Source: Fulvivirga imtechensis AK7 (GTDB taxonomy: Bacteria > Bacteroidota > Bacteroidia > Cytophagales > Cyclobacteriaceae). From it: DNA of 64,000 bases. Made by a program: the position numbers and the translations under genes. The notes below the pieces were generated by a model. It ran no database searches and had not been told where the DNA came from. It saw nothing but the letters and a program-made list of their open reading frames with translations. The stretch is taken from contig NZ_AMZN01000033.1 in NCBI RefSeq assembly GCF_000331535.1, forward strand, positions 1 to 64,000. The letters run 5' to 3'. Positions 1 to 64,000 of this stretch are shown here, in pieces. Each line of letters begins with the position of its first letter. Positions within the stretch are counted from its first letter, which is position 1.

Positions 1-186
1 CACCGCACGGCAATTGTTTATGGTCTGTGAGCCACAGACCACGGATAAGGGATAAGGGTTAGCGCGTGTGACCTCCTGAAATTACACTGCCAAACTAAGA
101 CCTTCCATATTGGTTTATTGACGCACCCAACTATAGCTTAAAGGAAAATTGTTGCCTGCAGAGGGAGATAAATAAACTCCTGGGGT

Positions 187-217
187 GCTTTACTAAACTT
201 CTAAAGTTTGGTAAAGC
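187..217. repeat. Strong intergenic hairpin
   Basis: A 14-bp near-perfect inverted repeat (GCTTTACTAAACTT against AAGTTTGGTAAAGC, one G:T-type mismatch) with a 3-nt loop lies downstream of the LuxR-type gene, which is read leftward. There is no clear T tract, so it may be a REP-like palindrome or a 3'-end-protecting hairpin rather than a classical terminator. Confidence 0.5.
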
Positions 218-248
218 TTAACGTTCGGAAGCATTGACAGCATACTCA

Positions 249-293
249 GGTTTCCTAGTCCTGGCAGGCTTAGGAAACCACCGCACGGCAATT
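249..293. repeat. Hairpin plus 15-bp direct repeat
   Basis: GGTTTCCTA and TAGGAAACC form a 9-bp perfect stem at 249-257/271-279, just past the 3' end of the LuxR-type gene. The adjoining 15-mer CACCGCACGGCAATT (279-293) recurs exactly at positions 1-15, where another short perfect hairpin (GGTCTGTG/CACAGACC, 22-40) follows. This suggests two copies of a small intergenic repeat, the first cut by the window edge. Function is unknown. Confidence 0.45.
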
Positions 294-296
294 ACA

Positions 297-1040
297 TCAA
301 AGCCAGTAAACTTTCGAGGCGTCCTTGATCAGCTCTGCCGTATTTTTTACGTTAAACTTCTCTATCAGATTCTTTCGGTGATTAATAGCAGTATGCTCGC
401 TGATGTACAGCTTATCGGCTATTTGCTTGGCAGAGTACCCGTCAGCAATCAGTCTCAGCACCTGCATTTCCCTACAGGAAACTTTTTCGCAAGGGGGTTC
501 CTTCAGGTTCAGTTGAATGGGAAGCGCCACCTGTTTTCTCGAAGGCTTATCACTAAAATCAGGGAACATAGGCGCTGGCGATTTCCTTTCAGCGTGTACC
601 TTAAGGTTTCCGAAAATCTTTTCAGGATTATTATCCGTATCAAAGCTTAACATGATCAGGTCAGCATGTAGCTTTACCCAATGACCATCACCATGAGATA
701 TTCTGAGATAGCTTGTTAAGCATAATGTTTTATCGCTTGGCGGGAGTGATTTTTTCATATCTGAAACCTTAGCCGCATACCTGCTTAATAACATCGGGTA
801 ATCATCCGGATGTATGAGTGAAATAAAAGCATCCAGCCCACCCTGCATCAATTCTTCAGGGTTGTGGCCCAGCAACTCCTTCGAGGAATTACTAACAAAT
901 AATATCCGGCTATTACTTAAATCGCAGATAAAGAATACAACAGATGATACTTCATCGAAAGGACTCAGGTTGTCTTCCGACAAAAGATCCGAATAGGAGA
1001 TAAAACTCAGTTTTTCTTCCTGTTCTTTGGTAGAATACAT
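297..1040 (-). CDS. PAS-domain LuxR-family transcriptional regulator
   Basis: The protein has 247 residues. Residues about 25-155 look like a PAS sensor fold, with a VSNSSKELLGHNPEEL segment and FISLIHPDDYPMLLSRY, the usual PAS 'HPDD' stretch. Residues about 187-240 are a LuxR/NarL helix-turn-helix (VSCREMQVLRLIADGYSAK, then ISEHTAINHRKNLIEKF). There is no receiver domain, so it is unlikely to be a phosphorelay response regulator; the PAS domain probably senses a ligand or partner directly. The gene stands alone, with about 425 bp of non-coding DNA upstream and hairpins downstream. What it senses and which genes it controls cannot be read from the sequence. Confidence 0.85.
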   Translation of the reverse strand: MYSTKEQEEKLSFISYSDLLSEDNLSPFDEVSSVVFFICDLSNSRILFVSNSSKELLGHNPEELMQGGLDAFISLIHPDDYPMLLSRYAAKVSDMKKSLPPSDKTLCLTSYLRISHGDGHWVKLHADLIMLSFDTDNNPEKIFGNLKVHAERKSPAPMFPDFSDKPSRKQVALPIQLNLKEPPCEKVSCREMQVLRLIADGYSAKQIADKLYISEHTAINHRKNLIEKFNVKNTAELIKDASKVYWL

Positions 1041-1465
1041 AGTATTTGGTGTTGGTTTTAATCAAATTATAAGTCAACTGCACTATGCTCACTCTACAAA
1101 ATATCGTTGCCTGCTCCTTACATATTCGCTCGTATCATTAATTTAAGCAAAGTTCTAATTCAATAGTACAGTCACTTCAATCACCGGAAAAAGATCGATG
1201 TACTTTTCAATAAACAATCGATAAATCCCTCACGCTTATGCCTAAATAAAATGCTGAACTTACAGTATTATCGCTCCGTTTCCAGGCAAAGACATGTAGT
1301 GTTTATGTTTCCTGGCTCGGATTGCACCACTTGATCTTTACCTCCTGGACAATATTTTGTTATACAAATATTATTTTTATACATACCTATTATCAAGGGC
1401 AAAATACCTGAGATAAAAGGGGAAAAACACCCGCAGCATCTGATGCTTATGTGTCTCACTCAAAT
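1041..1465. other. Intergenic region, no gene seen
   Basis: About 425 bp separate the LuxR-type gene from the phosphorylase gene. Short open frames exist here but have no coding character or family resemblance. It should contain the promoter of the leftward regulator gene and the 3' end signals of the phosphorylase; no clear TAnnTTTG box or terminator was recognised. Confidence 0.5.
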
Positions 1466-4000
1466 TCACCGCTGCCAAAGAATCAGATTATTTTCAAGGG
1501 GCACAGAGATATTTTCATAAGCAGGAACGATCCTAACGGTGTAATCGCTGACCGCTCTTTTGGTGGTTATCTCCACACTAAATTCATGGTATTGTTCATG
1601 AGGTTGGCCAGTCATCTTTACACGCACCGGCTCCTCTCCTCTTTCTTCATTAGCAAAAACCTCAACACACACTTTTTCAGGATCAATACCGTTAAAAAAA
1701 ACGGAGGCATGAAATAAATATCCATTTGCAATGGCGGTTGCTTTTACATCGATGAATGATAATCCATACCACCTGTTATTGAGTTCAGCCTGCACATTGG
1801 CAATCCTTATCCCTTGCTCTCCTCTGTTAGCAGCACGCTGCAGATACCTCTCCGCCATAGGCAAATAGTACTTTTCCGTGTACTCGCGGACGGTACGGTT
1901 TGAAGAAAAACGGGGTGTCAAAGTGGCCATGCTTCTGCGCATTTTTTTCACCCATCTTTCAGGTATATCTGCGGCATTTCGTTCGTAGAATTCCGGTATT
2001 ACCTCATGTTCCAGCAGGTTGTACAAGGCATTTGCATCTGTTGCGTCCTGGTCTACATCATCACCATATTGTTTGCCATCTCCTATCGCCCAGCCTACCT
2101 CAGGGCTGTAGGCCTCTGCCCACCAGCCATCCAGCACTGACAAATTAATGCCTCCATTAACTAACACCTTCATGCCGCTGGTACCCGATGCCTCCATTGG
2201 GTAACGAGGAGTGTTGATCCAAACATCCACGCCACGAACCAGTTGCTCCGTTAAAAAGATGTCGTGATCGCTCAAAAATATGACGTGATCATACAGGTGA
2301 TATTGCTGAATGAACTGTATCCATTGGCGGATCAGTGACTTCCCGGCCGGATCACGAGGGGGAGCCTTACCGGCTACAACCAATTGCACAGGGCGTTGCT
2401 CATTTGTCAATAAATGAATTAATCTTTGAGGGTTATGAAGCAACAGGTTGGTTCTTTTATAAGGCACAAACCTTCGGGCAAAGCCTAAAGTCAGTACTTT
2501 AGGATTGAAAACCCGCTTTGCCATTTCAACCATTTCAGTAGGATACCCCGAAATATTCAGTTGTCTCTCCCATCTTTCTCGTATGAAACTGACAAGCTTA
2601 TCTCTCGACTGATTGCGAAACTGCCAAAGCGCCTCGTCAGACAGACAACAGATGTCTTGTTCCAGTGTGTCAAGGGTACCCTTCCATCTTTCCTTTCCAC
2701 AGGTTTTTGTCCACAGGTTGTCAGCAAGCTCTGAATCCCAGGCGGGCATATGCACGCCATTAGTTACGGAACCCACCGGAACCTCGGGAGTAGGCCAGCG
2801 TGGAAAAATCGGTTCAAAAAGGCGTCTGCTCACCTCCCCATGAAGCCGGCTGACTCCATTAACGGCACCACAGCCGCGAAAAGCGAGATAGCCCATGTTA
2901 AAAGGTTCATTTTCATTGCCCGCAGTCTCACGACCAAGCCCCATCAGGCGATTCAGGCTGATCCCCAGATCATGTCTGGCGTATGATCCGAGAAACTGCT
3001 CTATAGTTGCAGCGTTGAAACGATCAAAACTGGATGATAAGGTGGTATGCGTGGTGAAGTGGTTGCCGGCCCTGGTAACAGCCAGAGCTTCTTCAAAAGA
3101 GACTCCAGCCTCTTTCATATAATCGCTGGCGCGTTCCAAAATTACAAGGGCTGTGTGTCCTTCATTAATATGACAAACTTCCGGCTTCAGCCCCAGTGCA
3201 CGCAGAAGCTTCCATCCTCCTATTCCTAAAATGATCTCCTGCTTTATTCGAGTGTCAATGCCGTCACCATATAGTTCACTTGTGATACCTCGATGAACAG
3301 GAAGATTAGCGGCATCATTGCTATCCAACAAGTACAGCCTGGCCCTGCCCACCTGTACCTGCCAGGTGCGAAGCCAGACCGGATAACCCGGCAAGTCGAT
3401 TTTTAATCGTAACCACTCGCCATCAGGCAGGCGTAATGGTGTCAGCGGTAACTGCCCAGGTTCGTTATAAGGAAACATTGCCAGTTGATCACCATTTTGA
3501 TCGAGCCCCTGCCGAAAATAACCCTGCTGATACAAGAGCCCTACCCCAACAACAGGTACGCCCAGATCACTGGCAGATTTGAGCTGATCACCCGCGACAT
3601 TGCCCAGACCCCCCGAATAAATGGTGAGCGCTTCCGTTAGCATAAACTCCATGCTGAAGTATGCAACACAAGTAAGGGGAGCATGTGTATGATTCTGCTG
3701 AAACCAGGTTGTGGCAATAGCTTCCTGTTCTCGTTCTGCTATCAGCTCTCTTATCCTTCGTTTAAAAGCCGGATCGGCCAACTGTCGCTCAAGCTGATTT
3801 CTGGAAACAGTCTGTAAAACTATCCAGGGGTTATGAGTAAGCTCCCAGAGAGCAGGATCGAGATGTTTCCATATCTTATCCGCGGCATGATTCCATGACC
3901 ATCGAATATCCAGAGCCAGTTCAATAAGCATGTCCAACCCATCGATATCCGTGGGCAAAAATCCGTAAAGTTGGTCCTGAAAGAATCTTTTTTGGCTCAT
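1466..4000 (-). CDS. glgP: Alpha-glucan (glycogen/maltodextrin) phosphorylase
   Basis: The protein has 844 residues and belongs to the shorter GT35 phosphorylases that carry an N-terminal DUF3417-like segment. It should cleave terminal alpha-1,4-glucose units with phosphate to give glucose 1-phosphate in the cytoplasm. The N-terminal part contains DIRWSWNHAADKIWKHLDP, typical of this subfamily. The central part has YFSMEFMLTEALTIYSGGLG and HINEGHTA. The pyridoxal-phosphate lysine lies in EASGTSGMKVLVNGG at about residue 611, followed by NLSVLDGWWAEAY. The length and motifs are complete. The gene is monocistronic; no other glycogen genes are adjacent. Confidence 0.95.
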   Translation of the reverse strand: MSQKRFFQDQLYGFLPTDIDGLDMLIELALDIRWSWNHAADKIWKHLDPALWELTHNPWIVLQTVSRNQLERQLADPAFKRRIRELIAEREQEAIATTWFQQNHTHAPLTCVAYFSMEFMLTEALTIYSGGLGNVAGDQLKSASDLGVPVVGVGLLYQQGYFRQGLDQNGDQLAMFPYNEPGQLPLTPLRLPDGEWLRLKIDLPGYPVWLRTWQVQVGRARLYLLDSNDAANLPVHRGITSELYGDGIDTRIKQEIILGIGGWKLLRALGLKPEVCHINEGHTALVILERASDYMKEAGVSFEEALAVTRAGNHFTTHTTLSSSFDRFNAATIEQFLGSYARHDLGISLNRLMGLGRETAGNENEPFNMGYLAFRGCGAVNGVSRLHGEVSRRLFEPIFPRWPTPEVPVGSVTNGVHMPAWDSELADNLWTKTCGKERWKGTLDTLEQDICCLSDEALWQFRNQSRDKLVSFIRERWERQLNISGYPTEMVEMAKRVFNPKVLTLGFARRFVPYKRTNLLLHNPQRLIHLLTNEQRPVQLVVAGKAPPRDPAGKSLIRQWIQFIQQYHLYDHVIFLSDHDIFLTEQLVRGVDVWINTPRYPMEASGTSGMKVLVNGGINLSVLDGWWAEAYSPEVGWAIGDGKQYGDDVDQDATDANALYNLLEHEVIPEFYERNAADIPERWVKKMRRSMATLTPRFSSNRTVREYTEKYYLPMAERYLQRAANRGEQGIRIANVQAELNNRWYGLSFIDVKATAIANGYLFHASVFFNGIDPEKVCVEVFANEERGEEPVRVKMTGQPHEQYHEFSVEITTKRAVSDYTVRIVPAYENISVPLENNLILWQR

Positions 4001-4104
4001 ATCCGAATTAGAGCAAATTCCATTATGCTGACATGAAACCCAATGACATTTTAATTGAGATTTAGATGATCTTCATCATTGCCGCTTATTTTTACAGTTA
4101 GCTG

Positions 4105-4250
4105 GTGTTTGTAAGAAAACTCTAAGTGGCTTTAAGCAACACGTTTCCGCCAAAGGGCGGAACGAAGTGCCAAAAAGCAGAGCGTACTGAGGTACGTGAG
4201 CATTTTTTGGGGCGAGCGTAACGCAGACATTGGCATTTTCTTAGAGACAC
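4105..4250 (+). repeat. MITE-like repeat, copy 1
   Basis: First of four related copies. Imperfect terminal inverted repeats: the left end reads GTGTTTGTAAGAAAA and the right end, reverse-complemented, GTGTCTCTAAGAAAA (13 of 15 match). The interior shares the GAAGTGCCAAAAAGCAGA and GCGTAACGCAGACATTGGC blocks with the copies near 19.8, 22.2 and 22.7 kb. No transposase is encoded, so any mobility would need a helper elsewhere. Confidence 0.75.
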
Positions 4251-4431
4251 CCGTGTAGAGTACTGTGCCGTATAAGTTGCAGTTATTTTTGTTCCAGGCA
4301 ACGCAAAAAATATGAGCATAGCCGTAAGTATTTTTTAGGCAGCATGGAACAACATAACAAAGCTTGGCATGGCTAAAGTATGCTTAACTCTACACTAGCT
4401 ATGTAACAATATAAGCAATCAAATGTTGTGG

Positions 4432-5199
4432 TTATGAGTATTCATAGTATTTGCTGTATTCAACAAAGCCTTGCTTCCTATAAATACCTATACCGTCTTC
4501 CGTTGCTTGTAACACCGCCTGTTGGTAGCCTTTTTCCTTAGCTTTATTCAAAGCAAAGTCCATTAGGGCTGATCCGATGCCCTTTCCTCTGAACGATCGT
4601 ATAGTGGCGAGGCCGTATAATCCGATGGTTGCACTATCCGAAGGAAACATTTCAATGGTGCCCACGGGCTTGCCATCGTGGTAATATACAAGAAGCATTA
4701 TACCATTGGCCGGGTCTAAATAGCTACTACCGGTGATATTGTAATATTTGATCACATTCTGGTCCGCGGGTTCCCAATTGGATGCAACCACATTAGCGTA
4801 GTCAAAAAGCGCCTCCTTACTGTTCACAATACGGATATTTTCATATTCATCCCTGTAGAACGGCTGATACTTCTCCAAATCCAGCACCATGCCTACCTCC
4901 TCACCTTGCCGTGTAATGAAGTATGATTCAAACACTGCTTCCAGCACTGCGGTTTTATTGGATTCGCTGACCCAAATGCAATATTCAAGATCATGCTTTT
5001 TAAAATAGTCCAACACACCTGCCAGGGCTTCATTTGTTGCATGATTTCCATCTGAAATATGGATGATGTTAAAAGTGTCGCATGACAGCCCGCTATCAAC
5101 ATAAGAGAGTCCTTTCATATGAAACACTTTCATCCCGTTGGTGCAGGCTGGAATTTTTGTGGCGTGTAGTTGAAAATTCTTGTCTATTACTTGAACCAT
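4432..5199 (-). CDS. GNAT-family N-acetyltransferase
   Basis: The protein has 255 residues. The C-terminal half is a GNAT fold: about residues 150-250 contain VGTIEMFPSDSATIGLYGLA and the acetyl-CoA pyrophosphate loop RSFRGKGIGSALMDFAL, then YRKQGF near the end. The N-terminal 120 residues are less typical and may be a degenerate second GNAT half, as in tandem GNAT proteins. The substrate cannot be predicted. The gene is monocistronic, separated from the upstream repeat by about 180 bp, and lies divergent from the T9SS cargo gene. Confidence 0.85.
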   Translation of the reverse strand: MVQVIDKNFQLHATKIPACTNGMKVFHMKGLSYVDSGLSCDTFNIIHISDGNHATNEALAGVLDYFKKHDLEYCIWVSESNKTAVLEAVFESYFITRQGEEVGMVLDLEKYQPFYRDEYENIRIVNSKEALFDYANVVASNWEPADQNVIKYYNITGSSYLDPANGIMLLVYYHDGKPVGTIEMFPSDSATIGLYGLATIRSFRGKGIGSALMDFALNKAKEKGYQQAVLQATEDGIGIYRKQGFVEYSKYYEYS

Positions 5200-5352
5200 T
5201 TTCAGGGTAGCAGATGTTTAAACACGAATATAATACCAATTGTGTATTACATCAATAAGTCCACCGGCATATGTTAGTTCCATGGTCCCGGGTCGCATAA
5301 AAAGAAGGGCTCGATTTTTTTATTTTGATCAAAATGTTATTTTGCTGTTTGG

Positions 5353-8300
5353 ATGTCACTTAAAATGGTCAAATTTTCCTGTAAACTGTTAGCTACATTG
5401 GCCTTCTGTGTCTTTTGTACAGATCTGTATTCTCAATCTATCATTCACTTTCAGAACTGGGAAGGGCAACCCGGAGCTGGCAACTGGCTGGTAGAAACAG
5501 GGGGTACCAATCAGTGGAGGAGGGGCACCGATGGTGGTGGGGTATCTTCTGGCGTCAAAGGCATCTACATTTCTTCGGATGGATCAACGTTCGGTTACAA
5601 TTCGACTGTAGCTGAAGAAACATATACCTATAAAGATATTAATTTCCCTTCTGACGCCTCATTGGATGTAGAGATAAAATTTGACTGGAAATGTGTTGGA
5701 GAAGTAGGCTATGATTATATGAAAGTATATATAGTGGACAGGTCACTCACCAACTTAACAGAATCAAACATTGAAGCGTATGGCGGTTTTGTTTACAGGC
5801 TCAACTCCGGAAATGAATTTTCCAACCAAGCCTCTTTCACTACATATACCGAAACCTTACCCACTACGGTGGAAGGGCGCTCAGACCTGAGAATTGTGTT
5901 TACCTGGACAAATGACAATAATACAACCAATGGAGTGCCGGCAGCAGTCGACAACATAATACTCTCATTAGGCCCAGTTCCATCTTCTCTTTCCGGAGAA
6001 TACACAATTGGACAGGCATCCGGAGCGTATTTTCCGACTATTACCGAGGCTACATACTTTCTAAACACCTTTGGGGTATCGAGTAACGTCACCTTTAACC
6101 TTACGGATGCTTTGTATAATAGTACTACAGAGGCCTTTCCGATCATCATCGACAATTTCAATACAAATCCGCCCAGTCCGGAATCTAATTCTTATACTCT
6201 TACAATAAAACCAGATGCCTCCGTTACCACAGTAATTTCAGGTGCAGTGGCTGCAGATGCCCCGGTTGATGGTATGTACCGCGGCCTGTTTACACTTAAT
6301 GAGGCCGACAATGTAGTTATCGATGGCTCCAACAACGGCACTGCATCCAGGGATCTCACTATAAATAATACCAGCACCACTCAGGCCAATACTATTTTTA
6401 TTGCCTCCGAATCCCCTAATTTCAATGACAACATCACGATCAAAAATACTATCATTGAGACTGCCGATGATGCAGGCAACGTCTATTCGGGTGGCATTCT
6501 TATTATGGATAAAACCTACGACAACGGAGCAGGCGGGTTCTCTGCGATCACCATCGACAATAACCAGTTCATAACGGGAGAATACGGCATTTATATAGAC
6601 GGAGGCAGTGCAGGAGCTATCAACGGCAGCATCAATACCATAGCTAATAATGACCTGGAGCAGAGTGGTACAAACGCGATCTCCCGGGTAGGCATATATA
6701 TACGCGGTGTCAGCTCCGGTACTATCAGTGGCAATGCTATCGGTAACTTTGATGATACTGCCAATGAGCAGGATGTTGGCATCAGCCTCGGAACAGGGGC
6801 AACAAATATTTTATTGGAAAAAAATGAGATTTACAATATCGGATATTCCGGCACCGGAGGATACAACGGCATTGGTATCAGGGTGGCTTCTGAAACCACA
6901 GGTGCCGGCAGTGTGATCCGCAACAATGTGATCTACGGAATTTATGGTGATGGGTGGGATATCACTTCGGGGTATTACGATTATAATCCCTATGGTATTC
7001 TGTTATCAGGAACACAAAGCGGCATCGATATTTTCAATAATTCTATTTACCTGAATGGCACCACACTAAACCAAACGGATGCTATTTCCGTGGGAATAGG
7101 CTTTGGCTCGGGCAGCACGGCAGAAATTAAGAATAATATAATAGTTAATAATCTTGGATTGTCAGGTAGCACCGGAATAGGATCGGCAGGCATATTTGCT
7201 CAGACGGCCAGTTCGCAGTTCGAGGATATTAATTATAACAATTACTTTGTAAATGCCTCCGGCAGTGGTACGAATTACATTGGCAGGATAGGCTCTACAA
7301 ATTACGCTACTTTAGCCTCCTGGCAGGCAGCTTCCGGTAGTGATGCCAGCTCTATAACAGCCGATCCAGGGTATACCTCCACTTCTAATCTGCTGCCAGA
7401 TGCTACAAATCCTAATGCCTGGTACGCCAACGGTACCGGAGTACAGATCAATACGGTGACAGATGACTTTATCGGAACAGCAAGAAGCATATCTGTAGCT
7501 ACAGGCGCTCCAGATATGGGGGCCTATGAATTTACTCCCTCTTCAACACCCCCGGCTGCTGGCGTCAGCGGCACTCACTCCAATGGCGGAACAGAGACTT
7601 TTACATCTGGTGACAGAGTGATAGCGGAAATTACATGGGGAGCATCCGGTACGCTGCCCACAGTTACAGCTCTCCGATACTATAGCGGTGTCAATCCACC
7701 AAGCCCGGCACCCGGCACTGCAGAATATTTTAACAGCTATGTAGATATAGAGACCACTGGAGGAAGTGACTATACTTATGATCTGAAACTATACTATGAC
7801 GAAGCACTGATAGGGACATTGTCTTCGGAAAGTGACATCCGCCTGTCAAAAGATGATGGTAGCGGCTGGATCTCTTTTGCCTCTAATACTCCGAATACAA
7901 CTGACAACAATGTTACCGTCACAGGGCTCTCCTCTTTCTCCACTTTTACCGGCTCTGATATTGACAATTTACTACCGGTACAATTGATATATTTTAACGG
8001 CAGCGCTATCGATGAACACGTAGTGCTCACGTGGAAAACCGCCTCTGAATTGAACAATGATCATTTTCTGATTGAAAGAAGTAAAGACGGCCGTTCATGG
8101 AGCACGCTGGGTAAAGTGACAGGGAGTGGTACCACCAGTAGTATAAAAGCCTACTCATTTCATGATGAAAGACCTTTGGCAGGCAGGAGTTATTACCGGC
8201 TCAAACAAATTGACTTCGATGGTACTTATGAGTACTCTGATATAATAGCCATTGAAAATTCCGTCAATAATGTCGGTATCATAACACTATACCCGAACCC

Positions 8301-8526
8301 TGTCAACAAAGGGGTCCTCAATATTGGATTTACCACCTCAGACGAAAAGGGTATCCTGATAGAAGTGCTTAACCATTCGGGCAGAATACTTATCAACAAG
8401 AAAGCGCCTGCAACCACGGGCTCAAATGTAGTTACACTCGATATATCCGCCTTTCATCCCGGATTATACCTGATGAGATTGACAAAGGAAAATAAAACAT
8501 CCGTTTTTCAATTTGCAAAGGAATAG
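5353..8526 (+). CDS. T9SS-secreted beta-helix surface protein
   Basis: The protein has 1057 residues. An N-terminal signal peptide (KLLATLAFCVFCTDLYSQS) is followed by a jelly-roll/MAM-like region to about residue 205. Next comes a long stretch with repeated N-N-x-I/V patterns typical of a right-handed parallel beta-helix (about 215-720), then an Ig-like segment. The C-terminus carries the type A sorting signal of the type IX secretion system: LYPNPVNKGVLNIGF, then GLYLMRLTKENKTSVFQF. The region before it (LPVQLIYFNGSAIDEHVVLTW, cut short here) is the common 'fibronectin-like' stalk of such proteins. It is probably exported across the outer membrane and anchored at the surface. The ligand or substrate is unknown. 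Confidence 0.88.
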   Translation: MSLKMVKFSCKLLATLAFCVFCTDLYSQSIIHFQNWEGQPGAGNWLVETGGTNQWRRGTDGGGVSSGVKGIYISSDGSTFGYNSTVAEETYTYKDINFPSDASLDVEIKFDWKCVGEVGYDYMKVYIVDRSLTNLTESNIEAYGGFVYRLNSGNEFSNQASFTTYTETLPTTVEGRSDLRIVFTWTNDNNTTNGVPAAVDNIILSLGPVPSSLSGEYTIGQASGAYFPTITEATYFLNTFGVSSNVTFNLTDALYNSTTEAFPIIIDNFNTNPPSPESNSYTLTIKPDASVTTVISGAVAADAPVDGMYRGLFTLNEADNVVIDGSNNGTASRDLTINNTSTTQANTIFIASESPNFNDNITIKNTIIETADDAGNVYSGGILIMDKTYDNGAGGFSAITIDNNQFITGEYGIYIDGGSAGAINGSINTIANNDLEQSGTNAISRVGIYIRGVSSGTISGNAIGNFDDTANEQDVGISLGTGATNILLEKNEIYNIGYSGTGGYNGIGIRVASETTGAGSVIRNNVIYGIYGDGWDITSGYYDYNPYGILLSGTQSGIDIFNNSIYLNGTTLNQTDAISVGIGFGSGSTAEIKNNIIVNNLGLSGSTGIGSAGIFAQTASSQFEDINYNNYFVNASGSGTNYIGRIGSTNYATLASWQAASGSDASSITADPGYTSTSNLLPDATNPNAWYANGTGVQINTVTDDFIGTARSISVATGAPDMGAYEFTPSSTPPAAGVSGTHSNGGTETFTSGDRVIAEITWGASGTLPTVTALRYYSGVNPPSPAPGTAEYFNSYVDIETTGGSDYTYDLKLYYDEALIGTLSSESDIRLSKDDGSGWISFASNTPNTTDNNVTVTGLSSFSTFTGSDIDNLLPVQLIYFNGSAIDEHVVLTWKTASELNNDHFLIERSKDGRSWSTLGKVTGSGTTSSIKAYSFHDERPLAGRSYYRLKQIDFDGTYEYSDIIAIENSVNNVGIITLYPNPVNKGVLNIGFTTSDEKGILIEVLNHSGRILINKKAPATTGSNVVTLDISAFHPGLYLMRLTKENKTSVFQFAKE

Positions 8527-8723
8527 TACTTAGAGGCAGACGTCCGGCAGATACATAATTTACTGCTATCATAACACTTTTGAAATATAATGAGCCACGT
8601 CAATGGTCAAAATCGGCATCCGACCTTACTTAGAACCATTAGAAAACGTCTAACTTAGATGAAGAGCTTTTGCAGGAGGATTTAGTTTACGTACATTGAC
8701 AGAAAAAACTCGTTTCAAAATAA

Positions 8724-9305
8724 GTGAAAGACACAAGCAAAGAGCACTTCATAGAATATTTAAGCCAGATCAGCCAGATTTCACCGGAATCCAAAGAAGC
8801 TATTTTCAACTTATGTTCTTTCGTCAGTATCAATAAAAATAAAAATCTTCAATCGATAGGCCAAACCTGCAAAACCATCTATTTCGTACAAGATGGGGCC
8901 GCCAGGATCTATTATTACAAAGATGATAAAGATGTTACAGAATATTTTGCCTTTGAAAACGACCTGATCATAAGAGCAGAAAGTCTTTTTACCGGCAAAC
9001 CAAGCCATAAAGCCATACAAGCAATATACGACACCATCTTTATTTCCATTCCTGCCAAACCGCTTTTTGAACTCTTTGACCAGCACCATGATATTGAAAG
9101 GCTGTTCAGAAAGGTTGTCGAACGTTCGTATGTAGATACTATCAACCGGCTGGAAAGTCTTCAGTTTTATTCCGCAGAGGAGCGTTATAAATCGCTTATT
9201 GAAAAATCACCCACTGTAGTCAGGGATATTCCGCTGAAGTATATCGCTTCTTACCTGGGCATCACTCAGGTGAGCCTGAGTAGGATCAGGGCTAACTTTT
9301 CATAA
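8724..9305 (+). CDS. Crp/Fnr-family transcriptional regulator
   Basis: The protein has 193 residues and uses a GTG start. Residues about 10-125 form a cyclic-nucleotide-binding-like beta-roll (FVQDGAARIYYYKDDKDVTE, FENDLIIRAESLF). The C-terminal winged helix is short (DIPLKYIASYLGITQVSLSR). It lacks an N-terminal Cys set for an iron-sulfur cluster, so it is not a classical Fnr. Bacteroidetes contain many such small Crp-like regulators upstream of stress or small-molecule genes. The next genes on the same strand are the rhodanese/MBL hydrolase and an MFS transporter, about 150 bp downstream, which it may control; this is inference from position only. Confidence 0.85.
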   Translation: MKDTSKEHFIEYLSQISQISPESKEAIFNLCSFVSINKNKNLQSIGQTCKTIYFVQDGAARIYYYKDDKDVTEYFAFENDLIIRAESLFTGKPSHKAIQAIYDTIFISIPAKPLFELFDQHHDIERLFRKVVERSYVDTINRLESLQFYSAEERYKSLIEKSPTVVRDIPLKYIASYLGITQVSLSRIRANFS

Positions 9306-9453
9306 TCTGGCTCCTCTCTGAAAACGACTGTTGCGCAATCAGACCGGTTCCAAAAAAATCTACTCCGGCCATCTATCATCCCTGATTATTTAACAAATGT
9401 AAAAGGAATTGATCTTCATAGCCCCGTCCTTTGTGTTATCAAAATGTAATACA

Positions 9454-10557
9454 ATGGCGCGAAAAGAGATCAATACCTGCACACTCAGAGAATGGCTTGA
9501 AACCGGCAAAGAAGTAAGCGTACTGGATATCAGGCCTGCTCATGAACGCATGGAATGGCACATTCCCGGCAGCGTGCATGTGGATATTTATGATGAATTG
9601 AAGAAGAACAACCCGGGGGCCGTTCAGTCCATTGACCTGGATAAATCAGTTCCGGTAGTAACGGTGTGTGCCGGTGGCAAAACCAGTCTGATTGCCTCTG
9701 AACTCCTGCAAAAAGCCGGCTATGAAGCTTATAGCTTGCATGGCGGCATGAAAAGCTGGAGCCTTTCGTGGAACACCGCCTCTGCATCTTTTGAAGGGTT
9801 CAATATCACGCAGTTCAGGCGCACAGGAAAAGGGTGTCTGTCGTACCTGATTGTGTCAGGAGCCGAAGCCATGGTAGTCGATGCTTCATTGCCCATAGAG
9901 GTCTATCAAGATGCCATGGATAAACGAGGCCTGACGTTGAAATATGTAGTGGATACACATATACATGCCGACCATTTGAGCCGTGCAAGAGAATTAGCGG
10001 CAGCTTATGACCTTCAACCCTTTGTTCCTGAAAATGATAAACTTCGGTATTCCTTCCTGCCAGTCACAAATGGCTCTATCTTTTTCTTAGAAAAACTGGA
10101 AGTGAAGGCTATTCATGCTCCCGGTCATACACCGGAAAGCATGACCTACCTGGTGAATGACCAGGTGCTGCTGACCGGTGATACGCTATTTACCAATGGG
10201 GTAGGCAGACCGGATCTAAAAGCCGATGAAGACGAGGCCAAAAAGAAGGCCCGGTTACTTTACCAGTCGCTGAAGAAACTTGTGCAACTGGACAAATCGA
10301 TACTGATCATGCCTGGCCATACCAGCCAGCCAGTTGCCTTTGACGGAACATTTATTCAAGCAAGCCTTGAGGATATTTTATCAAAGGTATCCATGCTGGC
10401 AGAGGAAGAAGAGGCATTTGTTCGGTTGTTAATGCAACGGATACCGAGCCCACCGGAAAACTACCTGAAAATTGTTGAGAAAAATATATCAGGTGACACT
10501 TCAGGTGTTGATCCTATTGAGTTGGAAGCAGGTGCAAACAGATGTGCTATATCATAA
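9454..10557 (+). CDS. Rhodanese-metallo-beta-lactamase fusion protein
   Basis: An upstream TTG could add 15 residues, but the ATG at 9454 (MARKEINTCTLREWLE) fits the domain start, giving 367 residues. An N-terminal rhodanese domain carries the active-site cysteine in VVTVCAGGKTS. A metallo-beta-lactamase fold follows with the metal-binding THIHADHLSRARE motif, HAPGHTPESMTYL, LLTGDTLFTNGVGRPDL and MPGHTS, close to persulfide dioxygenases (ETHE1/Blh type). It probably acts in the cytoplasm on persulfide or polysulfide sulfur. The MFS transporter gene starts 6 bp after its stop, so the two are likely cotranscribed. Oxygenase activity is inferred from the family and not proven. Confidence 0.85.
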   Translation: MARKEINTCTLREWLETGKEVSVLDIRPAHERMEWHIPGSVHVDIYDELKKNNPGAVQSIDLDKSVPVVTVCAGGKTSLIASELLQKAGYEAYSLHGGMKSWSLSWNTASASFEGFNITQFRRTGKGCLSYLIVSGAEAMVVDASLPIEVYQDAMDKRGLTLKYVVDTHIHADHLSRARELAAAYDLQPFVPENDKLRYSFLPVTNGSIFFLEKLEVKAIHAPGHTPESMTYLVNDQVLLTGDTLFTNGVGRPDLKADEDEAKKKARLLYQSLKKLVQLDKSILIMPGHTSQPVAFDGTFIQASLEDILSKVSMLAEEEEAFVRLLMQRIPSPPENYLKIVEKNISGDTSGVDPIELEAGANRCAIS

Positions 10558-10563
10558 AAAGCT

Positions 10564-11826
10564 ATGGAAGTTAAATCAGGATTGAAAAGCGAGGCGTCTG
10601 ACGGTTTGGAACCGTCTGACGCCTTAGGGAGGGAAGTTAAATTAGGACTTAGAGAAAACTGGAAGCAGTTTACACTGCTGGTAATCATCAATGGCTTTGT
10701 TGGCGGCATGGTCGGATTAGAGCGTACTATACTCCCGCAGATTGCCGAGGCAGACTTTAGCATAGCTGCAAAAACGGCTATCCTATCTTTTATTGTAGTG
10801 TTTGGCATTTCCAAAGCCATTACCAACTACTACACCGGTGCCTGGGCCAACAAGATAGGTCGTAAAAACCTGTTGGTCATCGGTTGGTTAGTAGGGCTCC
10901 CCGTTCCCCTTATTTTGATCTACGCCAGCAGTTGGAACTGGATCATTGCTGCCAATATTCTGCTGGGGATCAACCAGGGACTGACCTGGTCCAGCACGGT
11001 GGTGATGAAAATAGACCTGGTGGGCGAAAGAAACAGGGGGTTGGCGATGGGCTTAAATGAATCTGCAGGTTACCTGGCCGTTGGCATCGTAGCTTTCCTG
11101 ACAGGATGGATGGCCTCAGAATATGGCCTTCGCCCTTATCCATTCTATTTGGGTATTGGCTTTGTCATTGTAGGTTTGCTGGCTAGTTTTTTTCTGATCA
11201 AAGACACAGCTCACCATGTCAGTACTGAAACAAAAAGCAGCCAGGTCAAAAAACTGAAGAATGTTTTCCGTGAAACTACCTGGACAAATCCCAACCTCGG
11301 GTCCATCACCCAGGCCGGGCTGGTGAACAACCTGAATGACGGCATGATCTGGGGCCTTTTTCCCATCCTTTTGGCCAACAAAGGGTTTAGCCTGGTAGAA
11401 GTTGGAAAAATAGTAGCCATCTATCCGGTGGTATGGGGTTTGGGTCAGTTAGTCACCGGCAAACTGGCGGATATGCTGGCGAAGAAATCTATGCTCTTTT
11501 GGGGAATGCTCATTCAGGGGGCCGTTATTGTGGCCATGGTTTTTGCTACTTCATTCATTCAATTCACCCTTTTGAGTATCTTACTGGGGATTGGTACAGC
11601 CATAGTTTACCCCACTTTTCTGGCAGCCATAGCCGATTATACCCATCCTGTGCAGCGCGCCAACAGCATCGGTGTGTTCCGGTTATGGAGAGACCTGGGT
11701 TATGCCATCGGGGCAATACTTACTGGTATAACCGCGGATTTTTTTGGAATTGATATCTCCGTAATACTCATAGGAGGACTAACTGTGGTCTCTGCTTTGG
11801 TGATTGGATTAAGGATGAAGGGGTAG
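10564..11826 (+). CDS. MFS transporter
   Basis: The protein has 420 residues with about 12 hydrophobic segments and MFS loop motifs such as GAWANKIGRKNLLVIGW after TM2 and GLNESAGYLAVG. It should sit in the inner membrane as a secondary transporter. It follows the rhodanese/MBL gene by 6 bp, so its substrate may be a sulfur compound or other anion, but this is inference. The first 30 residues are odd: a palindrome flanked by near-duplicate EVKSGL/EVKLGL stretches has been inserted in frame, and the membrane part begins only near residue 37. Confidence 0.88.
   Translation: MEVKSGLKSEASDGLEPSDALGREVKLGLRENWKQFTLLVIINGFVGGMVGLERTILPQIAEADFSIAAKTAILSFIVVFGISKAITNYYTGAWANKIGRKNLLVIGWLVGLPVPLILIYASSWNWIIAANILLGINQGLTWSSTVVMKIDLVGERNRGLAMGLNESAGYLAVGIVAFLTGWMASEYGLRPYPFYLGIGFVIVGLLASFFLIKDTAHHVSTETKSSQVKKLKNVFRETTWTNPNLGSITQAGLVNNLNDGMIWGLFPILLANKGFSLVEVGKIVAIYPVVWGLGQLVTGKLADMLAKKSMLFWGMLIQGAVIVAMVFATSFIQFTLLSILLGIGTAIVYPTFLAAIADYTHPVQRANSIGVFRLWRDLGYAIGAILTGITADFFGIDISVILIGGLTVVSALVIGLRMKG
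10566..10649. repeat. Palindrome inserted in frame, with flanking duplication
   Basis: The arms AGGCGTCTGACGGTT (10592-10606) and AACCGTCTGACGCCT (10610-10624) form a 15-bp inverted repeat with one mismatch. Outside them, GGAAGTTAAATCAGGATT (10566) and GGAAGTTAAATTAGGACT (10632) are near-identical direct copies, offset by 66 bp (22 codons). It looks like a small palindromic element that inserted with target duplication and kept the reading frame. Confidence 0.65.
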
Positions 11827-11972
11827 TTTTTTAGCCATCAAATAGTTCCCATCAGTGCCATTGCAACCCTGGTTTTGCAACCTAGCCTTCCTCTTCGCAT
11901 TCATTCTGATGCAAAAAAACCTCTTTCTTTTAGATGGTCAATTTATTATATTGACTTAGTAAACTTACTTAC

Positions 11973-12617
11973 ATGGACCAACTAATACAAACCCTGCTGC
12001 GGGAGCTTACAATGCATGACCCCGCTGCCGCAGCCCGACTGCGCAATATCATCACGCAAAATATGACTCCACTGGCACTTCTACGTGCTCTGTACGAGCT
12101 TTTGACATCCGGAGTTATTGACAGAAACATGCTGATGCGACTCCTGCGACTGTATGCCCGTGCTGGCGTCATCGATTCTGAATTACTGGCAGTAGCAGTT
12201 GCTGAAGCAGAGGCTGATGCGGCCGCTGCAGCAGGGGCCTCCGCTGGTAAGGGCACATCCTGGCTGAAATGGGGCGCTAGAGGTGGTGTATACCTGATAC
12301 TCATTTATCTATTAGGCGCTGCGATTATTGATGCAACAACCGATCTGGAACATGGGAACACAGGCAATGGAGTTTGTGCTGCAAATGCCACCCCCGAAAA
12401 CGTAGATGCAGATGTTTCATCATATGGCCCCAAATCTGCCTTACGTAACGCACTAAAGGATATCCAATCAAAATGTGAAAACTCTTCAGTCAACTGTACA
12501 GACCCTGAGTGTCATTCCTGTGGCAAAGATGCTGCCGTACAAACAACTGAGATTAAAAATCGCATTCTCTGGTATACTGCGGTAGTTACTGCGAAGTGTC
12601 AATGCTGGTGCAAATAG
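11973..12617 (+). CDS. Unknown single-pass membrane protein, Cys-rich tail
   Basis: The protein has 214 residues and I do not recognise the family. Residues 1-80 are helical and Leu/Arg-rich (LLRELTMHDPAAAARLRN, MLMRLLRLYARAGVIDSE). An Ala-rich stretch (about 70-88) leads into one transmembrane segment (GVYLILIYLLGAAIIDA, about 106-122). The remaining roughly 90 residues contain nine Cys, including CENSSVNCTDPECHSCGKD and a terminal CQCWCK. The Cys-rich part would lie on the side opposite the helical N-terminus, probably the periplasm, where disulfides could form. It is a lone gene with no operon partner. The ending resembles small secreted or natural-product precursor tails only loosely. Confidence 0.6.
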   Translation: MDQLIQTLLRELTMHDPAAAARLRNIITQNMTPLALLRALYELLTSGVIDRNMLMRLLRLYARAGVIDSELLAVAVAEAEADAAAAAGASAGKGTSWLKWGARGGVYLILIYLLGAAIIDATTDLEHGNTGNGVCAANATPENVDADVSSYGPKSALRNALKDIQSKCENSSVNCTDPECHSCGKDAAVQTTEIKNRILWYTAVVTAKCQCWCK

Positions 12618-12676
12618 TAAGGAAAAACATGAAAGATATTTTTCCACTCTTGGGATAACCCTGAGAGAATTTGACC

Positions 12677-12952
12677 TTATAGATCCTTCCTCTCCGGGGC
12701 TTTTCCTTTTTCTGAACGAATAGGATCAGGTAGATACCGGAGCACCCAGAATGAAGCCAGAGCCAGAATAAAAGACCCGACAAAAGTGGTAATGGCAAAT
12801 GCGAGATTTTCCCTAAGCGCATTGTTCAATGCCCCGAACAAGAACCATATTTGTATGCTTACAAATAAGATGAGCAGCAAAATAATGCCCGTCATCAGGG
12901 TATTGGTTTTATTGGGGTGCGCCTCATTTTGCGACCTTCTGTAATCACTCAT
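12677..12952 (-). CDS. Small two-helix membrane protein of the molybdoenzyme locus
   Basis: The protein has 91 residues with two hydrophobic helices (TGIILLLILFVSIQIWFLFG and FVGSFILALASFWVLRYL) and short charged ends. It is the last gene of the minus-strand cluster, 2 bp after the Rieske gene, so it is almost certainly cotranscribed with it. Small proteins of this kind (DUF6755-like) occur beside Rieske and ferredoxin subunits and may anchor or assemble the complex; the family name is from memory and not verified. Confidence 0.75.
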   Translation of the reverse strand: MSDYRRSQNEAHPNKTNTLMTGIILLLILFVSIQIWFLFGALNNALRENLAFAITTFVGSFILALASFWVLRYLPDPIRSEKGKAPERKDL

Positions 12953-12954
12953 AG

Positions 12955-13488
12955 CTATACAATTTTATTTGGTTCTTTAGCTTTTACAAATACCTGGTTT
13001 TCCTTTAGTACCACCTCCAATTGTGGGAGCGGGCGTGGTGGTGGACCTTGTAACACGTCTCCTGTTCGAGGGTTGAAATATCCTTTGTGACAGGGACATT
13101 CTATCTTATCCAAATCTGCTCTATAGCGAACAGCACATGCAAGGTGCGTACATTTCTGCTCGTATGCCCTCCACTCATTTTCTTCAAGGTGGATGAGAAT
13201 GTAAGGAATGATCTCACTTCCTTCTATACTAAACTGAAACATTTCCCCCACAGGTACATCGGATTGATTACATACATAATGTTCTCCTTTCAATTCCTCT
13301 GCCGGAAAGTACAGTGACTTGATTACGATACCTCCGTTGCCAATCGCCAGGGCCCCGGAGAGCAACCCCAGGTATTTGGCAAATTCCCTTCGACTAACGT
13401 GGGTGGCCTCCTTGCGTTCTATCGGAAAGTCACTTTTCCAATTGGGGATCTTCTCATATTTCTCGTCTTTCATATTCAAAGGTGTCAT
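12955..13488 (-). CDS. Rieske [2Fe-2S] protein with Tat-type signal
   Basis: The protein has 177 residues. A twin-arginine-like signal (SRREFAKYLGLLSGALAIG, residues 32-50) precedes a Rieske domain. The cluster motifs are complete: CTHLAC (Cys113, His115 as ligands, Cys118 in the disulfide) and CPCH (Cys131, His134 as ligands, Cys133 in the disulfide). It would be a membrane-anchored periplasmic electron carrier, folded before export. Its start codon overlaps the ferredoxin gene stop by one base (TAATG), showing translational coupling. In this locus it probably passes electrons between quinol and the reductase or a periplasmic acceptor. Confidence 0.9.
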   Translation of the reverse strand: MTPLNMKDEKYEKIPNWKSDFPIERKEATHVSRREFAKYLGLLSGALAIGNGGIVIKSLYFPAEELKGEHYVCNQSDVPVGEMFQFSIEGSEIIPYILIHLEENEWRAYEQKCTHLACAVRYRADLDKIECPCHKGYFNPRTGDVLQGPPPRPLPQLEVVLKENQVFVKAKEPNKIV

Positions 13489-14066
13489 TATTCAACGATC
13501 AGTTTGTGAGTGCCTTTGGGCATCATGATGTTTACTTTGGTGTTAACCTCCTGGTTTCCAAATTGAAAAGTATTTACCGGTACGCTGTCGGGGCGCATTC
13601 TTTCAATCTCCTGCCTTGTACCATAAAAGAGAGCCTGACTGGGGCACACTGTTGCACACATTGGCTTTTTGCCAGCACTGGTCCTGTCATAACACATATT
13701 GCACTTCATCATCAGTTCGGCTTTTTCCTCCTTTTTTGGCACACCAAACGGACAAGCCAACACACAGTTGGAACAACCGATGCACCTCGATGTATTGGCA
13801 GAGTGCACCACCCCAAAATCATCCTGATGGATGGCATCGGCAGGACAAACATTGGCACAGGTGGGATCCTCACAATGCATACATACCTGAACCGTTGTTT
13901 GTACACTCACAGCCCGGTTTACATAGTTAACATGTATCATGCTTTCCTGTCCGTTTGTCTCACATTCCGCACAGGCCATTTCACAGGCGTGACAACCAAT
14001 GCAGCGTTGCATATCTACAAAAAAAGCCATTTCTTGTTTATACTTTGTTTCCGGCATACTTTCCAA
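13488..14066 (-). CDS. Four-cluster ferredoxin subunit of a molybdoenzyme
   Basis: The protein has 192 residues, with sixteen Cys in four [4Fe-4S] motifs: [39 protein letters not shown] and [21 protein letters not shown] (the last cluster is split by a spacer). This is the NrfC/DmsB/HybA type of electron-transfer subunit. It lacks a signal peptide, so it should act on the cytoplasmic side. An internal Met ([10 protein letters not shown]) 12 codons in is an alternative start. It lies 40 bp after the catalytic subunit gene and overlaps the Rieske gene. Confidence 0.92.
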
Positions 14067-14106
14067 TTTTGCGATTACAATTCATTTCAATGTTGTTTTA
14101 GGCCCG

Positions 14107-16350
14107 TTATTTGTCATTACTGTTTTCCGCGGGCAAATAACTTTGGTACGCTGTTTCCGTCAATTCAACGGTTGCTTTCTCTCCTGTAGGAATTAGCTGA
14201 CAGGCACATACTTTAAATTCAGGTATCTTTGAAACCGGATCCAGTGTGCCAATGGTCAGTTGATTGGCCGATTGTTTTCCACCCCAGTGGTAAGGAATGA
14301 AAACTGTATCTTCCCGTATAGTCTCTACCAACTGTGCAGGAAACGATGCCTCTCCCCGTCTGGTCTTTACTTTAATGAGATCCCTGTCTTTGATATCGTA
14401 TTGATAGGCCAGCTTCGGGTGTATTTCAAGCAAAGGTTCAGGATATTGATCAACCAGTTTTCCTATCCTTCGTGTAGAGGTGCCACTCAGGTACTGCGAT
14501 ACAACACGGCCTGTTGTTAAAACTACAGGAAACTCCTTGTCTGTTCGTTCCGCAGCAGGTTTGTAGGTAACCGGATTGAAATGCGCCTTCCCATCAGGTG
14601 TTTTAAACTTGCGGTCTTCCCACAGGCGCGGGGTTCCAGGATGGTCCTCCGATGGACAAGGCCAGAAAACCCCCATATTGTCCACCACTTTTTTATAGGT
14701 GATCCCGTAATAATCTGCCGTTCCTCCTTTGGAAGCCACCCTGAGCTCGTTGAAAATGTCTTCACTTGTGTTATAGCTGAACTTATCACCGGTACCCAGC
14801 CGGGCGGCCAGCTCCATCAATATCTGTCCATCTCTTCTTGTATTTCCCGGAGGTGTAATGGCCTCATTAATTTTTACTACCCTTCCTTCTGCCGTTGTTA
14901 CCGTACCTTCCTCTTCTTCGTGTAAAGACCCAGCCATAATGATATCCGCATGCCTGGCCGTTTCTGACAGAAATGTATCAATACATATATAAAATTCCAG
15001 CTTTTCGAGCGCTTCACGAACGAAATTATTATTGGGCAGCGATACAAGGGGGTTAAAGCAAATAGAGATCATGCCTTTTATATCACCCCGGTGGATAGCT
15101 TCAATCTGCTCATAGGCAGTCAGGCCCTTACCTGGCATGTCCTTTTCATCGATACCCCACACTCCGGCAATGTACTTACGATGTTCCGGATTAGTGATAT
15201 CACGGTTGCCTGGCAACTGATCACATTTATGGCCATGCTCTCTTCCCCCCTGACCGTTGCCCTGACCGGTAATAGTCCCATATCCGCAGTAGGGTTTTCC
15301 AATACGGCCCGTGGCTAACACTAAATTGATGCAGCTCAGCACATTATCAACTCCCTTAGAGTGGTGCTCTATACCCCTGGCATGGAGTAAAAAACTTGTT
15401 TTTGCCTTACCCCATAGGGTAGCTGCCTCCATGATCTGCTCCTTGGGTATACCAGTAGTTTCTTCTGCCCACTCCAGGTCGTAATCCTTCACCGCTTCAA
15501 TTGTTTCCTGAAAACCGGAAGTGTGATTCTTGATAAAATCATGGTCCAGCCAGTCATTATCTACGAGTATTTTTAGCATGGCCCCGAATAAAGCAGAATC
15601 CCCACCCGGCCTTACTGCTAAATGCAGATCAGCAGTTCGCGCCAGTGGGATCACCCTGGGATCAACAACGATTAGTTTCGCGCCATTGTCCCTGGCCTGC
15701 CAGATGTAATGTGTAAGCGTTGGGAAGGTTTCGCTGATATTTGCTCCGGCCACGAGGATTACCTCCGCATGTTTTAAGTCTGCCCAACTATTGGAGGTTC
15801 TGTCAAGCCCAAAGGCCTTTTTATTGCCCCCACCTGCGCTAACCATGCACAGACGGCCGTTATAATCAAGGTTGGCCGTTTTTAACGCTACACGGGCAAA
15901 CTTGCCGATCATATAGCTTTTTTCGTTAGTGAGCGAAACGCCAGATAGCATGGCAAATGCATCATTGCCATACGTGTTCTGAATGCGCTTGATCTCACTT
16001 ACTGTAGTGCTCATAGCATGCTCCCACGACACGGGCTCAAAGCCTTTGCCCTCTACCCGCTGCAAGGGATCCATGAGCCTGTCGGGATGGTTGTTTTGCA
16101 TGTATCGTTGAATTCCTTTTGGGCAAAGCCGGCCTTCATTAAAGGGAAACTCCATCCAGGGCTCAAAACCGGCAATTTTATTGTCTTTTACCTTGAGTTG
16201 GATGCCACACTGCATTCCACAATAGCAACAATGGGTTTTTACCAACTTATCTGGTTCATGCGCGCCATGGAATCCGACCTGTGGCGGATATGCTTTATGA
16301 GGTCCAAATTTTTCTATTATCTTATCAACTGTTACGGGAAGCTTCGCCAT
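14107..16350 (-). CDS. Molybdopterin oxidoreductase, nitrate-reductase-like
   Basis: The protein has 747 residues. The N-terminal [4Fe-4S] ligands are Cys41, Cys44, Cys48 (CCYCGMQCG) and Cys76 (RLCPKG). The likely Mo ligand is Cys168 in LCMVSAGGGNKKAFG, as in assimilatory/periplasmic nitrate reductases (NasA/NarB/NapA group). ANISETFPTLTHYIW and the C-terminal dinucleotide-binding domain (VVLTTGRVVSQYLSGTSTRR) are present. No Tat signal is seen, so it is probably cytoplasmic. The adjacent NarK-like transporter makes nitrate the best substrate guess, with the NarI-like, ferredoxin and Rieske subunits feeding electrons. Other oxyanions remain possible. Confidence 0.88.
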   Translation of the reverse strand: MAKLPVTVDKIIEKFGPHKAYPPQVGFHGAHEPDKLVKTHCCYCGMQCGIQLKVKDNKIAGFEPWMEFPFNEGRLCPKGIQRYMQNNHPDRLMDPLQRVEGKGFEPVSWEHAMSTTVSEIKRIQNTYGNDAFAMLSGVSLTNEKSYMIGKFARVALKTANLDYNGRLCMVSAGGGNKKAFGLDRTSNSWADLKHAEVILVAGANISETFPTLTHYIWQARDNGAKLIVVDPRVIPLARTADLHLAVRPGGDSALFGAMLKILVDNDWLDHDFIKNHTSGFQETIEAVKDYDLEWAEETTGIPKEQIMEAATLWGKAKTSFLLHARGIEHHSKGVDNVLSCINLVLATGRIGKPYCGYGTITGQGNGQGGREHGHKCDQLPGNRDITNPEHRKYIAGVWGIDEKDMPGKGLTAYEQIEAIHRGDIKGMISICFNPLVSLPNNNFVREALEKLEFYICIDTFLSETARHADIIMAGSLHEEEEGTVTTAEGRVVKINEAITPPGNTRRDGQILMELAARLGTGDKFSYNTSEDIFNELRVASKGGTADYYGITYKKVVDNMGVFWPCPSEDHPGTPRLWEDRKFKTPDGKAHFNPVTYKPAAERTDKEFPVVLTTGRVVSQYLSGTSTRRIGKLVDQYPEPLLEIHPKLAYQYDIKDRDLIKVKTRRGEASFPAQLVETIREDTVFIPYHWGGKQSANQLTIGTLDPVSKIPEFKVCACQLIPTGEKATVELTETAYQSYLPAENSNDK

Positions 16351-16376
16351 TTTTTAGTCTGATTGATTTTTAATTT

Positions 16377-17432
16377 CTATCCAAAGAACTTTCCTGATGC
16401 CTTCCTCGCCTGAAAATGTGCCTTTGCCAAAGCTGAACGCTTGCCTTCAGGGCTCAGGTCCAGGTGATTTCTGCCGTCTTTTTTCTCATAGTCGAACCCG
16501 AGCTGTTTTGTGAGTAATTTCAAATCGTCTACATGCATTTGAGTCGCAAATTCCTGGTGTGTATGCTCACAAACAGCCATTCCTCTCCTCTGCCCTTCAT
16601 GTTTGTAAAGGTTGGCTCCTAACTGTGCCAGACGCTGAAAAACATGAAAAAACTTACCAAAGGGCAACCACACCAGCCATAAAATGACCACTATGGCGTG
16701 GGTCACCGCCATAAACTGATAGGTCTTGCCTTGCAAAAAAGTGTAATCGTAAGAAATACCCAGGCCTGTCACAGAAATTGCGATCAGGAGTATCAGCGGG
16801 AGCCAGTCTTCGCTAAGCGATTGCGTGGCAATCAGTCCGCCATCGGTAAGCCTCCGCTTCATCATCATTGCCGACCCTATGATCACTAAAAACGAGCACC
16901 ACACTAACCCATGGAATGCAACAAAGGCCATAACAGAGCCCAGGGCAAAAGTACCGGCTTCAAAGCCAAAGACCTTGGCGTAATAAGTTACATCATCTCC
17001 CGGCTTGAGCTCAAAATGTATCCATCCAAAGGTGAGAGGAATGGTGATGGCAAATGCAAGAAGGCAACCAATTGCCAGCAGGAAGTGTCCCACCCATCTG
17101 GTTCTGCTCCGGTAGGCTATAAACCGCTGAAAGAGGATATTTCTGACAAACAATCTCAGAGACCTCCATGCATATGGTATGAAATCCTTGCTGAAGAGGA
17201 ATTGCATACTCCTCCGCCAGTACAGGCGCGTGGGTGGCCTTTGCAACCAAACCGAATATCTGTAAGCAATTCCGAAAACAGCGAATATGGTGCCCAGTAA
17301 ATAAGATATGAGTGCAGGGTCAAAATTTTGCAGATCACGAGAACCAACCAAAACAAGGATCACAACCACTACAACCGCAATGGTTGCTTTTACAAGGGCA
17401 GTACGATTGAGGGTTTGGAAGAGTCTAAACAT
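16377..17432 (-). CDS. NarI/HdrC-like membrane cytochrome b subunit
   Basis: The protein has 351 residues. Six or so hydrophobic helices run from residue 12 to about 285. Candidate haem-ligating histidines lie in or next to helices: WVGHFLLAIG, VAFHGLVW, MAVTHAIVVI and FFHVFQRL. This fits a quinol-oxidising di-haem cytochrome b of the NarI type. The C-terminal 80 residues are soluble, with CEHTHQEFATQMHVDDLKLL. It is encoded 26 bp before the catalytic subunit in the same direction, so it is probably the membrane anchor of the reductase. Confidence 0.85.
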   Translation of the reverse strand: MFRLFQTLNRTALVKATIAVVVVVILVLVGSRDLQNFDPALISYLLGTIFAVFGIAYRYSVWLQRPPTRLYWRRSMQFLFSKDFIPYAWRSLRLFVRNILFQRFIAYRSRTRWVGHFLLAIGCLLAFAITIPLTFGWIHFELKPGDDVTYYAKVFGFEAGTFALGSVMAFVAFHGLVWCSFLVIIGSAMMMKRRLTDGGLIATQSLSEDWLPLILLIAISVTGLGISYDYTFLQGKTYQFMAVTHAIVVILWLVWLPFGKFFHVFQRLAQLGANLYKHEGQRRGMAVCEHTHQEFATQMHVDDLKLLTKQLGFDYEKKDGRNHLDLSPEGKRSALAKAHFQARKASGKFFG

Positions 17433-17596
17433 AATCTTATTCTTAAAAACAAATTCTTAAAAAACTAAGACACCACCAACATGGTTATGACAATGGCCTC
17501 TTTATTTATTCATAGCTCTGCCTTGAGACACAGAAAATCAACTACTCAAAATTTCCATTTCCATATATGGTTTGGTCGTTTATCATTTTCATATTT

Positions 17597-19084
17597 CTAA
17601 TCCTTAGGCTCTATCTGGCGCATTAACGTTGGTTGTTCACGGTGCATCATCTTTTGAATAACATTATGCATCCACCATATACAAATGGAGGAAAGTACAA
17701 GCGTGAACATCCAGGCGCTGGTCCACAGCCCGGAACCTTCCAATAAGTAGCCAAAAATAATAGGGCAGAAAAACCCACCTAAGCCACCAAGTACGCCTAC
17801 CATACCTCCTACTACACCCACCTCTTCAGGGAAATACTCGGGGATGTGCTTATAAACTGCCGCCATACCTATTCCCCATATACTACCCAAAAGTATGACC
17901 AACACTGTAAATACCCATATATTGGCCTGGAAGAATATCTTAGTTTCACCTCTTGCCAACAACTGTTTCTTGTTGACCTGTTGCCCCTCTTCTACCACAG
18001 GTTCCTGCCAGGCACTTTTTTCAGGAAAAACAACATCTCCTTCCGCTGCCTCAGAATTTGTTTTCCTTTTAGGCTTCAGTTTGTATTCGATACCGGCTAC
18101 AATTATTTTATCTTCTGTTACATGGGTTACTGTACCAGCCTTTTTGGCCATAATGCCATTACCGGGTGAGGAGATCTCCATTTTTGGAAAAATCAATAAG
18201 AAGCTGATCACCAATGAAGAACCCAGTACCCAGTACATCACCTTTCGCGCCCCCAGCTTATCCGACAACAAACCACCTAAAGCCCTCGTTAACCCTGAAG
18301 GAAAGCTGAAAGCAGCAGCGAGTACACCGGCTGTGACCAGAGGAAGATAATATACGTTTACAAAATATGGCACCAACCACTGTGAGAAGGCCACAAAACA
18401 GCCAAATACCAGGAAGTAATAAAGTCCAAACCGCCACACCCTCACACTGCCCAAAGGGCGGAGGAGCTTTTTGAGTGTACGCTGGGTGTCCGGTTTTTTA
18501 TTCCTGGCAAAGAGCAGGAAAATAACAGCCATAGCCACCAATATGGCCGCATAGATAACAGGCAGCATTCTCCAGTTTTCCAGTTCGGTGCCATTGTTGG
18601 TGAGCTTCAACAACACAGTAGGGGCAAACAGCGTAGTGAGGGCTGCACCGGCATTGCCGGCTCCAAAAATACCCAGGGCGCGACCCTGCCAGGCTTTATT
18701 GTACCACATTGATGTATAGGCGATACCCACTGCAAAAGATGCTCCTGTAAGACCGTAGCCAAAGCTGCAAAGAGCAAAGCCAAGAAATGAATCAGCGTAT
18801 TGAAGCAAAAACATCGGAACAGCGCTCACCAACAGCAACCCTCCGAACACCCATTTCCCGCCAAACTTATCTGTAAGTATGCCCAATGGCAATCGAAAAA
18901 TAGCCCCGGTCAACACCGGAATACCAAGCAGTAAACCAACCTGCACGGAACTCCAGTCGTAAACACCATTATCAACAAGAAACGTAACAGCCACCCCATT
19001 AAACATCCAGGCAGCAAAGCATATGGTAAATGCAAGGGTATTAAGAAAGAGCATTTTATGTGAGGTGAAAGTCGGACTGTCCAT
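17597..19084 (-). CDS. narK: NarK-like nitrate/nitrite transporter with an inserted domain
   Basis: The protein has 495 residues. It has the MFS fold and the nitrate-porter signature GIFGAGNAGAALTTLFAP (about 139-156), a second Gly-rich segment GVLGGLGGFFCPIIFG, and conserved Arg in the substrate helices (FRLPLG, LTRALGG). An extra stretch, about residues 301-386, interrupts the last third, between TM9 and TM10 by my count. It contains GTVTHVTEDKIIVAGIEY and VVEEGQQVNKKQLLARG, which look like the two halves of a barrel-sandwich hybrid domain. It is the first gene of the molybdoenzyme locus, 164 bp ahead of the NarI-like gene. Confidence 0.88.
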   Translation of the reverse strand: MDSPTFTSHKMLFLNTLAFTICFAAWMFNGVAVTFLVDNGVYDWSSVQVGLLLGIPVLTGAIFRLPLGILTDKFGGKWVFGGLLLVSAVPMFLLQYADSFLGFALCSFGYGLTGASFAVGIAYTSMWYNKAWQGRALGIFGAGNAGAALTTLFAPTVLLKLTNNGTELENWRMLPVIYAAILVAMAVIFLLFARNKKPDTQRTLKKLLRPLGSVRVWRFGLYYFLVFGCFVAFSQWLVPYFVNVYYLPLVTAGVLAAAFSFPSGLTRALGGLLSDKLGARKVMYWVLGSSLVISFLLIFPKMEISSPGNGIMAKKAGTVTHVTEDKIIVAGIEYKLKPKRKTNSEAAEGDVVFPEKSAWQEPVVEEGQQVNKKQLLARGETKIFFQANIWVFTVLVILLGSIWGIGMAAVYKHIPEYFPEEVGVVGGMVGVLGGLGGFFCPIIFGYLLEGSGLWTSAWMFTLVLSSICIWWMHNVIQKMMHREQPTLMRQIEPKD

Positions 19085-19233
19085 ACCTGCCTGAAAGTGG
19101 TTTATGATTTTACAACAAAAGACTGCTAAATTGGTTGTGACAAATTCTAAAAGAATAATTACTTTTCAATTAAAATCCCCTAAAAAAATAATTTCTACAG
19201 TGTTTTTTCAGTAAAAGCCTGAAAGCAAATTAA

Positions 19234-19435
19234 ATGCAACACCTCACCCACCAAAGCCCTGTGGTTATACTACTTTCTGCACATCCCTCTCCTTTGGGGG
19301 TTTGTCTCGGGAAGGAATCGAAGCGATCGGTAACGAAGTGCGGCAATCCCCTCTTCCTTGGAGAGGGGAAGGGGGTGCCCGGACGTAACGCAGTGAAGAT
19401 CCGGGATCTCCTCGTTACTGTCAGTGTCCGGGCTT
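19234..19435. repeat. Composite REP-like intergenic palindromes
   Basis: The stretch includes CCCCTCTTCCTTGGAGAGG, self-complementary at its ends, the related CTCTCCTTTGGGGG upstream, and CCGGACGTAACGCAGTGAAG/GATCCGGG blocks. The look is that of degenerate palindromic repeats common in Bacteroidetes intergenic DNA. It begins about 150 bp upstream of the narK-like gene and does not code for a recognisable protein. Confidence 0.45.
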
Positions 19436-19612
19436 CAGCTTCTGCCATAGATCAGGTCCCAAACTTTTCTGCCTGATCCAGAAAAAGCAGACACCGGCAA
19501 CGGGGTAAAACCATAAACCAACCACAACAAAACGTGGGTTTTCAAGCTCATTATAAGCAATCTCCTCTTCATGCACACCTGCGAAGAGAAGATTGCTATT
19601 CCTTATAGTCAT
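19421..19612 (-). CDS. Possible small membrane protein
   Basis: An open frame of 63 codons with one hydrophobic helix (FVVVGLWFYPVAGVCFFWI) flanked by charged residues. It begins with MTIRNSNLLFAGVHEEE and ends inside the REP-like region, so its C-terminus may be altered by that repeat. There is no family match that I recognise and no operon partner. It could equally be a chance frame. Confidence 0.3.
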   Translation of the reverse strand: MTIRNSNLLFAGVHEEEIAYNELENPRFVVVGLWFYPVAGVCFFWIRQKSLGPDLWQKLKPGH

Positions 19613-19670
19613 AGTTCATACCAATGACAAGTTTACATTACATGCTGATGGTCAGATGATAGCATCTAAC

Positions 19671-19726
19671 AACGGGGCTCAAACAGTGTGATTTACAAAG
19701 TGTACGTGTGGCATTGAAATTCTTAA
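19671..19726 (-). repeat. Dispersed repeat B, partial copy
   Basis: Read on the minus strand, it matches the block at 26913-26968: TAAGAATTTCAATGCCACAC, then GTACAC, TAAATCACACTGTTTGAGCC and CGTT. Only one arm of the palindrome is present here; the copy near 26.9 kb is complete with both arms. Confidence 0.6.
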
Positions 19727-19825
19727 CATCATTTCCTCAAGGCCGATCAGGAAATGTAATTACCCACAAAAAAAACTGCCAAGCTTGTTGATGCCTACCG
19801 AGGACGTTAAAGCCGAGTTTACTTA

Positions 19826-19949
19826 GTGCCTGTAAGAAAACGCCAATGTCCGCGTTATGCTTGTCCCAAAAATGCTCTCGTACCTCAGTACGCTCCGCTT
19901 TTTAGGACAAGCCTTGACGTTTTCCCACTTAGAGTTTTCTAAGAGACAC
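19826..19949 (-). repeat. MITE-like repeat, copy 2
   Basis: A shorter copy of the repeat at 4105, in the opposite orientation. It keeps both terminal inverted repeats (TGTAAGAAAACGCC at the left end, TTCTAAGAGACAC at the right), the GCTTGTCCCAAAAATGCTC block and the ACTTAGAGTTTTC block. It sits just downstream of the SRPBCC gene pair. Confidence 0.7.
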
Positions 19950-19963
19950 TACTCAAGCGTCAG

Positions 19964-20455
19964 TTAGTTCAACTTCCACTTTTCCGCCAGTTCGGCATTA
20001 AACCCATCTTTATCTTTCGGGTTTGGCTCACCTTTGCCATAAGTGATCAGCTTGTAAAGACTATTGGTGATGTAGCCCGTCCAGGCATCATTACAAACCT
20101 CATAGCACTCGTACTCCGGGACTAATCCCTGGTGAGTAAATTTGATTTTTGTTTTACCATCTCCCTGTGTTATTTCAAAGATGAGCTTGGTATCCACCCA
20201 CTCCGTCTTGTCCTCAATGAAGTTAAATTCATTTTCCAACACTTGATAAACCAGTTTGCTGTTTTCATCCATTTCGATCAGCTTGATTTTGCATAGATGG
20301 ATGTTTTTGTAGTGGTAGAAAAACACTTCATTGAGTTCATCTGTCGGACCTTCGATTTCTTCCGACCACCACGCACGGAAATCTTTAATGGCATTATAGG
20401 CCTTTTCAGGAGTTGCCTCTACATAAATTGTTGCTGTGTAATCTTGATCGTTCAT
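19964..20455 (-). CDS. SRPBCC/AHSA1-domain protein (second of a tandem pair)
   Basis: The ATG at 20455 (MNDQDYTATIYVEATPEKAY) gives 163 residues and begins right at the start of a helix-grip SRPBCC fold. Conserved points are FRAWWSEEIEG, a central FIEDKTEWVDTKLIFEI and the ending HQGLVPEYECYEVCNDAW. The upstream gene's product shares these motifs, so they are tandem duplicates. An upstream ATG at 20569 would add an export-like leader (MQAILIFSLAAALG, then PPC), which would make a lipoprotein; I think this is chance, but it is open. The ligand is unknown. Confidence 0.8.
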   Translation of the reverse strand: MNDQDYTATIYVEATPEKAYNAIKDFRAWWSEEIEGPTDELNEVFFYHYKNIHLCKIKLIEMDENSKLVYQVLENEFNFIEDKTEWVDTKLIFEITQGDGKTKIKFTHQGLVPEYECYEVCNDAWTGYITNSLYKLITYGKGEPNPKDKDGFNAELAEKWKLN

Positions 20456-20580
20456 GTTGTTTATATTTGAAGTATTCGATATTAGTTTATTTTCAGGTGT
20501 TTTCGAGTCACCATGGCAGGGCGGTAGCCCCAGCGCGGCTGCCAGTGAAAAGATCAATATTGCTTGCATGCTTTCGTTAA

Positions 20581-21036
20581 TCAATTTCCATTTAACACCT
20601 GCTTGAGATTGTCCATATAGGCTGTCCAGGCCATTGAGCAGTTACCGTAACATTCAAACGTGGGTACTAAGCCTTCATGGGTAAATGTTACCACCGTTGT
20701 TTCTCCCTGCCTGGCGATATCAAACCTGATCTTTGTATTCAGCCATTCGTTCGGTTGATCAAGGAAGGTAAGCCGGCTTTCTGTGACCATCCACACGATT
20801 TTGCTGTGCGGCACTAATTCAATTAGCCTGTGTTTAGAAAAATGGAGGCCTCCACCCGCCAGAAAAGAAAACTCATCGTTGACCTTGGTGCTGTGTCCGG
20901 TGATGGTTTCTTCATAAAAGCCAGACCACCACTTTTTAACATCAAGCAATAGATGATACACTTCTTCATGAGATTTTGCTGTACTAAAGCTGTAGCTAAA
21001 GTCTGTTGATTTTGTTTTTTTGATCGTTGTTTTCAT
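20581..21036 (-). CDS. SRPBCC/AHSA1-domain protein (first of a tandem pair)
   Basis: The protein has 151 residues and covers a single SRPBCC (Bet v1/AHSA1-like) domain: HEEVYHLLLDVKKWWSGFYE, then FLAGGGLHFSKHRLIELVP, FLDQPNEWLNTKIRFDI and HEGLVPTFECYGNCSMAW. Such domains bind hydrophobic small molecules or interact with chaperones. The gene has its own promoter (TTG-N18-TAAATTTG read leftward) and is divergent from a GlxA-type regulator, with which it shares an inverted operator-like sequence. The two SRPBCC genes are probably controlled by that regulator. Confidence 0.85.
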   Translation of the reverse strand: MKTTIKKTKSTDFSYSFSTAKSHEEVYHLLLDVKKWWSGFYEETITGHSTKVNDEFSFLAGGGLHFSKHRLIELVPHSKIVWMVTESRLTFLDQPNEWLNTKIRFDIARQGETTVVTFTHEGLVPTFECYGNCSMAWTAYMDNLKQVLNGN

Positions 21037-21074
21037 TTCGATTTTTTATGTCAAACCTTGAGTTTATTGTTTTA

Positions 21075-21161
21075 CAAATTTAATGTCTATAATACCCTTA
21101 CAAAATGGTTAAATCAGACATTATAAAAGGTTGATATAGACATAACTCTTTTCTATTTTTG
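21075..21161. promoter_or_regulatory. Divergent promoters with inverted operator
   Basis: Rightward: TTG (21131) -N20- TATTTTTG (21154-21161), 17 bp before the regulator's ATG. Leftward: TTG (complement of 21101-21103) -N18- TAAATTTG (complement of 21075-21082). ATGTCTATA (21083-21091) and TATAGACAT (21135-21143) are exact inverted copies, 52 bp centre to centre, each inside one promoter's spacer. This suggests binding of a dimeric regulator, probably the AraC-type protein itself. Confidence 0.6.
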
Positions 21162-21178
21162 TTTAAAAAATCCCTCTG

Positions 21179-22153
21179 ATGCAGCATTTGTCGATAATAG
21201 TCCCGAATGGAGAGAATAACCTGAGTAGTATAGTAGGTTCGTACAAAATTTTCTCCAGAGCCAATGCTATCCGGAAAAGCAAAGGCCAAAAGGAGCGTTT
21301 TAAAATTGAGTTAGTGGGCACTTCAGAAAATGTTGATTTCTATGACGGATTATTCACCGTAAAAACGCATTCGCATATACTCGGCATTAAAAAAACCGAC
21401 CTCGTGATCATTCCTTCACTGAATCATAATTATGAGAAAGCCCTAAAAGACAATGGACCATTGATAGAATGGCTCATAAAACAATACAAAGAAGGAGCGT
21501 CTATTGCCAGCATTTGCACCGGGGCATTCCTGCTTGCGGCAACGGGGCTGCTCAATGGAAAAAGTTGCTCCACACATTGGTCTGTAGATACTGAGTTTCG
21601 GCAAATGTTTCCCAGGGTTGACCTGAAAACTGATAAACTTATAACTGATGAAAATGGGATATACACCAACGGAGGGGCCTTTTCATTTTTGAATCTGATC
21701 ATATACCTCATAGAAAAATATTACGACCGCCCCACCGCCATTCATTGCGCTAAAGTCTTTCAGATTGACCTCGACCGCAACCTGCAGTCGCAGTTTTCCA
21801 TTTTCAATGGTCATAAAAAACATGACGATACTACTGTGCAACAGGCCCAAAAGTATCTGGAGGAAAACTATAATGATAAAATCTCCATCGAATCCCTGTC
21901 AAAAAAGTTAAATATTGAAAGAAGAACCTTTGACAGAAGATTCATTAAGGCAACAGGAATTACACCTTTGGATTATCTGCAAAGGGTTAAAATCGAAGCT
22001 GCCAAAAAATCCCTTGAAAACACCCGGAAGACAGTAAATGAAGTGATGTACGAGGTGGGATATAGTGACACCAAAGCATTTAGAACTGTGTTCAGCCGAA
22101 TCACAGGCCTCTCGCCCAATGGCTACAAATCAAAATACAACAAGGAAAGTTGA
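21179..22153 (+). CDS. GlxA-type AraC-family transcriptional regulator
   Basis: The protein has 324 residues. Residues 1-190 are a DJ-1/PfpI-like domain with the nucleophile-elbow region SICTGAFLLAATGLLNG and STHWS. Residues about 215-320 are two AraC helix-turn-helix motifs (KISIESLSKKLNIERRTFDR and VNEVMYEVGYSDTKAFRTVF). Members of this group sense small molecules or act as repressors/activators of neighbouring genes. It is transcribed divergently from the SRPBCC pair with a shared operator-like inverted repeat, so it likely regulates them and itself. Confidence 0.9.
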   Translation: MQHLSIIVPNGENNLSSIVGSYKIFSRANAIRKSKGQKERFKIELVGTSENVDFYDGLFTVKTHSHILGIKKTDLVIIPSLNHNYEKALKDNGPLIEWLIKQYKEGASIASICTGAFLLAATGLLNGKSCSTHWSVDTEFRQMFPRVDLKTDKLITDENGIYTNGGAFSFLNLIIYLIEKYYDRPTAIHCAKVFQIDLDRNLQSQFSIFNGHKKHDDTTVQQAQKYLEENYNDKISIESLSKKLNIERRTFDRRFIKATGITPLDYLQRVKIEAAKKSLENTRKTVNEVMYEVGYSDTKAFRTVFSRITGLSPNGYKSKYNKES

Positions 22154-22209
22154 CAGTTTAAGAACTTTTGTCTGATCTTTGAAGAGAGTCCTACGAGGGC
22201 TATTAATTA

Positions 22210-22348
22210 GTGTTTGTAAGAAAACTCTAAGTGGTTTAAGAAAACGTTAAGATCAAGGCTTGTGAAGTGCCAAAAAGCAGAACCTACTGGGGTACGTGAG
22301 CACTTTTGGGACAAGCATAACGCAGACATTGGCGTTTCTTAGAGACAC
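22210..22348 (+). repeat. MITE-like repeat, copy 3
   Basis: Same family as the 4105 copy: it begins GTGTTTGTAAGAAAACTC and ends CTTAGAGACAC, with the GTGCCAAAAAGCAGA and CATAACGCAGACATTGGC blocks inside. AATTA occurs directly outside the left end and 1 base outside the right end, which may be a 5-bp target duplication. Confidence 0.75.
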
Positions 22349-22686
22349 GAATTAAAAAAACGCTCAAGATAAATATCAGCCTTACAAAGCACTACGGTGT
22401 AAGCGTTCATCCCAAACAAGAGTTACCGAAAATTTGAATTTCGGTTATCGGGGTATACCTTTGAATAGTGACGGGTATCATTAAAATCCATTGGTGTCCA
22501 GCGACTTGCCAAAATTAAAAATGGTAACGACTTTTCTTCAACGTTTGTACTTTCTCGTTCAAACGTAGCACTTACAGAGGGTCATCATATACTTGTCTCG
22601 CATACCAACATGCGTTTGTGTGACATGACCAAGTCTTTTTTGGCATAGGGGCAACGGAATTAATATTGAATTCGTCAGCTTAATTA
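22349..22686. other. Intergenic region between two repeats
   Basis: About 340 bp between two repeat copies. I see no open frame with coding character and no RNA gene. Short palindromes are present (AACGTTTG..CAAACGT around 22541-22566; GAATTTCGG area near 22435). It may be remnant DNA of a decayed element. Confidence 0.4.
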
Positions 22687-22909
22687 ATGCTTGTAAGAAA
22701 ACTCTAAGTGGCTTTAAGAAAACATCAAGGTCAAGCGCGCCTTTGTGTAGCCGCTTCGGCAGAGCAAGGGCTTGTGCCTGCGCACCGCAGTGCTATGGCA
22801 CACAGGTGTGAAGTCCCAAAAGCGGTAGTCCCGTACAGTTGTTACAGTTGTCGGAAAGAGCATTTTTGGGGCAAGCGTAACGCAGACATTGGCGTTTTCT
22901 TAGAGACAC
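22687..22909 (+). repeat. MITE-like repeat, copy 4 (expanded)
   Basis: Same ends as copy 3, with TGCTTGTAAGAAAACTC at the left and TTCTTAGAGACACGAATTA at the right, but the interior is longer by roughly 80 bp (blocks GTGTAGCCGCTTCGGCAGAG and GCACACAGGTGTGAAGTCCC). It ends 31 bp before the start of the A-T-AONS gene and so probably carries or displaces part of that gene's promoter. Confidence 0.75.
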
Positions 22910-22940
22910 GAATTAAAAACCAACTAAAAGAAACTAAAAC

Positions 22941-25900
22941 ATGAATGAACAACCAAATGCAACTCCGGGCATGCGAGCGGAATCCGTGCAAAACGAGAGG
23001 CATCACCCTGCAGAAACAATCTGGGAGCTGATCGCACAGCAGGCGCAGGCGCATCCGAAGCGGACAGCAGTTATCGATGGCGAAACCACTATAGACTTTA
23101 AGTATCTGACGGACCGGGCAAACGCAGTTGCGGGCGAGCTTGCAACCCGTGGGGTTGAGCCTGGCTCCCTTGTCGGTGTGTGCATGAGCCGCACCTGGGA
23201 ACTTGTGGCGACTTTACTGGGTGTATTACGAGCGGGGTGCGCATATGTACCGCTTGATCCTGCCTATCCAAAAGAGCGCGTGCGCTACATGCTGGAGCAT
23301 TCGCGCGCGCTAGCTGCCATTGTGGATGACAAGAAATGTGCAGAACTCTGCCAGGGCGTACACGAGCTCATAAGACTCGATCAGGTGGGTCAACAGACAG
23401 CGAAAACGGTAGCCGGGCCGTCTGCCAGCGACCTGGCCTACGTGATATACACCTCAGGATCAACAGGGCGGCCGAAAGGGGTTGCTATTGAGCATCGAAA
23501 TGTGGTTGCGATGATCCGGGTGATGGGCAGTTTGCTGGATAATGAGGATCTGAAGGGAATGCTGGCCGCTACCTCAGTATGTTTCGATCCCTCGGTCATG
23601 GAAATACTGGGAACCTTGTCATTAGGAGGAACAGTGGTATTGGCTAACAATATGCTCGACCTGCCGGCACTATCTTCGGCAAACCTGATAAAGAGTTGTG
23701 TTGTGGTGCCATCGGCAATACAAGCGTTGTTATCTTCAGGATGGACTCCTAATGGCATCAGAACTATCGTTTTTGGTAGTGAAGCGCTCAAACTACCACT
23801 TGTAGAGAAGGTTTTTGCGTTAAATACAGGGGCGCGGGTGTTCAATTTGTATGGCCCCACTGAAGACACCGTGTTCTCAACAGCCGCACAGGTTCATGAA
23901 GGCATCCAAACGGTTACCATTGGCAAATCAGTGCCAAATTCCCGTTCTTACATTCTCGATGATTCCATGAATCCGGTACCTGATGGCACTGAGGGGGAAC
24001 TTTATTTAGCAGGAAATCAGCTCGCGCGTGGCTACCTGTATGATGAGGAGCGTACCAAAGAACGGTTTATAGAAATGACTCCAAATGATGTGATCCCGGA
24101 GAAGCGGCTATACAAAACAGGTGATCTTTGCCGTAGAACGAAAAACGGAGAGATCGAATTTCTCGGCCGGGTTGACCAGCAGGTCAAGATCCGAGGGTTC
24201 CGGATCGAACTTGAAGAGATCGAGTCTGCACTCGAATCGATGAAAGGGATTACTGCGGCAGCCGCGGCAGCCGTAGATGGAGGCGCTGGACAAAAAATGC
24301 TTATAGCCTATATGGTGAGTCAGCACGAAGCAATTACGGATGAGCAGGTGAAAGCATATTTGGCGCAACGACTGCCAAAATATATGGTTCCCCATGTGGT
24401 GATACCCCTCAGGGAATTGCCTCTTTTGCCTAACGGAAAGCTCGACCGCAATAAATTACAGAGCTTAAAAGAGACCCGTAACTCTGTCCAGACACAACAG
24501 GCGCCTGAATCGAACCCCGGAACCATAGACTTCGCCACAGGGCAGCAAGCTGACATACTGGCTGGCATTCAGGGTGAGGTCGCCTCTCTTTTGAATTTTA
24601 GTGACCCTAAACAAATATTACCTGACCGTTCATTCGATAGCATGGGGCTTGACTCGCTGACCACCATAGAGTTAGGCAGTCGACTTTCCGGAATGCTGGG
24701 CCGAACGCTGCCGGCCACCGCAATTGTGGAGTACCCCACTCCTGAAGCCTTGACCCGTTATATTCTGAAACTTAGGGGCAGTAGCACAGATAATGAGCCT
24801 ATGGAAAAGGGGCGCAGAGTAGTTTCAGACTCTCTCGCGACTTTTCAGACACACATCCAGTCCAGCCACCCCACGTTTCAGGCTGCAAAAGTATCCGCCT
24901 GGTCGGCTACCGATAAGAGTATACTTGTGCAGGAAGTGTTACACATGGTGAATGATCAGCGCAGAAATCCCTACAGTAAGGTGCTCCGCACCGGAAGCGC
25001 AACCCGGGGTATGGTAACTGATGCATACAATGATGAAGAGCAGGAAGCCATCATCTGGACCACCAACCTGTACCTAGGCCTGAACCGCGATAAGCAAGTC
25101 ATGGAAGAATCGGCTAAGGCGTTGCAGCAATTTGGAACGGGAATGGGAACGTCTGCAGCAGCTTCAGGTATGACGGATCTTCACCTGCAGTTTGAAAAGG
25201 AGTTTGCTGAGTTGGTAGGAAAGCCTGGCGCTTGCCTGTTCCCTACAGGATATACAGCAAATGTCGGTGCCGTTGCAGGACTTCTGGGCAAAAACGATGT
25301 AGTTGTAATCGATCAACTCTGCCACGCATCCATCGTTGATGGGGCTCGACTGTGCGGCGCTACGATCAGAACATTTCAACACAACAATTCATCTGACCTG
25401 GAAGCAGTGCTTAAGTCTGAAATATCGCCTTACCGTACAGTCCTGGTTGTGCTTGAAGGTGTATACAGCATGGGCGAAGGCGCTGCACCCGTTGCAGATA
25501 TCGTGCGTATGGCTAAAAAATATGGTGCTCTTGTGTTAGTGGACGAAGCCCATTCATTCGGCTTTTACGGTGAACGTGGGGCAGGCATTTGCGCTGATCA
25601 GGGCATCACGGAAGAGGTAGACTTTATCATGACCACTCTCAGCAAAGCGCTTGGTAGTCTTGGCGGTGTGGTTGCCGCACGAGAGGAGCACATCGACCTG
25701 TTGAAGGCGTCAGCCAGAGCTTATATCTTTCAGGCCTCCATCAGCCCGGCAGATATGGCCGCAGCACTTACCGCCTTGCGCAGGATCCGCTCAGATGATA
25801 AACTGCGGGATCGACTCTGGGATACAACGCGATACATGCGCCAACGATTCACCAAAGCCGGGTATGACCTGGGGACAGGGGACGGCCCTATCGTAACCCC

Positions 25901-26552
25901 GCATTTTAGCGACAAGGATAAACTATACGCCATAGTGCAGGGCATGTATCAGCGTGGCGTGCAAACATCAGCGGTAACATACCCTATTGTGGAGAGCGGA
26001 CGCGGTCGCCTCAGGCTCATCTGCTCAGCTTCCCATACCCGTGAAGATGTTGACAGGACCCTGGAGGCCCTGATCGAAGCGGAACGTGAAGTGGATGAGC
26101 AGATGGCCGGTGCCCGGGTTGACACAAAGGAGCCAGGTATTATACAATCCGAGGTAGAGGAGTGGGCCAATGCCTTCTCTGCCTGGTTGAAAAAATTGGT
26201 GGCTAAAGCCCCTTACCCAACTCCGAATCTCGCTGTTTCCGTGAGGTTTCCCAAACAGGACGAGCCGATTACGATAGTGGTCAATGAGGGAGATGTCACA
26301 CTGGGCGCTGAAGAGCTATCTGATCTTCCGACCTGTTCATTGCTTCTCAAGGACCGGCAGACAGTCTCTGCTCTACGTACATCAAATGTTCAAGGGCTGC
26401 TTCACAGCATTAGCAAAGGTGCATGTGTGTTGAAGGGCGAGGTTGAGCCGTTTATTTGGCTCTTTGCACGAATGGTCGAACGGCAACAAGAAACACCACT
26501 TGACGTTTCGTTGAAAAACACAGAAGAAGCTATTTACCAGCCGGATTTATAG
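22941..26552 (+). CDS. A-T-AONS assembly-line enzyme with SCP2-like C-terminus
   Basis: The protein has 1203 residues. A nonribosomal-peptide adenylation domain (about 25-510) shows [59 protein letters not shown] and [12 protein letters not shown] carrier domain follows, with its phosphopantetheine Ser at about 572 ([12 protein letters not shown]). Then a PLP-dependent alpha-oxoamine synthase (about 665-1060) has [10 protein letters not shown] and Lys902 in [13 protein letters not shown] final 110 residues resemble an SCP2 lipid-binding domain. The expected chemistry is activation of an acid or amino acid, then decarboxylative condensation with a second amino acid to release an alpha-aminoketone. 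The gene stands alone between repeats and looks more GC-rich than its neighbours, suggesting transfer. Confidence 0.88.
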
Positions 26553-26559
26553 AATAGGA

Positions 26560-26685
26560 AGCCGTCTCAAGGGTCAGTTCGTCATTCCAAACTTGACTTG
26601 GTGATCCCTAAAAAAGCATAGAGGCTAACATTAGGAGGCCAATATCAAGTACCAATGGCATCGGAAGAAGACTTTTGAGACGGCC
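26560..26685. repeat. Short element with GCCGTCTCAA terminal inverted repeats
   Basis: GCCGTCTCAA (26561-26570) and TTGAGACGGC (26675-26684) are exact inverted copies bounding about 125 bp of non-coding DNA. The element starts 8 bp after the stop of the A-T-AONS gene. The form is that of a small non-autonomous mobile repeat. Confidence 0.6.
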
Positions 26686-26729
26686 ATTTCAACTTAATAG
26701 TGGTGGACGTGGCTATAATTGGACTTAAG

Positions 26730-26810
26730 TTAACGTGAGTTCGATATAAAATGATTAAAAAAGGCGGTTATCCTGCCTGTCCCGAACTTGCCTAACTTGC
26801 CGCGGGGAGG
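26730..26810 (+). repeat. Direct repeat C, copy 1
   Basis: It starts with TTAACGTGAGTTCGATATA and ends with CCCGAACTTGCC...CGGGGAGG (CCCG/CGGG hairpin). The same two end blocks, in the same order and orientation, recur 470 bp downstream. The middle differs between copies. Confidence 0.55.
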
Positions 26811-26912
26811 TATCCAACAACTTTTTAGTTGATTTTGCAGATAATGACAGTTACCTGAACGCCCTTGATGAAATGGTGTTCCGCTGACGGCCAAAGCCTT
26901 TAGCGGAGGCCG

Positions 26913-27017
26913 TAAGAATTTCAATGCCACACGTACACCTCATAAATCACACTGTTTGAGCCCGTTATTTCAAACGGGGCGAGTTTGTGATTTGTTTATC
27001 GCAGGCATTGAAATTTA
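26913..27017. repeat. Dispersed repeat B, complete palindromic copy
   Basis: AATTTCAATGCC (26917-26928) and GGCATTGAAATT (27004-27015) are exact 12-bp inverted ends. Inside, TCACA...TGTGA and CCCGTT...AACGGG would extend the fold into a long hairpin. The left half matches the partial copy at 19671-19726 on the opposite strand. Confidence 0.6.
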
Positions 27018-27199
27018 GCCATTTGCTCACAGCCCTTGCTCCTCCATAGCCGCAACTGATTGTCAATAATTATTACACTAAATCACTCCTTTTTTTTCTT
27101 GAATAAAATTCAAATTTCTTATCCCGAACTCAGGTCTGTAATAGTCTCATAGGGAAAGACTACTGCTATTCAGAGGAACTACCAGGATACTTTGTATGT

Positions 27200-27300
27200 T
27201 TAACGTGAGTTCGATATAGTAGAACCGATTAAATTATATTCGTATCCAAAAATAAGCTAAAAAACCTCTTTTCAAGGTCCCCGAACTTGCCTCGGGGAGG
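27200..27300 (+). repeat. Direct repeat C, copy 2
   Basis: TTAACGTGAGTTCGATATA (27200-27218) recurs exactly from the first copy, and the segment ends with CCCCGAACTTGCCTCGGGG, a hairpin with CCCCGA/TCGGGG arms. A 13-bp perfect inverted repeat (ATCTTCCTAAGTT/AACTTAGGAAGAT, 27309-27350) follows at once. The whole 26.55-27.49 kb gap is made of such repeats and holds no convincing gene. Confidence 0.55.
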
Positions 27301-27308
27301 CACGAAGA

Positions 27309-27350
27309 ATCTTCCTAAGTTCAAGGATACTACCAGCAACTTAGGAAGAT
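27309..27350. repeat. 13-bp perfect inverted repeat
   Basis: ATCTTCCTAAGTT (27309-27321) and AACTTAGGAAGAT (27338-27350) with a 16-nt loop. There is no T tract, and no gene ends close by, so it is more likely part of the adjacent repeat than a terminator. Confidence 0.5.
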
Positions 27351-27497
27351 CCTAGGGGGCTGAATTCAGGACCTTTACTGCTAAAAGCCATTCAGGATAG
27401 TAAATTTGACATACAAATGTTCGCTGATTAACTGAAGAGTTCAGGGCTGTTGAAAAAGGACGAATTCAAAGTCTTACAAACACTAAATTAATTGATT

Positions 27498-27677
27498 ATG
27501 TCCAGAAGAGTAGAGTGGAATCCGGATCACAAAAACGCAGATGATCAGCAGAATGCTTTTATTGATAAATACTTGTCATGGCCTCCTACGAAAAAATGGG
27601 CATATCTGATGGAATTATCCAAACAAGGTTTAAAACAGATAAATGCAAAAGGGCCAAGAAGAATAGAATGGAAATAG
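27498..27677 (+). CDS. Small protein preceding a nucleotidyltransferase fragment
   Basis: The protein has 59 residues from the ATG at 27498 (MSRRVEWNPDHKN). It is polar, with YLSWPPTKKWAYLMELSKQG and a basic end GPRRIEWK. Its last codons overlap the start of the nucleotidyltransferase remnant by 10 bp, the mark of a coupled two-gene unit. Small partner genes of this kind often precede MNT/DUF6036-type nucleotidyltransferases in toxin-antitoxin-like pairs. The partner is truncated here, so this gene may be an orphan. Confidence 0.55.
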   Translation: MSRRVEWNPDHKNADDQQNAFIDKYLSWPPTKKWAYLMELSKQGLKQINAKGPRRIEWK

Positions 27678-27820
27678 AAGGTTTTTATAAGGAGGTATTG
27701 GAACAACTCATTAAAAATGAAGTTGAATTTCTCCTTGTTGGTGGGCTTGCAGTTGGATTTCACGGATATGCCAGGTTTACTGGAGATATGGATTTATGGT
27801 TAAAACCGTCAAATGATTAA
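27668..27820 (+). pseudogene. Truncated nucleotidyltransferase
   Basis: From the ATG at 27668 there are 50 residues that match the start of a nucleotidyltransferase: FYKEVLEQLIKNEVEFLLVG, then GLAVGFHGYARFTGDMDLWL. The GG...D-x-D active-site pattern is visible, then the frame stops at once after KPSND. An intact member would be about 150-200 residues. The break coincides with the end of the frameshifted leftward gene, so a deletion or recombination point lies near 27810. Confidence 0.75.
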
Positions 27821-28160
27821 AAAACTCAGTGTAGCACCCCAGATTGCTCCCACCGCTATGCTAAACAGAACCGCCAGCAGCAGGTTAGCTTGCAACAGGT
27901 TTTGGCTCAATGTAAAGTATATTAAGACCAGAGCTCCGGCTGAAAGCCCGATTGCAAGTGCTCCTATTTTTAATCCAAACAGACTTAAGGAAGTATAACT
28001 CGTCAGGATTGTTAGATTTAATGTTTACCTCTTTTTTTGAGTATCCATGGTTAGCAAGATTCCTTAAGGCGCGGTCGGATGATTTTTGGTTGTGAAATAT
28101 TGCATAGACCACCTTTAGTTTAGAAGTGACTACCGCTGTGTTGTTTATAGATGTTTCCAT
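27809..28160 (-). pseudogene. Frameshifted glycine-zipper stress-type protein
   Basis: The N-terminal part reads METSINNTAVVTSKLKVVYA, then FHNQKSSDRALRNLANHGYS, a ferredoxin-like fold seen in 'general stress' DUF1269-type proteins. Around 28015-28040 the frame changes: in the next frame the sequence continues SLFGLKIGALAIGLSAGALV and ends AVGAIWGATLSFLII, a Gly-rich membrane segment that fits this family. In the original frame the continuation is nonsense-like. A one-base indel or a sequencing error would explain it. The stop is at the junction with the nucleotidyltransferase remnant. Confidence 0.6.
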
Positions 28161-28262
28161 GATCGTAATTTTTTATATAAGGCTAGTTTTAGCCTGTAGT
28201 AATTTTTATAAGCCTCTTGAATAAGAAGTAAGAGCTAATTTTAAGGTTTATACAATACTTTC

Positions 28263-28336
28263 TTGTTCATTGGCAAACAATGTATATATTTGAATTATAT
28301 TTTAATAAAGAATAAACCCCAATAATTAGGGTTTAT
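28263..28336 (+). promoter_or_regulatory. abiE promoter with inverted repeats
   Basis: TTG (28263-28265) -N19- TATATTTG (28285-28292) is a near-ideal Bacteroidetes promoter. CATTGGCAAACAATG (28268-28282) is a palindrome inside the spacer, and ATAAACCC/GGGTTTAT (28312-28319/28329-28336) is an 8-bp inverted repeat in the leader. AbiEi antitoxins are known to bind inverted repeats in their own promoter, so these are the likely operators. Confidence 0.6.
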
Positions 28337-28352
28337 AGTTAATCAAAATATA

Positions 28353-29153
28353 ATGGCAAGGAGTACATACATTTCAGAAAATCTGACACAGAATCAAATT
28401 GATCTTATGCTGATGTTGGATGAGTATGAAATGGACATTTTTACTTTACATGACCTAAAGGAATTGGCATCTGATCAATTTGATGACATCAACGAGCTCG
28501 TAGAAAACCTTGTACATAAAAAAATACTATCTCGTATAGAAAGGGGGAAATACTGCCGCTCAAATTTTAGGGACGAAAAAGTGATCGGTACCCGATTGGT
28601 AGAAGATGGTGTGGTAGCTTATTGGTCTGCGTTAAACCTCCACGGATTAACAGAACAATTTCCAAATACGATTTTCATTCAGACCACAAAGGTTAAACCC
28701 CCGAAAGAAGTATTTGGCGTTAGCTATCAATTTGTAAGAATAACTCCTGCCAAAAGAACGGGGGTTGTAAAAGAAGGTTATGGAAATCATAGCTATCAAA
28801 TCACAGACGTAGAAAAAACAATTGTGGATTGCTTTGACCTGCCTCAGTATTCCGGTGGCTATGCCGAACTGATCAGAGCGTTTACGTCCGCAAAGCTATC
28901 TCCGGAGAAAATGATAGCATATTGTCAGGCAGTAAATAACAGGGCAGCCACCAAACGTATGGGTTACCTGGCTGAATTACTAGACAGAAAAGATATGAAG
29001 CTTTTCATTCATTTTGCCAAACACCAGGTAAAACAAGCTTATAATCCACTGGATCCATTAGGTATAGATAAAGGCAAATTTAACGCTGAATGGCGGCTCA
29101 AGCTAAATATCTCCGAATCCGAAATACTAGACATCGCCAACAAACAATACTGA
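28353..29153 (+). CDS. abiEi: AbiEi-type antitoxin (type IV toxin-antitoxin)
   Basis: The protein has 266 residues. An N-terminal winged helix (about 20-75: FTLHDLKELASDQFDDINEL, then LVHKKILSRIERGKYCRSNF) is followed by the AbiEi C-terminal domain with AYWSALNLHGLTEQFPNTIF and ITDVEKTIVDCFDLPQYSGG. It acts as the antitoxin and autorepressor of the AbiE pair, which gives phage resistance by abortive infection in characterised examples. The toxin gene starts inside its stop codon (TGATG), so translation is coupled. Both genes look intact. Confidence 0.92.
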   Translation: MARSTYISENLTQNQIDLMLMLDEYEMDIFTLHDLKELASDQFDDINELVENLVHKKILSRIERGKYCRSNFRDEKVIGTRLVEDGVVAYWSALNLHGLTEQFPNTIFIQTTKVKPPKEVFGVSYQFVRITPAKRTGVVKEGYGNHSYQITDVEKTIVDCFDLPQYSGGYAELIRAFTSAKLSPEKMIAYCQAVNNRAATKRMGYLAELLDRKDMKLFIHFAKHQVKQAYNPLDPLGIDKGKFNAEWRLKLNISESEILDIANKQY

Positions 29154-30013
29154 TGATCTTAAAAAAGGAAATAGGGAAAATTGCCGAACAAAAAAGTGTC
29201 GCAAAAACCACCATTGACAAAGACTGGGTGCTTGGGCATTTTATCGATGCAATATTTTCTATTCCCGAATGCCGTGATAAACTCATCTTCAAGGGAGGTA
29301 CCTGTTTAAGGAAATGTTACTTTGAAAATTATCGTTTTTCTGAAGATTTGGATTTTACAGCAACGGATCCTGACTTTGTTTTGGATACAAAACTATTGGA
29401 TCAAATTGTTCAATTAGTAACGGAGCGTACGGAGATCCCTCTGCATGTACACGAGCTCAAACTTTTACGACACAAAGATGAGCCAACGGGATTTGCTGCC
29501 AATGTCAAATTTTGGGGAGCAGACCACCCGAGAAACCAGGCGCCAGCTCCACCGCAACGTTGGCAGACTTCTATTAAGATTGAAATCATTCTGTATGAAG
29601 AAATGATCTTTACTCCGGAAAACCGGAAAGTACATCATCAATATAGTGATCAGCTAACCGAAGCTGCTGATGTAGTACCATGCTATGCAATACCTGAAGT
29701 GCTGGCCGAAAAATTCAGAGCTTTAATCCAACGATCATATACGGCACCACGGGATTTTTACGATATCTGGTACTTATCTCAAAACGCGTCCGATTTAAAC
29801 TGGCCAGAGATCGTGACAGCATTTCATCAAAAAATGAAATTCAAAGGGCTGGAATTTACCGGTATCGATCAGATGATCAATGATGAAAACGACAAGAAAC
29901 TACAGGCAGCCTGGAAAAATAGTTTAGGACATCAAATACCTTCAAAGGACATGGCAAACTATGATACAGTGAAAGAAGATTTAACGCAACTATTAAATAG
30001 CATATTAAAATAA
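29153..30013 (+). CDS. abiEii: AbiEii-type nucleotidyltransferase toxin
   Basis: The start at 29153 overlaps the antitoxin stop (TGATG) and gives 286 residues; an earlier start exists but lies within the antitoxin frame. The nucleotidyltransferase core is plain: DKLIFKGGTCLRKCYF (GG motif), then FSEDLDF with the catalytic D-x-D. VLAEKFRALIQRSYTAPRDF and YDIWYLSQN are also typical of AbiEii. The toxin probably transfers nucleotides to tRNA or another target and halts growth on phage infection. The next gene downstream is a broken hsdM starting 1 bp after its stop. Confidence 0.93.
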   Translation: MILKKEIGKIAEQKSVAKTTIDKDWVLGHFIDAIFSIPECRDKLIFKGGTCLRKCYFENYRFSEDLDFTATDPDFVLDTKLLDQIVQLVTERTEIPLHVHELKLLRHKDEPTGFAANVKFWGADHPRNQAPAPPQRWQTSIKIEIILYEEMIFTPENRKVHHQYSDQLTEAADVVPCYAIPEVLAEKFRALIQRSYTAPRDFYDIWYLSQNASDLNWPEIVTAFHQKMKFKGLEFTGIDQMINDENDKKLQAAWKNSLGHQIPSKDMANYDTVKEDLTQLLNSILK

Positions 30014-30014
30014 A

Positions 30015-30256
30015 ATGGGAATAACCGATATAAGAGTATTAGAGAACTGGTTATGGGAAGCGGCTTGCAAAAACGGGGAGAAGTAGATGCGCCAAAATAT
30101 AAAGATTATATACTGCCACTGATCTTCATCAAGCGGCTTTCTGATGTATTTGAAGGCAAAATCACTATTCAGGGAGAAGAATTTGGAAACAAAGAAATCG
30201 CAGAACAAATCATAGAGGAAGATCCTGCTATGGTTCGTTCTCTTCAGAGGAATTAA
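30015..30256 (+). pseudogene. hsdM: Frameshifted, truncated type I methylase subunit (hsdM)
   Basis: The start reads MGITDIRVLENWLWEAACK in one frame and then continues RGEVDAPKYKDYILPLIFIK and RLSDVFEG in the next, the N-terminus of an HsdM protein. A single missing base in the A-run at 30069-30073 explains the shift. After EEDPAMVR the HsdM sequence stops, only about 80 codons in, against roughly 500 for a full protein. No hsdS or hsdR remains. It begins 1 bp after abiEii, so the R-M operon was once directly attached. Confidence 0.75.
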
Positions 30257-30418
30257 GATCGCCACAATCCAATGAATATTCTACAATTATTTTTGTATAT
30301 ACCTCTAACGTATCAACAATTTCACATGCCTCTTCATCAGAAAGAGCTTCTATGCCTACAAATGTTCTTAACACATCAGGAGTCAATCGAGAGTCAATCG
30401 TTTTTTACCTTCTTTCAT
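30228..30418 (-). pseudogene. Frameshifted small protein gene
   Basis: From ATG at 30418 the frame MKEGKK breaks at the 6-base A-run (complement of 30401-30406). One extra base would continue it as TIDSRLTPDVLRTFVGIEAL and SDEEACEIVDTLEVYTKIIV, a helical protein of about 63 residues. Short proteins of this 'RLTPDxL...LSDEEA' type are common in Bacteroidetes mobile DNA, from memory. The last codons run antisense into the hsdM remnant, so the C-terminus is chimeric. It could be a sequencing indel. Confidence 0.45.
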
Positions 30419-30654
30419 AACAATTAAGTTTAAGTTAAATTGATATAACCTCCCATAAATTAGAGAGCAAGTGGATTTTAAAAATCCCACAATTGAATAA
30501 CGTATATGCTACCCCACAAAGAGAAAAATTAAGAAGGGGAATCGAACTTTTAAAGCATTAATTATTAGACACTTATAATCAATACTTTTAGACAGGTTTT
30601 TAAAGTTTGAAGTATCGAACTTAATGAAACCAATGTAAAATACTGATAATCAAT

Positions 30655-30684
30655 AAAAAAGCCTAAGCTATTAAACTCAGGCTT
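30655..30684 (-). terminator. Rho-independent terminator after the tRNA-Arg remnant
   Basis: On the minus strand the stem AAGCCTGAG/CTTAGGCTT (one mismatch), with loop TTTAATAG, is followed by six T. It lies about 12 bp beyond the 3' end of the partial tRNA, as expected for a tRNA transcription unit. Confidence 0.65.
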
Positions 30685-30695
30685 TACTTACTTAG

Positions 30696-30741
30696 TAGCC
30701 CCGACAGGAATCGAACCTGTATCAAAAGTTTAGGAAACTTA
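30696..30741 (-). other. Partial tRNA-Arg, left attachment site of the island
   Basis: Read leftward it contains the anticodon loop TTCCTAA, the T arm GATACAGGTTCGATTCCTGT and the acceptor strand CGGGGCTA, that is, the 3' half of a tRNA-Arg. The 5' half is replaced by AT-rich DNA, so no functional tRNA can form. It parallels the intact tRNA-Arg at 43920-43991 in the same orientation, with TTTAGGAAA (anticodon loop region) and CAGGAATCGAACCT identical between them. This is the signature left by site-specific integration into a tRNA gene. Confidence 0.65.
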
Positions 30742-30834
30742 TTTTTTAAAATATTAAAATATTAATTATCAGCTTATTACAATTAATATTAAAATATTAG
30801 CGAACTATTAGTGAACACCAACTAACGAAAAAAA

Positions 30835-32172
30835 TTATTCTTTAACAATTAAATTTAATGTTGATGAGCTATATGGAAAAACCTCAGGCATCACACTCTT
30901 AATAAATCCATTTTGAAAAAAAGCTTGTGCAACTCGTTCATCAAATAAGTCAGGATTCAAGAGAATATTCGCATTTGGATTGTGATAAATAATTATTCCT
31001 TCAGACCAAGATTCATCACTAGCCTCACAAACTTTGTAAGACAATAATGCAGGTTCAGAGGCATTCGGATCATGGTCATGATAGGAAATCGTCCTTATAA
31101 GCTCAACATTTCCACTTCCCAGCCCAGCTTGCTTGCCGATACGGTTGAACTTTGACAATGTCGCGCAAGACGAAAAAATGACGGCACTAACATTTTCAGA
31201 ACCTGGCTGAAAGAAAAAACCTGATGGAACAATAGTGCCATTCCTTTTTTTATAACCTTCTACTTGAACTGGTTCAATTAATAGCTTTCCATCATCATCA
31301 AATGAACTACTGTATTTATAACCATACAAGTATTCAGATAGAGCACCAAAACTCCATGTCATGGAAAAATCGTCATGAAAATCAGCTATGGCTATTACAA
31401 ACGGCATATTCTGAACATGATCTCTTTTCCAATATTCTTTCTTCACTTTACTGAATAAAGCACTTCCATACATTAAAGGAACGTCATTTGACAATGCTTC
31501 TTGGATTTCTTCGGAGGATTTATGCTCAAGCACCTTTGATAAAGCCGTCTTTCTACTCACAATAACCGCTTCAATAGCTATTTTTGGACCAAATTTCTCT
31601 ACAAGATAATCAGGAGCTTCATGATTTCTTTCAAATGAAAAATACTGCTCTCTAAAAAAACAGAAGAGATATAACTCCCAAACTCTGGCATCAAACCCGT
31701 TAATTGATTGAAACTGATCTATAAAGTTTCCGTCAATATCCTTATAGTGATAAGAAACTTCCTTAATAACCTCTCTTGCTGAACTGAATGATTCACTCTC
31801 TTTTAAAAGCTTGTAATTTGGATGAGTCTGTTTTTCACTCGTCCTTCCCTTAAAGACATCAAAATATTCAACATTCTCATGATATGTAATAGCATCACTC
31901 CCCATTTTAGTATCGATCCAACTTCTAGCTTGTTCAATAGTAGGGATATTACCTTCAACTGATTCAGCTCTATACTGCCTCGAGGAATCCCTAGATAAAA
32001 TGCAAGTGTAATAATCTCCGTCTATTAAATCCATACTAATTAATCCAAGCAATACACCATTCCCATTGCTGTAAAATTCCAACTCCTTTGTATAAAACTG
32101 AACGAATGGCTCTCTCGTAAAAAGAGCAAAAATATCAAAAAGCTTTTTGCTAATTGGATACGCATTTTTCAT
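30835..32172 (-). CDS. Unknown protein, possible PD-(D/E)xK-fold nuclease
   Basis: The protein has 445 residues and I do not recognise a named family. The middle (about 165-215) contains ARVWELYLFCFFREQYFSFE, then APDYLVEKFGPKIAIEAVIV, a pattern like the core of PD-(D/E)xK nucleases (P-D ... hydrophobic-E-A) but with Val where the catalytic Lys would be. C-terminal blocks include GFFFQPGSENVSAVIFSSCA and IIIYHNPNANILLNP. No signal or membrane segment is present. It is divergent from the cysteine desulfurase gene, 67 bp away, inside the island, so it may be an extra effector or helper of the Ssp system. That is inference. Confidence 0.6.
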   Translation of the reverse strand: MKNAYPISKKLFDIFALFTREPFVQFYTKELEFYSNGNGVLLGLISMDLIDGDYYTCILSRDSSRQYRAESVEGNIPTIEQARSWIDTKMGSDAITYHENVEYFDVFKGRTSEKQTHPNYKLLKESESFSSAREVIKEVSYHYKDIDGNFIDQFQSINGFDARVWELYLFCFFREQYFSFERNHEAPDYLVEKFGPKIAIEAVIVSRKTALSKVLEHKSSEEIQEALSNDVPLMYGSALFSKVKKEYWKRDHVQNMPFVIAIADFHDDFSMTWSFGALSEYLYGYKYSSSFDDDGKLLIEPVQVEGYKKRNGTIVPSGFFFQPGSENVSAVIFSSCATLSKFNRIGKQAGLGSGNVELIRTISYHDHDPNASEPALLSYKVCEASDESWSEGIIIYHNPNANILLNPDLFDERVAQAFFQNGFIKSVMPEVFPYSSSTLNLIVKE

Positions 32173-32189
32173 GGCTCATTAGTTTAGTT

Positions 32190-32234
32190 CAAATATAACA
32201 ACGTGCGAAAAGACACCTGGGTTGATTATATTTG
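32190..32234. promoter_or_regulatory. Divergent TATATTTG boxes
   Basis: TATATTTG occurs on both strands in the 67-bp gap (complement of 32190-32197 leftward; 32227-32234 rightward), matching the TAnnTTTG -7 element. Neither has a clear TTG at the right distance, and the rightward one would give an almost leaderless transcript, so this is tentative. Confidence 0.3.
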
Positions 32235-32239
32235 GACAC

Positions 32240-33346
32240 ATGAAGAATAAACCCTTGTACCTTGATTACGCAGCCACTACCCCTGTTGATGCACGTGTAC
32301 TGGAAGCTATGTTGCCCTACTTTACTGACAAATTTGGAAATGCGGCAAGCACCACTCACATACATGGTGAGGAAGCAAAGAAAGCAGTTGATCGGGCCTC
32401 GACCGATATATCCGACCTCATAAATGCGTATCCAGACGAGATCATTTACACATCAGGCGCAACCGAAGCGATTAATACAGCATTGAAAGGATTATATTGG
32501 AGTCACTCTCTAACTAGGTCACATATAATAACCGTAAAAACTGAACATAAAGCTGTTTTAGATACATGCAGATGGTTAGAGGAAATAGGATCGGAAGTTA
32601 CTTACCTTAACGTAGATCATCAAGGTCTCATCGACTGGGAAGAGTATGCATCTGCGCTAAAATTGAATCCGCTTGTAGTGTGTATTATGCATGCAAACAA
32701 TGAAACCGGAGTCATCCAGGAAATTGGCAAAATTGCTCAACTAGCTAAGGAAAGTGGTGCTTATTTCATGACGGATGCTACTCAATCATTTGGAAAAATG
32801 GACATTGATGTCGTTAAGCAAAATATAGACTTATTATGCTTTAGTGCACATAAAATTTATGGCCCAAAAGGAATCGGTGGACTGTACATCAAAAGAAACA
32901 TTAAGCTGACACCACTAATCCACGGTGGTGGACATCAACGAAATTATCGATCAGGCACATTAAATGTACCTGGTATTGTAGGATTAGGCGAGGCGTCAAA
33001 AATTGCTAAAAAAGAAATGAGAGAAGATGCTAAAAAGCTTCAAAAGCTGCGCGATCAACTTGAACATCAACTGATTGCTGATAATATGGCAAGGGTTAAT
33101 GGTAGTTTGACTCAAAGGCTACCTAACATATCAAACTTTGAGATAATAAACTGTTCCGCTGATGAATTTTTGCTGCGCAACAAAAATTTACTATCCGCCT
33201 CAACTGGCTCTGCGTGCTCATCAGAAGTAATACAGCATTCTCACGTATTAGCAGCAATGAACATCCATTCTCCCGCAGTAAGATTATCCTTTGGAAAAGC
33301 TACCGAAACCGCTTTTGCTCTACAGCTAGCTTTTCAAAGAATTTAA
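32240..33346 (+). CDS. sspA: Cysteine desulfurase of the phosphorothioation system (SspA/DndA type)
   Basis: The protein has 368 residues from ATG at 32240 (MKNKPLYLDYAATTPVD); a TTG six codons earlier is less likely. It is a class V PLP enzyme of the NifS/IscS group: the PLP lysine is in FSAHKIYGPKG and the catalytic Cys loop in STGSACSS. It should take sulfur from cysteine as persulfide and pass it to SspD for DNA phosphorothioation. It lies at the far end of the ssp cluster on the opposite strand, and its 3' end overlaps that of sspE by 21 bp. Confidence 0.85.
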   Translation: MKNKPLYLDYAATTPVDARVLEAMLPYFTDKFGNAASTTHIHGEEAKKAVDRASTDISDLINAYPDEIIYTSGATEAINTALKGLYWSHSLTRSHIITVKTEHKAVLDTCRWLEEIGSEVTYLNVDHQGLIDWEEYASALKLNPLVVCIMHANNETGVIQEIGKIAQLAKESGAYFMTDATQSFGKMDIDVVKQNIDLLCFSAHKIYGPKGIGGLYIKRNIKLTPLIHGGGHQRNYRSGTLNVPGIVGLGEASKIAKKEMREDAKKLQKLRDQLEHQLIADNMARVNGSLTQRLPNISNFEIINCSADEFLLRNKNLLSASTGSACSSEVIQHSHVLAAMNIHSPAVRLSFGKATETAFALQLAFQRI

Positions 33347-35443
33347 TTCATTTTGAAGCTGCATTTTAATTTGGGTAAATCTATTCTTCAGGAAAGTCTC
33401 CTGCTCATCCCTAGTGTTATTCGGAATTTTTTCAAAAGTAGAATGACCCAGGCAATGTGAATACTCAATAGCACTATTGAGCAGTGGCAAATATCTTTCC
33501 AGACTCAGACTATTAATCGCCGAGTTCGCTTTTTGTGATATTAATGTCCTATTCAAAGGACTGTTTAAAATATTATTTTTACTTGATCTTAATACTTTTG
33601 TAGACTCTCCCAAGGTAGTAACACTCCCCAAAGGAATAATGTGATGATCATTCAATATTTCACCATTCATAGCCACCTCCCAGGCTCTAAGCTTTCGTTC
33701 ATCTTCAACAAAGTCGTTTGGCTCAAGACTTAATATATATTGTAATACTCCGTTATGAATAGCTGAAGGAACCGTTTTGTCTTCCGTTTTATATAAGAAT
33801 GTATTTAGGTCAGAATAGTTAGACTCTGCAAACACATTATTAATCCTCTTTGGTAACTCTGTTTCAGTACCACCTGAAATCCATCTCACCAATTCTTTTA
33901 GATCATTAATAGCTCGCTGATTCTGTTTTTCGCGAAATCTCCCGGAAAACAAACTTGACCAATACCAAAACTCAATTTTATTTAGGGTATAAGCATCCTC
34001 CCAGTGCTCATCATGAGAAAGAGCTATTCCAATGGGTAGCAACATTAAGTTGTAGCTCAGTCCATTATAGTTAGGAATTCCACATCGAAATTGCAGAAAA
34101 GCTAAGCTCCTGGTTAAAGCCTTTAATGCTTGTTCAAGGGAATTTTCAATTTCTTCCTTTCTCAGATTTAATATTTTATCCTTCTTTATGTGGCTCACAT
34201 CCACACTATCTATTCCGTCTTTGCTAATTTTAGTTATTATACTTAAAAAATTCAGGAATTGCTCTTTAATTGGCTTAATAATAGAATCATTCTTTTGTAG
34301 CCCAAAACAGCTTGGCGAATATTTAACATCCTTCTTACCATTTGACAATTGACCAGGTATGTCTAAAGTGGAGAGAATAGAATTTTCTAACTTGTCATAC
34401 AAAGTTTCCTCTTCTCTCACATCTGCATATTTAGCTACCATGATATCAAAAGTATCCAATGGTGTTCCTCCCTTATTCATGTACTCAAAAACCGCAGTCG
34501 CACGAGGAAGTTCATTTGATTTGACATAGGGAATCATCAAATCAGAGGCAAACAAATCTTTGAAATAACTAATAAAGGACTCTATCCAGTTATCTCTCAA
34601 AGTCTCCCATACCAAATTGATACTCTGAATATTGTTATTCTTATATTTTTGCTTTATGGTACTATCCAAATGCCCTAAATATGTTTGGCTTATTTCATAC
34701 CCATTTGATTCATCGGAATTGACAATATTCTTTAATGATTCTAACCTTTTATTTGCTAAAATTTTTAAACAATTTTTTATGACAATTTTATCCTCACTCA
34801 TTAAATCATATAAGGGAATAAATTTTTGTGCGGCAAATTGCATTGCCACTTCAATTTTATTATCATATTCACTTGCCTCTTCACCTAAAGAAAAAGCTGG
34901 ATGGTAAAATTTTTCTTTATTTGTCGTCTTGAAGATCGTGAAGAACTTTAATCCATCTACAATATCAGAAGGCTCTTTAGTGTTTAAAATTGGCGTTAGT
35001 TCATTGTTGTCCCTTAGCATTTTAAATTGCAGATTGCTATAGCCTATTGCATCTCTAATTGCATCTTCAGTTAAGTCCATATACCACCTTTTCCTAAGAT
35101 GATAATGTAAACTGTCAAAATTATTTTCCCAGTCTTCGCTCCCAAAAAGGTCGTAAAATATGTTCTTTATAGTGGAGAGTCTTTGTTGCCCATCTAATAG
35201 AAAGAGACACCTTTCAGTAGGCTTAGCTCTTCTGTTGTAGCAAAGCTCCTTACTTACAAAGTCATCTTTTCCACCATCTAGAATTAGAAATGTTCCAATT
35301 GGTAAGTTGGTCAGAAATGAAGCTAAAAGCATCTGTTGTTGATCATGTTTCCAAACATAATCTCGTTGAAAATTGGGAAGAACCAACTGTTGATTTGAAG
35401 ATTGCTCTAAAAGTGACTGCAAGCTAAACTTTCTGAATTCCAT
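33326..35443 (-). CDS. sspE: DUF262-DUF1524 effector (SspE type)
   Basis: ATG at 35443 (MEFRKFSLQSLLEQ) is preferred over an in-frame TTG 4 codons earlier, giving 705 residues. The N-terminal DUF262 domain has LPNFQRDYVWKHDQQQML and the LLDGQQRLSTI motif (DGQQR, about residue 85). The C-terminus has an HNH-like DUF1524 motif: NDHHIIPLG, then NNILNSPLNRTLISQKAN. In SspE this architecture senses phosphorothioated self DNA through the DGQQR pocket, hydrolyses NTP and nicks unmodified phage DNA. It is the last gene of the leftward operon, 112 bp after sspD. Confidence 0.85.
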   Translation of the reverse strand: MEFRKFSLQSLLEQSSNQQLVLPNFQRDYVWKHDQQQMLLASFLTNLPIGTFLILDGGKDDFVSKELCYNRRAKPTERCLFLLDGQQRLSTIKNIFYDLFGSEDWENNFDSLHYHLRKRWYMDLTEDAIRDAIGYSNLQFKMLRDNNELTPILNTKEPSDIVDGLKFFTIFKTTNKEKFYHPAFSLGEEASEYDNKIEVAMQFAAQKFIPLYDLMSEDKIVIKNCLKILANKRLESLKNIVNSDESNGYEISQTYLGHLDSTIKQKYKNNNIQSINLVWETLRDNWIESFISYFKDLFASDLMIPYVKSNELPRATAVFEYMNKGGTPLDTFDIMVAKYADVREEETLYDKLENSILSTLDIPGQLSNGKKDVKYSPSCFGLQKNDSIIKPIKEQFLNFLSIITKISKDGIDSVDVSHIKKDKILNLRKEEIENSLEQALKALTRSLAFLQFRCGIPNYNGLSYNLMLLPIGIALSHDEHWEDAYTLNKIEFWYWSSLFSGRFREKQNQRAINDLKELVRWISGGTETELPKRINNVFAESNYSDLNTFLYKTEDKTVPSAIHNGVLQYILSLEPNDFVEDERKLRAWEVAMNGEILNDHHIIPLGSVTTLGESTKVLRSSKNNILNSPLNRTLISQKANSAINSLSLERYLPLLNSAIEYSHCLGHSTFEKIPNNTRDEQETFLKNRFTQIKMQLQNELNSLKS

Positions 35444-35554
35444 TATTATTCTCAAAAATTACCGATACAAAAACGCATGCAGGAACCAAAGGATACCGAG
35501 TTCTGCACTAAGATGTAATAATAGTAATTTCTACTACAATTCGTCCTTGATTTG

Positions 35555-36712
35555 TCAAATAAAACAAGAGGCACAGCCTATCCCTTCAGCTTCCATAATT
35601 TCCTCTTTCCAGGATTGATTATTTCTCTTATTTATACCTCTTTGCATGCGCAGATAGTGTTCTTTTTTTATAGCTTCTATTCTGTCTGGACTAGATAACT
35701 GATCCAAAGTTTCGTTATCCATCCACTTATACCCATCTTTCTCATACTCCTTCGCCTTCTCAAATAACTCTCTATGGTTCTCGTATAGCCATACCCACTC
35801 AATCTTTTGCTGGTAAAAACAGAAGAAACAGCCACTTCTACTTCTTGAATAAGTTCCTTGCTTTATTTCACCATCAATTTCGACTAAATAGGTTCGTTCC
35901 TTATAGTAAGCAGGTATCCCAACCCCACTATCTTCAAGTATTTGAAAAATATCATCAAGCTTTAACACATCCTCATTTTCGACAAGCGGAAATGATTTAA
36001 GTAAACCTACCGGTCTTATCTCTCTAGTGTTTGGGTCTTCGTATCTTTTGATATAAGTGAACACGGCATGATTAAAAGTTTTGACGGACACTTCCAGCAA
36101 AGCGCTTAGCTTTTGCTTCGATGTGAACTTCATTGAGATTGGGGTTTCCAGGTAATATTGTGCTGCTTTCAATTTCTTCTGACTAGCAATTTCTCCATAG
36201 CAATCGTTAAACTTCTCCCGAGATTTATTGCTTAAGACCTCCAATGTCAGTCCTTCATCCCAAATATTCCTTCTAAAGGGAAATATCGACTGTACATTGG
36301 GCTTCTTTGATATATATCCCTCTCGATCCTCATCACCTCTTATTCCCACGTAAGATATGGTCGGTTCATCACCAATATGCTCTTCAAAAGGCTTCAACTT
36401 AAGCGACTGAGTGCACCACCTAGCTGTTGAAGAAGGTAAGAAGCCTCCGAACTTTTCCAAAAAGTGATCAAATGTACTTTCATGAGGAGTGTCAATTTTG
36501 GGCCTTACGGCAACCAGTCGCTCAATAGGTTTACCCAACGTTATATCCAGTCTATCTATTAAATCATAGGTCTCTTGCAACTCCCGACCAGTATCACATG
36601 TATAATAGTCAACATCCAGTTCGGGGTGACGGGTTTTAAGATACAGAGCAAGGGCAGCACTGTCCTTGCCACCACTAATTCCTAAAACATGTCTCACTTT
36701 AGTCTTTTTCAT
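35555..36712 (-). CDS. sspD: ATP-pyrophosphatase/PAPS-reductase-like protein (SspD type)
   Basis: ATG at 36712 gives 385 residues; a TTG one codon earlier is less likely. The N-terminal PP-loop SGGKDSAALAL (about 11-21) marks the PAPS reductase/DndC family, which adenylates the DNA backbone for sulfur insertion. Two Cys groups are visible, RSGCFFCFYQQ and the C-terminal GIGCASC, possibly holding an iron-sulfur cluster or relaying sulfur. It overlaps the sspC stop by 14 bp, so it is translated in the same operon. Confidence 0.88.
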   Translation of the reverse strand: MKKTKVRHVLGISGGKDSAALALYLKTRHPELDVDYYTCDTGRELQETYDLIDRLDITLGKPIERLVAVRPKIDTPHESTFDHFLEKFGGFLPSSTARWCTQSLKLKPFEEHIGDEPTISYVGIRGDEDREGYISKKPNVQSIFPFRRNIWDEGLTLEVLSNKSREKFNDCYGEIASQKKLKAAQYYLETPISMKFTSKQKLSALLEVSVKTFNHAVFTYIKRYEDPNTREIRPVGLLKSFPLVENEDVLKLDDIFQILEDSGVGIPAYYKERTYLVEIDGEIKQGTYSRSRSGCFFCFYQQKIEWVWLYENHRELFEKAKEYEKDGYKWMDNETLDQLSSPDRIEAIKKEHYLRMQRGINKRNNQSWKEEIMEAEGIGCASCFI

Positions 36713-39700
36713 CAAAATACTTGTTAATAATCCTGATCAAAGCAGCCTTGTTCACATGCCTGTCATCGGTTAACTGCTTCATTAAAACTGCCTCAACGTT
36801 GTCAACCAAATCCTTTTTATCTGATGGAATAATAACCGTTTCATTCCTTTTACTTCCATCGTGATTGAAAACCTCAAATCTTATAATTTCGTCAGCTATT
36901 CTTTCTTTCTTTAAGCTATGGATATCGAGCAGTTTTTCCAAATCACCAAAATATTCCTCAATCCGAACCATAAGCAACGGTTCTTCATCGTCCTTTAACT
37001 GCTTTAAATTCCTTGATATTAGCACATCACACAAACTTTGCAACCATGAATCACGATCATCCAGAGGCGACATTAACCTATTGAAAAATGTACGGTGCTT
37101 TTGCAGTAAAAGATTTGAATCAATTTGTCCAAATCTCTTCTGAATAAGACTCTTATAATTCAAAAATCTCTTTTCCTTTATGCCCAACACATTCAACATC
37201 TTGCTTTCCACTCGATCAAGGAGGTTGCTGAAAGCTGTTCTAAGTTCAAATATAGAGGTATTTAACTCATCCAGATACGTTTGGATTATACTTTCATCAC
37301 CCTTCAGATTCACACCATGAAATCCTAATGCCTTAGGAAATTGTTCAAACAAGGCTTCCTCTGGATCTTTTGCTTTTTCTATCGCTTCCCTAAAGGCGGA
37401 TGTCGAAGAAGTTAATCTTCCTGTTTGTTTATTATATTGAGGCAAGTCATTATAAAACCTCATAAATTGACTAAAAATACTAATAAAGCTACTACCCTTT
37501 CCCTGCTTGTCTTCTGGCAGTGCTGCCAACTCCCTATACTTATGATATAAATCAACTTTTATGCCTTCGACATCATATGTCTTTATTAAAAAATCCTTTG
37601 GCTTTTTGTGGATCAAATCAAGCACATCCGATGTCAAGTAAGGTATATAACCTTGATTGACATGAAAAAGAGCATAATCTTCTCTTCTTATGATCAGGAA
37701 AATAGGAATCCAGAACTCAATCAATCCCTTTTTTAACTTTAATGGTGGTTCCTTTAATGCCTCATAAAGATCATTAACTGATTTTTTGTGGGCTTTAGCC
37801 TCATCCAAAAAGGATTCGCATACGTTCCATAAAGGGAGGAAAGACTTTTCAACCGGCATTCCTAACACCCAACCATTACCTTCTTTACGATGAATACCAG
37901 TGTCCTTCAAAAGGCTTTGGTATATTGTTTTTTGAGGTGGAAACTTATGAGATGGGTAATCCAAATCTTCAAGTTCACTGCTTTCAATTATATCATTAAG
38001 CAATGCTTTCCTTGCTGTCAAGATTGGACTACTAAGATGTTCCCTATTGACCATCTCATTCAAATAAACTGGAGTATTATAATAAGCCACCTCAGCTACA
38101 TCTGACAACAAAGAGTTAAGATCTCTGTAAGACGAAATAGATAGGCTTTTCCCTGAATTAAACCACTGAACTTCCTCGTTACTATAAAGACTTGTGAAAA
38201 TTAGTTTTCTGAGTTTTGAAACTTCATGATGCCGTTCTTCAAGTAAAATTTTTTGAGCAGTTGGATCTTCGGACAACTTTTGTACTACATAATCAATTTT
38301 GCCTATTTCAAAAAGAATTTCTCCAATGGGACTTATATTAGAATAAAGGACAAAAATCTGTCCGGGATGAGAGCTTACTGAGCATTGCTTCATTTCATTC
38401 ACTAGCTCTTTGTCACCGAAAACAATGTTTATGTAGCCATCCACCTCTCCGTCAGGAACCATAACCTTCCCGTCACTTATATCCTCCCAATTGTATAAAT
38501 TAAATGCAAAGAATCGTGGTGTACCTCTTAAGTACTGGATTCGTTTAGCAGGTAGAGTTGGAAACTCAAGAAAATAGTTCAGAGCTCTTTTTACATCTTC
38601 AATAGGACTGATTTTACTAGAAGCCTCAATTAACTCCTGCTCAAAATCAACATCAGTACCTTCAAGAAAGAAGATTTTATTTCGATGACTATAATACTTG
38701 ATAATCTTTTGACGAATGAGCTTATCAATTAACTCGTTCGCATTTTCTATGCCCATTGCAGAATACGCATATTCCTCAAGGAAAGACTTATCTAAACGAC
38801 CTAAAGGCTTACCAAAAAGATTTATCAATCCAATACATTTTAGCAAACTTGCCATTTCCTCGTACTGCCCATCATTCAATGCTTCGGCACGCTGTATTGC
38901 CGTAAATGTTGATTGCCATAGTGGTTTATGAGGATTGTTATCACGATCTTCAAGTTCACTAGACATGTATTTGATTAAATAGTCAAATACATCGGCAACA
39001 TTGTAAGTTTTGTTAGATGCAGAATCAAAAAGCTGCAAAGAATCTTTCTCTCTTGAAGCCAAAAAGGTGAAAAGAGATCGCTCATTTTGCCCGTATTTCT
39101 GCAATGCCTGTGTAAGGATATTTGCCGACAAATAGTCCATAGGATAAAGCTTTGCAGCCAAGTCTTTATCCAGATTCTTCGCATGAGAAATAAGCCCTGA
39201 GTCATTTATTAGTTTAAAAAGACTAACAAAGTTCTTCTTTGAGCGAATTTTGAACCCGAATTCGCTAATTCTTCTAGACGATAAGTAAAGAAGTTGTTCG
39301 ATAGGCTCGTCAAATGCAATGTCTATTAATCGTCCTTTTACTTTATCCCACTCTAATTTTTGATCTCTTGATAAGCCACGGGCATAGGCTTTAAAGTTTT
39401 TATGAAGTGTGATTACAAAGAGCGCATGCTTTTTAGGATCATTAATGTATTCCGCCAGTTGTTGTATAAAATAAAGTTCTTTATCAGGATTGTTTTTGGC
39501 TGCAAATTCAAGAAACTTCCCAAATTCATCAACTACAATAAAAAGCACCTTTACGTCCGCAACAGAATGCATGTAAATATCTTCGAGTCTTTTAAAAGTC
39601 TCATTAATATTTGCTTCCTCATCCAGCCCAATTTTTTGATTAAAGACTTTTATGAATGATTCGGACTCCCCAACAATTTTTAAAAACTCAAATTTCTTCA

Positions 39701-39944
39701 GTCCCTGAAACTGGCCATTCAATGGCTCAAAATAAGTAACCTCATCCTTCAAGTTCTTTTCCAAAGCCCACAAAAAGCTGGATTTACCAGTCCCATAGGA
39801 ACCAATAATATTAAACGAATGATACCCCGTCTTATATGATTGAATTAACCTTCTATATACGTTTACAGAATTTGGAGTGGGTATATAATTAATGTCATGA
39901 TTGACATCACGAAGTATATTTGTGGATGTCGTAAAATTATGCAT
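36699..39944 (-). CDS. sspC: Large P-loop ATPase (SspC type)
   Basis: The protein has 1081 residues. The Walker A motif GSYGTGKSS is at 48-56 and a Walker B-like VLFIVVDEFGKFLEF follows at about 113-127, then an AAA-like helical stretch (FVITLHKNFKAYARGLSRDQ). The remaining 700 residues are mostly alpha-helical without a recognised domain. In Ssp systems SspC is the ATPase that works with the SspB nickase and SspD during sulfur incorporation. It overlaps sspB by 8 bp and sspD by 14 bp, which supports one operon. Confidence 0.85.
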   Translation of the reverse strand: MHNFTTSTNILRDVNHDINYIPTPNSVNVYRRLIQSYKTGYHSFNIIGSYGTGKSSFLWALEKNLKDEVTYFEPLNGQFQGLKKFEFLKIVGESESFIKVFNQKIGLDEEANINETFKRLEDIYMHSVADVKVLFIVVDEFGKFLEFAAKNNPDKELYFIQQLAEYINDPKKHALFVITLHKNFKAYARGLSRDQKLEWDKVKGRLIDIAFDEPIEQLLYLSSRRISEFGFKIRSKKNFVSLFKLINDSGLISHAKNLDKDLAAKLYPMDYLSANILTQALQKYGQNERSLFTFLASREKDSLQLFDSASNKTYNVADVFDYLIKYMSSELEDRDNNPHKPLWQSTFTAIQRAEALNDGQYEEMASLLKCIGLINLFGKPLGRLDKSFLEEYAYSAMGIENANELIDKLIRQKIIKYYSHRNKIFFLEGTDVDFEQELIEASSKISPIEDVKRALNYFLEFPTLPAKRIQYLRGTPRFFAFNLYNWEDISDGKVMVPDGEVDGYINIVFGDKELVNEMKQCSVSSHPGQIFVLYSNISPIGEILFEIGKIDYVVQKLSEDPTAQKILLEERHHEVSKLRKLIFTSLYSNEEVQWFNSGKSLSISSYRDLNSLLSDVAEVAYYNTPVYLNEMVNREHLSSPILTARKALLNDIIESSELEDLDYPSHKFPPQKTIYQSLLKDTGIHRKEGNGWVLGMPVEKSFLPLWNVCESFLDEAKAHKKSVNDLYEALKEPPLKLKKGLIEFWIPIFLIIRREDYALFHVNQGYIPYLTSDVLDLIHKKPKDFLIKTYDVEGIKVDLYHKYRELAALPEDKQGKGSSFISIFSQFMRFYNDLPQYNKQTGRLTSSTSAFREAIEKAKDPEEALFEQFPKALGFHGVNLKGDESIIQTYLDELNTSIFELRTAFSNLLDRVESKMLNVLGIKEKRFLNYKSLIQKRFGQIDSNLLLQKHRTFFNRLMSPLDDRDSWLQSLCDVLISRNLKQLKDDEEPLLMVRIEEYFGDLEKLLDIHSLKKERIADEIIRFEVFNHDGSKRNETVIIPSDKKDLVDNVEAVLMKQLTDDRHVNKAALIRIINKYFDEKD

Positions 39945-40812
39945 AATACCTACTTAATAATTTCCATTTATCTTCATAACCATTTTTTAATTGGATTTCC
40001 TTTCGCCCAGCATCTTCTTTGTAAACAATCCACGGATATTTATCCTGAAGTAGTCCAATATGCTGTTCTAAACCCTCTCTATTACAGGCAAAACAGTCCG
40101 CCACCTGCAGTTGTATTTCGTCAAATGATATTGAAATATCTTCTGAAAGGGAAGTATCTGCGAATTGATCTAATATCGCAAACGCCATGATTTCGAATGG
40201 AATGTCTGATCTTTCAGTTATATTCAATTTATAAGGATCATCATTCCTGTATTCATGATCTTCCACCTTTTCTATAAGATTTAAGTCTATTAAGATAGCT
40301 GACAAATCATCCTCGGTCCTCTTTTTACTGCTAACAACGTAACTATTTAAGAAGACCTTGATATCATTCTGGATTGTTTTATCGGCAACAGTTAAATTGT
40401 ATTTCTGTAATTCCCTCTTTATATCAAACTCGAGTTGGCGCGCCGAAAACTGAGAGTTTAAATGCTTCTTACGGAACTCCTTAAAGACCAGAGGGTAGAT
40501 GGAAGCAATTCCAGAGCTAACCAAGTAATATTGAAGTAGCCATAGAGTTCCTATGTCTTCAAGAAAAGGATCCTTACCATTTTCACCGAACAAGAACTCA
40601 GCAAGGTCAGTAGTAGAATAGTCATCGTTTGTTACTGTAAATGCCTTCAGCCAATAACCAATACTAGACACCATGTTTTTTCCAACACCAAGCTTACTGG
40701 TTGCATCAACATCCGAAATTTTCCGTCCTGAAGAGATAAAATCGTATCCTTTCTTCAACCAAAAGTGTCGACAATGAAACGATTCATGTCCCGAAAACCT
40801 TAATTTCTCCAT
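39937..40812 (-). CDS. sspB: DUF4007 protein (SspB type nickase)
   Basis: The protein has 291 residues. The start FSGHESFHCRHFWLKKGYDF and LGVGKNMVSSIGYWLKAF are the hallmark of DUF4007. In the SspABCD system this family member introduces the single-strand nick at which sulfur is inserted. TLWLLQYYLVSSGIASIYPL follows, with a C-terminal winged-helix-like part. It is encoded 3 bp after the XRE regulator and overlaps sspC. The domain and the gene order are the strongest reasons for the Ssp call. Confidence 0.88.
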   Translation of the reverse strand: MEKLRFSGHESFHCRHFWLKKGYDFISSGRKISDVDATSKLGVGKNMVSSIGYWLKAFTVTNDDYSTTDLAEFLFGENGKDPFLEDIGTLWLLQYYLVSSGIASIYPLVFKEFRKKHLNSQFSARQLEFDIKRELQKYNLTVADKTIQNDIKVFLNSYVVSSKKRTEDDLSAILIDLNLIEKVEDHEYRNDDPYKLNITERSDIPFEIMAFAILDQFADTSLSEDISISFDEIQLQVADCFACNREGLEQHIGLLQDKYPWIVYKEDAGRKEIQLKNGYEDKWKLLSRYYA

Positions 40813-40815
40813 AAC

Positions 40816-41151
40816 CTAAAATATATTTCCTTGTTTTGCGTGCAGGTTTTTGTAATATTTAAGTTTCTCCTCTGCGACTTCCAATATTTCCTCAGCACGC
40901 TGATCATTTAAGATGGAGAATAGAATCTTATCCCCCATATAGCTGATCCGTAACCTTTCTTCATTCACATTAAAAAACACTGCTAACTTAGGAATTAATT
41001 CTTCCTTAATTAGCCTTTCTCCCCTCTCATATTTACTTAATGTGGACTGATCAATATCAAGTTCAGCAGCAAGCTTCCGCAAAGGCATATCCTTTGATTC
41101 TCTGAGCTTTCTGATAAAATCTCCCAACGGCTCTTTAACTTCTAGAATCAT
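40816..41151 (-). CDS. XRE-family regulator heading the ssp operon
   Basis: The protein has 111 residues. A helix-turn-helix of the Cro/C1 type occupies residues 10-65 (DFIRKLRESKDMPLRKLAAE, then LDIDQSTLSKYERGERLIK). The tail (DQRAEEILEVAEEKLKYYKN) is helical and may dimerise. It is the first gene of the leftward operon, 3 bp before sspB, and faces two direct repeats in its promoter. It probably represses itself and the defence genes, limiting toxicity before DNA is modified. Confidence 0.88.
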   Translation of the reverse strand: MILEVKEPLGDFIRKLRESKDMPLRKLAAELDIDQSTLSKYERGERLIKEELIPKLAVFFNVNEERLRISYMGDKILFSILNDQRAEEILEVAEEKLKYYKNLHAKQGNIF

Positions 41152-41172
41152 AATTTTTGGAAAAAAATTGTC

Positions 41173-41220
41173 TAACGCAAGATAAGAAAAAATATTGCTA
41201 CTTTATGAACCGTAACGCAA
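41173..41220. promoter_or_regulatory. Direct-repeat operator candidate before the ssp operon
   Basis: TAACGCAA occurs at 41173-41180 and 41213-41220, exactly 40 bp apart, about four helical turns. On the minus strand the distal copy overlaps a TTG that could be the -33 element, with TATTTTTT 23 bp downstream. The copies could be XRE binding sites. They also lie in the integrase leader. Confidence 0.4.
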
Positions 41221-41241
41221 ATTTACAGTGCATTTATACCG

Positions 41242-42231
41242 ATGGAAAGTTTAGTTATCCCAAAAAACGATCAAGCGTTATTTACACTTCCAGAAGTAGA
41301 AAATGAAATTACTTATTTTTTGGATCATCTTGCTTTCGTTAAGAGATATAGTTCTCATACTATCACGGCGTACAAAACAGATTTATTACAATTTCAAAGA
41401 TTCTTTAAACAAAGCCTGCTATTGGCCACTCATAGAGATGTTAGAGAATTTCTAATGTGGCTTGTGTCAAAAGGATACTCTTTAAATACGGTCAATCGAA
41501 AACTAGAAGTATTAAAATCCTTCTATAGATATTATTGGAGGCACGGCTATATTGAAGCGTCCCCTTGCTGGAAGCTCAGGCATTTTCAGTATTCCAAACG
41601 TAGGGGAAAGTTTATACCTGTGGATAATATCATAAATGTATTAGATAACATCAACCCTGGGGAGAATATAAAATTAATAAGGGATCAACTAATACTTGAA
41701 CTGTTATATTACACTGGTTGCCGAGCTTCCGAAATCATAAATCTACAAAAACAGAATATAAATTATTGCAAAGGTGAAATCAAGGTAACAGGTAAAGGAA
41801 AACGTGAGCGAATAGTTTTTGTCAACTCCAAAATAATCGACCTTATAAAAACGTATCGAAGTAAATGCAAACACGGGGACAAGGGTGTGTTCCTTTTTTG
41901 CAGTGACAAGGGGCAGCAGATTTACCCCATGTTTGTATGGAGGGTTGTAAGAAAATACTTCAAGCCTGATGAGCTTAAAATAAATACATCTGCACATGTA
42001 CTTCGCCACTCAATCGCAACTCACTTATATCACAACGGTACACCATTGCACAGCATCAAAAATCTTCTCGGCCACCGGTCACTGAAAACTACCGTTCTGT
42101 ATCTGCATTTCGGACCAGAGCATCTAAAAAAGGTTTATACAAAAGCGCATCCAAAGGAAGTCATGTATAACAGTATTCAATGTAGCTGTGGCACTCTTAG
42201 TCAGGCTACCACGGTAGGCCTATGTGAATGA
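41242..42231 (+). CDS. Tyrosine recombinase (XerC/D-like integrase)
   Basis: The protein has 329 residues. The SAM-like N-terminal domain (about 20-110: YFLDHLAFVKRYSSHTITAY) precedes a catalytic domain with the full set of residues: Arg in TGCRASEI, Lys in VTGKGKRER, HVLRHSIATHL, LGHRSLKTT and Tyr in TVLYLHF. A Cys-containing tail of about 20 residues after the catalytic Tyr (SIQCSCGTLS) is unusual. It sits 1.7 kb inside the intact tRNA-Arg end and is the likely integrase of this island. It is divergent from the ssp operon. Confidence 0.9.
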   Translation: MESLVIPKNDQALFTLPEVENEITYFLDHLAFVKRYSSHTITAYKTDLLQFQRFFKQSLLLATHRDVREFLMWLVSKGYSLNTVNRKLEVLKSFYRYYWRHGYIEASPCWKLRHFQYSKRRGKFIPVDNIINVLDNINPGENIKLIRDQLILELLYYTGCRASEIINLQKQNINYCKGEIKVTGKGKRERIVFVNSKIIDLIKTYRSKCKHGDKGVFLFCSDKGQQIYPMFVWRVVRKYFKPDELKINTSAHVLRHSIATHLYHNGTPLHSIKNLLGHRSLKTTVLYLHFGPEHLKKVYTKAHPKEVMYNSIQCSCGTLSQATTVGLCE

Positions 42232-42314
42232 AAAAACAAACTGCCTTGACTTTTAAGAAATCAAACAATAAAAATCCACATTCACGCAGAGCATGTATGC
42301 GGAACGTCATAGGA

Positions 42315-42560
42315 TTATCTATTCATACCTAGCTTCTCTAATACTTTTGTTTCAAAGTCTGGACAGCAAGAATGAAATTCCCAGTCCACACTGCCTGACC
42401 CTACATAACCTTGATGTTGATGAAAAGTAAATTCAGAGCTACCACCACAAGAAGTACACCTTATTCCTTTGAGTTTTGGCTTAAGGACATAATCTCGGAG
42501 TTGAGCGGCTTTTGCATTCACTGTCTTTTCGCCTGTTCTGGTATTATATTTTATCGCCAT
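42315..42560 (-). CDS. Small zinc-ribbon-like protein
   Basis: The protein has 81 residues. One CxxC (IRCTSCGG) and a CC pair (HSCCPDFE) separated by a His-rich turn (FTFHQHQGYVGSG) could bind zinc. The N-terminus is basic (MAIKYNTRTGEKTVNAKAAQ). I do not recognise the family. It lies between the integrase and the methyltransferase, in the island. Confidence 0.55.
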   Translation of the reverse strand: MAIKYNTRTGEKTVNAKAAQLRDYVLKPKLKGIRCTSCGGSSEFTFHQHQGYVGSGSVDWEFHSCCPDFETKVLEKLGMNR

Positions 42561-42620
42561 AATTTATGTGATTAATTCTAGCGGTTAATATAAGAGGCTT
42601 TTTGTTGCCTTCTTTTTGTG

Positions 42621-43742
42621 TTATGAGTGTTTTCTTTTTAATCTGGCAAATTTATCAAAAACATGAAACTCCCATTTGTAATTGTAATCATAGTTTTCAT
42701 CGGTTGATTCAACAAAACGGTTTCGTATATCTTTTGGTAAAGAGTTAATCGCATTGTGATCTTCAAATCTTTGCAATATTCTTTTATTAAACTCCTTTAT
42801 TCGCCGACCAAATATATCTTGTAAATCAAAAGACATTTTATTATTAGTAATCTTAACATACCTTGCTTTAGAATAAAACCTATAATTGCCATAAACATTT
42901 TCTAAAAGAATATCCTTGGCTGTCCTATATATTTGAGGGTAATTTTTATTATCACTCGATTTGCCAGTTCCTCCAGATATAATTAATTTACCACCGTTCC
43001 TCATAAATCTCATGCAATTTTGAAGCTCTGTCCTTAAAGACTCAATTTGAGATACTTGGGTGAAAAAATTACTAGATACCACCACGTTGAATCTATGTTT
43101 AGTCCTTTTTGTTTTTATCACAAAATCCCCCTTATAATTAAGATCTGTATAAGAATATGAATAATTAAATTTAATATCATCGAAATCATGGAAAGAACCA
43201 TGGTGATATGGTACTACCCACCCTTCTGTATCAGTTGGCAATTCATGATTTGCTAGTTCAGTAAAATGGTGCAACCACTGTCTAAACCCAGAGCTTCTTT
43301 CTACATAGTCAGGGATATAATCAATATTTTTTAAATATGATATATTATGTAGCTCCCCAAACTTTCTTAATGAATAATAGCAGTCCGATAATGCGAATAA
43401 TGATGGCCCTGGTCCTGTGCCAATATCTAAGGTGTTTATTGGCTTAGCACCTAAGGGTAATACTTGCTTATCTACAAGTTTTGAGAACGTTAACTGAAAT
43501 CTTCGAAACCTAGGAAGGAAGTGTAAAATTCCATAAGCTGTTGCTACTGAATCTTCCTGATAATCTATTTCATCACAAAACCGTAGTACAGCATCAAACT
43601 TTGAAGCAACTTCATTTGTGAAATCAGGTTCCGTTAAACGATAATTTAACATAAAGTTTTCCAAGGCTGAAGCTAGAAGATCAAATCTTCTGTAATAAAA
43701 ATTTTCTGAATCGATCCAATCACGGTAACTTTTTACATCCAT
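42621..43742 (-). CDS. SAM-dependent methyltransferase-like protein
   Basis: The protein has 373 residues. The central Rossmann core has motif I NTLDIGTGPGPSLFALSDCY (about 102-121), VVVSSNFFTQVS and CMRFMRNGGKLIISGGTG at the usual motif post-II/III spacing. The N-terminal 90 residues are helical; the C-terminal part is basic and aromatic. Substrate is not predictable: DNA methylase NPPY or PCQ motifs are absent, so an RNA, protein or small molecule is more likely. It is the outermost island gene, next to the tRNA. Confidence 0.65.
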   Translation of the reverse strand: MDVKSYRDWIDSENFYYRRFDLLASALENFMLNYRLTEPDFTNEVASKFDAVLRFCDEIDYQEDSVATAYGILHFLPRFRRFQLTFSKLVDKQVLPLGAKPINTLDIGTGPGPSLFALSDCYYSLRKFGELHNISYLKNIDYIPDYVERSSGFRQWLHHFTELANHELPTDTEGWVVPYHHGSFHDFDDIKFNYSYSYTDLNYKGDFVIKTKRTKHRFNVVVSSNFFTQVSQIESLRTELQNCMRFMRNGGKLIISGGTGKSSDNKNYPQIYRTAKDILLENVYGNYRFYSKARYVKITNNKMSFDLQDIFGRRIKEFNKRILQRFEDHNAINSLPKDIRNRFVESTDENYDYNYKWEFHVFDKFARLKRKHS

Positions 43743-43879
43743 ATTCTTGATTACGTCTAACGCCTGGTATAAGAACCTCCTTTTTCGGACTACTTAAAAG
43801 TATTAATATCTATCCAAATTACCGGTTGGGTATTTTTGAGCTTGAAGAGAGAAATACAATTAATCAATTGGCAGAGAGC

Positions 43880-43909
43880 AAAAAAACCGATTATCTTTCG
43901 ACAATCGGC
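43880..43909 (-). terminator. Terminator of tRNA-Arg
   Basis: On the minus strand CCGATT/AATCGG forms a short stem followed by seven T, just 11 bp past the tRNA 3' end. It would end the tRNA transcript at the island's right border. Confidence 0.65.
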
Positions 43910-43919
43910 TCTGAAGTAG

Positions 43920-43991
43920 TAGCCCCGGCAGGAATCGAACCTACATCTAAGCTTTAGGAAAGCCCTATTCTATCCATTGAACTACGGGGCC
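43920..43991 (-). tRNA. tRNA-Arg (anticodon CCU)
   Basis: On the minus strand the sequence folds as a complete cloverleaf: acceptor GGCCCCG with CGGGGCT, D arm GTTCAATGGATAGAAT, anticodon arm GGGCT-TTCCTAA-AGCTT with anticodon CCU, and T arm GTAGG-TTCGATT-CCTGC. The discriminator base is A and CCA is not encoded. The first acceptor pair is G-U. Its 3' half faces the defence island, and a diverged copy of that half lies at 30696-30741. Confidence 0.93.
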
Positions 43992-44066
43992 AAAGATTTG
44001 GGATTGCAAAAATAAAGAAAAAATGATTTAAGACAACTGTTGCGGCTTTTCAATTAGCCACAGTTG

Positions 44067-44288
44067 TTATTTCTTTTCCTTTTTATTCTCCTCTATTATT
44101 TTGTCATAAATTTCGTAGCACATATCCAATGTTACATGTGGATGATTGATCGATAGGGTTCTATAAAAAAGTTGTGCTGCTTCTTCTCTATTTTTCTTCT
44201 CTACTTCGGTTAGTTCTGATTTAGTCATTTCAACATTTCTTTGTTGTAACAATTCTCCCAAGGTATATAAAATACTATACAAAAACAT
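44067..44288 (-). CDS. Unknown small helical protein
   Basis: The protein has 73 residues, charged and mostly helical, with MTKSELTEVEKKNREEAAQL and a Lys/Glu-rich end EENKKEKK. An alternative start is the internal Met 20 codons in. No family is recognised. It is the last gene before the tRNA and may be transcribed with the coiled-coil membrane protein gene upstream. Confidence 0.5.
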   Translation of the reverse strand: MFLYSILYTLGELLQQRNVEMTKSELTEVEKKNREEAAQLFYRTLSINHPHVTLDMCYEIYDKIIEENKKEKK

Positions 44289-44352
44289 TACATCACTGTG
44301 GGCATTTTTCCGGTTTTTAAAGAATGTTACTTAAATCCTTTAAATGTTACCA

Positions 44353-45012
44353 TTAGCGACCAAGCACAGCTTTTAACAATCCTTTTTTCCGCTCGAGCAC
44401 AATACTGTAAACACTATCCGCCTGAGTACCAGGGTTATCGAATTTAATTTCAGCTACAGCTTGCTTACGTCTCAAAACATTGAATGGTGGCCTCCCTGGC
44501 CGCTTATAATAGTAGAAGATTTCAAAATTGTGATACACCCTGTAATCCGCAATTAATGAATCAACCCCTGGTAATGTCAGGGCTTGAAAGTCCAGGTGTT
44601 TGGAGCTATATGAATATCTCGTTGCTTTAACAGGTTGTGCCTGGTTATTCAATACCACTAGAGTATCACGGCCACTGGCATGAATTTCTCCCTCGGTACT
44701 AGCGTTGATGGAAGAATAGCCTATCAGGTTCCGTTTGATGTTACCAACTTCTTCCTTAAGCATTCGTTTCAAGTCTTCATTGAGAACGTGTTTGGCATTC
44801 TCCGCTTTGATCTCCGCCATTTCCGCTCTTGCCCTATTCTTGCCAGCTTTGTCCTTCCACTGCATTACCTCAATTTCCTGCAGGTCGGCCATTTGCCGGT
44901 AATCCTCTGCCAGCCTCTTTTGAGACTGACGTGAATAAAAAAGTAGTGCTATGATGATGAGTAGTAGTATCCAATAGTACTTCCCCAACAGTTTTAATAT
45001 TGCGATAGTCAT
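44353..45012 (-). CDS. Single-pass coiled-coil membrane protein
   Basis: The protein has 219 residues. A transmembrane segment (YYWILLLIIIALLFYS, about 12-27) is followed by a long coiled coil (about 28-95: QKRLAEDYRQMADLQEIEVM onward) and a beta-rich C-terminal domain (RYSYSSKHLDFQALTLPG). The layout resembles phage i-spanin-like or mobile-element DUF6549-type proteins, an uncertain match. It is 2 bp after the P-loop ATPase gene on the same strand. Confidence 0.55.
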   Translation of the reverse strand: MTIAILKLLGKYYWILLLIIIALLFYSRQSQKRLAEDYRQMADLQEIEVMQWKDKAGKNRARAEMAEIKAENAKHVLNEDLKRMLKEEVGNIKRNLIGYSSINASTEGEIHASGRDTLVVLNNQAQPVKATRYSYSSKHLDFQALTLPGVDSLIADYRVYHNFEIFYYYKRPGRPPFNVLRRKQAVAEIKFDNPGTQADSVYSIVLERKKGLLKAVLGR

Positions 45013-45014
45013 GG

Positions 45015-46469
45015 TCAGGCAGCTTTATTTTGATCAAATATTTCCATTTTGCTACCTGCATTGAAGCGACCTTGCTGTGCTGCCACACCTTCTTCCGAAA
45101 CGTGTATCAACACATCAACATCATGGGCAAACCGTTGACTACCCCGGAACACTCCTTCTTTTGTAGACTGCATGATGTACAGCCAGCCTTTTACATTGGG
45201 ATAATCCTTTTTCAGACGTTCCAGGTCATCCTCATTTAAGCCGAGTTTGTGAACGCTATCCAGAATGACAAAGTCATAGTTGTTTAACCGGTCGTAGGGT
45301 ATTGACTCAACAAGTTCAAGGTTTTGATGCATCGCGCCAACTCGAATAAGTCGTTCCTGGAGTATCCCTTGTCTTCCTTCTTCCTTTGCCACATATAGCA
45401 CTCGTCCGTGATTTCTTGCGAGGTAGCCCGCAAACATGGCACACAGGGTACTCTTGCCACATTTCGGCTTACCGTAAATAAGCGCTGTAAATCCAGGTGT
45501 AGGATCACCAATAAAATTTTTCCATGCGCCTTTAAAACCTAACGTATTAAACCTCACTTTAACAAAATCGAGGCTGTTAATCGGGGTATCACAGGCACAC
45601 GCAAGTCCCGCCAATTCCTGACCTTCGTACTGTTCGATAATTCCTCTCAATCCGGCCAATTCTGCCTGCTCAATCAACACCGGCGATCCCTCTTTGGCTT
45701 GTTTCAAATTTGTCCTGATCTTGTTGATCATTTCAAAATAAGGATCTCCTTTGACGATCTCCTGCTTCTTAAAAGCATTCTCAATTGCCTTCAACAATAG
45801 CTGCACTTTCTCGGGAGCACGCTTACCTTCCAGGCCGATATACCTCTTAATGAGCATGACTGACTTGTAAACCTTTTCTCTCTTGACAATGGCCGAAAGC
45901 TCCTCCATCCATTTGTTATCTATCTCAAGCGGCAATAGTTTGTCATCACTCATTTTATTAAACACGTTACACAGCTTTTCCTGAATCTTTATGATATGTG
46001 CAGCATACTTTGAATTCTTGCGGATCTCTTTTGCGACAATAGCTCTTTGTAGTGCCTTGATATATAATCCGATCTGGTGCTTTGATTTGGGCCTATTGAG
46101 TAGATTTAGAAACCGCTTTAAGAAATAGAAATCCTTATCTTCATGAAAGACATAGCTGATCTCTGGTCGTTCCTGTCGTGACTTCTTTGGCTTAGTCTCG
46201 TTTCCTGCCTTCTTTACTTTCTTTTTACGTGATTCCGTTGGCTTCGACTTGATCTTCTTCTTGGTACTTTGAGATTTTGGCTTCTCCTTTTCGGACAGAA
46301 ACATGTTAAGTACTTTTACATGTAAGTCCGCAGTCTCCTTAAGTTCATCGTCTTCATCGTAGAACTGGATAATTTGATCAAAAACCTCATGGGACTTTTG
46401 CAGGTCCTTGGGAAGACGTTCAATTATTTCAGGAGTTACTTTTTGATGGTAATTGGATATCGTTATCAT
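45015..46469 (-). CDS. P-loop RecA-fold ATPase with basic N-terminal region
   Basis: The protein has 484 residues. A Lys-rich stretch (about 58-100: KEKPKSQSTKKKIKSKPTES) suggests nucleic acid contact. The C-terminal third is a RecA/DnaB-like fold: Walker A IYGKPKCGKSTLCAMFAG, YVAKEEGRQGILQERLI and Walker B FVILDSVHKLGL. Such proteins occur as accessory DNA-processing ATPases in Bacteroidetes mobile elements. The shared AAATCACGGAAT motif lies 49 bp upstream of its start. Function is not established. Confidence 0.7.
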   Translation of the reverse strand: MITISNYHQKVTPEIIERLPKDLQKSHEVFDQIIQFYDEDDELKETADLHVKVLNMFLSEKEKPKSQSTKKKIKSKPTESRKKKVKKAGNETKPKKSRQERPEISYVFHEDKDFYFLKRFLNLLNRPKSKHQIGLYIKALQRAIVAKEIRKNSKYAAHIIKIQEKLCNVFNKMSDDKLLPLEIDNKWMEELSAIVKREKVYKSVMLIKRYIGLEGKRAPEKVQLLLKAIENAFKKQEIVKGDPYFEMINKIRTNLKQAKEGSPVLIEQAELAGLRGIIEQYEGQELAGLACACDTPINSLDFVKVRFNTLGFKGAWKNFIGDPTPGFTALIYGKPKCGKSTLCAMFAGYLARNHGRVLYVAKEEGRQGILQERLIRVGAMHQNLELVESIPYDRLNNYDFVILDSVHKLGLNEDDLERLKKDYPNVKGWLYIMQSTKEGVFRGSQRFAHDVDVLIHVSEEGVAAQQGRFNAGSKMEIFDQNKAA

Positions 46470-46517
46470 TAGTTTTTTAAGTAATGATAGTTTGAGCGCA
46501 AAACGGTGTTTTCCGGT

Positions 46518-46540
46518 ATTCCGTGATTTGACGTGTTTAC
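46518..46540 (-). promoter_or_regulatory. Shared upstream motif, site 1
   Basis: On the plus strand ATTCCGTGATTT-GACG-TGTTTAC; the same 23 bp except four central bases recurs before the 72-aa/methylase-helicase unit. It lies 49 bp from the ATPase start. A regulator or unusual promoter of the element is the likely reader. Confidence 0.5.
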
Positions 46541-46568
46541 AAACCGCAATTCTACAGTCTATATCCTC

Positions 46569-46603
46569 GTTGATTTTAATTAGGAGAAAATAATTAAATC
46601 AAC
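46569..46603. promoter_or_regulatory. Inverted repeat before the GIY-YIG-like gene
   Basis: GTTGATTT (46569-46576) and AAATCAAC (46596-46603) are inverted copies extended by TAATTA blocks. It lies 40 bp before the rightward gene's ATG and may be an operator. Confidence 0.35.
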
Positions 46604-46642
46604 TATTTTCAAACACATATTTCAACCTTGATAAGTTAACTT

Positions 46643-47086
46643 ATGAGTGTTACAAATACTGAAAACCTTAAAAGCAGAATAATCAAAGAGTTTGAAGAAG
46701 AGTTCTCTTTTCTAAAAGACAAGTTCGAAATTATGGATCTTTTAGGCGACAATTCGCCTATGGATTATGACACAATAGAATACCTCGCCCTTCCTTCTGC
46801 TGAACATAATATTGTCTGGCACCCTGGAGTATACGTGTTCATCGGTAACGGATGCCTATATAGAGTAGGCGTGAGTATGCGTAATAGTCGGTTTAGGGTA
46901 ATGCAACACTTGGAAGCACATACAGCAAAAAATGGTCATTGCATCTGGGATATTGATAAATTTGATGACAAATCAATACTTTTATTTAATGTAAAAAACA
47001 AGGAAGATCGTCATTGGCTATTAGCCCTGGAAGCTTACTTTGAAACGAGGTTCAATCCATTGATTAAAGCAGGTAGAATTGGTTAA
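46643..47086 (+). CDS. GIY-YIG-like nuclease-fold protein
   Basis: The protein has 147 residues. The order of motifs fits a GIY-YIG fold: PGVYVFIGNG (for GIY), LYRVGVSMRNSRFRVMQHL (for YIG and the catalytic Arg) and LALEAYFETRFNPLI (catalytic Glu and the terminal Asn). Both motif positions deviate from the canonical residues, so activity is uncertain. The next gene begins 20 bp downstream on the same strand and is probably cotranscribed. The pair stands between two leftward operons, like an inserted two-gene cassette. Confidence 0.6.
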   Translation: MSVTNTENLKSRIIKEFEEEFSFLKDKFEIMDLLGDNSPMDYDTIEYLALPSAEHNIVWHPGVYVFIGNGCLYRVGVSMRNSRFRVMQHLEAHTAKNGHCIWDIDKFDDKSILLFNVKNKEDRHWLLALEAYFETRFNPLIKAGRIG

Positions 47087-47106
47087 TAATATGATTTCCT
47101 AGTAGA

Positions 47107-48054
47107 ATGAATAATAAGGTAATACAGTTTTCTCACAATGGAAAGGAGATAAACCTTTCCAAAAGAAGTACTAATCACGGGGGTCACTACAAATTTAATT
47201 CTCCATCTGGTGGCTATCGCTTTTGGAATGATCTTGAGGTTCATAAGAGAAAATTTATGATGCATAGTGGATGGTTTTTAAAAAACCTGGGAGACACATT
47301 CTCAACGGTACCCCAACGAGCTGATCTCCTCTTTTGGGGAGAATGGGAGCCTCAATCGCGCTTCGAATTAACGGGTAATCCCTTCGATTCTAAACTGCCA
47401 CATGCTATTCATTACCCTATCTTTTCACAAAGAGGGCAAGGCAGACATAATACTGATCCTTTCGTGTTTGGGGAACACTTCTATTATACGAATTGTAAAC
47501 AGAAAAGAACCGGAAAGGGAAAGATGCTACTAAACCTCCAAGCCGGTTCAGTTATTTTGTTTGGTTCTGAAATGGACAAAAGACATTTTGTTCTCGATAC
47601 CGTATTTGTTGTAAATAGTTCTGAAACGGTTGCTGATTATCGAAACCATAAGGAAGAATACAACGATATGCTAAGGCAAGCCACTATTGATTTAGGTAGT
47701 GGTCTAGCACCTTGGAAAAAACTTTACAAAGGAGAAATGTATGATTTCAACAGGCATTATTCGGATGACAGTCCATACATTTTTTCATTCTTCCCCTGTA
47801 AAATAGACTGCGGTAAAACCGGGTTTGAAAGACCAAAATTGGATATAACTAAATTTAAGCTTCAGAAACCTGGTGCAGGAACCGTTCTATACGCAATAGA
47901 TGATGAAGCATCCAACTTCTGGCATGAATTGTTGGCATTTTTAATTAACCAAGGGTATTCACTTGGCATTAAACTGGACATGCCACAAAACAACGATGCC
48001 ATTGAGTTTCCAGAGTACTTAATGAAGGATTCAAATTGTGGCATGGGCTGTTAG
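47107..48054 (+). CDS. Unknown protein paired with the GIY-YIG-like gene
   Basis: The protein has 315 residues, no signal and no membrane segment. Blocks of interest are QRADLLFWGEWEPQSRFEL, LPHAIHYPIF, NTDPFVFGEHFYYTNCKQ and NLQAGSVILFGS, with Cys and His that could bind a metal. The family is not recognised. It is the second gene of a rightward pair inside an otherwise leftward accessory region, so the two may form a small defence or mobile module. Confidence 0.55.
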   Translation: MNNKVIQFSHNGKEINLSKRSTNHGGHYKFNSPSGGYRFWNDLEVHKRKFMMHSGWFLKNLGDTFSTVPQRADLLFWGEWEPQSRFELTGNPFDSKLPHAIHYPIFSQRGQGRHNTDPFVFGEHFYYTNCKQKRTGKGKMLLNLQAGSVILFGSEMDKRHFVLDTVFVVNSSETVADYRNHKEEYNDMLRQATIDLGSGLAPWKKLYKGEMYDFNRHYSDDSPYIFSFFPCKIDCGKTGFERPKLDITKFKLQKPGAGTVLYAIDDEASNFWHELLAFLINQGYSLGIKLDMPQNNDAIEFPEYLMKDSNCGMGC

Positions 48055-48119
48055 TAAACAAATGAGGAAAATAGAGGATACCACTTAAGCTGCTATCCCC
48101 ATATATATTCAACACAAGC

Positions 48120-51100
48120 TTAACTACCCATTTTATATTTGAGCAGGGTCAGCCGCACCTTGACGGCCTTGGCTTTCAGCTTCAACAGCTTTAATTTCTC
48201 ATCATTTCTCCTTACTGGCTTCCTGTCAGGCAAAGGCAGCACACACCTTTGATCTTCTACATCAGAGGCTTTGTAGTCCAGGAGATAATTTAGTTTTGCG
48301 AAATCCTTTGCTCTTTCGACAGGATCACCACCGCTGATTGCAAGCTTTTCTTTCTTTGCCAACACCTCTTCCATTTTTACTTTCAAGTAGGATTCCTCAC
48401 GGGTCTTATCCAGCTCCTCTTGTATCTGTTCAAATTCCTTTTTGAAAGCCGCCAAAACTTCCTCCATATCATCGTTTAGCGTGTAACCTTTATCGGCCAG
48501 CACTGTCCTTTCTGCCTTCCTGACTTCTGACAGGTATTCTTTAAATGTATTGAACGTATGGCTTACATCCGTGGGGTTCTGCTCCATATCCCTGCCGATG
48601 CTGAAAAACAACCTGCCAATCCGGAGTAATTCTTTGTCATCCTTTTCAGTACCTTCTTCAAAGGCTTCTGCTTCCTTTATCGCTTTATCAACTCTCTCTA
48701 AAAAGGCTTTTTTGTTTGCATCCGTTTTATTGATGTACCATCTTTCATCTTTGTACTGCTCCCCATCGCCAAAGAAATAGTTTTTGAATCGTTGTGACAT
48801 AAATGAAAGTCTCTCCCTGCATTTTTCCTGAAACTCATAATACATTTTGAGCTTAAAATTGAAGCGTGCCATAGTGTCAACATTATTCTCTGCTATGACA
48901 AGCCTTCTGCGGATCTCTTTTCTTTCTTCATCAATCATTAGCTTGGTGAGGGCATTGACGTTGGTAAATAAGGCGAATTTGACTTCTTGCGGATCGAGCG
49001 ATTCCAGGTCTATCACGTTGCCCCTGTCACCTCTGTACCAAATATCATTGATGCGGGCTGTTTTTTCTTCGAGTTTTTGAAAAACAAAAACATCCATACT
49101 GTCTTGAACCAAAGGCATCACGGACCTTACATAACCAAACAGATTACCTTGCCGCCAAATTCTGCCTTCGAGTTGCTTTACATCCGTGGGGTTCCAATCC
49201 GGATACAAGTTGTAAACAACCGTTCCATTCTTTTGCAAGTCGATACCTTCCCGGATTGTGGCAGTACCTATGATAATCTTTACAATACCATCTAAAAACG
49301 CATCTTTAATGGCCTCTTTTCTATTAGCGGAAATACCGGAGGATATAATCTCTACCTCGTCAAAGTTTTTACTGTTATGTCTGACATTCGTCTTATAGTA
49401 TAATTGTTCTTCCAAGTATTCCTTTATGAAGGGAAAATAATCTTTGCCCCGGTTCATATAGATAACCTGGCCGGAAACGGATTCCCCTTTGCTCTCATGA
49501 TATTCCTTAACAGAACGAATACACTCCATTGTATAGTGGATTTTCGGGCTTCCTTCTACATAATCTATATAGTCCTCCGGTGGCCGGTTATGCTTGTACA
49601 GAAATGGCGAAAGTGCATTATCCAAGGACTGGCCCATCGCACGCATAATATTGCCATTTAAAACGGTTCCTTCCTGGGCATGTTGAATAATCTCCTTTTG
49701 GTTGTCCCTCTGCGCCTGGTTCATCCGCAAATAGGTGACTATTTGTTGGTCGTTCGGCAATCTCTTTATACTACCATCTGGCATGGTTGCATTAATCCTG
49801 GGCAGGTTGACCTTGCATGGCCTTTTTACTCCTGCTTCTTCTCCGGTCTTATAAGCGATATGGTTATGAATGAGCTTTTGAAGGATTAACCTGTTGTTAA
49901 AGCTCTTTACTACCGGGGCTTCTCTGATAGTATCATCATAGGAATTTACATACTCTAATGATTGCAACACAAAGGTTTCCATAAAGCGCTCAACTGAAAC
50001 AATGCCCATCTTGCGCATGCTTTCATATCCGACCAGGGAAAGCATTGAGTAGATTTCCAGAGGGCTATTGGTAAATGGTGTAGCTGTTAAAAGCATAACA
50101 TTGCTTCCGAAGGTTCTTTGAATGTAGTTACATAAGAAGAAAGCTTTTACTGCCCGGCTACTTTGTGAGCCAGTGATCTTGTAGCGCTTCACCCCGTCTT
50201 CATCAGTGGGAACATCGGCAAATACATTTTTGAAGTTGTGGGCTTCATCAATGATCATATAGTCAAAGCCCAGGGTATCAATATCGGCAATGGTATCTTT
50301 TACTCCCATACCTATCAGTTCTCTGAATTTTTGATACTTACTTTCAAGGTCACGGCCTGATTTGTCCTCGTCACCTGCCTGGGCAAGTATCTCGCTCAAT
50401 TCCTTGAAAAGAAGCTCCATAACCTTTCTTGAAAACCCTATCTTCTTCAATCCTTCATAGGTCATTACAGTAATGCTCTTTTCAGGAACGGCTTTCAGAA
50501 AGTCAATTTTGCCTGCTATAGTCCTGCCTAAATTATACCACTCATTGACCGTTACATCGGTGAATGACAGTACACCTGGTATGAATTTTTTCGTCTCCCG
50601 GTCGTGGTAGCCAATAATCTCTCGCACCCATTTAGCATAGGTCGGGTTGGGAACAACAACAACCGGGCGGCTGCATTTACCTGAATAAAGTGCGTTAGCG
50701 GCAGTGATAATTGCTGACATAGTTTTTCCAACACCCACATCATAAGCAATAATGCCACTTCCTGCTATCTCCATAAAAGCGATGGCCTCTCGTTGGGCAG
50801 GGGTAAATTCGAGGCTGAAAGCCTTAAACTTGTAGGAGCATTCAAAACCTATAGGGACCCTATGATAGGGAATAGCGCTAAAGCCGTTGTATTCACGATT
50901 CCATTTGAAGTCAACTTTCTGCTGGTCTTCAAATGTAACAGCTTCGTAGAGGAACCGACTGAACAATTCTTCTCCTTCTATCCTTGTATATTTCTCTATG
51001 GTGCTTTTATGTTCATCCGAGAAATCCCGTTTTAGATTTTTGCCATTGATATAATAGTCAATGATCTCGCGTGCGGTGACTTCTCTGAAATTGTGTTTTT

Positions 51101-53738
51101 CAAGCTTTTCAAGCCATTCTGCAAAGGCATCAGTAAGGCTATAGCTGGCTATTTGATCTGTGGCGGTTCCTTCTTCATTGAGAACAATTCCGGATTCCTC
51201 ACGGAGCTCTGTAATAGTAAAGGTTCTTGCAAATTTGGAAACACTTAAAATCTTTGGGCGCTCATTGGGATCGGGATTTGTAACCGTCAGTAATTTGGGC
51301 TTTAGGCTGTTGATCAACTCAATGTGTTTGTCATAAACTTCCTGTCCAAAAAGGCTTATAATATCATCTTTGTCTTCACGCAACTGTAATTCCCTGTCGT
51401 ACATGTTTCCATATGAAAACAATGGGTAAGGCAGATAGTCGCCCCCGGAATAAAACAGAACCCCTTCTTTGATCCATTGGTGAAGTATTCCATTATCAAC
51501 TCTCACCCCTGTTTTTTCCCTGACTACATGTGCCTGGTTGATAATGTATTTATTCCCATCCAGCCCGACATACACCATGTAGGTATTGCCATCATAGGTG
51601 TTGGTGAATTTGGTAGGTTTACCTATAACCGTTCCTTTTTTAATGCTTTGTATATCCTGCCAACGGTTGTCCTTAATCATAGCATCACGAGTAGTACGCA
51701 ATACTTCTTCTTCCTTGCCTGCTTTTGAGTTTACATAGTATTTATTCCAGCCCTTCATGGGGTAGCCTAGTGACCGCTTATACCATACCCAAGCCTGCTT
51801 TTCCTTTTCGCTGATACCTTTATTGTACAGTCTATCAACATCATCAAAACTTAGCAGGTCTTTGTGCTTTTCCTGTTGTTCTTGTTTGCTTTTGCTTAGT
51901 ACTTCCTTTAATGATTCCAGGTTCTTGTTCATTACCGTAAGGTCTGGTTGAACTAAATCTCCAAGACCCTGAAAAAAACTATCATCGTCAAGCCCGCTTA
52001 GGGCATAGTTGTTATTGTTCATATCCTTTTTGAGTTTTAAGAGTTGTTGTTTGATGCTTCGCGCATTGGCCTTTAGTGCTTCCAGCTTTTTGTTCTTTTC
52101 ACTCTTTGCCGGACTGCGCATGCCTTGCCTGATGGTGTTTAGAATATCCTGTTTTGTGCCCTTGATGCTAATAGGAAAGTCCCTTGAAGTAGTTATCCAT
52201 TCGGTACCCGCCACTTTTTCGGGATGGATCTCAAACCAGGTGTTGTACTTTGTGATTTCTTCAAAGGTTAGTGGATCATTGCCAAAGGTGATTTTTGCTA
52301 CCCTCTCGTCAATAAGTGGTATGCTGTGTTCATAGGCAAAGTCTTCATAATCTTCGGGAAAGACACCATTTCTCAACACTCTGATATTTCTTTCAATAGC
52401 TTTCATTCGCTTAGGATCTGTTTCCTCCCGGAGTTGCAGATTATATTTCAGAATTAGGTGGTCAATGAACTCCATTCTATGCCTGTAGTAGTCGGGTTCT
52501 CTTTCCATATTTCCATACGTTTTGTGAATACCTCTTAAATCAGGAAATAAACTATCAGAGGGAATACCATCAAGGGCTGCCTGCAGGTGGACAGGCTTTC
52601 CTAATAGCCGCTTGCCTACTGCTTCAACCACTGGTACACTGACAGCATTACCGGCCATTTTGTAGCGTTGTGTATCAGATATTTCCTGTGTTTCTCCATT
52701 AAAGGAGCCGAAACGTGTCCAATCATCAGGAAACCCTTGTAATCGCTCGCATTCCTTAGGGGTAAGTCTTCTTATCAGTGGTTTGGTTTTGCTAGCCAGG
52801 AGATTGTCCATTTGGGACGAGCTGGCAATCGCCCCGGTCATATCTTCTTCCCGCGGCACATATTCTTTTTCAGAAAAAGGGGCGTGGTCTCTGCCCAGCT
52901 TCTGGTTTTCTCTCCTTATTGCTTTTGCCCTCTCAGTTCGTTGGGTTTTGAGGGGTTGCCAGACTCCCTGTAGAAGGAAGTTATGTTTATTGTTCCCTAT
53001 AATGGCATTCGTGTTTTTGTCCCTGCGAAACTCTACCCCCTGCGCATAACTGCCGTCCTTTTGCTTTTTGCCCCTTACGGCAAGCACGTAGGGAGCAGAA
53101 TTTGTTTGTTCACCGGCTCGTGTATCTATGGTCGGAGCAATGTTGGCTTGAACGAGGGTCTTTGCATTTGCTCTACAATCCGTCTGGCAGTGGTCTCCGA
53201 TAGGAAATACTTTTGGTGTGGGTTCGCCTCTAAGACTTCCGACAAGGTAGATGCGCTCGCGATTTTGGGGGAGAAACCAGGCAGTATTAAGCAACTGCCA
53301 CTGGCAGTCATATAGCCCAAGGTTGGCAAGCGTCCGGAGCACGATTTCAAAGTCTCTGCCCCCGTTCGAGAACAAGAGACCTTTGACGTTCTCAAAGATA
53401 AAAATACGGGGTCGGCATTCTCTGATAATCCTGATTGCTTCAAAAAAGAGGCGGCTTTTACTTCCTTTAAGTCCTTTTCTTTGTCCAGCAACCGATAAAT
53501 CCTGGCAGGGTGAACCGAAGGTGACGATGTCTGGTCTTTTGATTTCTTTCCCATTGATTTTGGTCACGTCCCCCAAGGGGATCGCATTTTTGAAATTTAG
53601 TTGATAGTTAGCTGTGGCCTTTTCGTCTATCTCTGAAAAGTAATGGGTGGAAAATCGGAAACCTGCCCGGTGAAGCCCGAGGGCAAAGCCCCCGGTCCCG
53701 GCAAAAAGCTCCAGTAATGTGAGACCGGTGGCTTTCAT
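48120..53738 (-). CDS. C5-cytosine methyltransferase-helicase fusion
   Basis: The protein has 1872 residues. The N-terminal 380 are a complete Dcm-type methyltransferase: FAGTGGFALGL (motif I), catalytic PC at 77-78 (FGSPCQDLSVAGQRKGL), ENVKG (116), QNRERIY (158), RRLTPKECERLQGFPDDW and KMAGNAVSVPVVEAVG. A linker of about 600 residues leads to an SF2 helicase (about 980-1600) with YDVGVGKTMSAI, DYMIIDEAHNFKN and QLEGRIWRQGN. The C-terminal 250 are coiled-coil rich. Phage DarB and large mobile-element polyvalent proteins have similar fusions and protect incoming DNA from restriction. It overlaps the 72-aa gene by 4 bp (ATGA). Confidence 0.9.
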   Translation of the reverse strand: MKATGLTLLELFAGTGGFALGLHRAGFRFSTHYFSEIDEKATANYQLNFKNAIPLGDVTKINGKEIKRPDIVTFGSPCQDLSVAGQRKGLKGSKSRLFFEAIRIIRECRPRIFIFENVKGLLFSNGGRDFEIVLRTLANLGLYDCQWQLLNTAWFLPQNRERIYLVGSLRGEPTPKVFPIGDHCQTDCRANAKTLVQANIAPTIDTRAGEQTNSAPYVLAVRGKKQKDGSYAQGVEFRRDKNTNAIIGNNKHNFLLQGVWQPLKTQRTERAKAIRRENQKLGRDHAPFSEKEYVPREEDMTGAIASSSQMDNLLASKTKPLIRRLTPKECERLQGFPDDWTRFGSFNGETQEISDTQRYKMAGNAVSVPVVEAVGKRLLGKPVHLQAALDGIPSDSLFPDLRGIHKTYGNMEREPDYYRHRMEFIDHLILKYNLQLREETDPKRMKAIERNIRVLRNGVFPEDYEDFAYEHSIPLIDERVAKITFGNDPLTFEEITKYNTWFEIHPEKVAGTEWITTSRDFPISIKGTKQDILNTIRQGMRSPAKSEKNKKLEALKANARSIKQQLLKLKKDMNNNNYALSGLDDDSFFQGLGDLVQPDLTVMNKNLESLKEVLSKSKQEQQEKHKDLLSFDDVDRLYNKGISEKEKQAWVWYKRSLGYPMKGWNKYYVNSKAGKEEEVLRTTRDAMIKDNRWQDIQSIKKGTVIGKPTKFTNTYDGNTYMVYVGLDGNKYIINQAHVVREKTGVRVDNGILHQWIKEGVLFYSGGDYLPYPLFSYGNMYDRELQLREDKDDIISLFGQEVYDKHIELINSLKPKLLTVTNPDPNERPKILSVSKFARTFTITELREESGIVLNEEGTATDQIASYSLTDAFAEWLEKLEKHNFREVTAREIIDYYINGKNLKRDFSDEHKSTIEKYTRIEGEELFSRFLYEAVTFEDQQKVDFKWNREYNGFSAIPYHRVPIGFECSYKFKAFSLEFTPAQREAIAFMEIAGSGIIAYDVGVGKTMSAIITAANALYSGKCSRPVVVVPNPTYAKWVREIIGYHDRETKKFIPGVLSFTDVTVNEWYNLGRTIAGKIDFLKAVPEKSITVMTYEGLKKIGFSRKVMELLFKELSEILAQAGDEDKSGRDLESKYQKFRELIGMGVKDTIADIDTLGFDYMIIDEAHNFKNVFADVPTDEDGVKRYKITGSQSSRAVKAFFLCNYIQRTFGSNVMLLTATPFTNSPLEIYSMLSLVGYESMRKMGIVSVERFMETFVLQSLEYVNSYDDTIREAPVVKSFNNRLILQKLIHNHIAYKTGEEAGVKRPCKVNLPRINATMPDGSIKRLPNDQQIVTYLRMNQAQRDNQKEIIQHAQEGTVLNGNIMRAMGQSLDNALSPFLYKHNRPPEDYIDYVEGSPKIHYTMECIRSVKEYHESKGESVSGQVIYMNRGKDYFPFIKEYLEEQLYYKTNVRHNSKNFDEVEIISSGISANRKEAIKDAFLDGIVKIIIGTATIREGIDLQKNGTVVYNLYPDWNPTDVKQLEGRIWRQGNLFGYVRSVMPLVQDSMDVFVFQKLEEKTARINDIWYRGDRGNVIDLESLDPQEVKFALFTNVNALTKLMIDEERKEIRRRLVIAENNVDTMARFNFKLKMYYEFQEKCRERLSFMSQRFKNYFFGDGEQYKDERWYINKTDANKKAFLERVDKAIKEAEAFEEGTEKDDKELLRIGRLFFSIGRDMEQNPTDVSHTFNTFKEYLSEVRKAERTVLADKGYTLNDDMEEVLAAFKKEFEQIQEELDKTREESYLKVKMEEVLAKKEKLAISGGDPVERAKDFAKLNYLLDYKASDVEDQRCVLPLPDRKPVRRNDEKLKLLKLKAKAVKVRLTLLKYKMGS

Positions 53739-53953
53739 GCCATCTCACTTTCCAGGTGCCCTATAGCTGCTCCTATTGACACTTCATTTGTAATAGCGTA
53801 GTTGAGCACCATGCTTTCGGCTTTTTTATAGCTCTGCGGAGAGGACAGCATTTCGCAAAAGTTGGGTGTGACGCTTTTGTCACAATGTTGCAGGGCAACC
53901 CGGATCATAGATCGAAGTTGCCGGATGTCGTTGTTGTTTAGTTGAGTTTTCAT
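53735..53953 (-). CDS. Small helical protein coupled to the methylase-helicase
   Basis: The protein has 72 residues: NNNDIRQLRSMIRVALQHCD and a hydrophobic-patterned C-terminus (YAITNEVSIGAAIGHLES). It ends inside the start codon of the 1872-aa gene (ATGA), so translation is coupled and a role as partner or regulator of that enzyme is likely. No family is recognised. The shared AAATCACGGAAT motif lies 31 bp upstream of its start. Confidence 0.65.
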   Translation of the reverse strand: MKTQLNNNDIRQLRSMIRVALQHCDKSVTPNFCEMLSSPQSYKKAESMVLNYAITNEVSIGAAIGHLESEMA

Positions 53954-53983
53954 GCTACAAGCGTAGCATAACAGGAAAAACCA

Positions 53984-54006
53984 ATTCCGTGATTTCTCCT
54001 GTTTAC
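53984..54006 (-). promoter_or_regulatory. Shared upstream motif, site 2
   Basis: ATTCCGTGATTT-CTCC-TGTTTAC on the plus strand, identical to site 1 outside the four central bases. It lies 31 bp before the 72-aa gene start. Confidence 0.5.
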
Positions 54007-54012
54007 GGATGT

Positions 54013-54567
54013 TTAAAGAAGACCTTCATCCACAAAGGACAGGTATCCGGCTTTGGTAATGATCACATGATCCAGAACAGCGATATTATGCAATTCTGCC
54101 AACTGTTTACATTTTTTTGTCAGTGTAATATCAGCTTGGCTCGGCTTCAGGTTGCCAGACGGATGGTTATGTGATAAGACTAAGGCGGTGGCGAGGCTCT
54201 TTAATGCCACACCGAAGATGATCCTCATATCGGCCAATGTACCATCAATACCGCCTTTCGAGTGCCGGTAATAACCGATTATGTTATTCTGTTTATTGAG
54301 ATAAAGGATATTGAAGTATTCCTGTGTTTCTATTGTTCCTCGCTTGTATTGCTTACGAATAAAATCTGCCACGTCATGCGAGCTGGTGATTTTGCCAAGA
54401 ATACGTTTCCCCTTATTAAAAGAAACCTTTATTTCCGGCACCAGGTTGGGCTTGAATTGTCCCTTTAGACCAGAAAGTTCGCCAAGGAGCATTTCAGGTT
54501 GTTGCCTATAAATTACTGCTTTTTTTGGCTTGTACGCTTTCGCTTTAGTTTTCCTCTTTGTTTTCAT
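54013..54567 (-). CDS. radC: RadC-like JAB-domain protein
   Basis: ATG at 54567 (MKTKRKTKAKAYKPKK) gives 184 residues; a TTG nine codons upstream is less likely because it falls inside the preceding gene. The C-terminal JAB/MPN domain has the metal motif ALVLSHNHPSGNLKPSQAD (H-x-H-P...S-x-x-D), as in RadC. RadC proteins are frequent in mobile elements and may act in DNA repair or as antirestriction factors. The basic N-terminus may bind DNA. It starts 4 bp after the N6-methyltransferase stop. Confidence 0.88.
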   Translation of the reverse strand: MKTKRKTKAKAYKPKKAVIYRQQPEMLLGELSGLKGQFKPNLVPEIKVSFNKGKRILGKITSSHDVADFIRKQYKRGTIETQEYFNILYLNKQNNIIGYYRHSKGGIDGTLADMRIIFGVALKSLATALVLSHNHPSGNLKPSQADITLTKKCKQLAELHNIAVLDHVIITKAGYLSFVDEGLL

Positions 54568-54571
54568 AGTA

Positions 54572-55342
54572 CTATGTTCTTTGAAGTACGACAATATCAG
54601 TTGCCACAGAAGTCTTGGAAAACACGGGTGGCAAATGGTAAGCGTCCAGCAGCTTGCATAGCCAACCCATTTCCTTTTTCATTTGACTGTAGCTAGCTCC
54701 GTTTCTCATAAACCTGTCTGGAATGATGTACACTAATAAACCTCCCTTCTTCAACATTTTTAAACCATAATACATGAAGAACATCTCATTCAAAATTACT
54801 TTCGGCCAACCAAAATAACTGCTATAGAAGTTCTTGTATTTGCCGTAGGGAGGATTACCGATTATTAGATCAAAAGGGTAATCTTTTAACCAGGTAAGCC
54901 CCTGCCTGATCCGCGAGACATACCGGGGTGGTTCCATGAAGGCGTTTTCAAAATACAGGTTATGGATCTCTGCATCGGGGTAGAGAATATCTGCAATTCT
55001 GGCACTTGTAGGGTTGGTCTCGAATCCAGTCAGCTTACTTCCGGTTGGTGAATGAGCAAAGAAGCGCCCCGTACCGCATGCAGGTTCAAGCACATGCCCA
55101 CCGGCTTTGAACCCAAAGTGAACGGCCAGCTCCCACATGAGTTCTACTATGTAACTCGGTGTGTAGAACTCGTAGAGAATACCTTCACCAGTTTTGCCAC
55201 TGGCCGATTCCCCACCCGCACCGATGTACTGGTTAATAAATTCTTTGTCCTTATCTGAATAGCCCTGGTTGGTGGCATCCTTGTGTTTGATGAAAGCCTC
55301 TATTTCAAGGTTAAGCTCTGATTGGTTTTTGGTTGTTCCCAT
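54572..55342 (-). CDS. N6-adenine DNA methyltransferase
   Basis: The protein has 256 residues. It has a SAM-binding motif (HVLEPACGTGRFFAHSP, about 85-101) and the catalytic IIGNPPYGKYKNFY of adenine-N6 methylases. TGEGILYEFYTPSYIVELMW precedes it, a stretch also seen in Eco57I-like and type I methylases. No restriction partner is encoded next to it, so it may be an orphan methylase that protects or marks the element. The shared motif variant ATTTCGTGATTT lies 49 bp upstream. Confidence 0.85.
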   Translation of the reverse strand: MGTTKNQSELNLEIEAFIKHKDATNQGYSDKDKEFINQYIGAGGESASGKTGEGILYEFYTPSYIVELMWELAVHFGFKAGGHVLEPACGTGRFFAHSPTGSKLTGFETNPTSARIADILYPDAEIHNLYFENAFMEPPRYVSRIRQGLTWLKDYPFDLIIGNPPYGKYKNFYSSYFGWPKVILNEMFFMYYGLKMLKKGGLLVYIIPDRFMRNGASYSQMKKEMGWLCKLLDAYHLPPVFSKTSVATDIVVLQRT

Positions 55343-55390
55343 AATCGGTTGGCTTGATTATGGGCAATGGTAAGCAGCTAATACAACTGG

Positions 55391-55402
55391 ATTTCGTGAT
55401 TT
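55391..55402 (-). promoter_or_regulatory. Shared upstream motif, site 3
   Basis: ATTTCGTGATTT, one mismatch to sites 1 and 2; the TGTTTAC half is not conserved here. It lies 49 bp before the N6-methyltransferase start, the same distance as site 1 from its gene. Confidence 0.4.
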
Positions 55403-55508
55403 TACCTTTTCAAGAGGTAAACCAGAGCTGAACAATCAGAGAATTTGATGAACTGGTCGATTAGGATTAACTTTAATTTAGGTATATAACACGTCCAACT
55501 AATTTATT

Positions 55509-56489
55509 ATGAATGAAGGATACATAGATGTCGATGTTAATTTTTATCCAGACAATGCAGAATTAGGAGTATTTTGGAGATATTATGAAATTGAGAAAAG
55601 ATTTCATGCTAGTGAAAGTAACTGGAGGCAAGCTATGTGGGGAAAATCCAAAACAAATGAGAGGGTATGTCGATTTTGCAAAAAAGACGCTTCATCAACG
55701 AGCTTCAGAAAGCTTGCGCACTTAATTCCTGCATTGATGGGCAATAAGGTTTTATTCTCAGGTTATGAGTGTGATAATTGTAACATGTTGTTCAGTAAAT
55801 ATGAAAATGATCTGGCCAACTTCTCAGGTATCTGGCATACGTTGTCGCAAGTTTCTGGCCGTGGGGGAGTTTCAAAATTTAAGGACAAAAAGAATAAATT
55901 CCATATTATTTCAAAAGACAATCAACTTCACCTATATATAAAGGATTTGAAAAAGGGAGGCGTAAACGTTAACAACGAAATGCTGTCCATCAATACTTTT
56001 AAACCTGCCTTCATTCCAAGAAATGTTTTTAAATGCTTCGTAAAAATAGCGCTGGGGTTCCTTGATAAAAAAAACCTAGGAGGTTATGAGAAAACACGGC
56101 GATGGCTTATAGGTGAAATTCCAGAGAAAGCAATAGCAATGCATCCCTATTTCTATGTTCCACGAGCAAGGGGCACTAAGAAACTTAATGAACCGTTAAT
56201 AATGCTGATGAAAAGGAAACAATTTGATGCCCCATTTGCTATTCCGGAACACTGCTTGTTAATTTTCTATGGTATATTTATCTATCAAATATTTATACCC
56301 TTTCATCAATCGGAGGTTACTCAATTTTCCAAAGGGAAATTATATATTCCAATAGCTGAATATCTATGCCAAGAAATATCCTCTGATAATCCAAACGGTG
56401 CAGCGCAAGTAAATATCATGAACATGGGGGCAACAATAAAGGTAAAAGGTCTTGATGAAATTATTAGATTGCCATTTCGTAAGGTTTGA
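55509..56489 (+). CDS. HNH-endonuclease-like protein
   Basis: The protein has 326 residues. The N-terminal 105 show an HNH-type zinc module: CRFCKKDASSTSFRKLAHLI (CxxC, then the H-x-I of the first HNH His), then YECDNCNMLFSKYENDLANF. A C-terminal domain of about 200 residues is of unknown type, with FSKGKLYIPIAEYLCQ. It probably cuts or binds DNA, or is a mobile-element or defence nuclease. It is a lone rightward gene at the right side of the accessory block. Confidence 0.65.
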   Translation: MNEGYIDVDVNFYPDNAELGVFWRYYEIEKRFHASESNWRQAMWGKSKTNERVCRFCKKDASSTSFRKLAHLIPALMGNKVLFSGYECDNCNMLFSKYENDLANFSGIWHTLSQVSGRGGVSKFKDKKNKFHIISKDNQLHLYIKDLKKGGVNVNNEMLSINTFKPAFIPRNVFKCFVKIALGFLDKKNLGGYEKTRRWLIGEIPEKAIAMHPYFYVPRARGTKKLNEPLIMLMKRKQFDAPFAIPEHCLLIFYGIFIYQIFIPFHQSEVTQFSKGKLYIPIAEYLCQEISSDNPNGAAQVNIMNMGATIKVKGLDEIIRLPFRKV

Positions 56490-56518
56490 AAAAATTAGGA
56501 ATCACTTCAGTAATAGCC

Positions 56519-56662
56519 TCAATTAAACACTTGAATCCAGACGTAAAAAAAACAAACCAAGAATATAATAAGAATGGTCACTACCATACCGGTATTGGTT
56601 AATTCAAATTCCTCCTTAGAACCCACAAATAGATTTACAAAATCCGAAAGTATTCTTCTCAT
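56519..56662 (-). CDS. 47-residue single-pass membrane protein
   Basis: A short open frame with MRRILSDFVNLFVGSKEEF before one hydrophobic helix (TGMVVTILIIFLVCFFYVWI) and a short end. It starts 2 bp after the stop of the winged-helix gene, on the same strand, so the two form a small operon. No family is recognised. A membrane toxin or a sensor partner of the DNA-binding protein is possible, but neither is shown. Confidence 0.55.
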   Translation of the reverse strand: MRRILSDFVNLFVGSKEEFELTNTGMVVTILIIFLVCFFYVWIQVFN

Positions 56663-56664
56663 TG

Positions 56665-56940
56665 TTAGTACTGTTTAGGCTGCGACCGTAAGAACGCCAA
56701 ACCCTTCTCAGTCACATAAAACTCATAACACTTTTTCCCTGACTGCTCAACTCTGATAAAGCCATGCTCCTTACAATAGTTAATCGTGTCCTGGGCAGTC
56801 CTTGAGGCTGTTGCCAGTGTATCTGCAGGAATTAAAATGTAACCCGAAGATTGAGCTAAATCTCCGGGTGCTGATTGAAGTAGCTTTATTAGCTCAATTA
56901 CTGTTAAACCCTCTTTTAATCGTTGGCCTATGTTGATCAT
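56665..56940 (-). CDS. Winged-helix DNA-binding protein
   Basis: The protein has 91 residues: a helical N-terminus (GLTVIELIKLLQSAPGDLAQ) and a winged helix (TLATASRTAQDTINYCKEHG, FIRVEQSGKKCYEFYVTEKG). It is short and has no ligand domain, so it is probably a simple regulator. It is the first gene of a two-gene unit with the 47-residue membrane protein. It could control that gene or neighbours of the block. Confidence 0.6.
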   Translation of the reverse strand: MINIGQRLKEGLTVIELIKLLQSAPGDLAQSSGYILIPADTLATASRTAQDTINYCKEHGFIRVEQSGKKCYEFYVTEKGLAFLRSQPKQY

Positions 56941-56994
56941 AACTACGAAAATAAGGATTTAAAGTCAAACATAAGTAGTTTAGCCTCCCGAGCT

Positions 56995-58170
56995 TTATGG
57001 CACAAATTCGTGCCAATCATCAATAAAATATTCCTCTTCAACACCTACGCCACCTCCCCAATAAGCGCTGTTGTTATCCGATACTACTACAGGATTGCTC
57101 CTTCTCCCTGGAAAATCAACTTTCTGATACCATTTCTGGTCTGTTTCATTGAAGTAGAGTACTGTTTTTTCTCCCCAACTATCCCCTATGTAGAGCCTTC
57201 CTCCTATGGTAAATATTGCATCTACGTGAGATAAGAAATGCTCGGGTAGTTTCTCCCACTTTCCAATTCCGCTTTCAAATGAATACTGCCAAACCTCTCC
57301 GTTTTCACGGCCTATGTAAGCTGTGTTGTCGGTGCTAGCTGAGAGGCCATCATAATCTTCATTGACAAAAACAAAAGGTACACTTTCTTCTTCATTCCAG
57401 TCTCCACCTGCAATATCGTACGAGTATACCTTACCTCCTGCGGGAATAAAAAATGCTTTGTTTTCGGACTTAATGTAGAATGTGAAATCCGGTGTATAGA
57501 AAGAAATGGGTGCATCACTTATATGATTCCATGTGTCTGTTTGCGGATCGTATTCCCACAACTTTCCATATTCCAGAATATAGCCTTTGTCCTCTGTACC
57601 CCAACAAGCCGTTGTCCTTGAATCCAAATCAGGATGTATAGCTGTCTTTTGAGTCCAGCTATTCACCTGCGGGTCGAATTCCCAAAATAGTGTTGTTGTT
57701 GGGGAGCCATTTGATGTGTGCTGACGATCATGTAGGTAAACCTTGCCATTGATCATAAACGAATATGTAATGTGCCTGTCTGTTGTCACATCAAGAGCAC
57801 TTTTTTCTTTCCATTCTCCTGATGTCACAACAAACGTTTCGCTAGATGTGGCACTTTCACCTCCAGCTATTACGGTTATTGGTCCTGACGTTGCCCCTAC
57901 CGGAACTTTAACCACCAGAGTACTATTTGATGCTGATAATATTTCTGCCTTTACTCCTTCAAATAGCACTTCATTTTGCTCAACTTCAGGAGAAAAACGG
58001 CTTCCCTCTATTTTCACTTCCATGCCATAATCCCCTTCCAATGGAGTAATAGTTGTGATTCCAGGACGCTCTTTTTCTTCCTCAAACAGCGAGCAGCCAG
58101 TTAAGAAAATCACAAATATGAGCAAGAACCAATGTCCTTGAATGCGAGTTGCAATTGAATTACCAGTCAT
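56995..58170 (-). CDS. IPT/TIG and Kelch-type lipoprotein
   Basis: The protein has 391 residues. The lipobox FVIFLTGCSLFEEEK makes Cys26 the likely lipidated residue. An IPT/TIG domain (about 36-115: TTITPLEGDYGMEVKIEGSR) is followed by Kelch-like repeats (KVYLHDRQHT, LWEFDPQVNSWTQKT, LWEYDPQTDTWNHIS, VWQYSFESG), a probable beta-propeller. It is coded 17 bp after the outer-membrane barrel gene and likely works with it at the outer membrane. Confidence 0.85.
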   Translation of the reverse strand: MTGNSIATRIQGHWFLLIFVIFLTGCSLFEEEKERPGITTITPLEGDYGMEVKIEGSRFSPEVEQNEVLFEGVKAEILSASNSTLVVKVPVGATSGPITVIAGGESATSSETFVVTSGEWKEKSALDVTTDRHITYSFMINGKVYLHDRQHTSNGSPTTTLFWEFDPQVNSWTQKTAIHPDLDSRTTACWGTEDKGYILEYGKLWEYDPQTDTWNHISDAPISFYTPDFTFYIKSENKAFFIPAGGKVYSYDIAGGDWNEEESVPFVFVNEDYDGLSASTDNTAYIGRENGEVWQYSFESGIGKWEKLPEHFLSHVDAIFTIGGRLYIGDSWGEKTVLYFNETDQKWYQKVDFPGRRSNPVVVSDNNSAYWGGGVGVEEEYFIDDWHEFVP

Positions 58171-58187
58171 TGTTATTTTTCAAATGT

Positions 58188-59990
58188 TTAAAATGAATAC
58201 GAATAAGTTAAAGTTGCTGTAATTTCGTTAAAATTGGTCGTAGCCTCTCCGGTTTTGTTCAGGTAGATTAAATTAAGCCCAAGTCTATGGCTACCCGACC
58301 ACTTCTTTTTTACAGGCTCAGCAAGTGAATCTTTTTGAGCAACCCCTTCCGGCAAAGCTTCTCCTGTGGTGGTGCTGTGCTCCTGGTTTTCTTCTTTGAG
58401 TTCCTCTTCCTTCTTTCTCAGTTTTTCCGGGGTTAAATTTAGCCCCAGCCGCACCGTTAGCACCTTTGAAGATGGATTATCTGAATACTCCTGCATGTTA
58501 TAGGAGGTGGCCAATGTACTCCGCAGCGCCTTCTTCCACATGGATTTCGTTATTGAAATGTTCGGCCCGATGGTGGTTGACTCGGCCATGCTTAATTCAC
58601 TGCGGTACATGCTTACTCCACTGGATACACTCAGGCCAGAAGCGGAAACCATATACCTATAAGCAAGGTTACCATTGTAAAAATACGAGGTATTGGTTTC
58701 GTTTATCTCATCGTTCTCATCGCTTGACTCCTGATAGGAGCCTGTAAACAATACGGACTGCTTATTCTCTCTTGAACCAAAGGAATAGCCTATTGACATG
58801 GAACCGTTTTTATTGACCTGATAAAAGTTAAGCGTGTCCAGGTCGTTTTGAAAGAAGGGATCAAATCTTGGCCTTACATTGGTAAAGGTGGTGAAGTTGG
58901 AATAGGTGGCGTTAATATTCCAATGTTGATCTGGAATATAGTTGGCGTTGAATGAAGCGATTACTCGTTCAGTAGAACTCACCTCTGTTTCTTCGAGGTT
59001 GTTCTTTTGCTTTCCTACATTGGCTCCAAGTGTCAATTTATTTTTCAAAGCCCTGACAGAGCCGCTGACCGTTAAGTTTTCCAAATCATCATTAAAGAAA
59101 TAAGCGCCCAAGGTGTTAAAACCGGGATCGATTCGCTCGTAATTCAATTGCAATACATAGGTATTCCCATTGTAGGCTATGCTGGTATTAAAAGCATTGT
59201 TGAACTGGCTGGATGCCCTTGACGTGAACAGTGGAGTCTGCGCTAAAGTATGGCCAGATTCAACCTCTTCACTTCGGATATCATGTGTTAAAGCACTGGT
59301 AGCATATTCCATATTCAGGCTGACCCTTTTAAACAGTTGCTTTCTTCCTAAAAAGCTCACTACAAGATTTTCCTTTGGCAGCACTTCATTCTGAACAGGT
59401 ACATATGGAATAGAACCCACCTCATCTTCCGCTTTGAATATAATCACTTCAAGACTATGTGCCTGATCATGATAACCAGCCTTCATGCCATACCCCATTC
59501 TTTTGAAGGCCGGTAAGTTAGAGGTGACTGCCAATGTATCTTCCGGTACTGCTTTATTCAGTTCTCCATACATGGCACTGAACTGCCACTTGCCGGGCGT
59601 CAGCTCTACACCAGCCCCTAAAAACACATGGCCTGCCAAGGTGTATTTTGAAAAATTCATGCTATTGTAGCCCAAGTAAGCCTTTACCCACTTGTATTGT
59701 GGAGTAATGCCATACCGGTTGAAGGGCTGGCTAAAACTCCTATTTTGATTGCTAAAGCTAAAGGAAAAAGGGATACTCCACCCATAGATGTCCAGGTTCA
59801 GGTTTCCCGTGGTAAACCAGTTAAAAGGGTCTCTGCGGTTTTCAATACCCGAGGCATTGTAAAAAACACCTGACGCATTCACAGAACCCGAAACCTTGAC
59901 CGGCTCCTGATCTTTGAGATTGTCAAGGTTTTGGGTTTGAGCTACCAAAGGAATAAAAATCAAAAGAGTAAAATAGTAGAAACGATTCAT
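58188..59990 (-). CDS. Outer-membrane beta-barrel protein
   Basis: The protein has 600 residues. It has a signal peptide (FYYFTLLIFIPLVAQTQ) and a long run of alternating aromatic/polar beta strands (YKWVKAYLGYNSMNFSKY, FSFSFSNQNRSFSQPFNRYG, SMSIGYSFGSRENKQSVLFT), ending in an aromatic strand ITATLTYSYSF, the usual signal for barrel insertion. A Lys/Glu-rich loop near residue 530 (RKKEEELKEENQEH) is probably exposed. The partner lipoprotein lies 17 bp downstream. Cargo or substrate is unknown. Confidence 0.75.
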   Translation of the reverse strand: MNRFYYFTLLIFIPLVAQTQNLDNLKDQEPVKVSGSVNASGVFYNASGIENRRDPFNWFTTGNLNLDIYGWSIPFSFSFSNQNRSFSQPFNRYGITPQYKWVKAYLGYNSMNFSKYTLAGHVFLGAGVELTPGKWQFSAMYGELNKAVPEDTLAVTSNLPAFKRMGYGMKAGYHDQAHSLEVIIFKAEDEVGSIPYVPVQNEVLPKENLVVSFLGRKQLFKRVSLNMEYATSALTHDIRSEEVESGHTLAQTPLFTSRASSQFNNAFNTSIAYNGNTYVLQLNYERIDPGFNTLGAYFFNDDLENLTVSGSVRALKNKLTLGANVGKQKNNLEETEVSSTERVIASFNANYIPDQHWNINATYSNFTTFTNVRPRFDPFFQNDLDTLNFYQVNKNGSMSIGYSFGSRENKQSVLFTGSYQESSDENDEINETNTSYFYNGNLAYRYMVSASGLSVSSGVSMYRSELSMAESTTIGPNISITKSMWKKALRSTLATSYNMQEYSDNPSSKVLTVRLGLNLTPEKLRKKEEELKEENQEHSTTTGEALPEGVAQKDSLAEPVKKKWSGSHRLGLNLIYLNKTGEATTNFNEITATLTYSYSF

Positions 59991-60078
59991 CTATAGACAA
60001 TTTTTAAATACTAAATCAATGGTAGGATTTAGCTTTTTAAATTTTAAAGTTGGCAGGACGCATAAAAGTAAATAATAT

Positions 60079-61170
60079 CTATCTAAGCAGTTCAAAACCG
60101 TAAATCTTATTATCCATTGTGCCCACCAATATGTTATTCTCCACTAACTCTCCTCGAAAATTTATCAGAAGTAGATCTTCCTTTGCAACACCATCAGGAT
60201 TATTTTTATCACCGCCAACTATATTTGAATTAAAATCTTGGAATAGAATGTTTCCATTATTTTTATCAGCAATCGTTAGTACAGGGTCATTATCTTGCAA
60301 TGAATAAAAGATAATACAATCCTCAACTCCTGTTATATAATCAGGTCTGTTGACAAAAACCCCTTCTTCTGAGCCCAATTTCCACTTCAAATCACCACTA
60401 TTCCTGGTAATAGCATTTAAATTTCCATCAGAAAAATAAATATTTTCGCCATCGATAATTATCTTACTTGTATGACCTGAGTACCTATCCAAATTATATG
60501 TCCAAGCAACATTGTTCGAGTTAAGATTAATTGCAACCAGTCCCACATTACGAACAATCATGTAAAGGAAATCTTCATAGAATGTTAATTTGGAGAGTAG
60601 TTGTCCTCCAATTGAAAAGGTATTTAATACGTTGCCATTATATTTATCGAGAACAATAATTTGATTTCTATTTACCACATACACTTTGTCGTCTTTTATA
60701 AGGGGTCTATCAGCAATTCTACTTTCAGAGGGTGTAGACCATATTTGTTTTTGAGTATAAACATTAAAGCCCTCTATTTTCATATTGGGATTGACCTCTA
60801 CCCAAATGCTATCGGTAATTAATTTTATCTGCTCGTTTTCAAAATATCGTGCCCGTTTTCTGTATTTATTGGTCAAATAATTGTCAGTTCGCAAATCCAT
60901 CACCTCCAACTTCATCTCGGAGTCGTGAACTAACAAACTGCCATCACTAATTGAAGTATCTAATTGCACCGTAACTTCCTCACCGGAAATAGCATCAACC
61001 ACTTGATTGCTAGAAGTAAAAATAAATCCTCTAGCCAATTCAATGATATCCGCGTCATCTGTTTGAAATTCCCACTTTAGTTTAAAAAAATTGGATACTG
61101 GTTGAGATTTTGCACTTGCTACAAAATTCATAAAGAACCAGATGCATGCGATTTGTATAAATAATTTCAT
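60079..61170 (-). CDS. Exported PQQ-like beta-propeller protein, paralog 2
   Basis: The protein has 363 residues with a signal peptide (FIQIACIWFFMNFVASAKS). Repeated propeller blades: KVYVVNRNQIIVLDKYNGNV, FLYMIVRNVGLVAINL, IYFSDGNLNAITRNSGDL and NKIYGFELL. The C-terminal third is very close to its upstream neighbour (FYSL-DNDP, NSNIVGG-K-NPD-VA), so the two arose by duplication. It starts 1 bp after that gene's stop. It probably lies in the periplasm. Immunity to the peptidase-like protein encoded ahead of it is my hypothesis. Confidence 0.75.
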   Translation of the reverse strand: MKLFIQIACIWFFMNFVASAKSQPVSNFFKLKWEFQTDDADIIELARGFIFTSSNQVVDAISGEEVTVQLDTSISDGSLLVHDSEMKLEVMDLRTDNYLTNKYRKRARYFENEQIKLITDSIWVEVNPNMKIEGFNVYTQKQIWSTPSESRIADRPLIKDDKVYVVNRNQIIVLDKYNGNVLNTFSIGGQLLSKLTFYEDFLYMIVRNVGLVAINLNSNNVAWTYNLDRYSGHTSKIIIDGENIYFSDGNLNAITRNSGDLKWKLGSEEGVFVNRPDYITGVEDCIIFYSLQDNDPVLTIADKNNGNILFQDFNSNIVGGDKNNPDGVAKEDLLLINFRGELVENNILVGTMDNKIYGFELLR

Positions 61171-61171
61171 G

Positions 61172-62299
61172 CTATTTTAGTAATTCAAAACCATATATTT
61201 TCCCATCCATAACCCCTACTAGTATTTTGTTATCTATTAAATCCTCTTTAAACATTATCATGAATAAATCTTCACTAGCAACATTATCTGGGTTATCCTT
61301 ATTACCTCCCACTATATTAGAGTTAAAACCTTGATACAAAATTTCTCCATTTGCCTTGTTTGCAACCGTCAGTATCGGATCATTATCTTCTAGCGAATAA
61401 AAAATTAAGTAATCTTTAACTTTATTTAATTCGGTTCTATAGATGTATATACCTTCCTCTTCACCAATTTTCCATATCAGTTTTCCATCGAATCTATTAA
61501 TAGCGTACAAACTATTATCTGTAACATATATCTTGTCTTTTTCAACAACCACTCTATTGATTTTGCTAGAATATGTTGACATCTCAAACACCCAAGAAAT
61601 CTTTTTATCGTCCAAATTGAATGCAATGAGACCCACATTTTTTACAACCATATAAAGGTGGCCTTGGTGATATGTGATACCAGAAAGCGTAGTTCCTCCT
61701 AAAGGATGCTTTGAAACTAACTCACCGTTCAACTTATCAAAAACTATAAGATGAGTTTGGTCAACTAAATAAATTTCATTTGCTACAACAATAGGCTTAT
61801 TAAAAATCCGAGAATTAGTCGCCACTTTCCATATAATCTTCTTTTCATTCAAATTTACACCACGAACCTCCTTGTCATCCACCACTTCCACCCAGATACT
61901 ATCTCTCGTAAGTTCAATCTGTTCCGAACCTATATAGTAGGATCTTTTTCTAGTTTCTTCAAAAGAATAGTTTCGATTGTTTAGATTTCTTACCTTTAAT
62001 TTTAAATCAGTGCTGTAAATTAAAATTGAGTCTGAATACTCCTTTTCAAACATTTCAAGGGATACCTTATCACCTTTTAATGCGTCTATTGCAAAATTTT
62101 CGCAGGTGTAAAGGTAATTATCATAAGTTGCTGGAACTGCATTATTGCACGTTACCTCTACCTCCCATTTCAACTTTAGAAATTCATCAATAGGTTTCGG
62201 ACCTGTTTGATCCAAATAGAGCTTTGAGCCAGGTTCTACACTCATATTCGTTAATCCTGACCCCAAGATTAAGCTTGTTAAAATAAAAGCTAGTTTCAT
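61172..62299 (-). CDS. Exported PQQ-like beta-propeller protein, paralog 1
   Basis: The protein has 375 residues with a signal peptide (LAFILTSLILGSGLTNMS). Propeller blades: IYLVDQTHLIVFDKLNGELV, HLYMVVKNVGLIAFNLDDKK, IYVTDNSLYAINRFDGKLIW and GKIYGFELLK. It begins 12 bp after the M15-type peptidase gene and is followed 1 bp later by its paralog. Tandem exported paralogs directly behind a cell-wall-peptidase gene match the layout of toxin-immunity loci, though a structural role is also possible. Confidence 0.75.
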   Translation of the reverse strand: MKLAFILTSLILGSGLTNMSVEPGSKLYLDQTGPKPIDEFLKLKWEVEVTCNNAVPATYDNYLYTCENFAIDALKGDKVSLEMFEKEYSDSILIYSTDLKLKVRNLNNRNYSFEETRKRSYYIGSEQIELTRDSIWVEVVDDKEVRGVNLNEKKIIWKVATNSRIFNKPIVVANEIYLVDQTHLIVFDKLNGELVSKHPLGGTTLSGITYHQGHLYMVVKNVGLIAFNLDDKKISWVFEMSTYSSKINRVVVEKDKIYVTDNSLYAINRFDGKLIWKIGEEEGIYIYRTELNKVKDYLIFYSLEDNDPILTVANKANGEILYQGFNSNIVGGNKDNPDNVASEDLFMIMFKEDLIDNKILVGVMDGKIYGFELLK

Positions 62300-62311
62300 T
62301 GTCGTTTATTT

Positions 62312-64000
62312 TTATTCAAAGTTTCTGTATCTTTTTAATGGCTGAAAATGCATCCAATCTCTTTTCCTGGTCCAGTTTCCGCCCCAGTCAATTTTGCCCG
62401 AATTGAGGAAATATTCAACAAAACCATTATCCAAGTTAAAGAACCCATTCTCTCCAAGCGTTGAAATAGCAGTTTGCGTGCCATTCCTGTTTAACCATTC
62501 AACATAATTCCCAAACGATAGCCGTCCCATTCCCGAGCTTCCCAATATTTCATCAACACGTTCTAAAAAAGAAATGAAATCATTAATTTGAGTAGAATCA
62601 AAAGACTCAATCACTTCAAAATCTAAATCGATACCAAATGAAGCTGGAAGATATCCCGCAGTTTTCGTTTCTTCAACCTCACTTATAATCTTCTCAAATG
62701 CCTCTTTATACACTTTTAGGATATCCATTGTATTCGTTATATAACCATTCCAGTAAATATACTCATCATGAAAATTGGATTTCATTAAATAAGCTTTTAC
62801 GAATCCATTATTAAGTAAATCATGATATGTCTTTAACTCTTCAATAATTTGATCAACTTCTTCAATTTTACTAGTACATTTCTCAGGAATAATACTCCTC
62901 AGTTCATTAAGCATTTCTTCACTTACCTTATTTTCAAACCATAGCTCATTTATCAAATATGAAGTTCTTTGGTAAATCTTTTGATACTCAGAATATACAG
63001 CATTTCCTTGATTCACAATACTACTCTTCCAAAAAGGCAAGGCATCCTTAAACTCACTATCATACTTTGTGAGGTAATTAAATCCTGAAATAATTTCGCT
63101 TAATGATTGAGAATTAATTCTTTGTTTAAAGTTATCGCTTGCATTTTTCATTTGTTCCAAGATCAAGTCTGTATACCAGAAATCAACATTGGTTATAACT
63201 TTTAAGAATAAATTCTGCTGTTCCGATATTTGGGGATTGCGTATTGCATCAATATCTATTGCAAAGCCAAATGAGTGGTCACTAATAATTCGAGAATGAT
63301 TCATAAATCGAATAGTATAATCATTGATGGAATACTTGTTTTTATACTTATTATAGTCACCTTGTTCAATAATTTTGTCTTCTATCTCCTTTAAAATTGG
63401 TTGGTAATTTTTGTGAGTGCTTATCTGCTTTCCTAGAAATGAAAATGTAGTATCATTTTTATCCATATAGCCTAAAGGACCAGACCCGTCTATATTTTCA
63501 ATAGAAATATTGTCTATCATTTGTTCTCGCAACATCATGTAGTATTCAAATTTGGTCGTCCCGTAAGGAGCATTGTTAACAACTACTCTTTTCTTAATTT
63601 CGTCAGATGCATCATTCCACTCGTCCGCGTACGGATGGACCTTACTTAAAGCTGACGCTGAAAAAGGCATAGTAAAATTCTTACTCTCACTTGAAAGTAT
63701 TTTGACTTCGAAAGGAGACTCATCGTATCTGATATACTCACCATTATTATCCCCCTGATTCATTTTCCCATCCCAATGAAATGCTGCATTTTCTGCAATC
63801 TTTATATCCTGATCGTTTATATAAGCTAAAGTTCCATCATTCTTATAGATTTCCAGCTTGGCATATTTTAGGGGATACTTATCAGTTGTTTTTATAGAGT
63901 ATGATATTTCTAGTTTGTCATCATCAATGCCAGCCGTAAATTCTTCATCAGTAATTGGTACAATGGTGACAAGCTCTGGCCGCTCTTCTTCCTCAACGAG
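62312..64000 (-). CDS. M15-type peptidase with split catalytic motif, partial
   Basis: The frame runs off the right edge, so the start is missing; 562 residues are visible. The first 100 contain an Ig/FlgD-like domain (LEISYSIKTTDKYPLKYAKL, FHWDGKMNQGDNN). A catalytic H-x6-D motif (SDHSFGFAIDID) lies near visible residue 242, and the terminal NWTRKRDWMHFQ with the last zinc His near 551. In ordinary M15_4 D-Ala-D-Ala carboxypeptidases these are about 50-60 residues apart; here some 300 helical residues lie between. It probably acts on peptidoglycan, possibly as a delivered effector. Confidence 0.65.
   Translation of the reverse strand, partial: LVEEEERPELVTIVPITDEEFTAGIDDDKLEISYSIKTTDKYPLKYAKLEIYKNDGTLAYINDQDIKIAENAAFHWDGKMNQGDNNGEYIRYDESPFEVKILSSESKNFTMPFSASALSKVHPYADEWNDASDEIKKRVVVNNAPYGTTKFEYYMMLREQMIDNISIENIDGSGPLGYMDKNDTTFSFLGKQISTHKNYQPILKEIEDKIIEQGDYNKYKNKYSINDYTIRFMNHSRIISDHSFGFAIDIDAIRNPQISEQQNLFLKVITNVDFWYTDLILEQMKNASDNFKQRINSQSLSEIISGFNYLTKYDSEFKDALPFWKSSIVNQGNAVYSEYQKIYQRTSYLINELWFENKVSEEMLNELRSIIPEKCTSKIEEVDQIIEELKTYHDLLNNGFVKAYLMKSNFHDEYIYWNGYITNTMDILKVYKEAFEKIISEVEETKTAGYLPASFGIDLDFEVIESFDSTQINDFISFLERVDEILGSSGMGRLSFGNYVEWLNRNGTQTAISTLGENGFFNLDNGFVEYFLNSGKIDWGGNWTRKRDWMHFQPLKRYRNFE

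Follow-up and report, generated by a model that had tools for sequence, protein, structure and literature searches.

Adenylation, carrier and Aminotran_1_2 (AOS) domains in a single chain were catalogued as an A-CP-AOS architecture in a 2013 survey of PLP domains in NRPS and PKS proteins (Milano et al., 2013; PMC3870968). In Table 2 of that survey A1ZVW4 of Microscilla marina appears as A-CP-PLP2 (AOS) with a question mark for its product, cluster and product both being unknown there, and A3ZWL3 of Blastopirellula marina is included too. Short assemblies of this group were said to lie often beside NRPS/PKS genes. As described in the survey, to which our comparison is confined, these proteins have the same domain order as the protein reported here, they are assigned neither product nor cluster, and a C-terminal tail is not named; the words "sterol" and "SCP" are absent from its main text. 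In an accession search of the open-licence literature, it was the only paper to name A1ZVW4.

A carrier domain fused upstream of an AOS is likewise found in PigH and TamD (prodigiosin and tambjamine), where the AOS is predicted to condense the carrier thioester with L-serine (PMC3870968, PMC4698589; for TamD the source is a conference abstract reported in the latter). These proteins differ from ours in that they lack an A domain of their own, lie inside a large cluster and belong to a different AOS clade. Release of an assembly-line product by an AOS, proposed for PigH/TamD, has been shown for SgaB of the SgaAB system of Pseudomonas fluorescens MYb115, but there the chain is made by a PKS, the AOS is a separate protein and the product is a sphingolipid base (PMC12134224). 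Finally, in Corallococcus too a single NRPS-type gene, CorA (coralinone, PMC10979472), supplies the amino ketone from which a pyrazinone signal is made, although its ketone arises by PKS extension and decarboxylation and not by a PLP-dependent AOS.

Among solved AOS enzymes the closest to our protein are the serine palmitoyltransferases (SPTs), including 3A2B of Sphingobacterium multivorum, which has the same PLP and carboxylate residues and whose Ser242 corresponds to our Ser901. SPT is fed by acyl-CoA. Our protein scores below the cut-offs of the SPT equivalog models NF047599 (326.7 against 500), NF047600 (313 against 640) and NF047603 (257.8 against 670).

We analysed the first 64,000 nucleotides of contig NZ_AMZN01000033.1 of Fulvivirga imtechensis AK7 (the window), in which one gene encodes adenylation (A), carrier (T) and alpha-oxoamine synthase (AONS) domains followed by an SCP2-fold domain (Table 1). 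We refer to its product as the megasynthase. The gene is real, intact and conserved, and the type of enzyme is clear. An initial annotation made from the sequence had its location, frame and length right, and the domain order given there was borne out by domain searches together with the fold of the tail. Pfam matches above cut-off cover AMP-binding (residues 32-366), AMP-binding_C (426-500), PP-binding (543-608) and Aminotran_1_2 (704-1044, 157 bits), and the NCBIfam amino-acid adenylation model TIGR01733 scores 386 bits against a cut-off of 317. The best-scoring solved protein is linear gramicidin synthetase for the A domain and the Sphingobacterium SPT 3A2B for the PLP domain. Linkers at residues 511-542, 609-640 and 1056-1070 are weakly conserved (median identity 21%, 41% and 27%, respectively). 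An AlphaFold model of nearly the whole chain (residues 20-1203) was of low confidence (pLDDT 54.6) and was set aside. The higher GC content remarked on in the initial annotation is plain: 51.7% for the gene against 40.5% for the rest of the window.

Table 1. Positions in the window of the megasynthase gene, its domains and the neighbouring repeats.
Feature	Coordinates	Strand	Basis or remark
A-T-AONS-SCP2 megasynthase gene	22941..26552	+	ORF, ATG start, 1203 aa
NRPS-type adenylation domain, residues 25-510	23013..24470	+	Pfam and NCBIfam matches
Carrier (T) domain, residues 543-608	24567..24764	+	Pfam PF00550, 45.6 bits
Conserved stretch preceding AONS core, residues 641-698	24861..25034	+	Median identity 84.5% to 27 relatives
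Alpha-oxoamine synthase (AONS) domain, residues 699-1055	25035..26105	+	Pfam/NCBIfam, alignments
SCP2-fold domain, residues 1071-1190	26151..26510	+	Fold search; EPFxW motif
Two copies of dispersed intergenic repeat, upstream	22203..22919 (22203-22358, 22680-22919)	.	Not gene-specific
Dispersed repeats, downstream	26725..27356	.	Not gene-specific

Half of the aligned family members (14 of 28 rows, and in addition L035, a longer duplicate of L009) carry an N-terminal region of about 70 residues. A lost upstream start was considered for the window gene and rejected; three-frame translation of 22641-22999, inspected by eye, holds no copy of this region.

Loss of catalytic residues, a danger that the initial annotation had raised, was checked in an alignment of 28 family rows, from which the partial copies L024, L029, L032 and L044 and the duplicates L035, L038 and L039 (of L009, L013 and L026) had been dropped. 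All 13 positions checked are identical in all 28 rows: D216, K500 and S572 in the A and T domains and N709, T769, H795, D868, A870, H871, S901, K902, S933 and R1025 in the AONS. Both of the residues singled out in the initial annotation, Ser572 and Lys902, are thus where it had placed them and are invariant. Ser572, the phosphopantetheine attachment residue, lies within the motif MGLDSL (codon 24654-24656), and Lys902 (codon 25644-25646) is the Schiff-base lysine of an AONS that also has the pyridine aspartate D868, H795, the carboxylate arginine R1025 and, further, H871, Ser901 and Ser738. D216 and K500, which we take to be the equivalents of GrsA Asp235 and Lys517, accompany the TIGR01733 match as marks of an NRPS adenylation domain. 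In addition to the SPT models, the equivalog models for BioF (TIGR00858, 323 against 426), Kbl (TIGR01822, 267 against 493) and ALAS (TIGR01821, 253 against 339) all score below cut-off.

The protein is under purifying selection, with omega of 0.07-0.10 over its whole length in comparisons with L009, L036, L037 and L010. In these pairs synonymous sites are close to saturation (pS 0.60-0.66), and in L040, compared as a fifth relative, they had reached it. By domain, omega was 0.02-0.04 for the AONS, 0.14-0.22 for the SCP2 domain and up to 0.31 in one pair for the T domain. An in-frame TAG in the copy of genome G008 is the gene's own stop, 32 codons past EPFIW.

No SCP2 Pfam model matched any of 22 family members at E <= 1, and a fold search was therefore used for the tail. 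Foldseek aligned it with UbiJ (6h6o) at modest TM-scores of 0.52/0.62 (rmsd 5.7), and its identity to UbiJ and to human SCP-2L (8af3/1ikt), whose fold it also has, is 10-16%. The SCP2-like tail of the initial annotation hence stands by fold but not by Pfam (0 of 22 members). SCP2 domains bind lipids; here, in contrast to UbiJ and SCP-2L, such a domain is fused to an NRPS-AOS protein. Two cysteines of the tail are well conserved, Cys1162 in 28 of 28 rows and Cys1132 in 27 of 28.

The relationship of the AONS to other enzymes was examined in a tree of 18 of the 28 family rows with PigH-type, SPT, BioF, Kbl and ALAS rows. SxtA, CqsA and SulA, which the initial annotation had proposed alongside PigH as references, are absent, and the comparison rows, mostly plasmid records, are not a broad sample; five further loci (own_L001, L003, L004, L005 and L008) stayed outside because they are not AONS (no usable BLAST match). 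The tree does not resolve the backbone that joins the AOS classes, and its program flagged long branches. The 18 family rows and three stand-alone AONS proteins, 36-44% identical, form a clade at 100/99, outside which the two PigH-type rows fall. These sister enzymes come from Nostoc (L033, whose neighbours we read as a SnoaL-like ORF and a short-chain dehydrogenase), a Rhizobium rhizoryzae plasmid (L049, beside a methyltransferase) and a Photobacterium damselae plasmid (L052). His-Ala-Ser is present in all 18 family rows. The family and its sisters share a GTSA motif where most rows carry Arg after Ser/Thr/Val, an arginine that is also missing from L057 (Gly) and L053 (Gln).

The residues kept in the protein suggest how it might work. 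Conservation of Asp216 and Lys500 points to an alpha-amino acid as the substrate of the A domain, which would activate it with ATP. Read through anchor motifs at positions that we presumed to be those of GrsA, the ten-letter adenylation code is D P M V I F L V F K in the window protein and most commonly D T M V L F A V Y K in the family. We know of no assigned code that matches either, so the first substrate is a guess, although the Phe at the position read as 301 points to a small or branched hydrophobic side chain. The activated amino acid would be carried as a thioester on the phosphopantetheine arm of Ser572, and the genome has three PPTase-family genes (PF01648 matches over cut-off). In the AONS domain, PLP would form the external aldimine with another amino acid, this one free.

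In described AOS enzymes an amino acid undergoes decarboxylative condensation with a thioester (PMC6148460). As a carboxyl held in a thioester cannot be lost, the carrier-bound amino acid would be the acyl donor and the free one would be decarboxylated: the aldimine is predicted, from the enzyme family, to attack the aminoacyl thioester with loss of CO2 and to release an alpha,alpha'-diaminoketone. With L-serine as the second amino acid this would be a 2,4-diamino-1-hydroxy-3-ketone. The AONS is the sole visible off-loading step, in agreement with the role given to it in the initial annotation. In the weakest step of the scheme, the SCP2-fold tail probably shelters or passes on a reactive or hydrophobic product.

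Active-site positions bear on the identity of the second amino acid. Milano et al. name His137, Ala211, His212, Thr111, Ser272, Arg366 and Ser242 as active-site residues of 3A2B; in their docked model Ser242 bonds the serine hydroxyl, and it is conserved among the group members they selected (PMC3870968). In the megasynthase these residues align to H795, A870, H871, T769, S933, R1025 and S901. The residue before the PLP lysine, that is the Ser901 position, is Ser throughout the 28 family rows, in both PigH-type rows and in those that exceed an SPT cut-off (L051, L059, L065 and L067); it is Gly in rows over a Kbl, BioF or ALAS cut-off (L056, own_L002, L057 and L058) and in 17 of 17 Kbl loci, own_L002 among them. 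Four exceptions, L053, L061, L063 and L066, also carry Ser (L066 is annotated as BioF, at 398.6 of 426 bits), and one of three further loci, L103, has Ala. At a second reported selectivity position, where Val79 of ThAOS corresponds to Ser102 of SpSPT, the megasynthase has Ser738; Ser stands there in SPT and in BioF too. Directly after it comes Ala739, where a G[S/T/V]R motif would usually place its Arg. Since L053, L061, L063, L066 and L103 break the pattern, we go no further than to infer that Ser738 and Ser901 would favour L-serine; glycine or alanine may serve as well.

A scan of 84,980 species genomes matched 25 loci, 24 of which hold the gene whole or in part at 61-81% identity; in the remaining locus, Nostoc L033, the match is confined to the AONS part. 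The fused domain set is kept in 21 relatives and in the window protein, again at 61-81% identity. Carriers are Fulvivirga, Xanthovirga, Microscilla, Aquimarina, Kordia, Sinomicrobium, Chitinophaga, a Dokdonia MAG and other MAGs, with one further copy on a 12-kb contig of a MAG labelled Gammaproteobacteria. Since an uncultured Microscilla (L017, 69% identical) carries the gene, A1ZVW4 is very probably of the same family. Of 395 genomes sampled evenly across the phylum, only the window's own has the tail; of 14 other genomes of the genus, 9 have the gene at near full length (it is missing from G002, G007, G010, G011 and G012). The gene is thus scarce in the phylum as a whole but frequent in a single genus. 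A genome of the same family, G016, holds it in pieces. Two scanned copies coincide with same-genus genomes, L009 (Fulvivirga kasyanovii) being identical to the G001 protein over 1233 residues and L026 (Fulvivirga sediminis) to the G006 protein.

The distribution is best explained by transfer between classes of Bacteroidota. In the AONS tree the two copies from Sinomicrobium (Flavobacteriia) and the copy from Chitinophaga (Chitinophagia) group at 100/98, and this group is nested with the window, F. kasyanovii and two more same-genus copies at 99/93; the same-genus copies L026, L040 and L043 fall outside. Apparently, therefore, the gene has moved, as copies from two other classes nest among those of Fulvivirga while other Fulvivirga copies lie outside. 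In 21 of the 22 loci flanked by more than 5 kb of sequence, the window among them, the gene has a higher GC content than the DNA on either side of it taken together.

The surroundings of the gene vary. In the window, the nearest ORFs of at least 110 aa are an AraC/GlxA-type regulator (21179-22153, gap 787 bp) on one side and an AbiE pair (28353-30013, gap 1800 bp) on the other, and the two tRNA matches at gathering threshold in an RNA-family scan are not near the gene. The absence of an NRPS partner noted in the initial annotation extends to the relatives: when A, T, AONS and tail were compared by BLAST (E <= 1e-3) with the remainder of the window and with the flanking DNA of 24 relatives (at most 10 kb per side, less in several), the only matches were a 22%-identical AMP-binding ORF in L024 and a broken family copy in L032. 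Of the 25 of 62 Pfam families listed for 38 of the 42 immediate neighbours (all but the four of L022 and L025), none is a condensation or thioesterase family, and none has more than three members. Two of three large Microscilla neighbours are a Laminin_G/secretion-tail protein and an RHS-repeat protein by Pfam, and the third has no A, T or AONS match by BLAST. The pattern of nearby NRPS/PKS genes reported by Milano et al. was thus not found at the loci examined here.

A conserved gene cluster was sought and none was found, no neighbour family occurring in more than 5 of 24 loci. Shared neighbour blocks are confined to Kordia (L021, L022, L025 and L030) and to Aquimarina (L016, L019 and L023). 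Seven single families recur across genera, in 2-5 loci each, at varying distances and never adjacent: three loci of Aquimarina and two of Kordia have a guanylate-cyclase-domain protein 1.7-6.4 kb downstream of the gene, and the other six families (short-chain dehydrogenase, cNMP-binding, LytTR, LysR, SusD and DJ-1/PfpI) are each present in 2-3 loci. All seven are common families. As they are shared by several genera, there may be a partner gene near the megasynthase.

Taken from its residues and domains, the gene product probably loads an amino acid and releases an aminoketone, and we think the chances favour, though not by much, a one-protein pathway from amino acid to alpha,alpha'-diaminoketone. 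Release would need no further gene, which fits the varied settings of the gene and its spread between classes. The fusion might instead serve co-expression alone, the A-T half supplying aminoacyl units in trans and the AONS half using CoA thioesters. The poorly conserved linkers, the separate sister AONS proteins of Nostoc, Rhizobium and Photobacterium and the other NRPS genes of this genome and its relatives would suit such a division, but the domains are fused in 21 relatives and the window protein, and no NRPS gene is nearby; we regard it as improbable. We are just as doubtful of a lipid pathway, in which the AONS would use, or the SCP2 domain present, a long-chain acyl group to give a sphingoid-like lipid. 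That the nearest solved AONS is the SPT 3a2b, that SCP2 domains bind lipids, and that a CFB-type SPT match at E 1e-150 is absent from 15 of 15 genomes of the genus, this one included, all speak for it; against it stand the A domain, which is of alpha-amino-acid type over cut-off with the equivalents of Asp235 and Lys517 kept, and the sub-threshold SPT scores (327 of 500 and 313 of 640).

If the one-protein pathway does yield an aminoketone, its fate is a separate matter. The compound could be an intermediate from which enzymes encoded elsewhere in the genome make a pyrrole or another ring, as proposed for PigH/TamD. The carrier-AOS proteins of PigH type in L050 and L054 belong to prodigiosin/tambjamine-type clusters, TamD provides a precedent (conference abstract, PMC4698589), and L009, L019 and L021 have a short-chain dehydrogenase close to the gene, as L033 has close to the sister AONS; yet no neighbour family exceeds 5 of the 24 loci and the PigH-type rows lie outside the family clade, and we consider this fate possible but unlikely. 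The recurrence of the gene in changing surroundings in three Bacteroidota classes suggests a product useful by itself. A speculative and rather unlikely extension of the one-protein pathway is a horizontally spread one-gene route in gliding and marine Bacteroidota, in which a carrier-bound amino acid and free L-serine would give a diaminoketone, offloaded by the SCP2 domain, that becomes a diffusible pyrazine signal. Were this true, it would be an AONS-based pyrazine route, distinct from those that rely on aminoacetone made from threonine, on a terminal reductase or on a PKS step.

The initial annotation took the pathway to be possibly undescribed. Among the matches listed from the open-licence literature there was no described product for the A-T-AONS-SCP2 architecture and no account of the family or its settings, but the A-CP-AOS architecture itself, catalogued in 2013, is not new (PMC3870968). 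To the initial annotation our analysis adds the family, its apparent transfer between classes, the sister enzymes and the putatively serine-favouring active-site positions. Two features are unusual, the SCP2 tail and the fact that the gene recurs with no visible cluster around it. Pathways that make a small molecule from one gene lend themselves to testing, and an NRPS-type release that forms a C-C bond, giving an aminoketone in company with a lipid-carrier fold, could be a usable enzyme and possibly a source of new signals.

The initial annotation also described the gene as boxed in by repeats. There are repeats on both sides, but they are ordinary dispersed genomic repeats, with at least 45 (upstream) and at least 67 (downstream) matches in this genome, self included, scored from the best 40 of 379 and 40 of 275 candidates, respectively. 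Given this dispersal over the genome, we ruled them out as borders of a mobile element. In a plasmid collection no record was more than 60% identical to the whole protein; of 20 records listed, four (three Thioclava and one Pseudoalteromonas) cover at least 80% of it at about 29% identity, with A and AONS in separate genes. Nineteen records of a phage collection match an AONS-tail query, none over more than 80% of its length; the five listed are 33-35% identical, and two of these are annotated as Kbl.

Five loci from two genera, Aquimarina and Kordia, carry a protein of about 360 amino acids with a guanylate/adenylate-cyclase domain, encoded 1.7–6.4 kb downstream of the megasynthase gene and on the opposite strand. 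This cyclase-domain gene may be either a chance neighbour of the megasynthase gene or a partner to it.

Among the 28 aligned family proteins, the window protein included, a motif test found an additional N-terminal region of about 70 residues (MDKLTxFxxELxTNxDKLxRFNSGS...) in 14, namely those of family loci L012–L014, L016, L018–L020, L023, L025, L027, L028, L031, L037 and L041. The region is not seen in the window megasynthase, and in the two proteins tested it had no Pfam match at E ≤ 0.01.

Abundant intergenic repeats dispersed across the window's own genome occupy window positions 22203–22919 and 26725–27356, with at least 45 and at least 67 matches in that genome, respectively, mostly about 120–330 bp long. 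Directly downstream of the A-T-AONS-SCP2 gene lies a defence island (window 28353–36715). Within it, an Rfam search returned a partial tRNA-like match at 30704–30761 on the reverse strand (model positions 8–63 of 71, 36.5 bits), and ARAGORN reported no tRNA at this position. The match is possibly a tRNA remnant.

Coordinates of the cyclase-domain proteins and of the defence island components
Feature	Sequence	Position
Cyclase-domain protein	L016 (Aquimarina)	15239-16321
Cyclase-domain protein	L019 (Aquimarina)	17060-18142
Cyclase-domain protein	L023 (Aquimarina)	11091-12173
Cyclase-domain protein	L022 (Kordia)	19921-21015
Cyclase-domain protein	L025 (Kordia)	18540-19631
AbiEi/AbiEii pair	window, defence island	28353-30013
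PD-T7-1-like protein	window, defence island	30835-32172
SspA/DndA-like cysteine desulfurase	window, defence island	32222-33346
GmrSD-N protein	window, defence island	33326-35455
SspD-like PAPS-reductase protein	window, defence island	35555-36715

An apparent serine palmitoyltransferase operon lies in an E. coli record (L051 1023–5074): alongside genes for a fatty acyl-AMP ligase, an epimerase-type protein and an acyl carrier protein, it includes an AONS gene whose product exceeds a serine palmitoyltransferase cut-off (599.9 versus 500). On Streptomyces clavuligerus plasmid pCLA1 (L053 739–7172), where the record is unannotated, we read ORFs for an AONS, an acyl-CoA dehydrogenase-like protein and an adenylation protein; these three lie next to two others, one PLP synthase-like and one dehydrogenase-like. 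Finally, the window's own genome holds another AONS paralogue (G000:C6:257897–258973), also found in most relatives searched (bioF E ~1e-80). In one member of this paralogue group, L103, Ala precedes the PLP lysine (motif test), so the substrate may be a different one.
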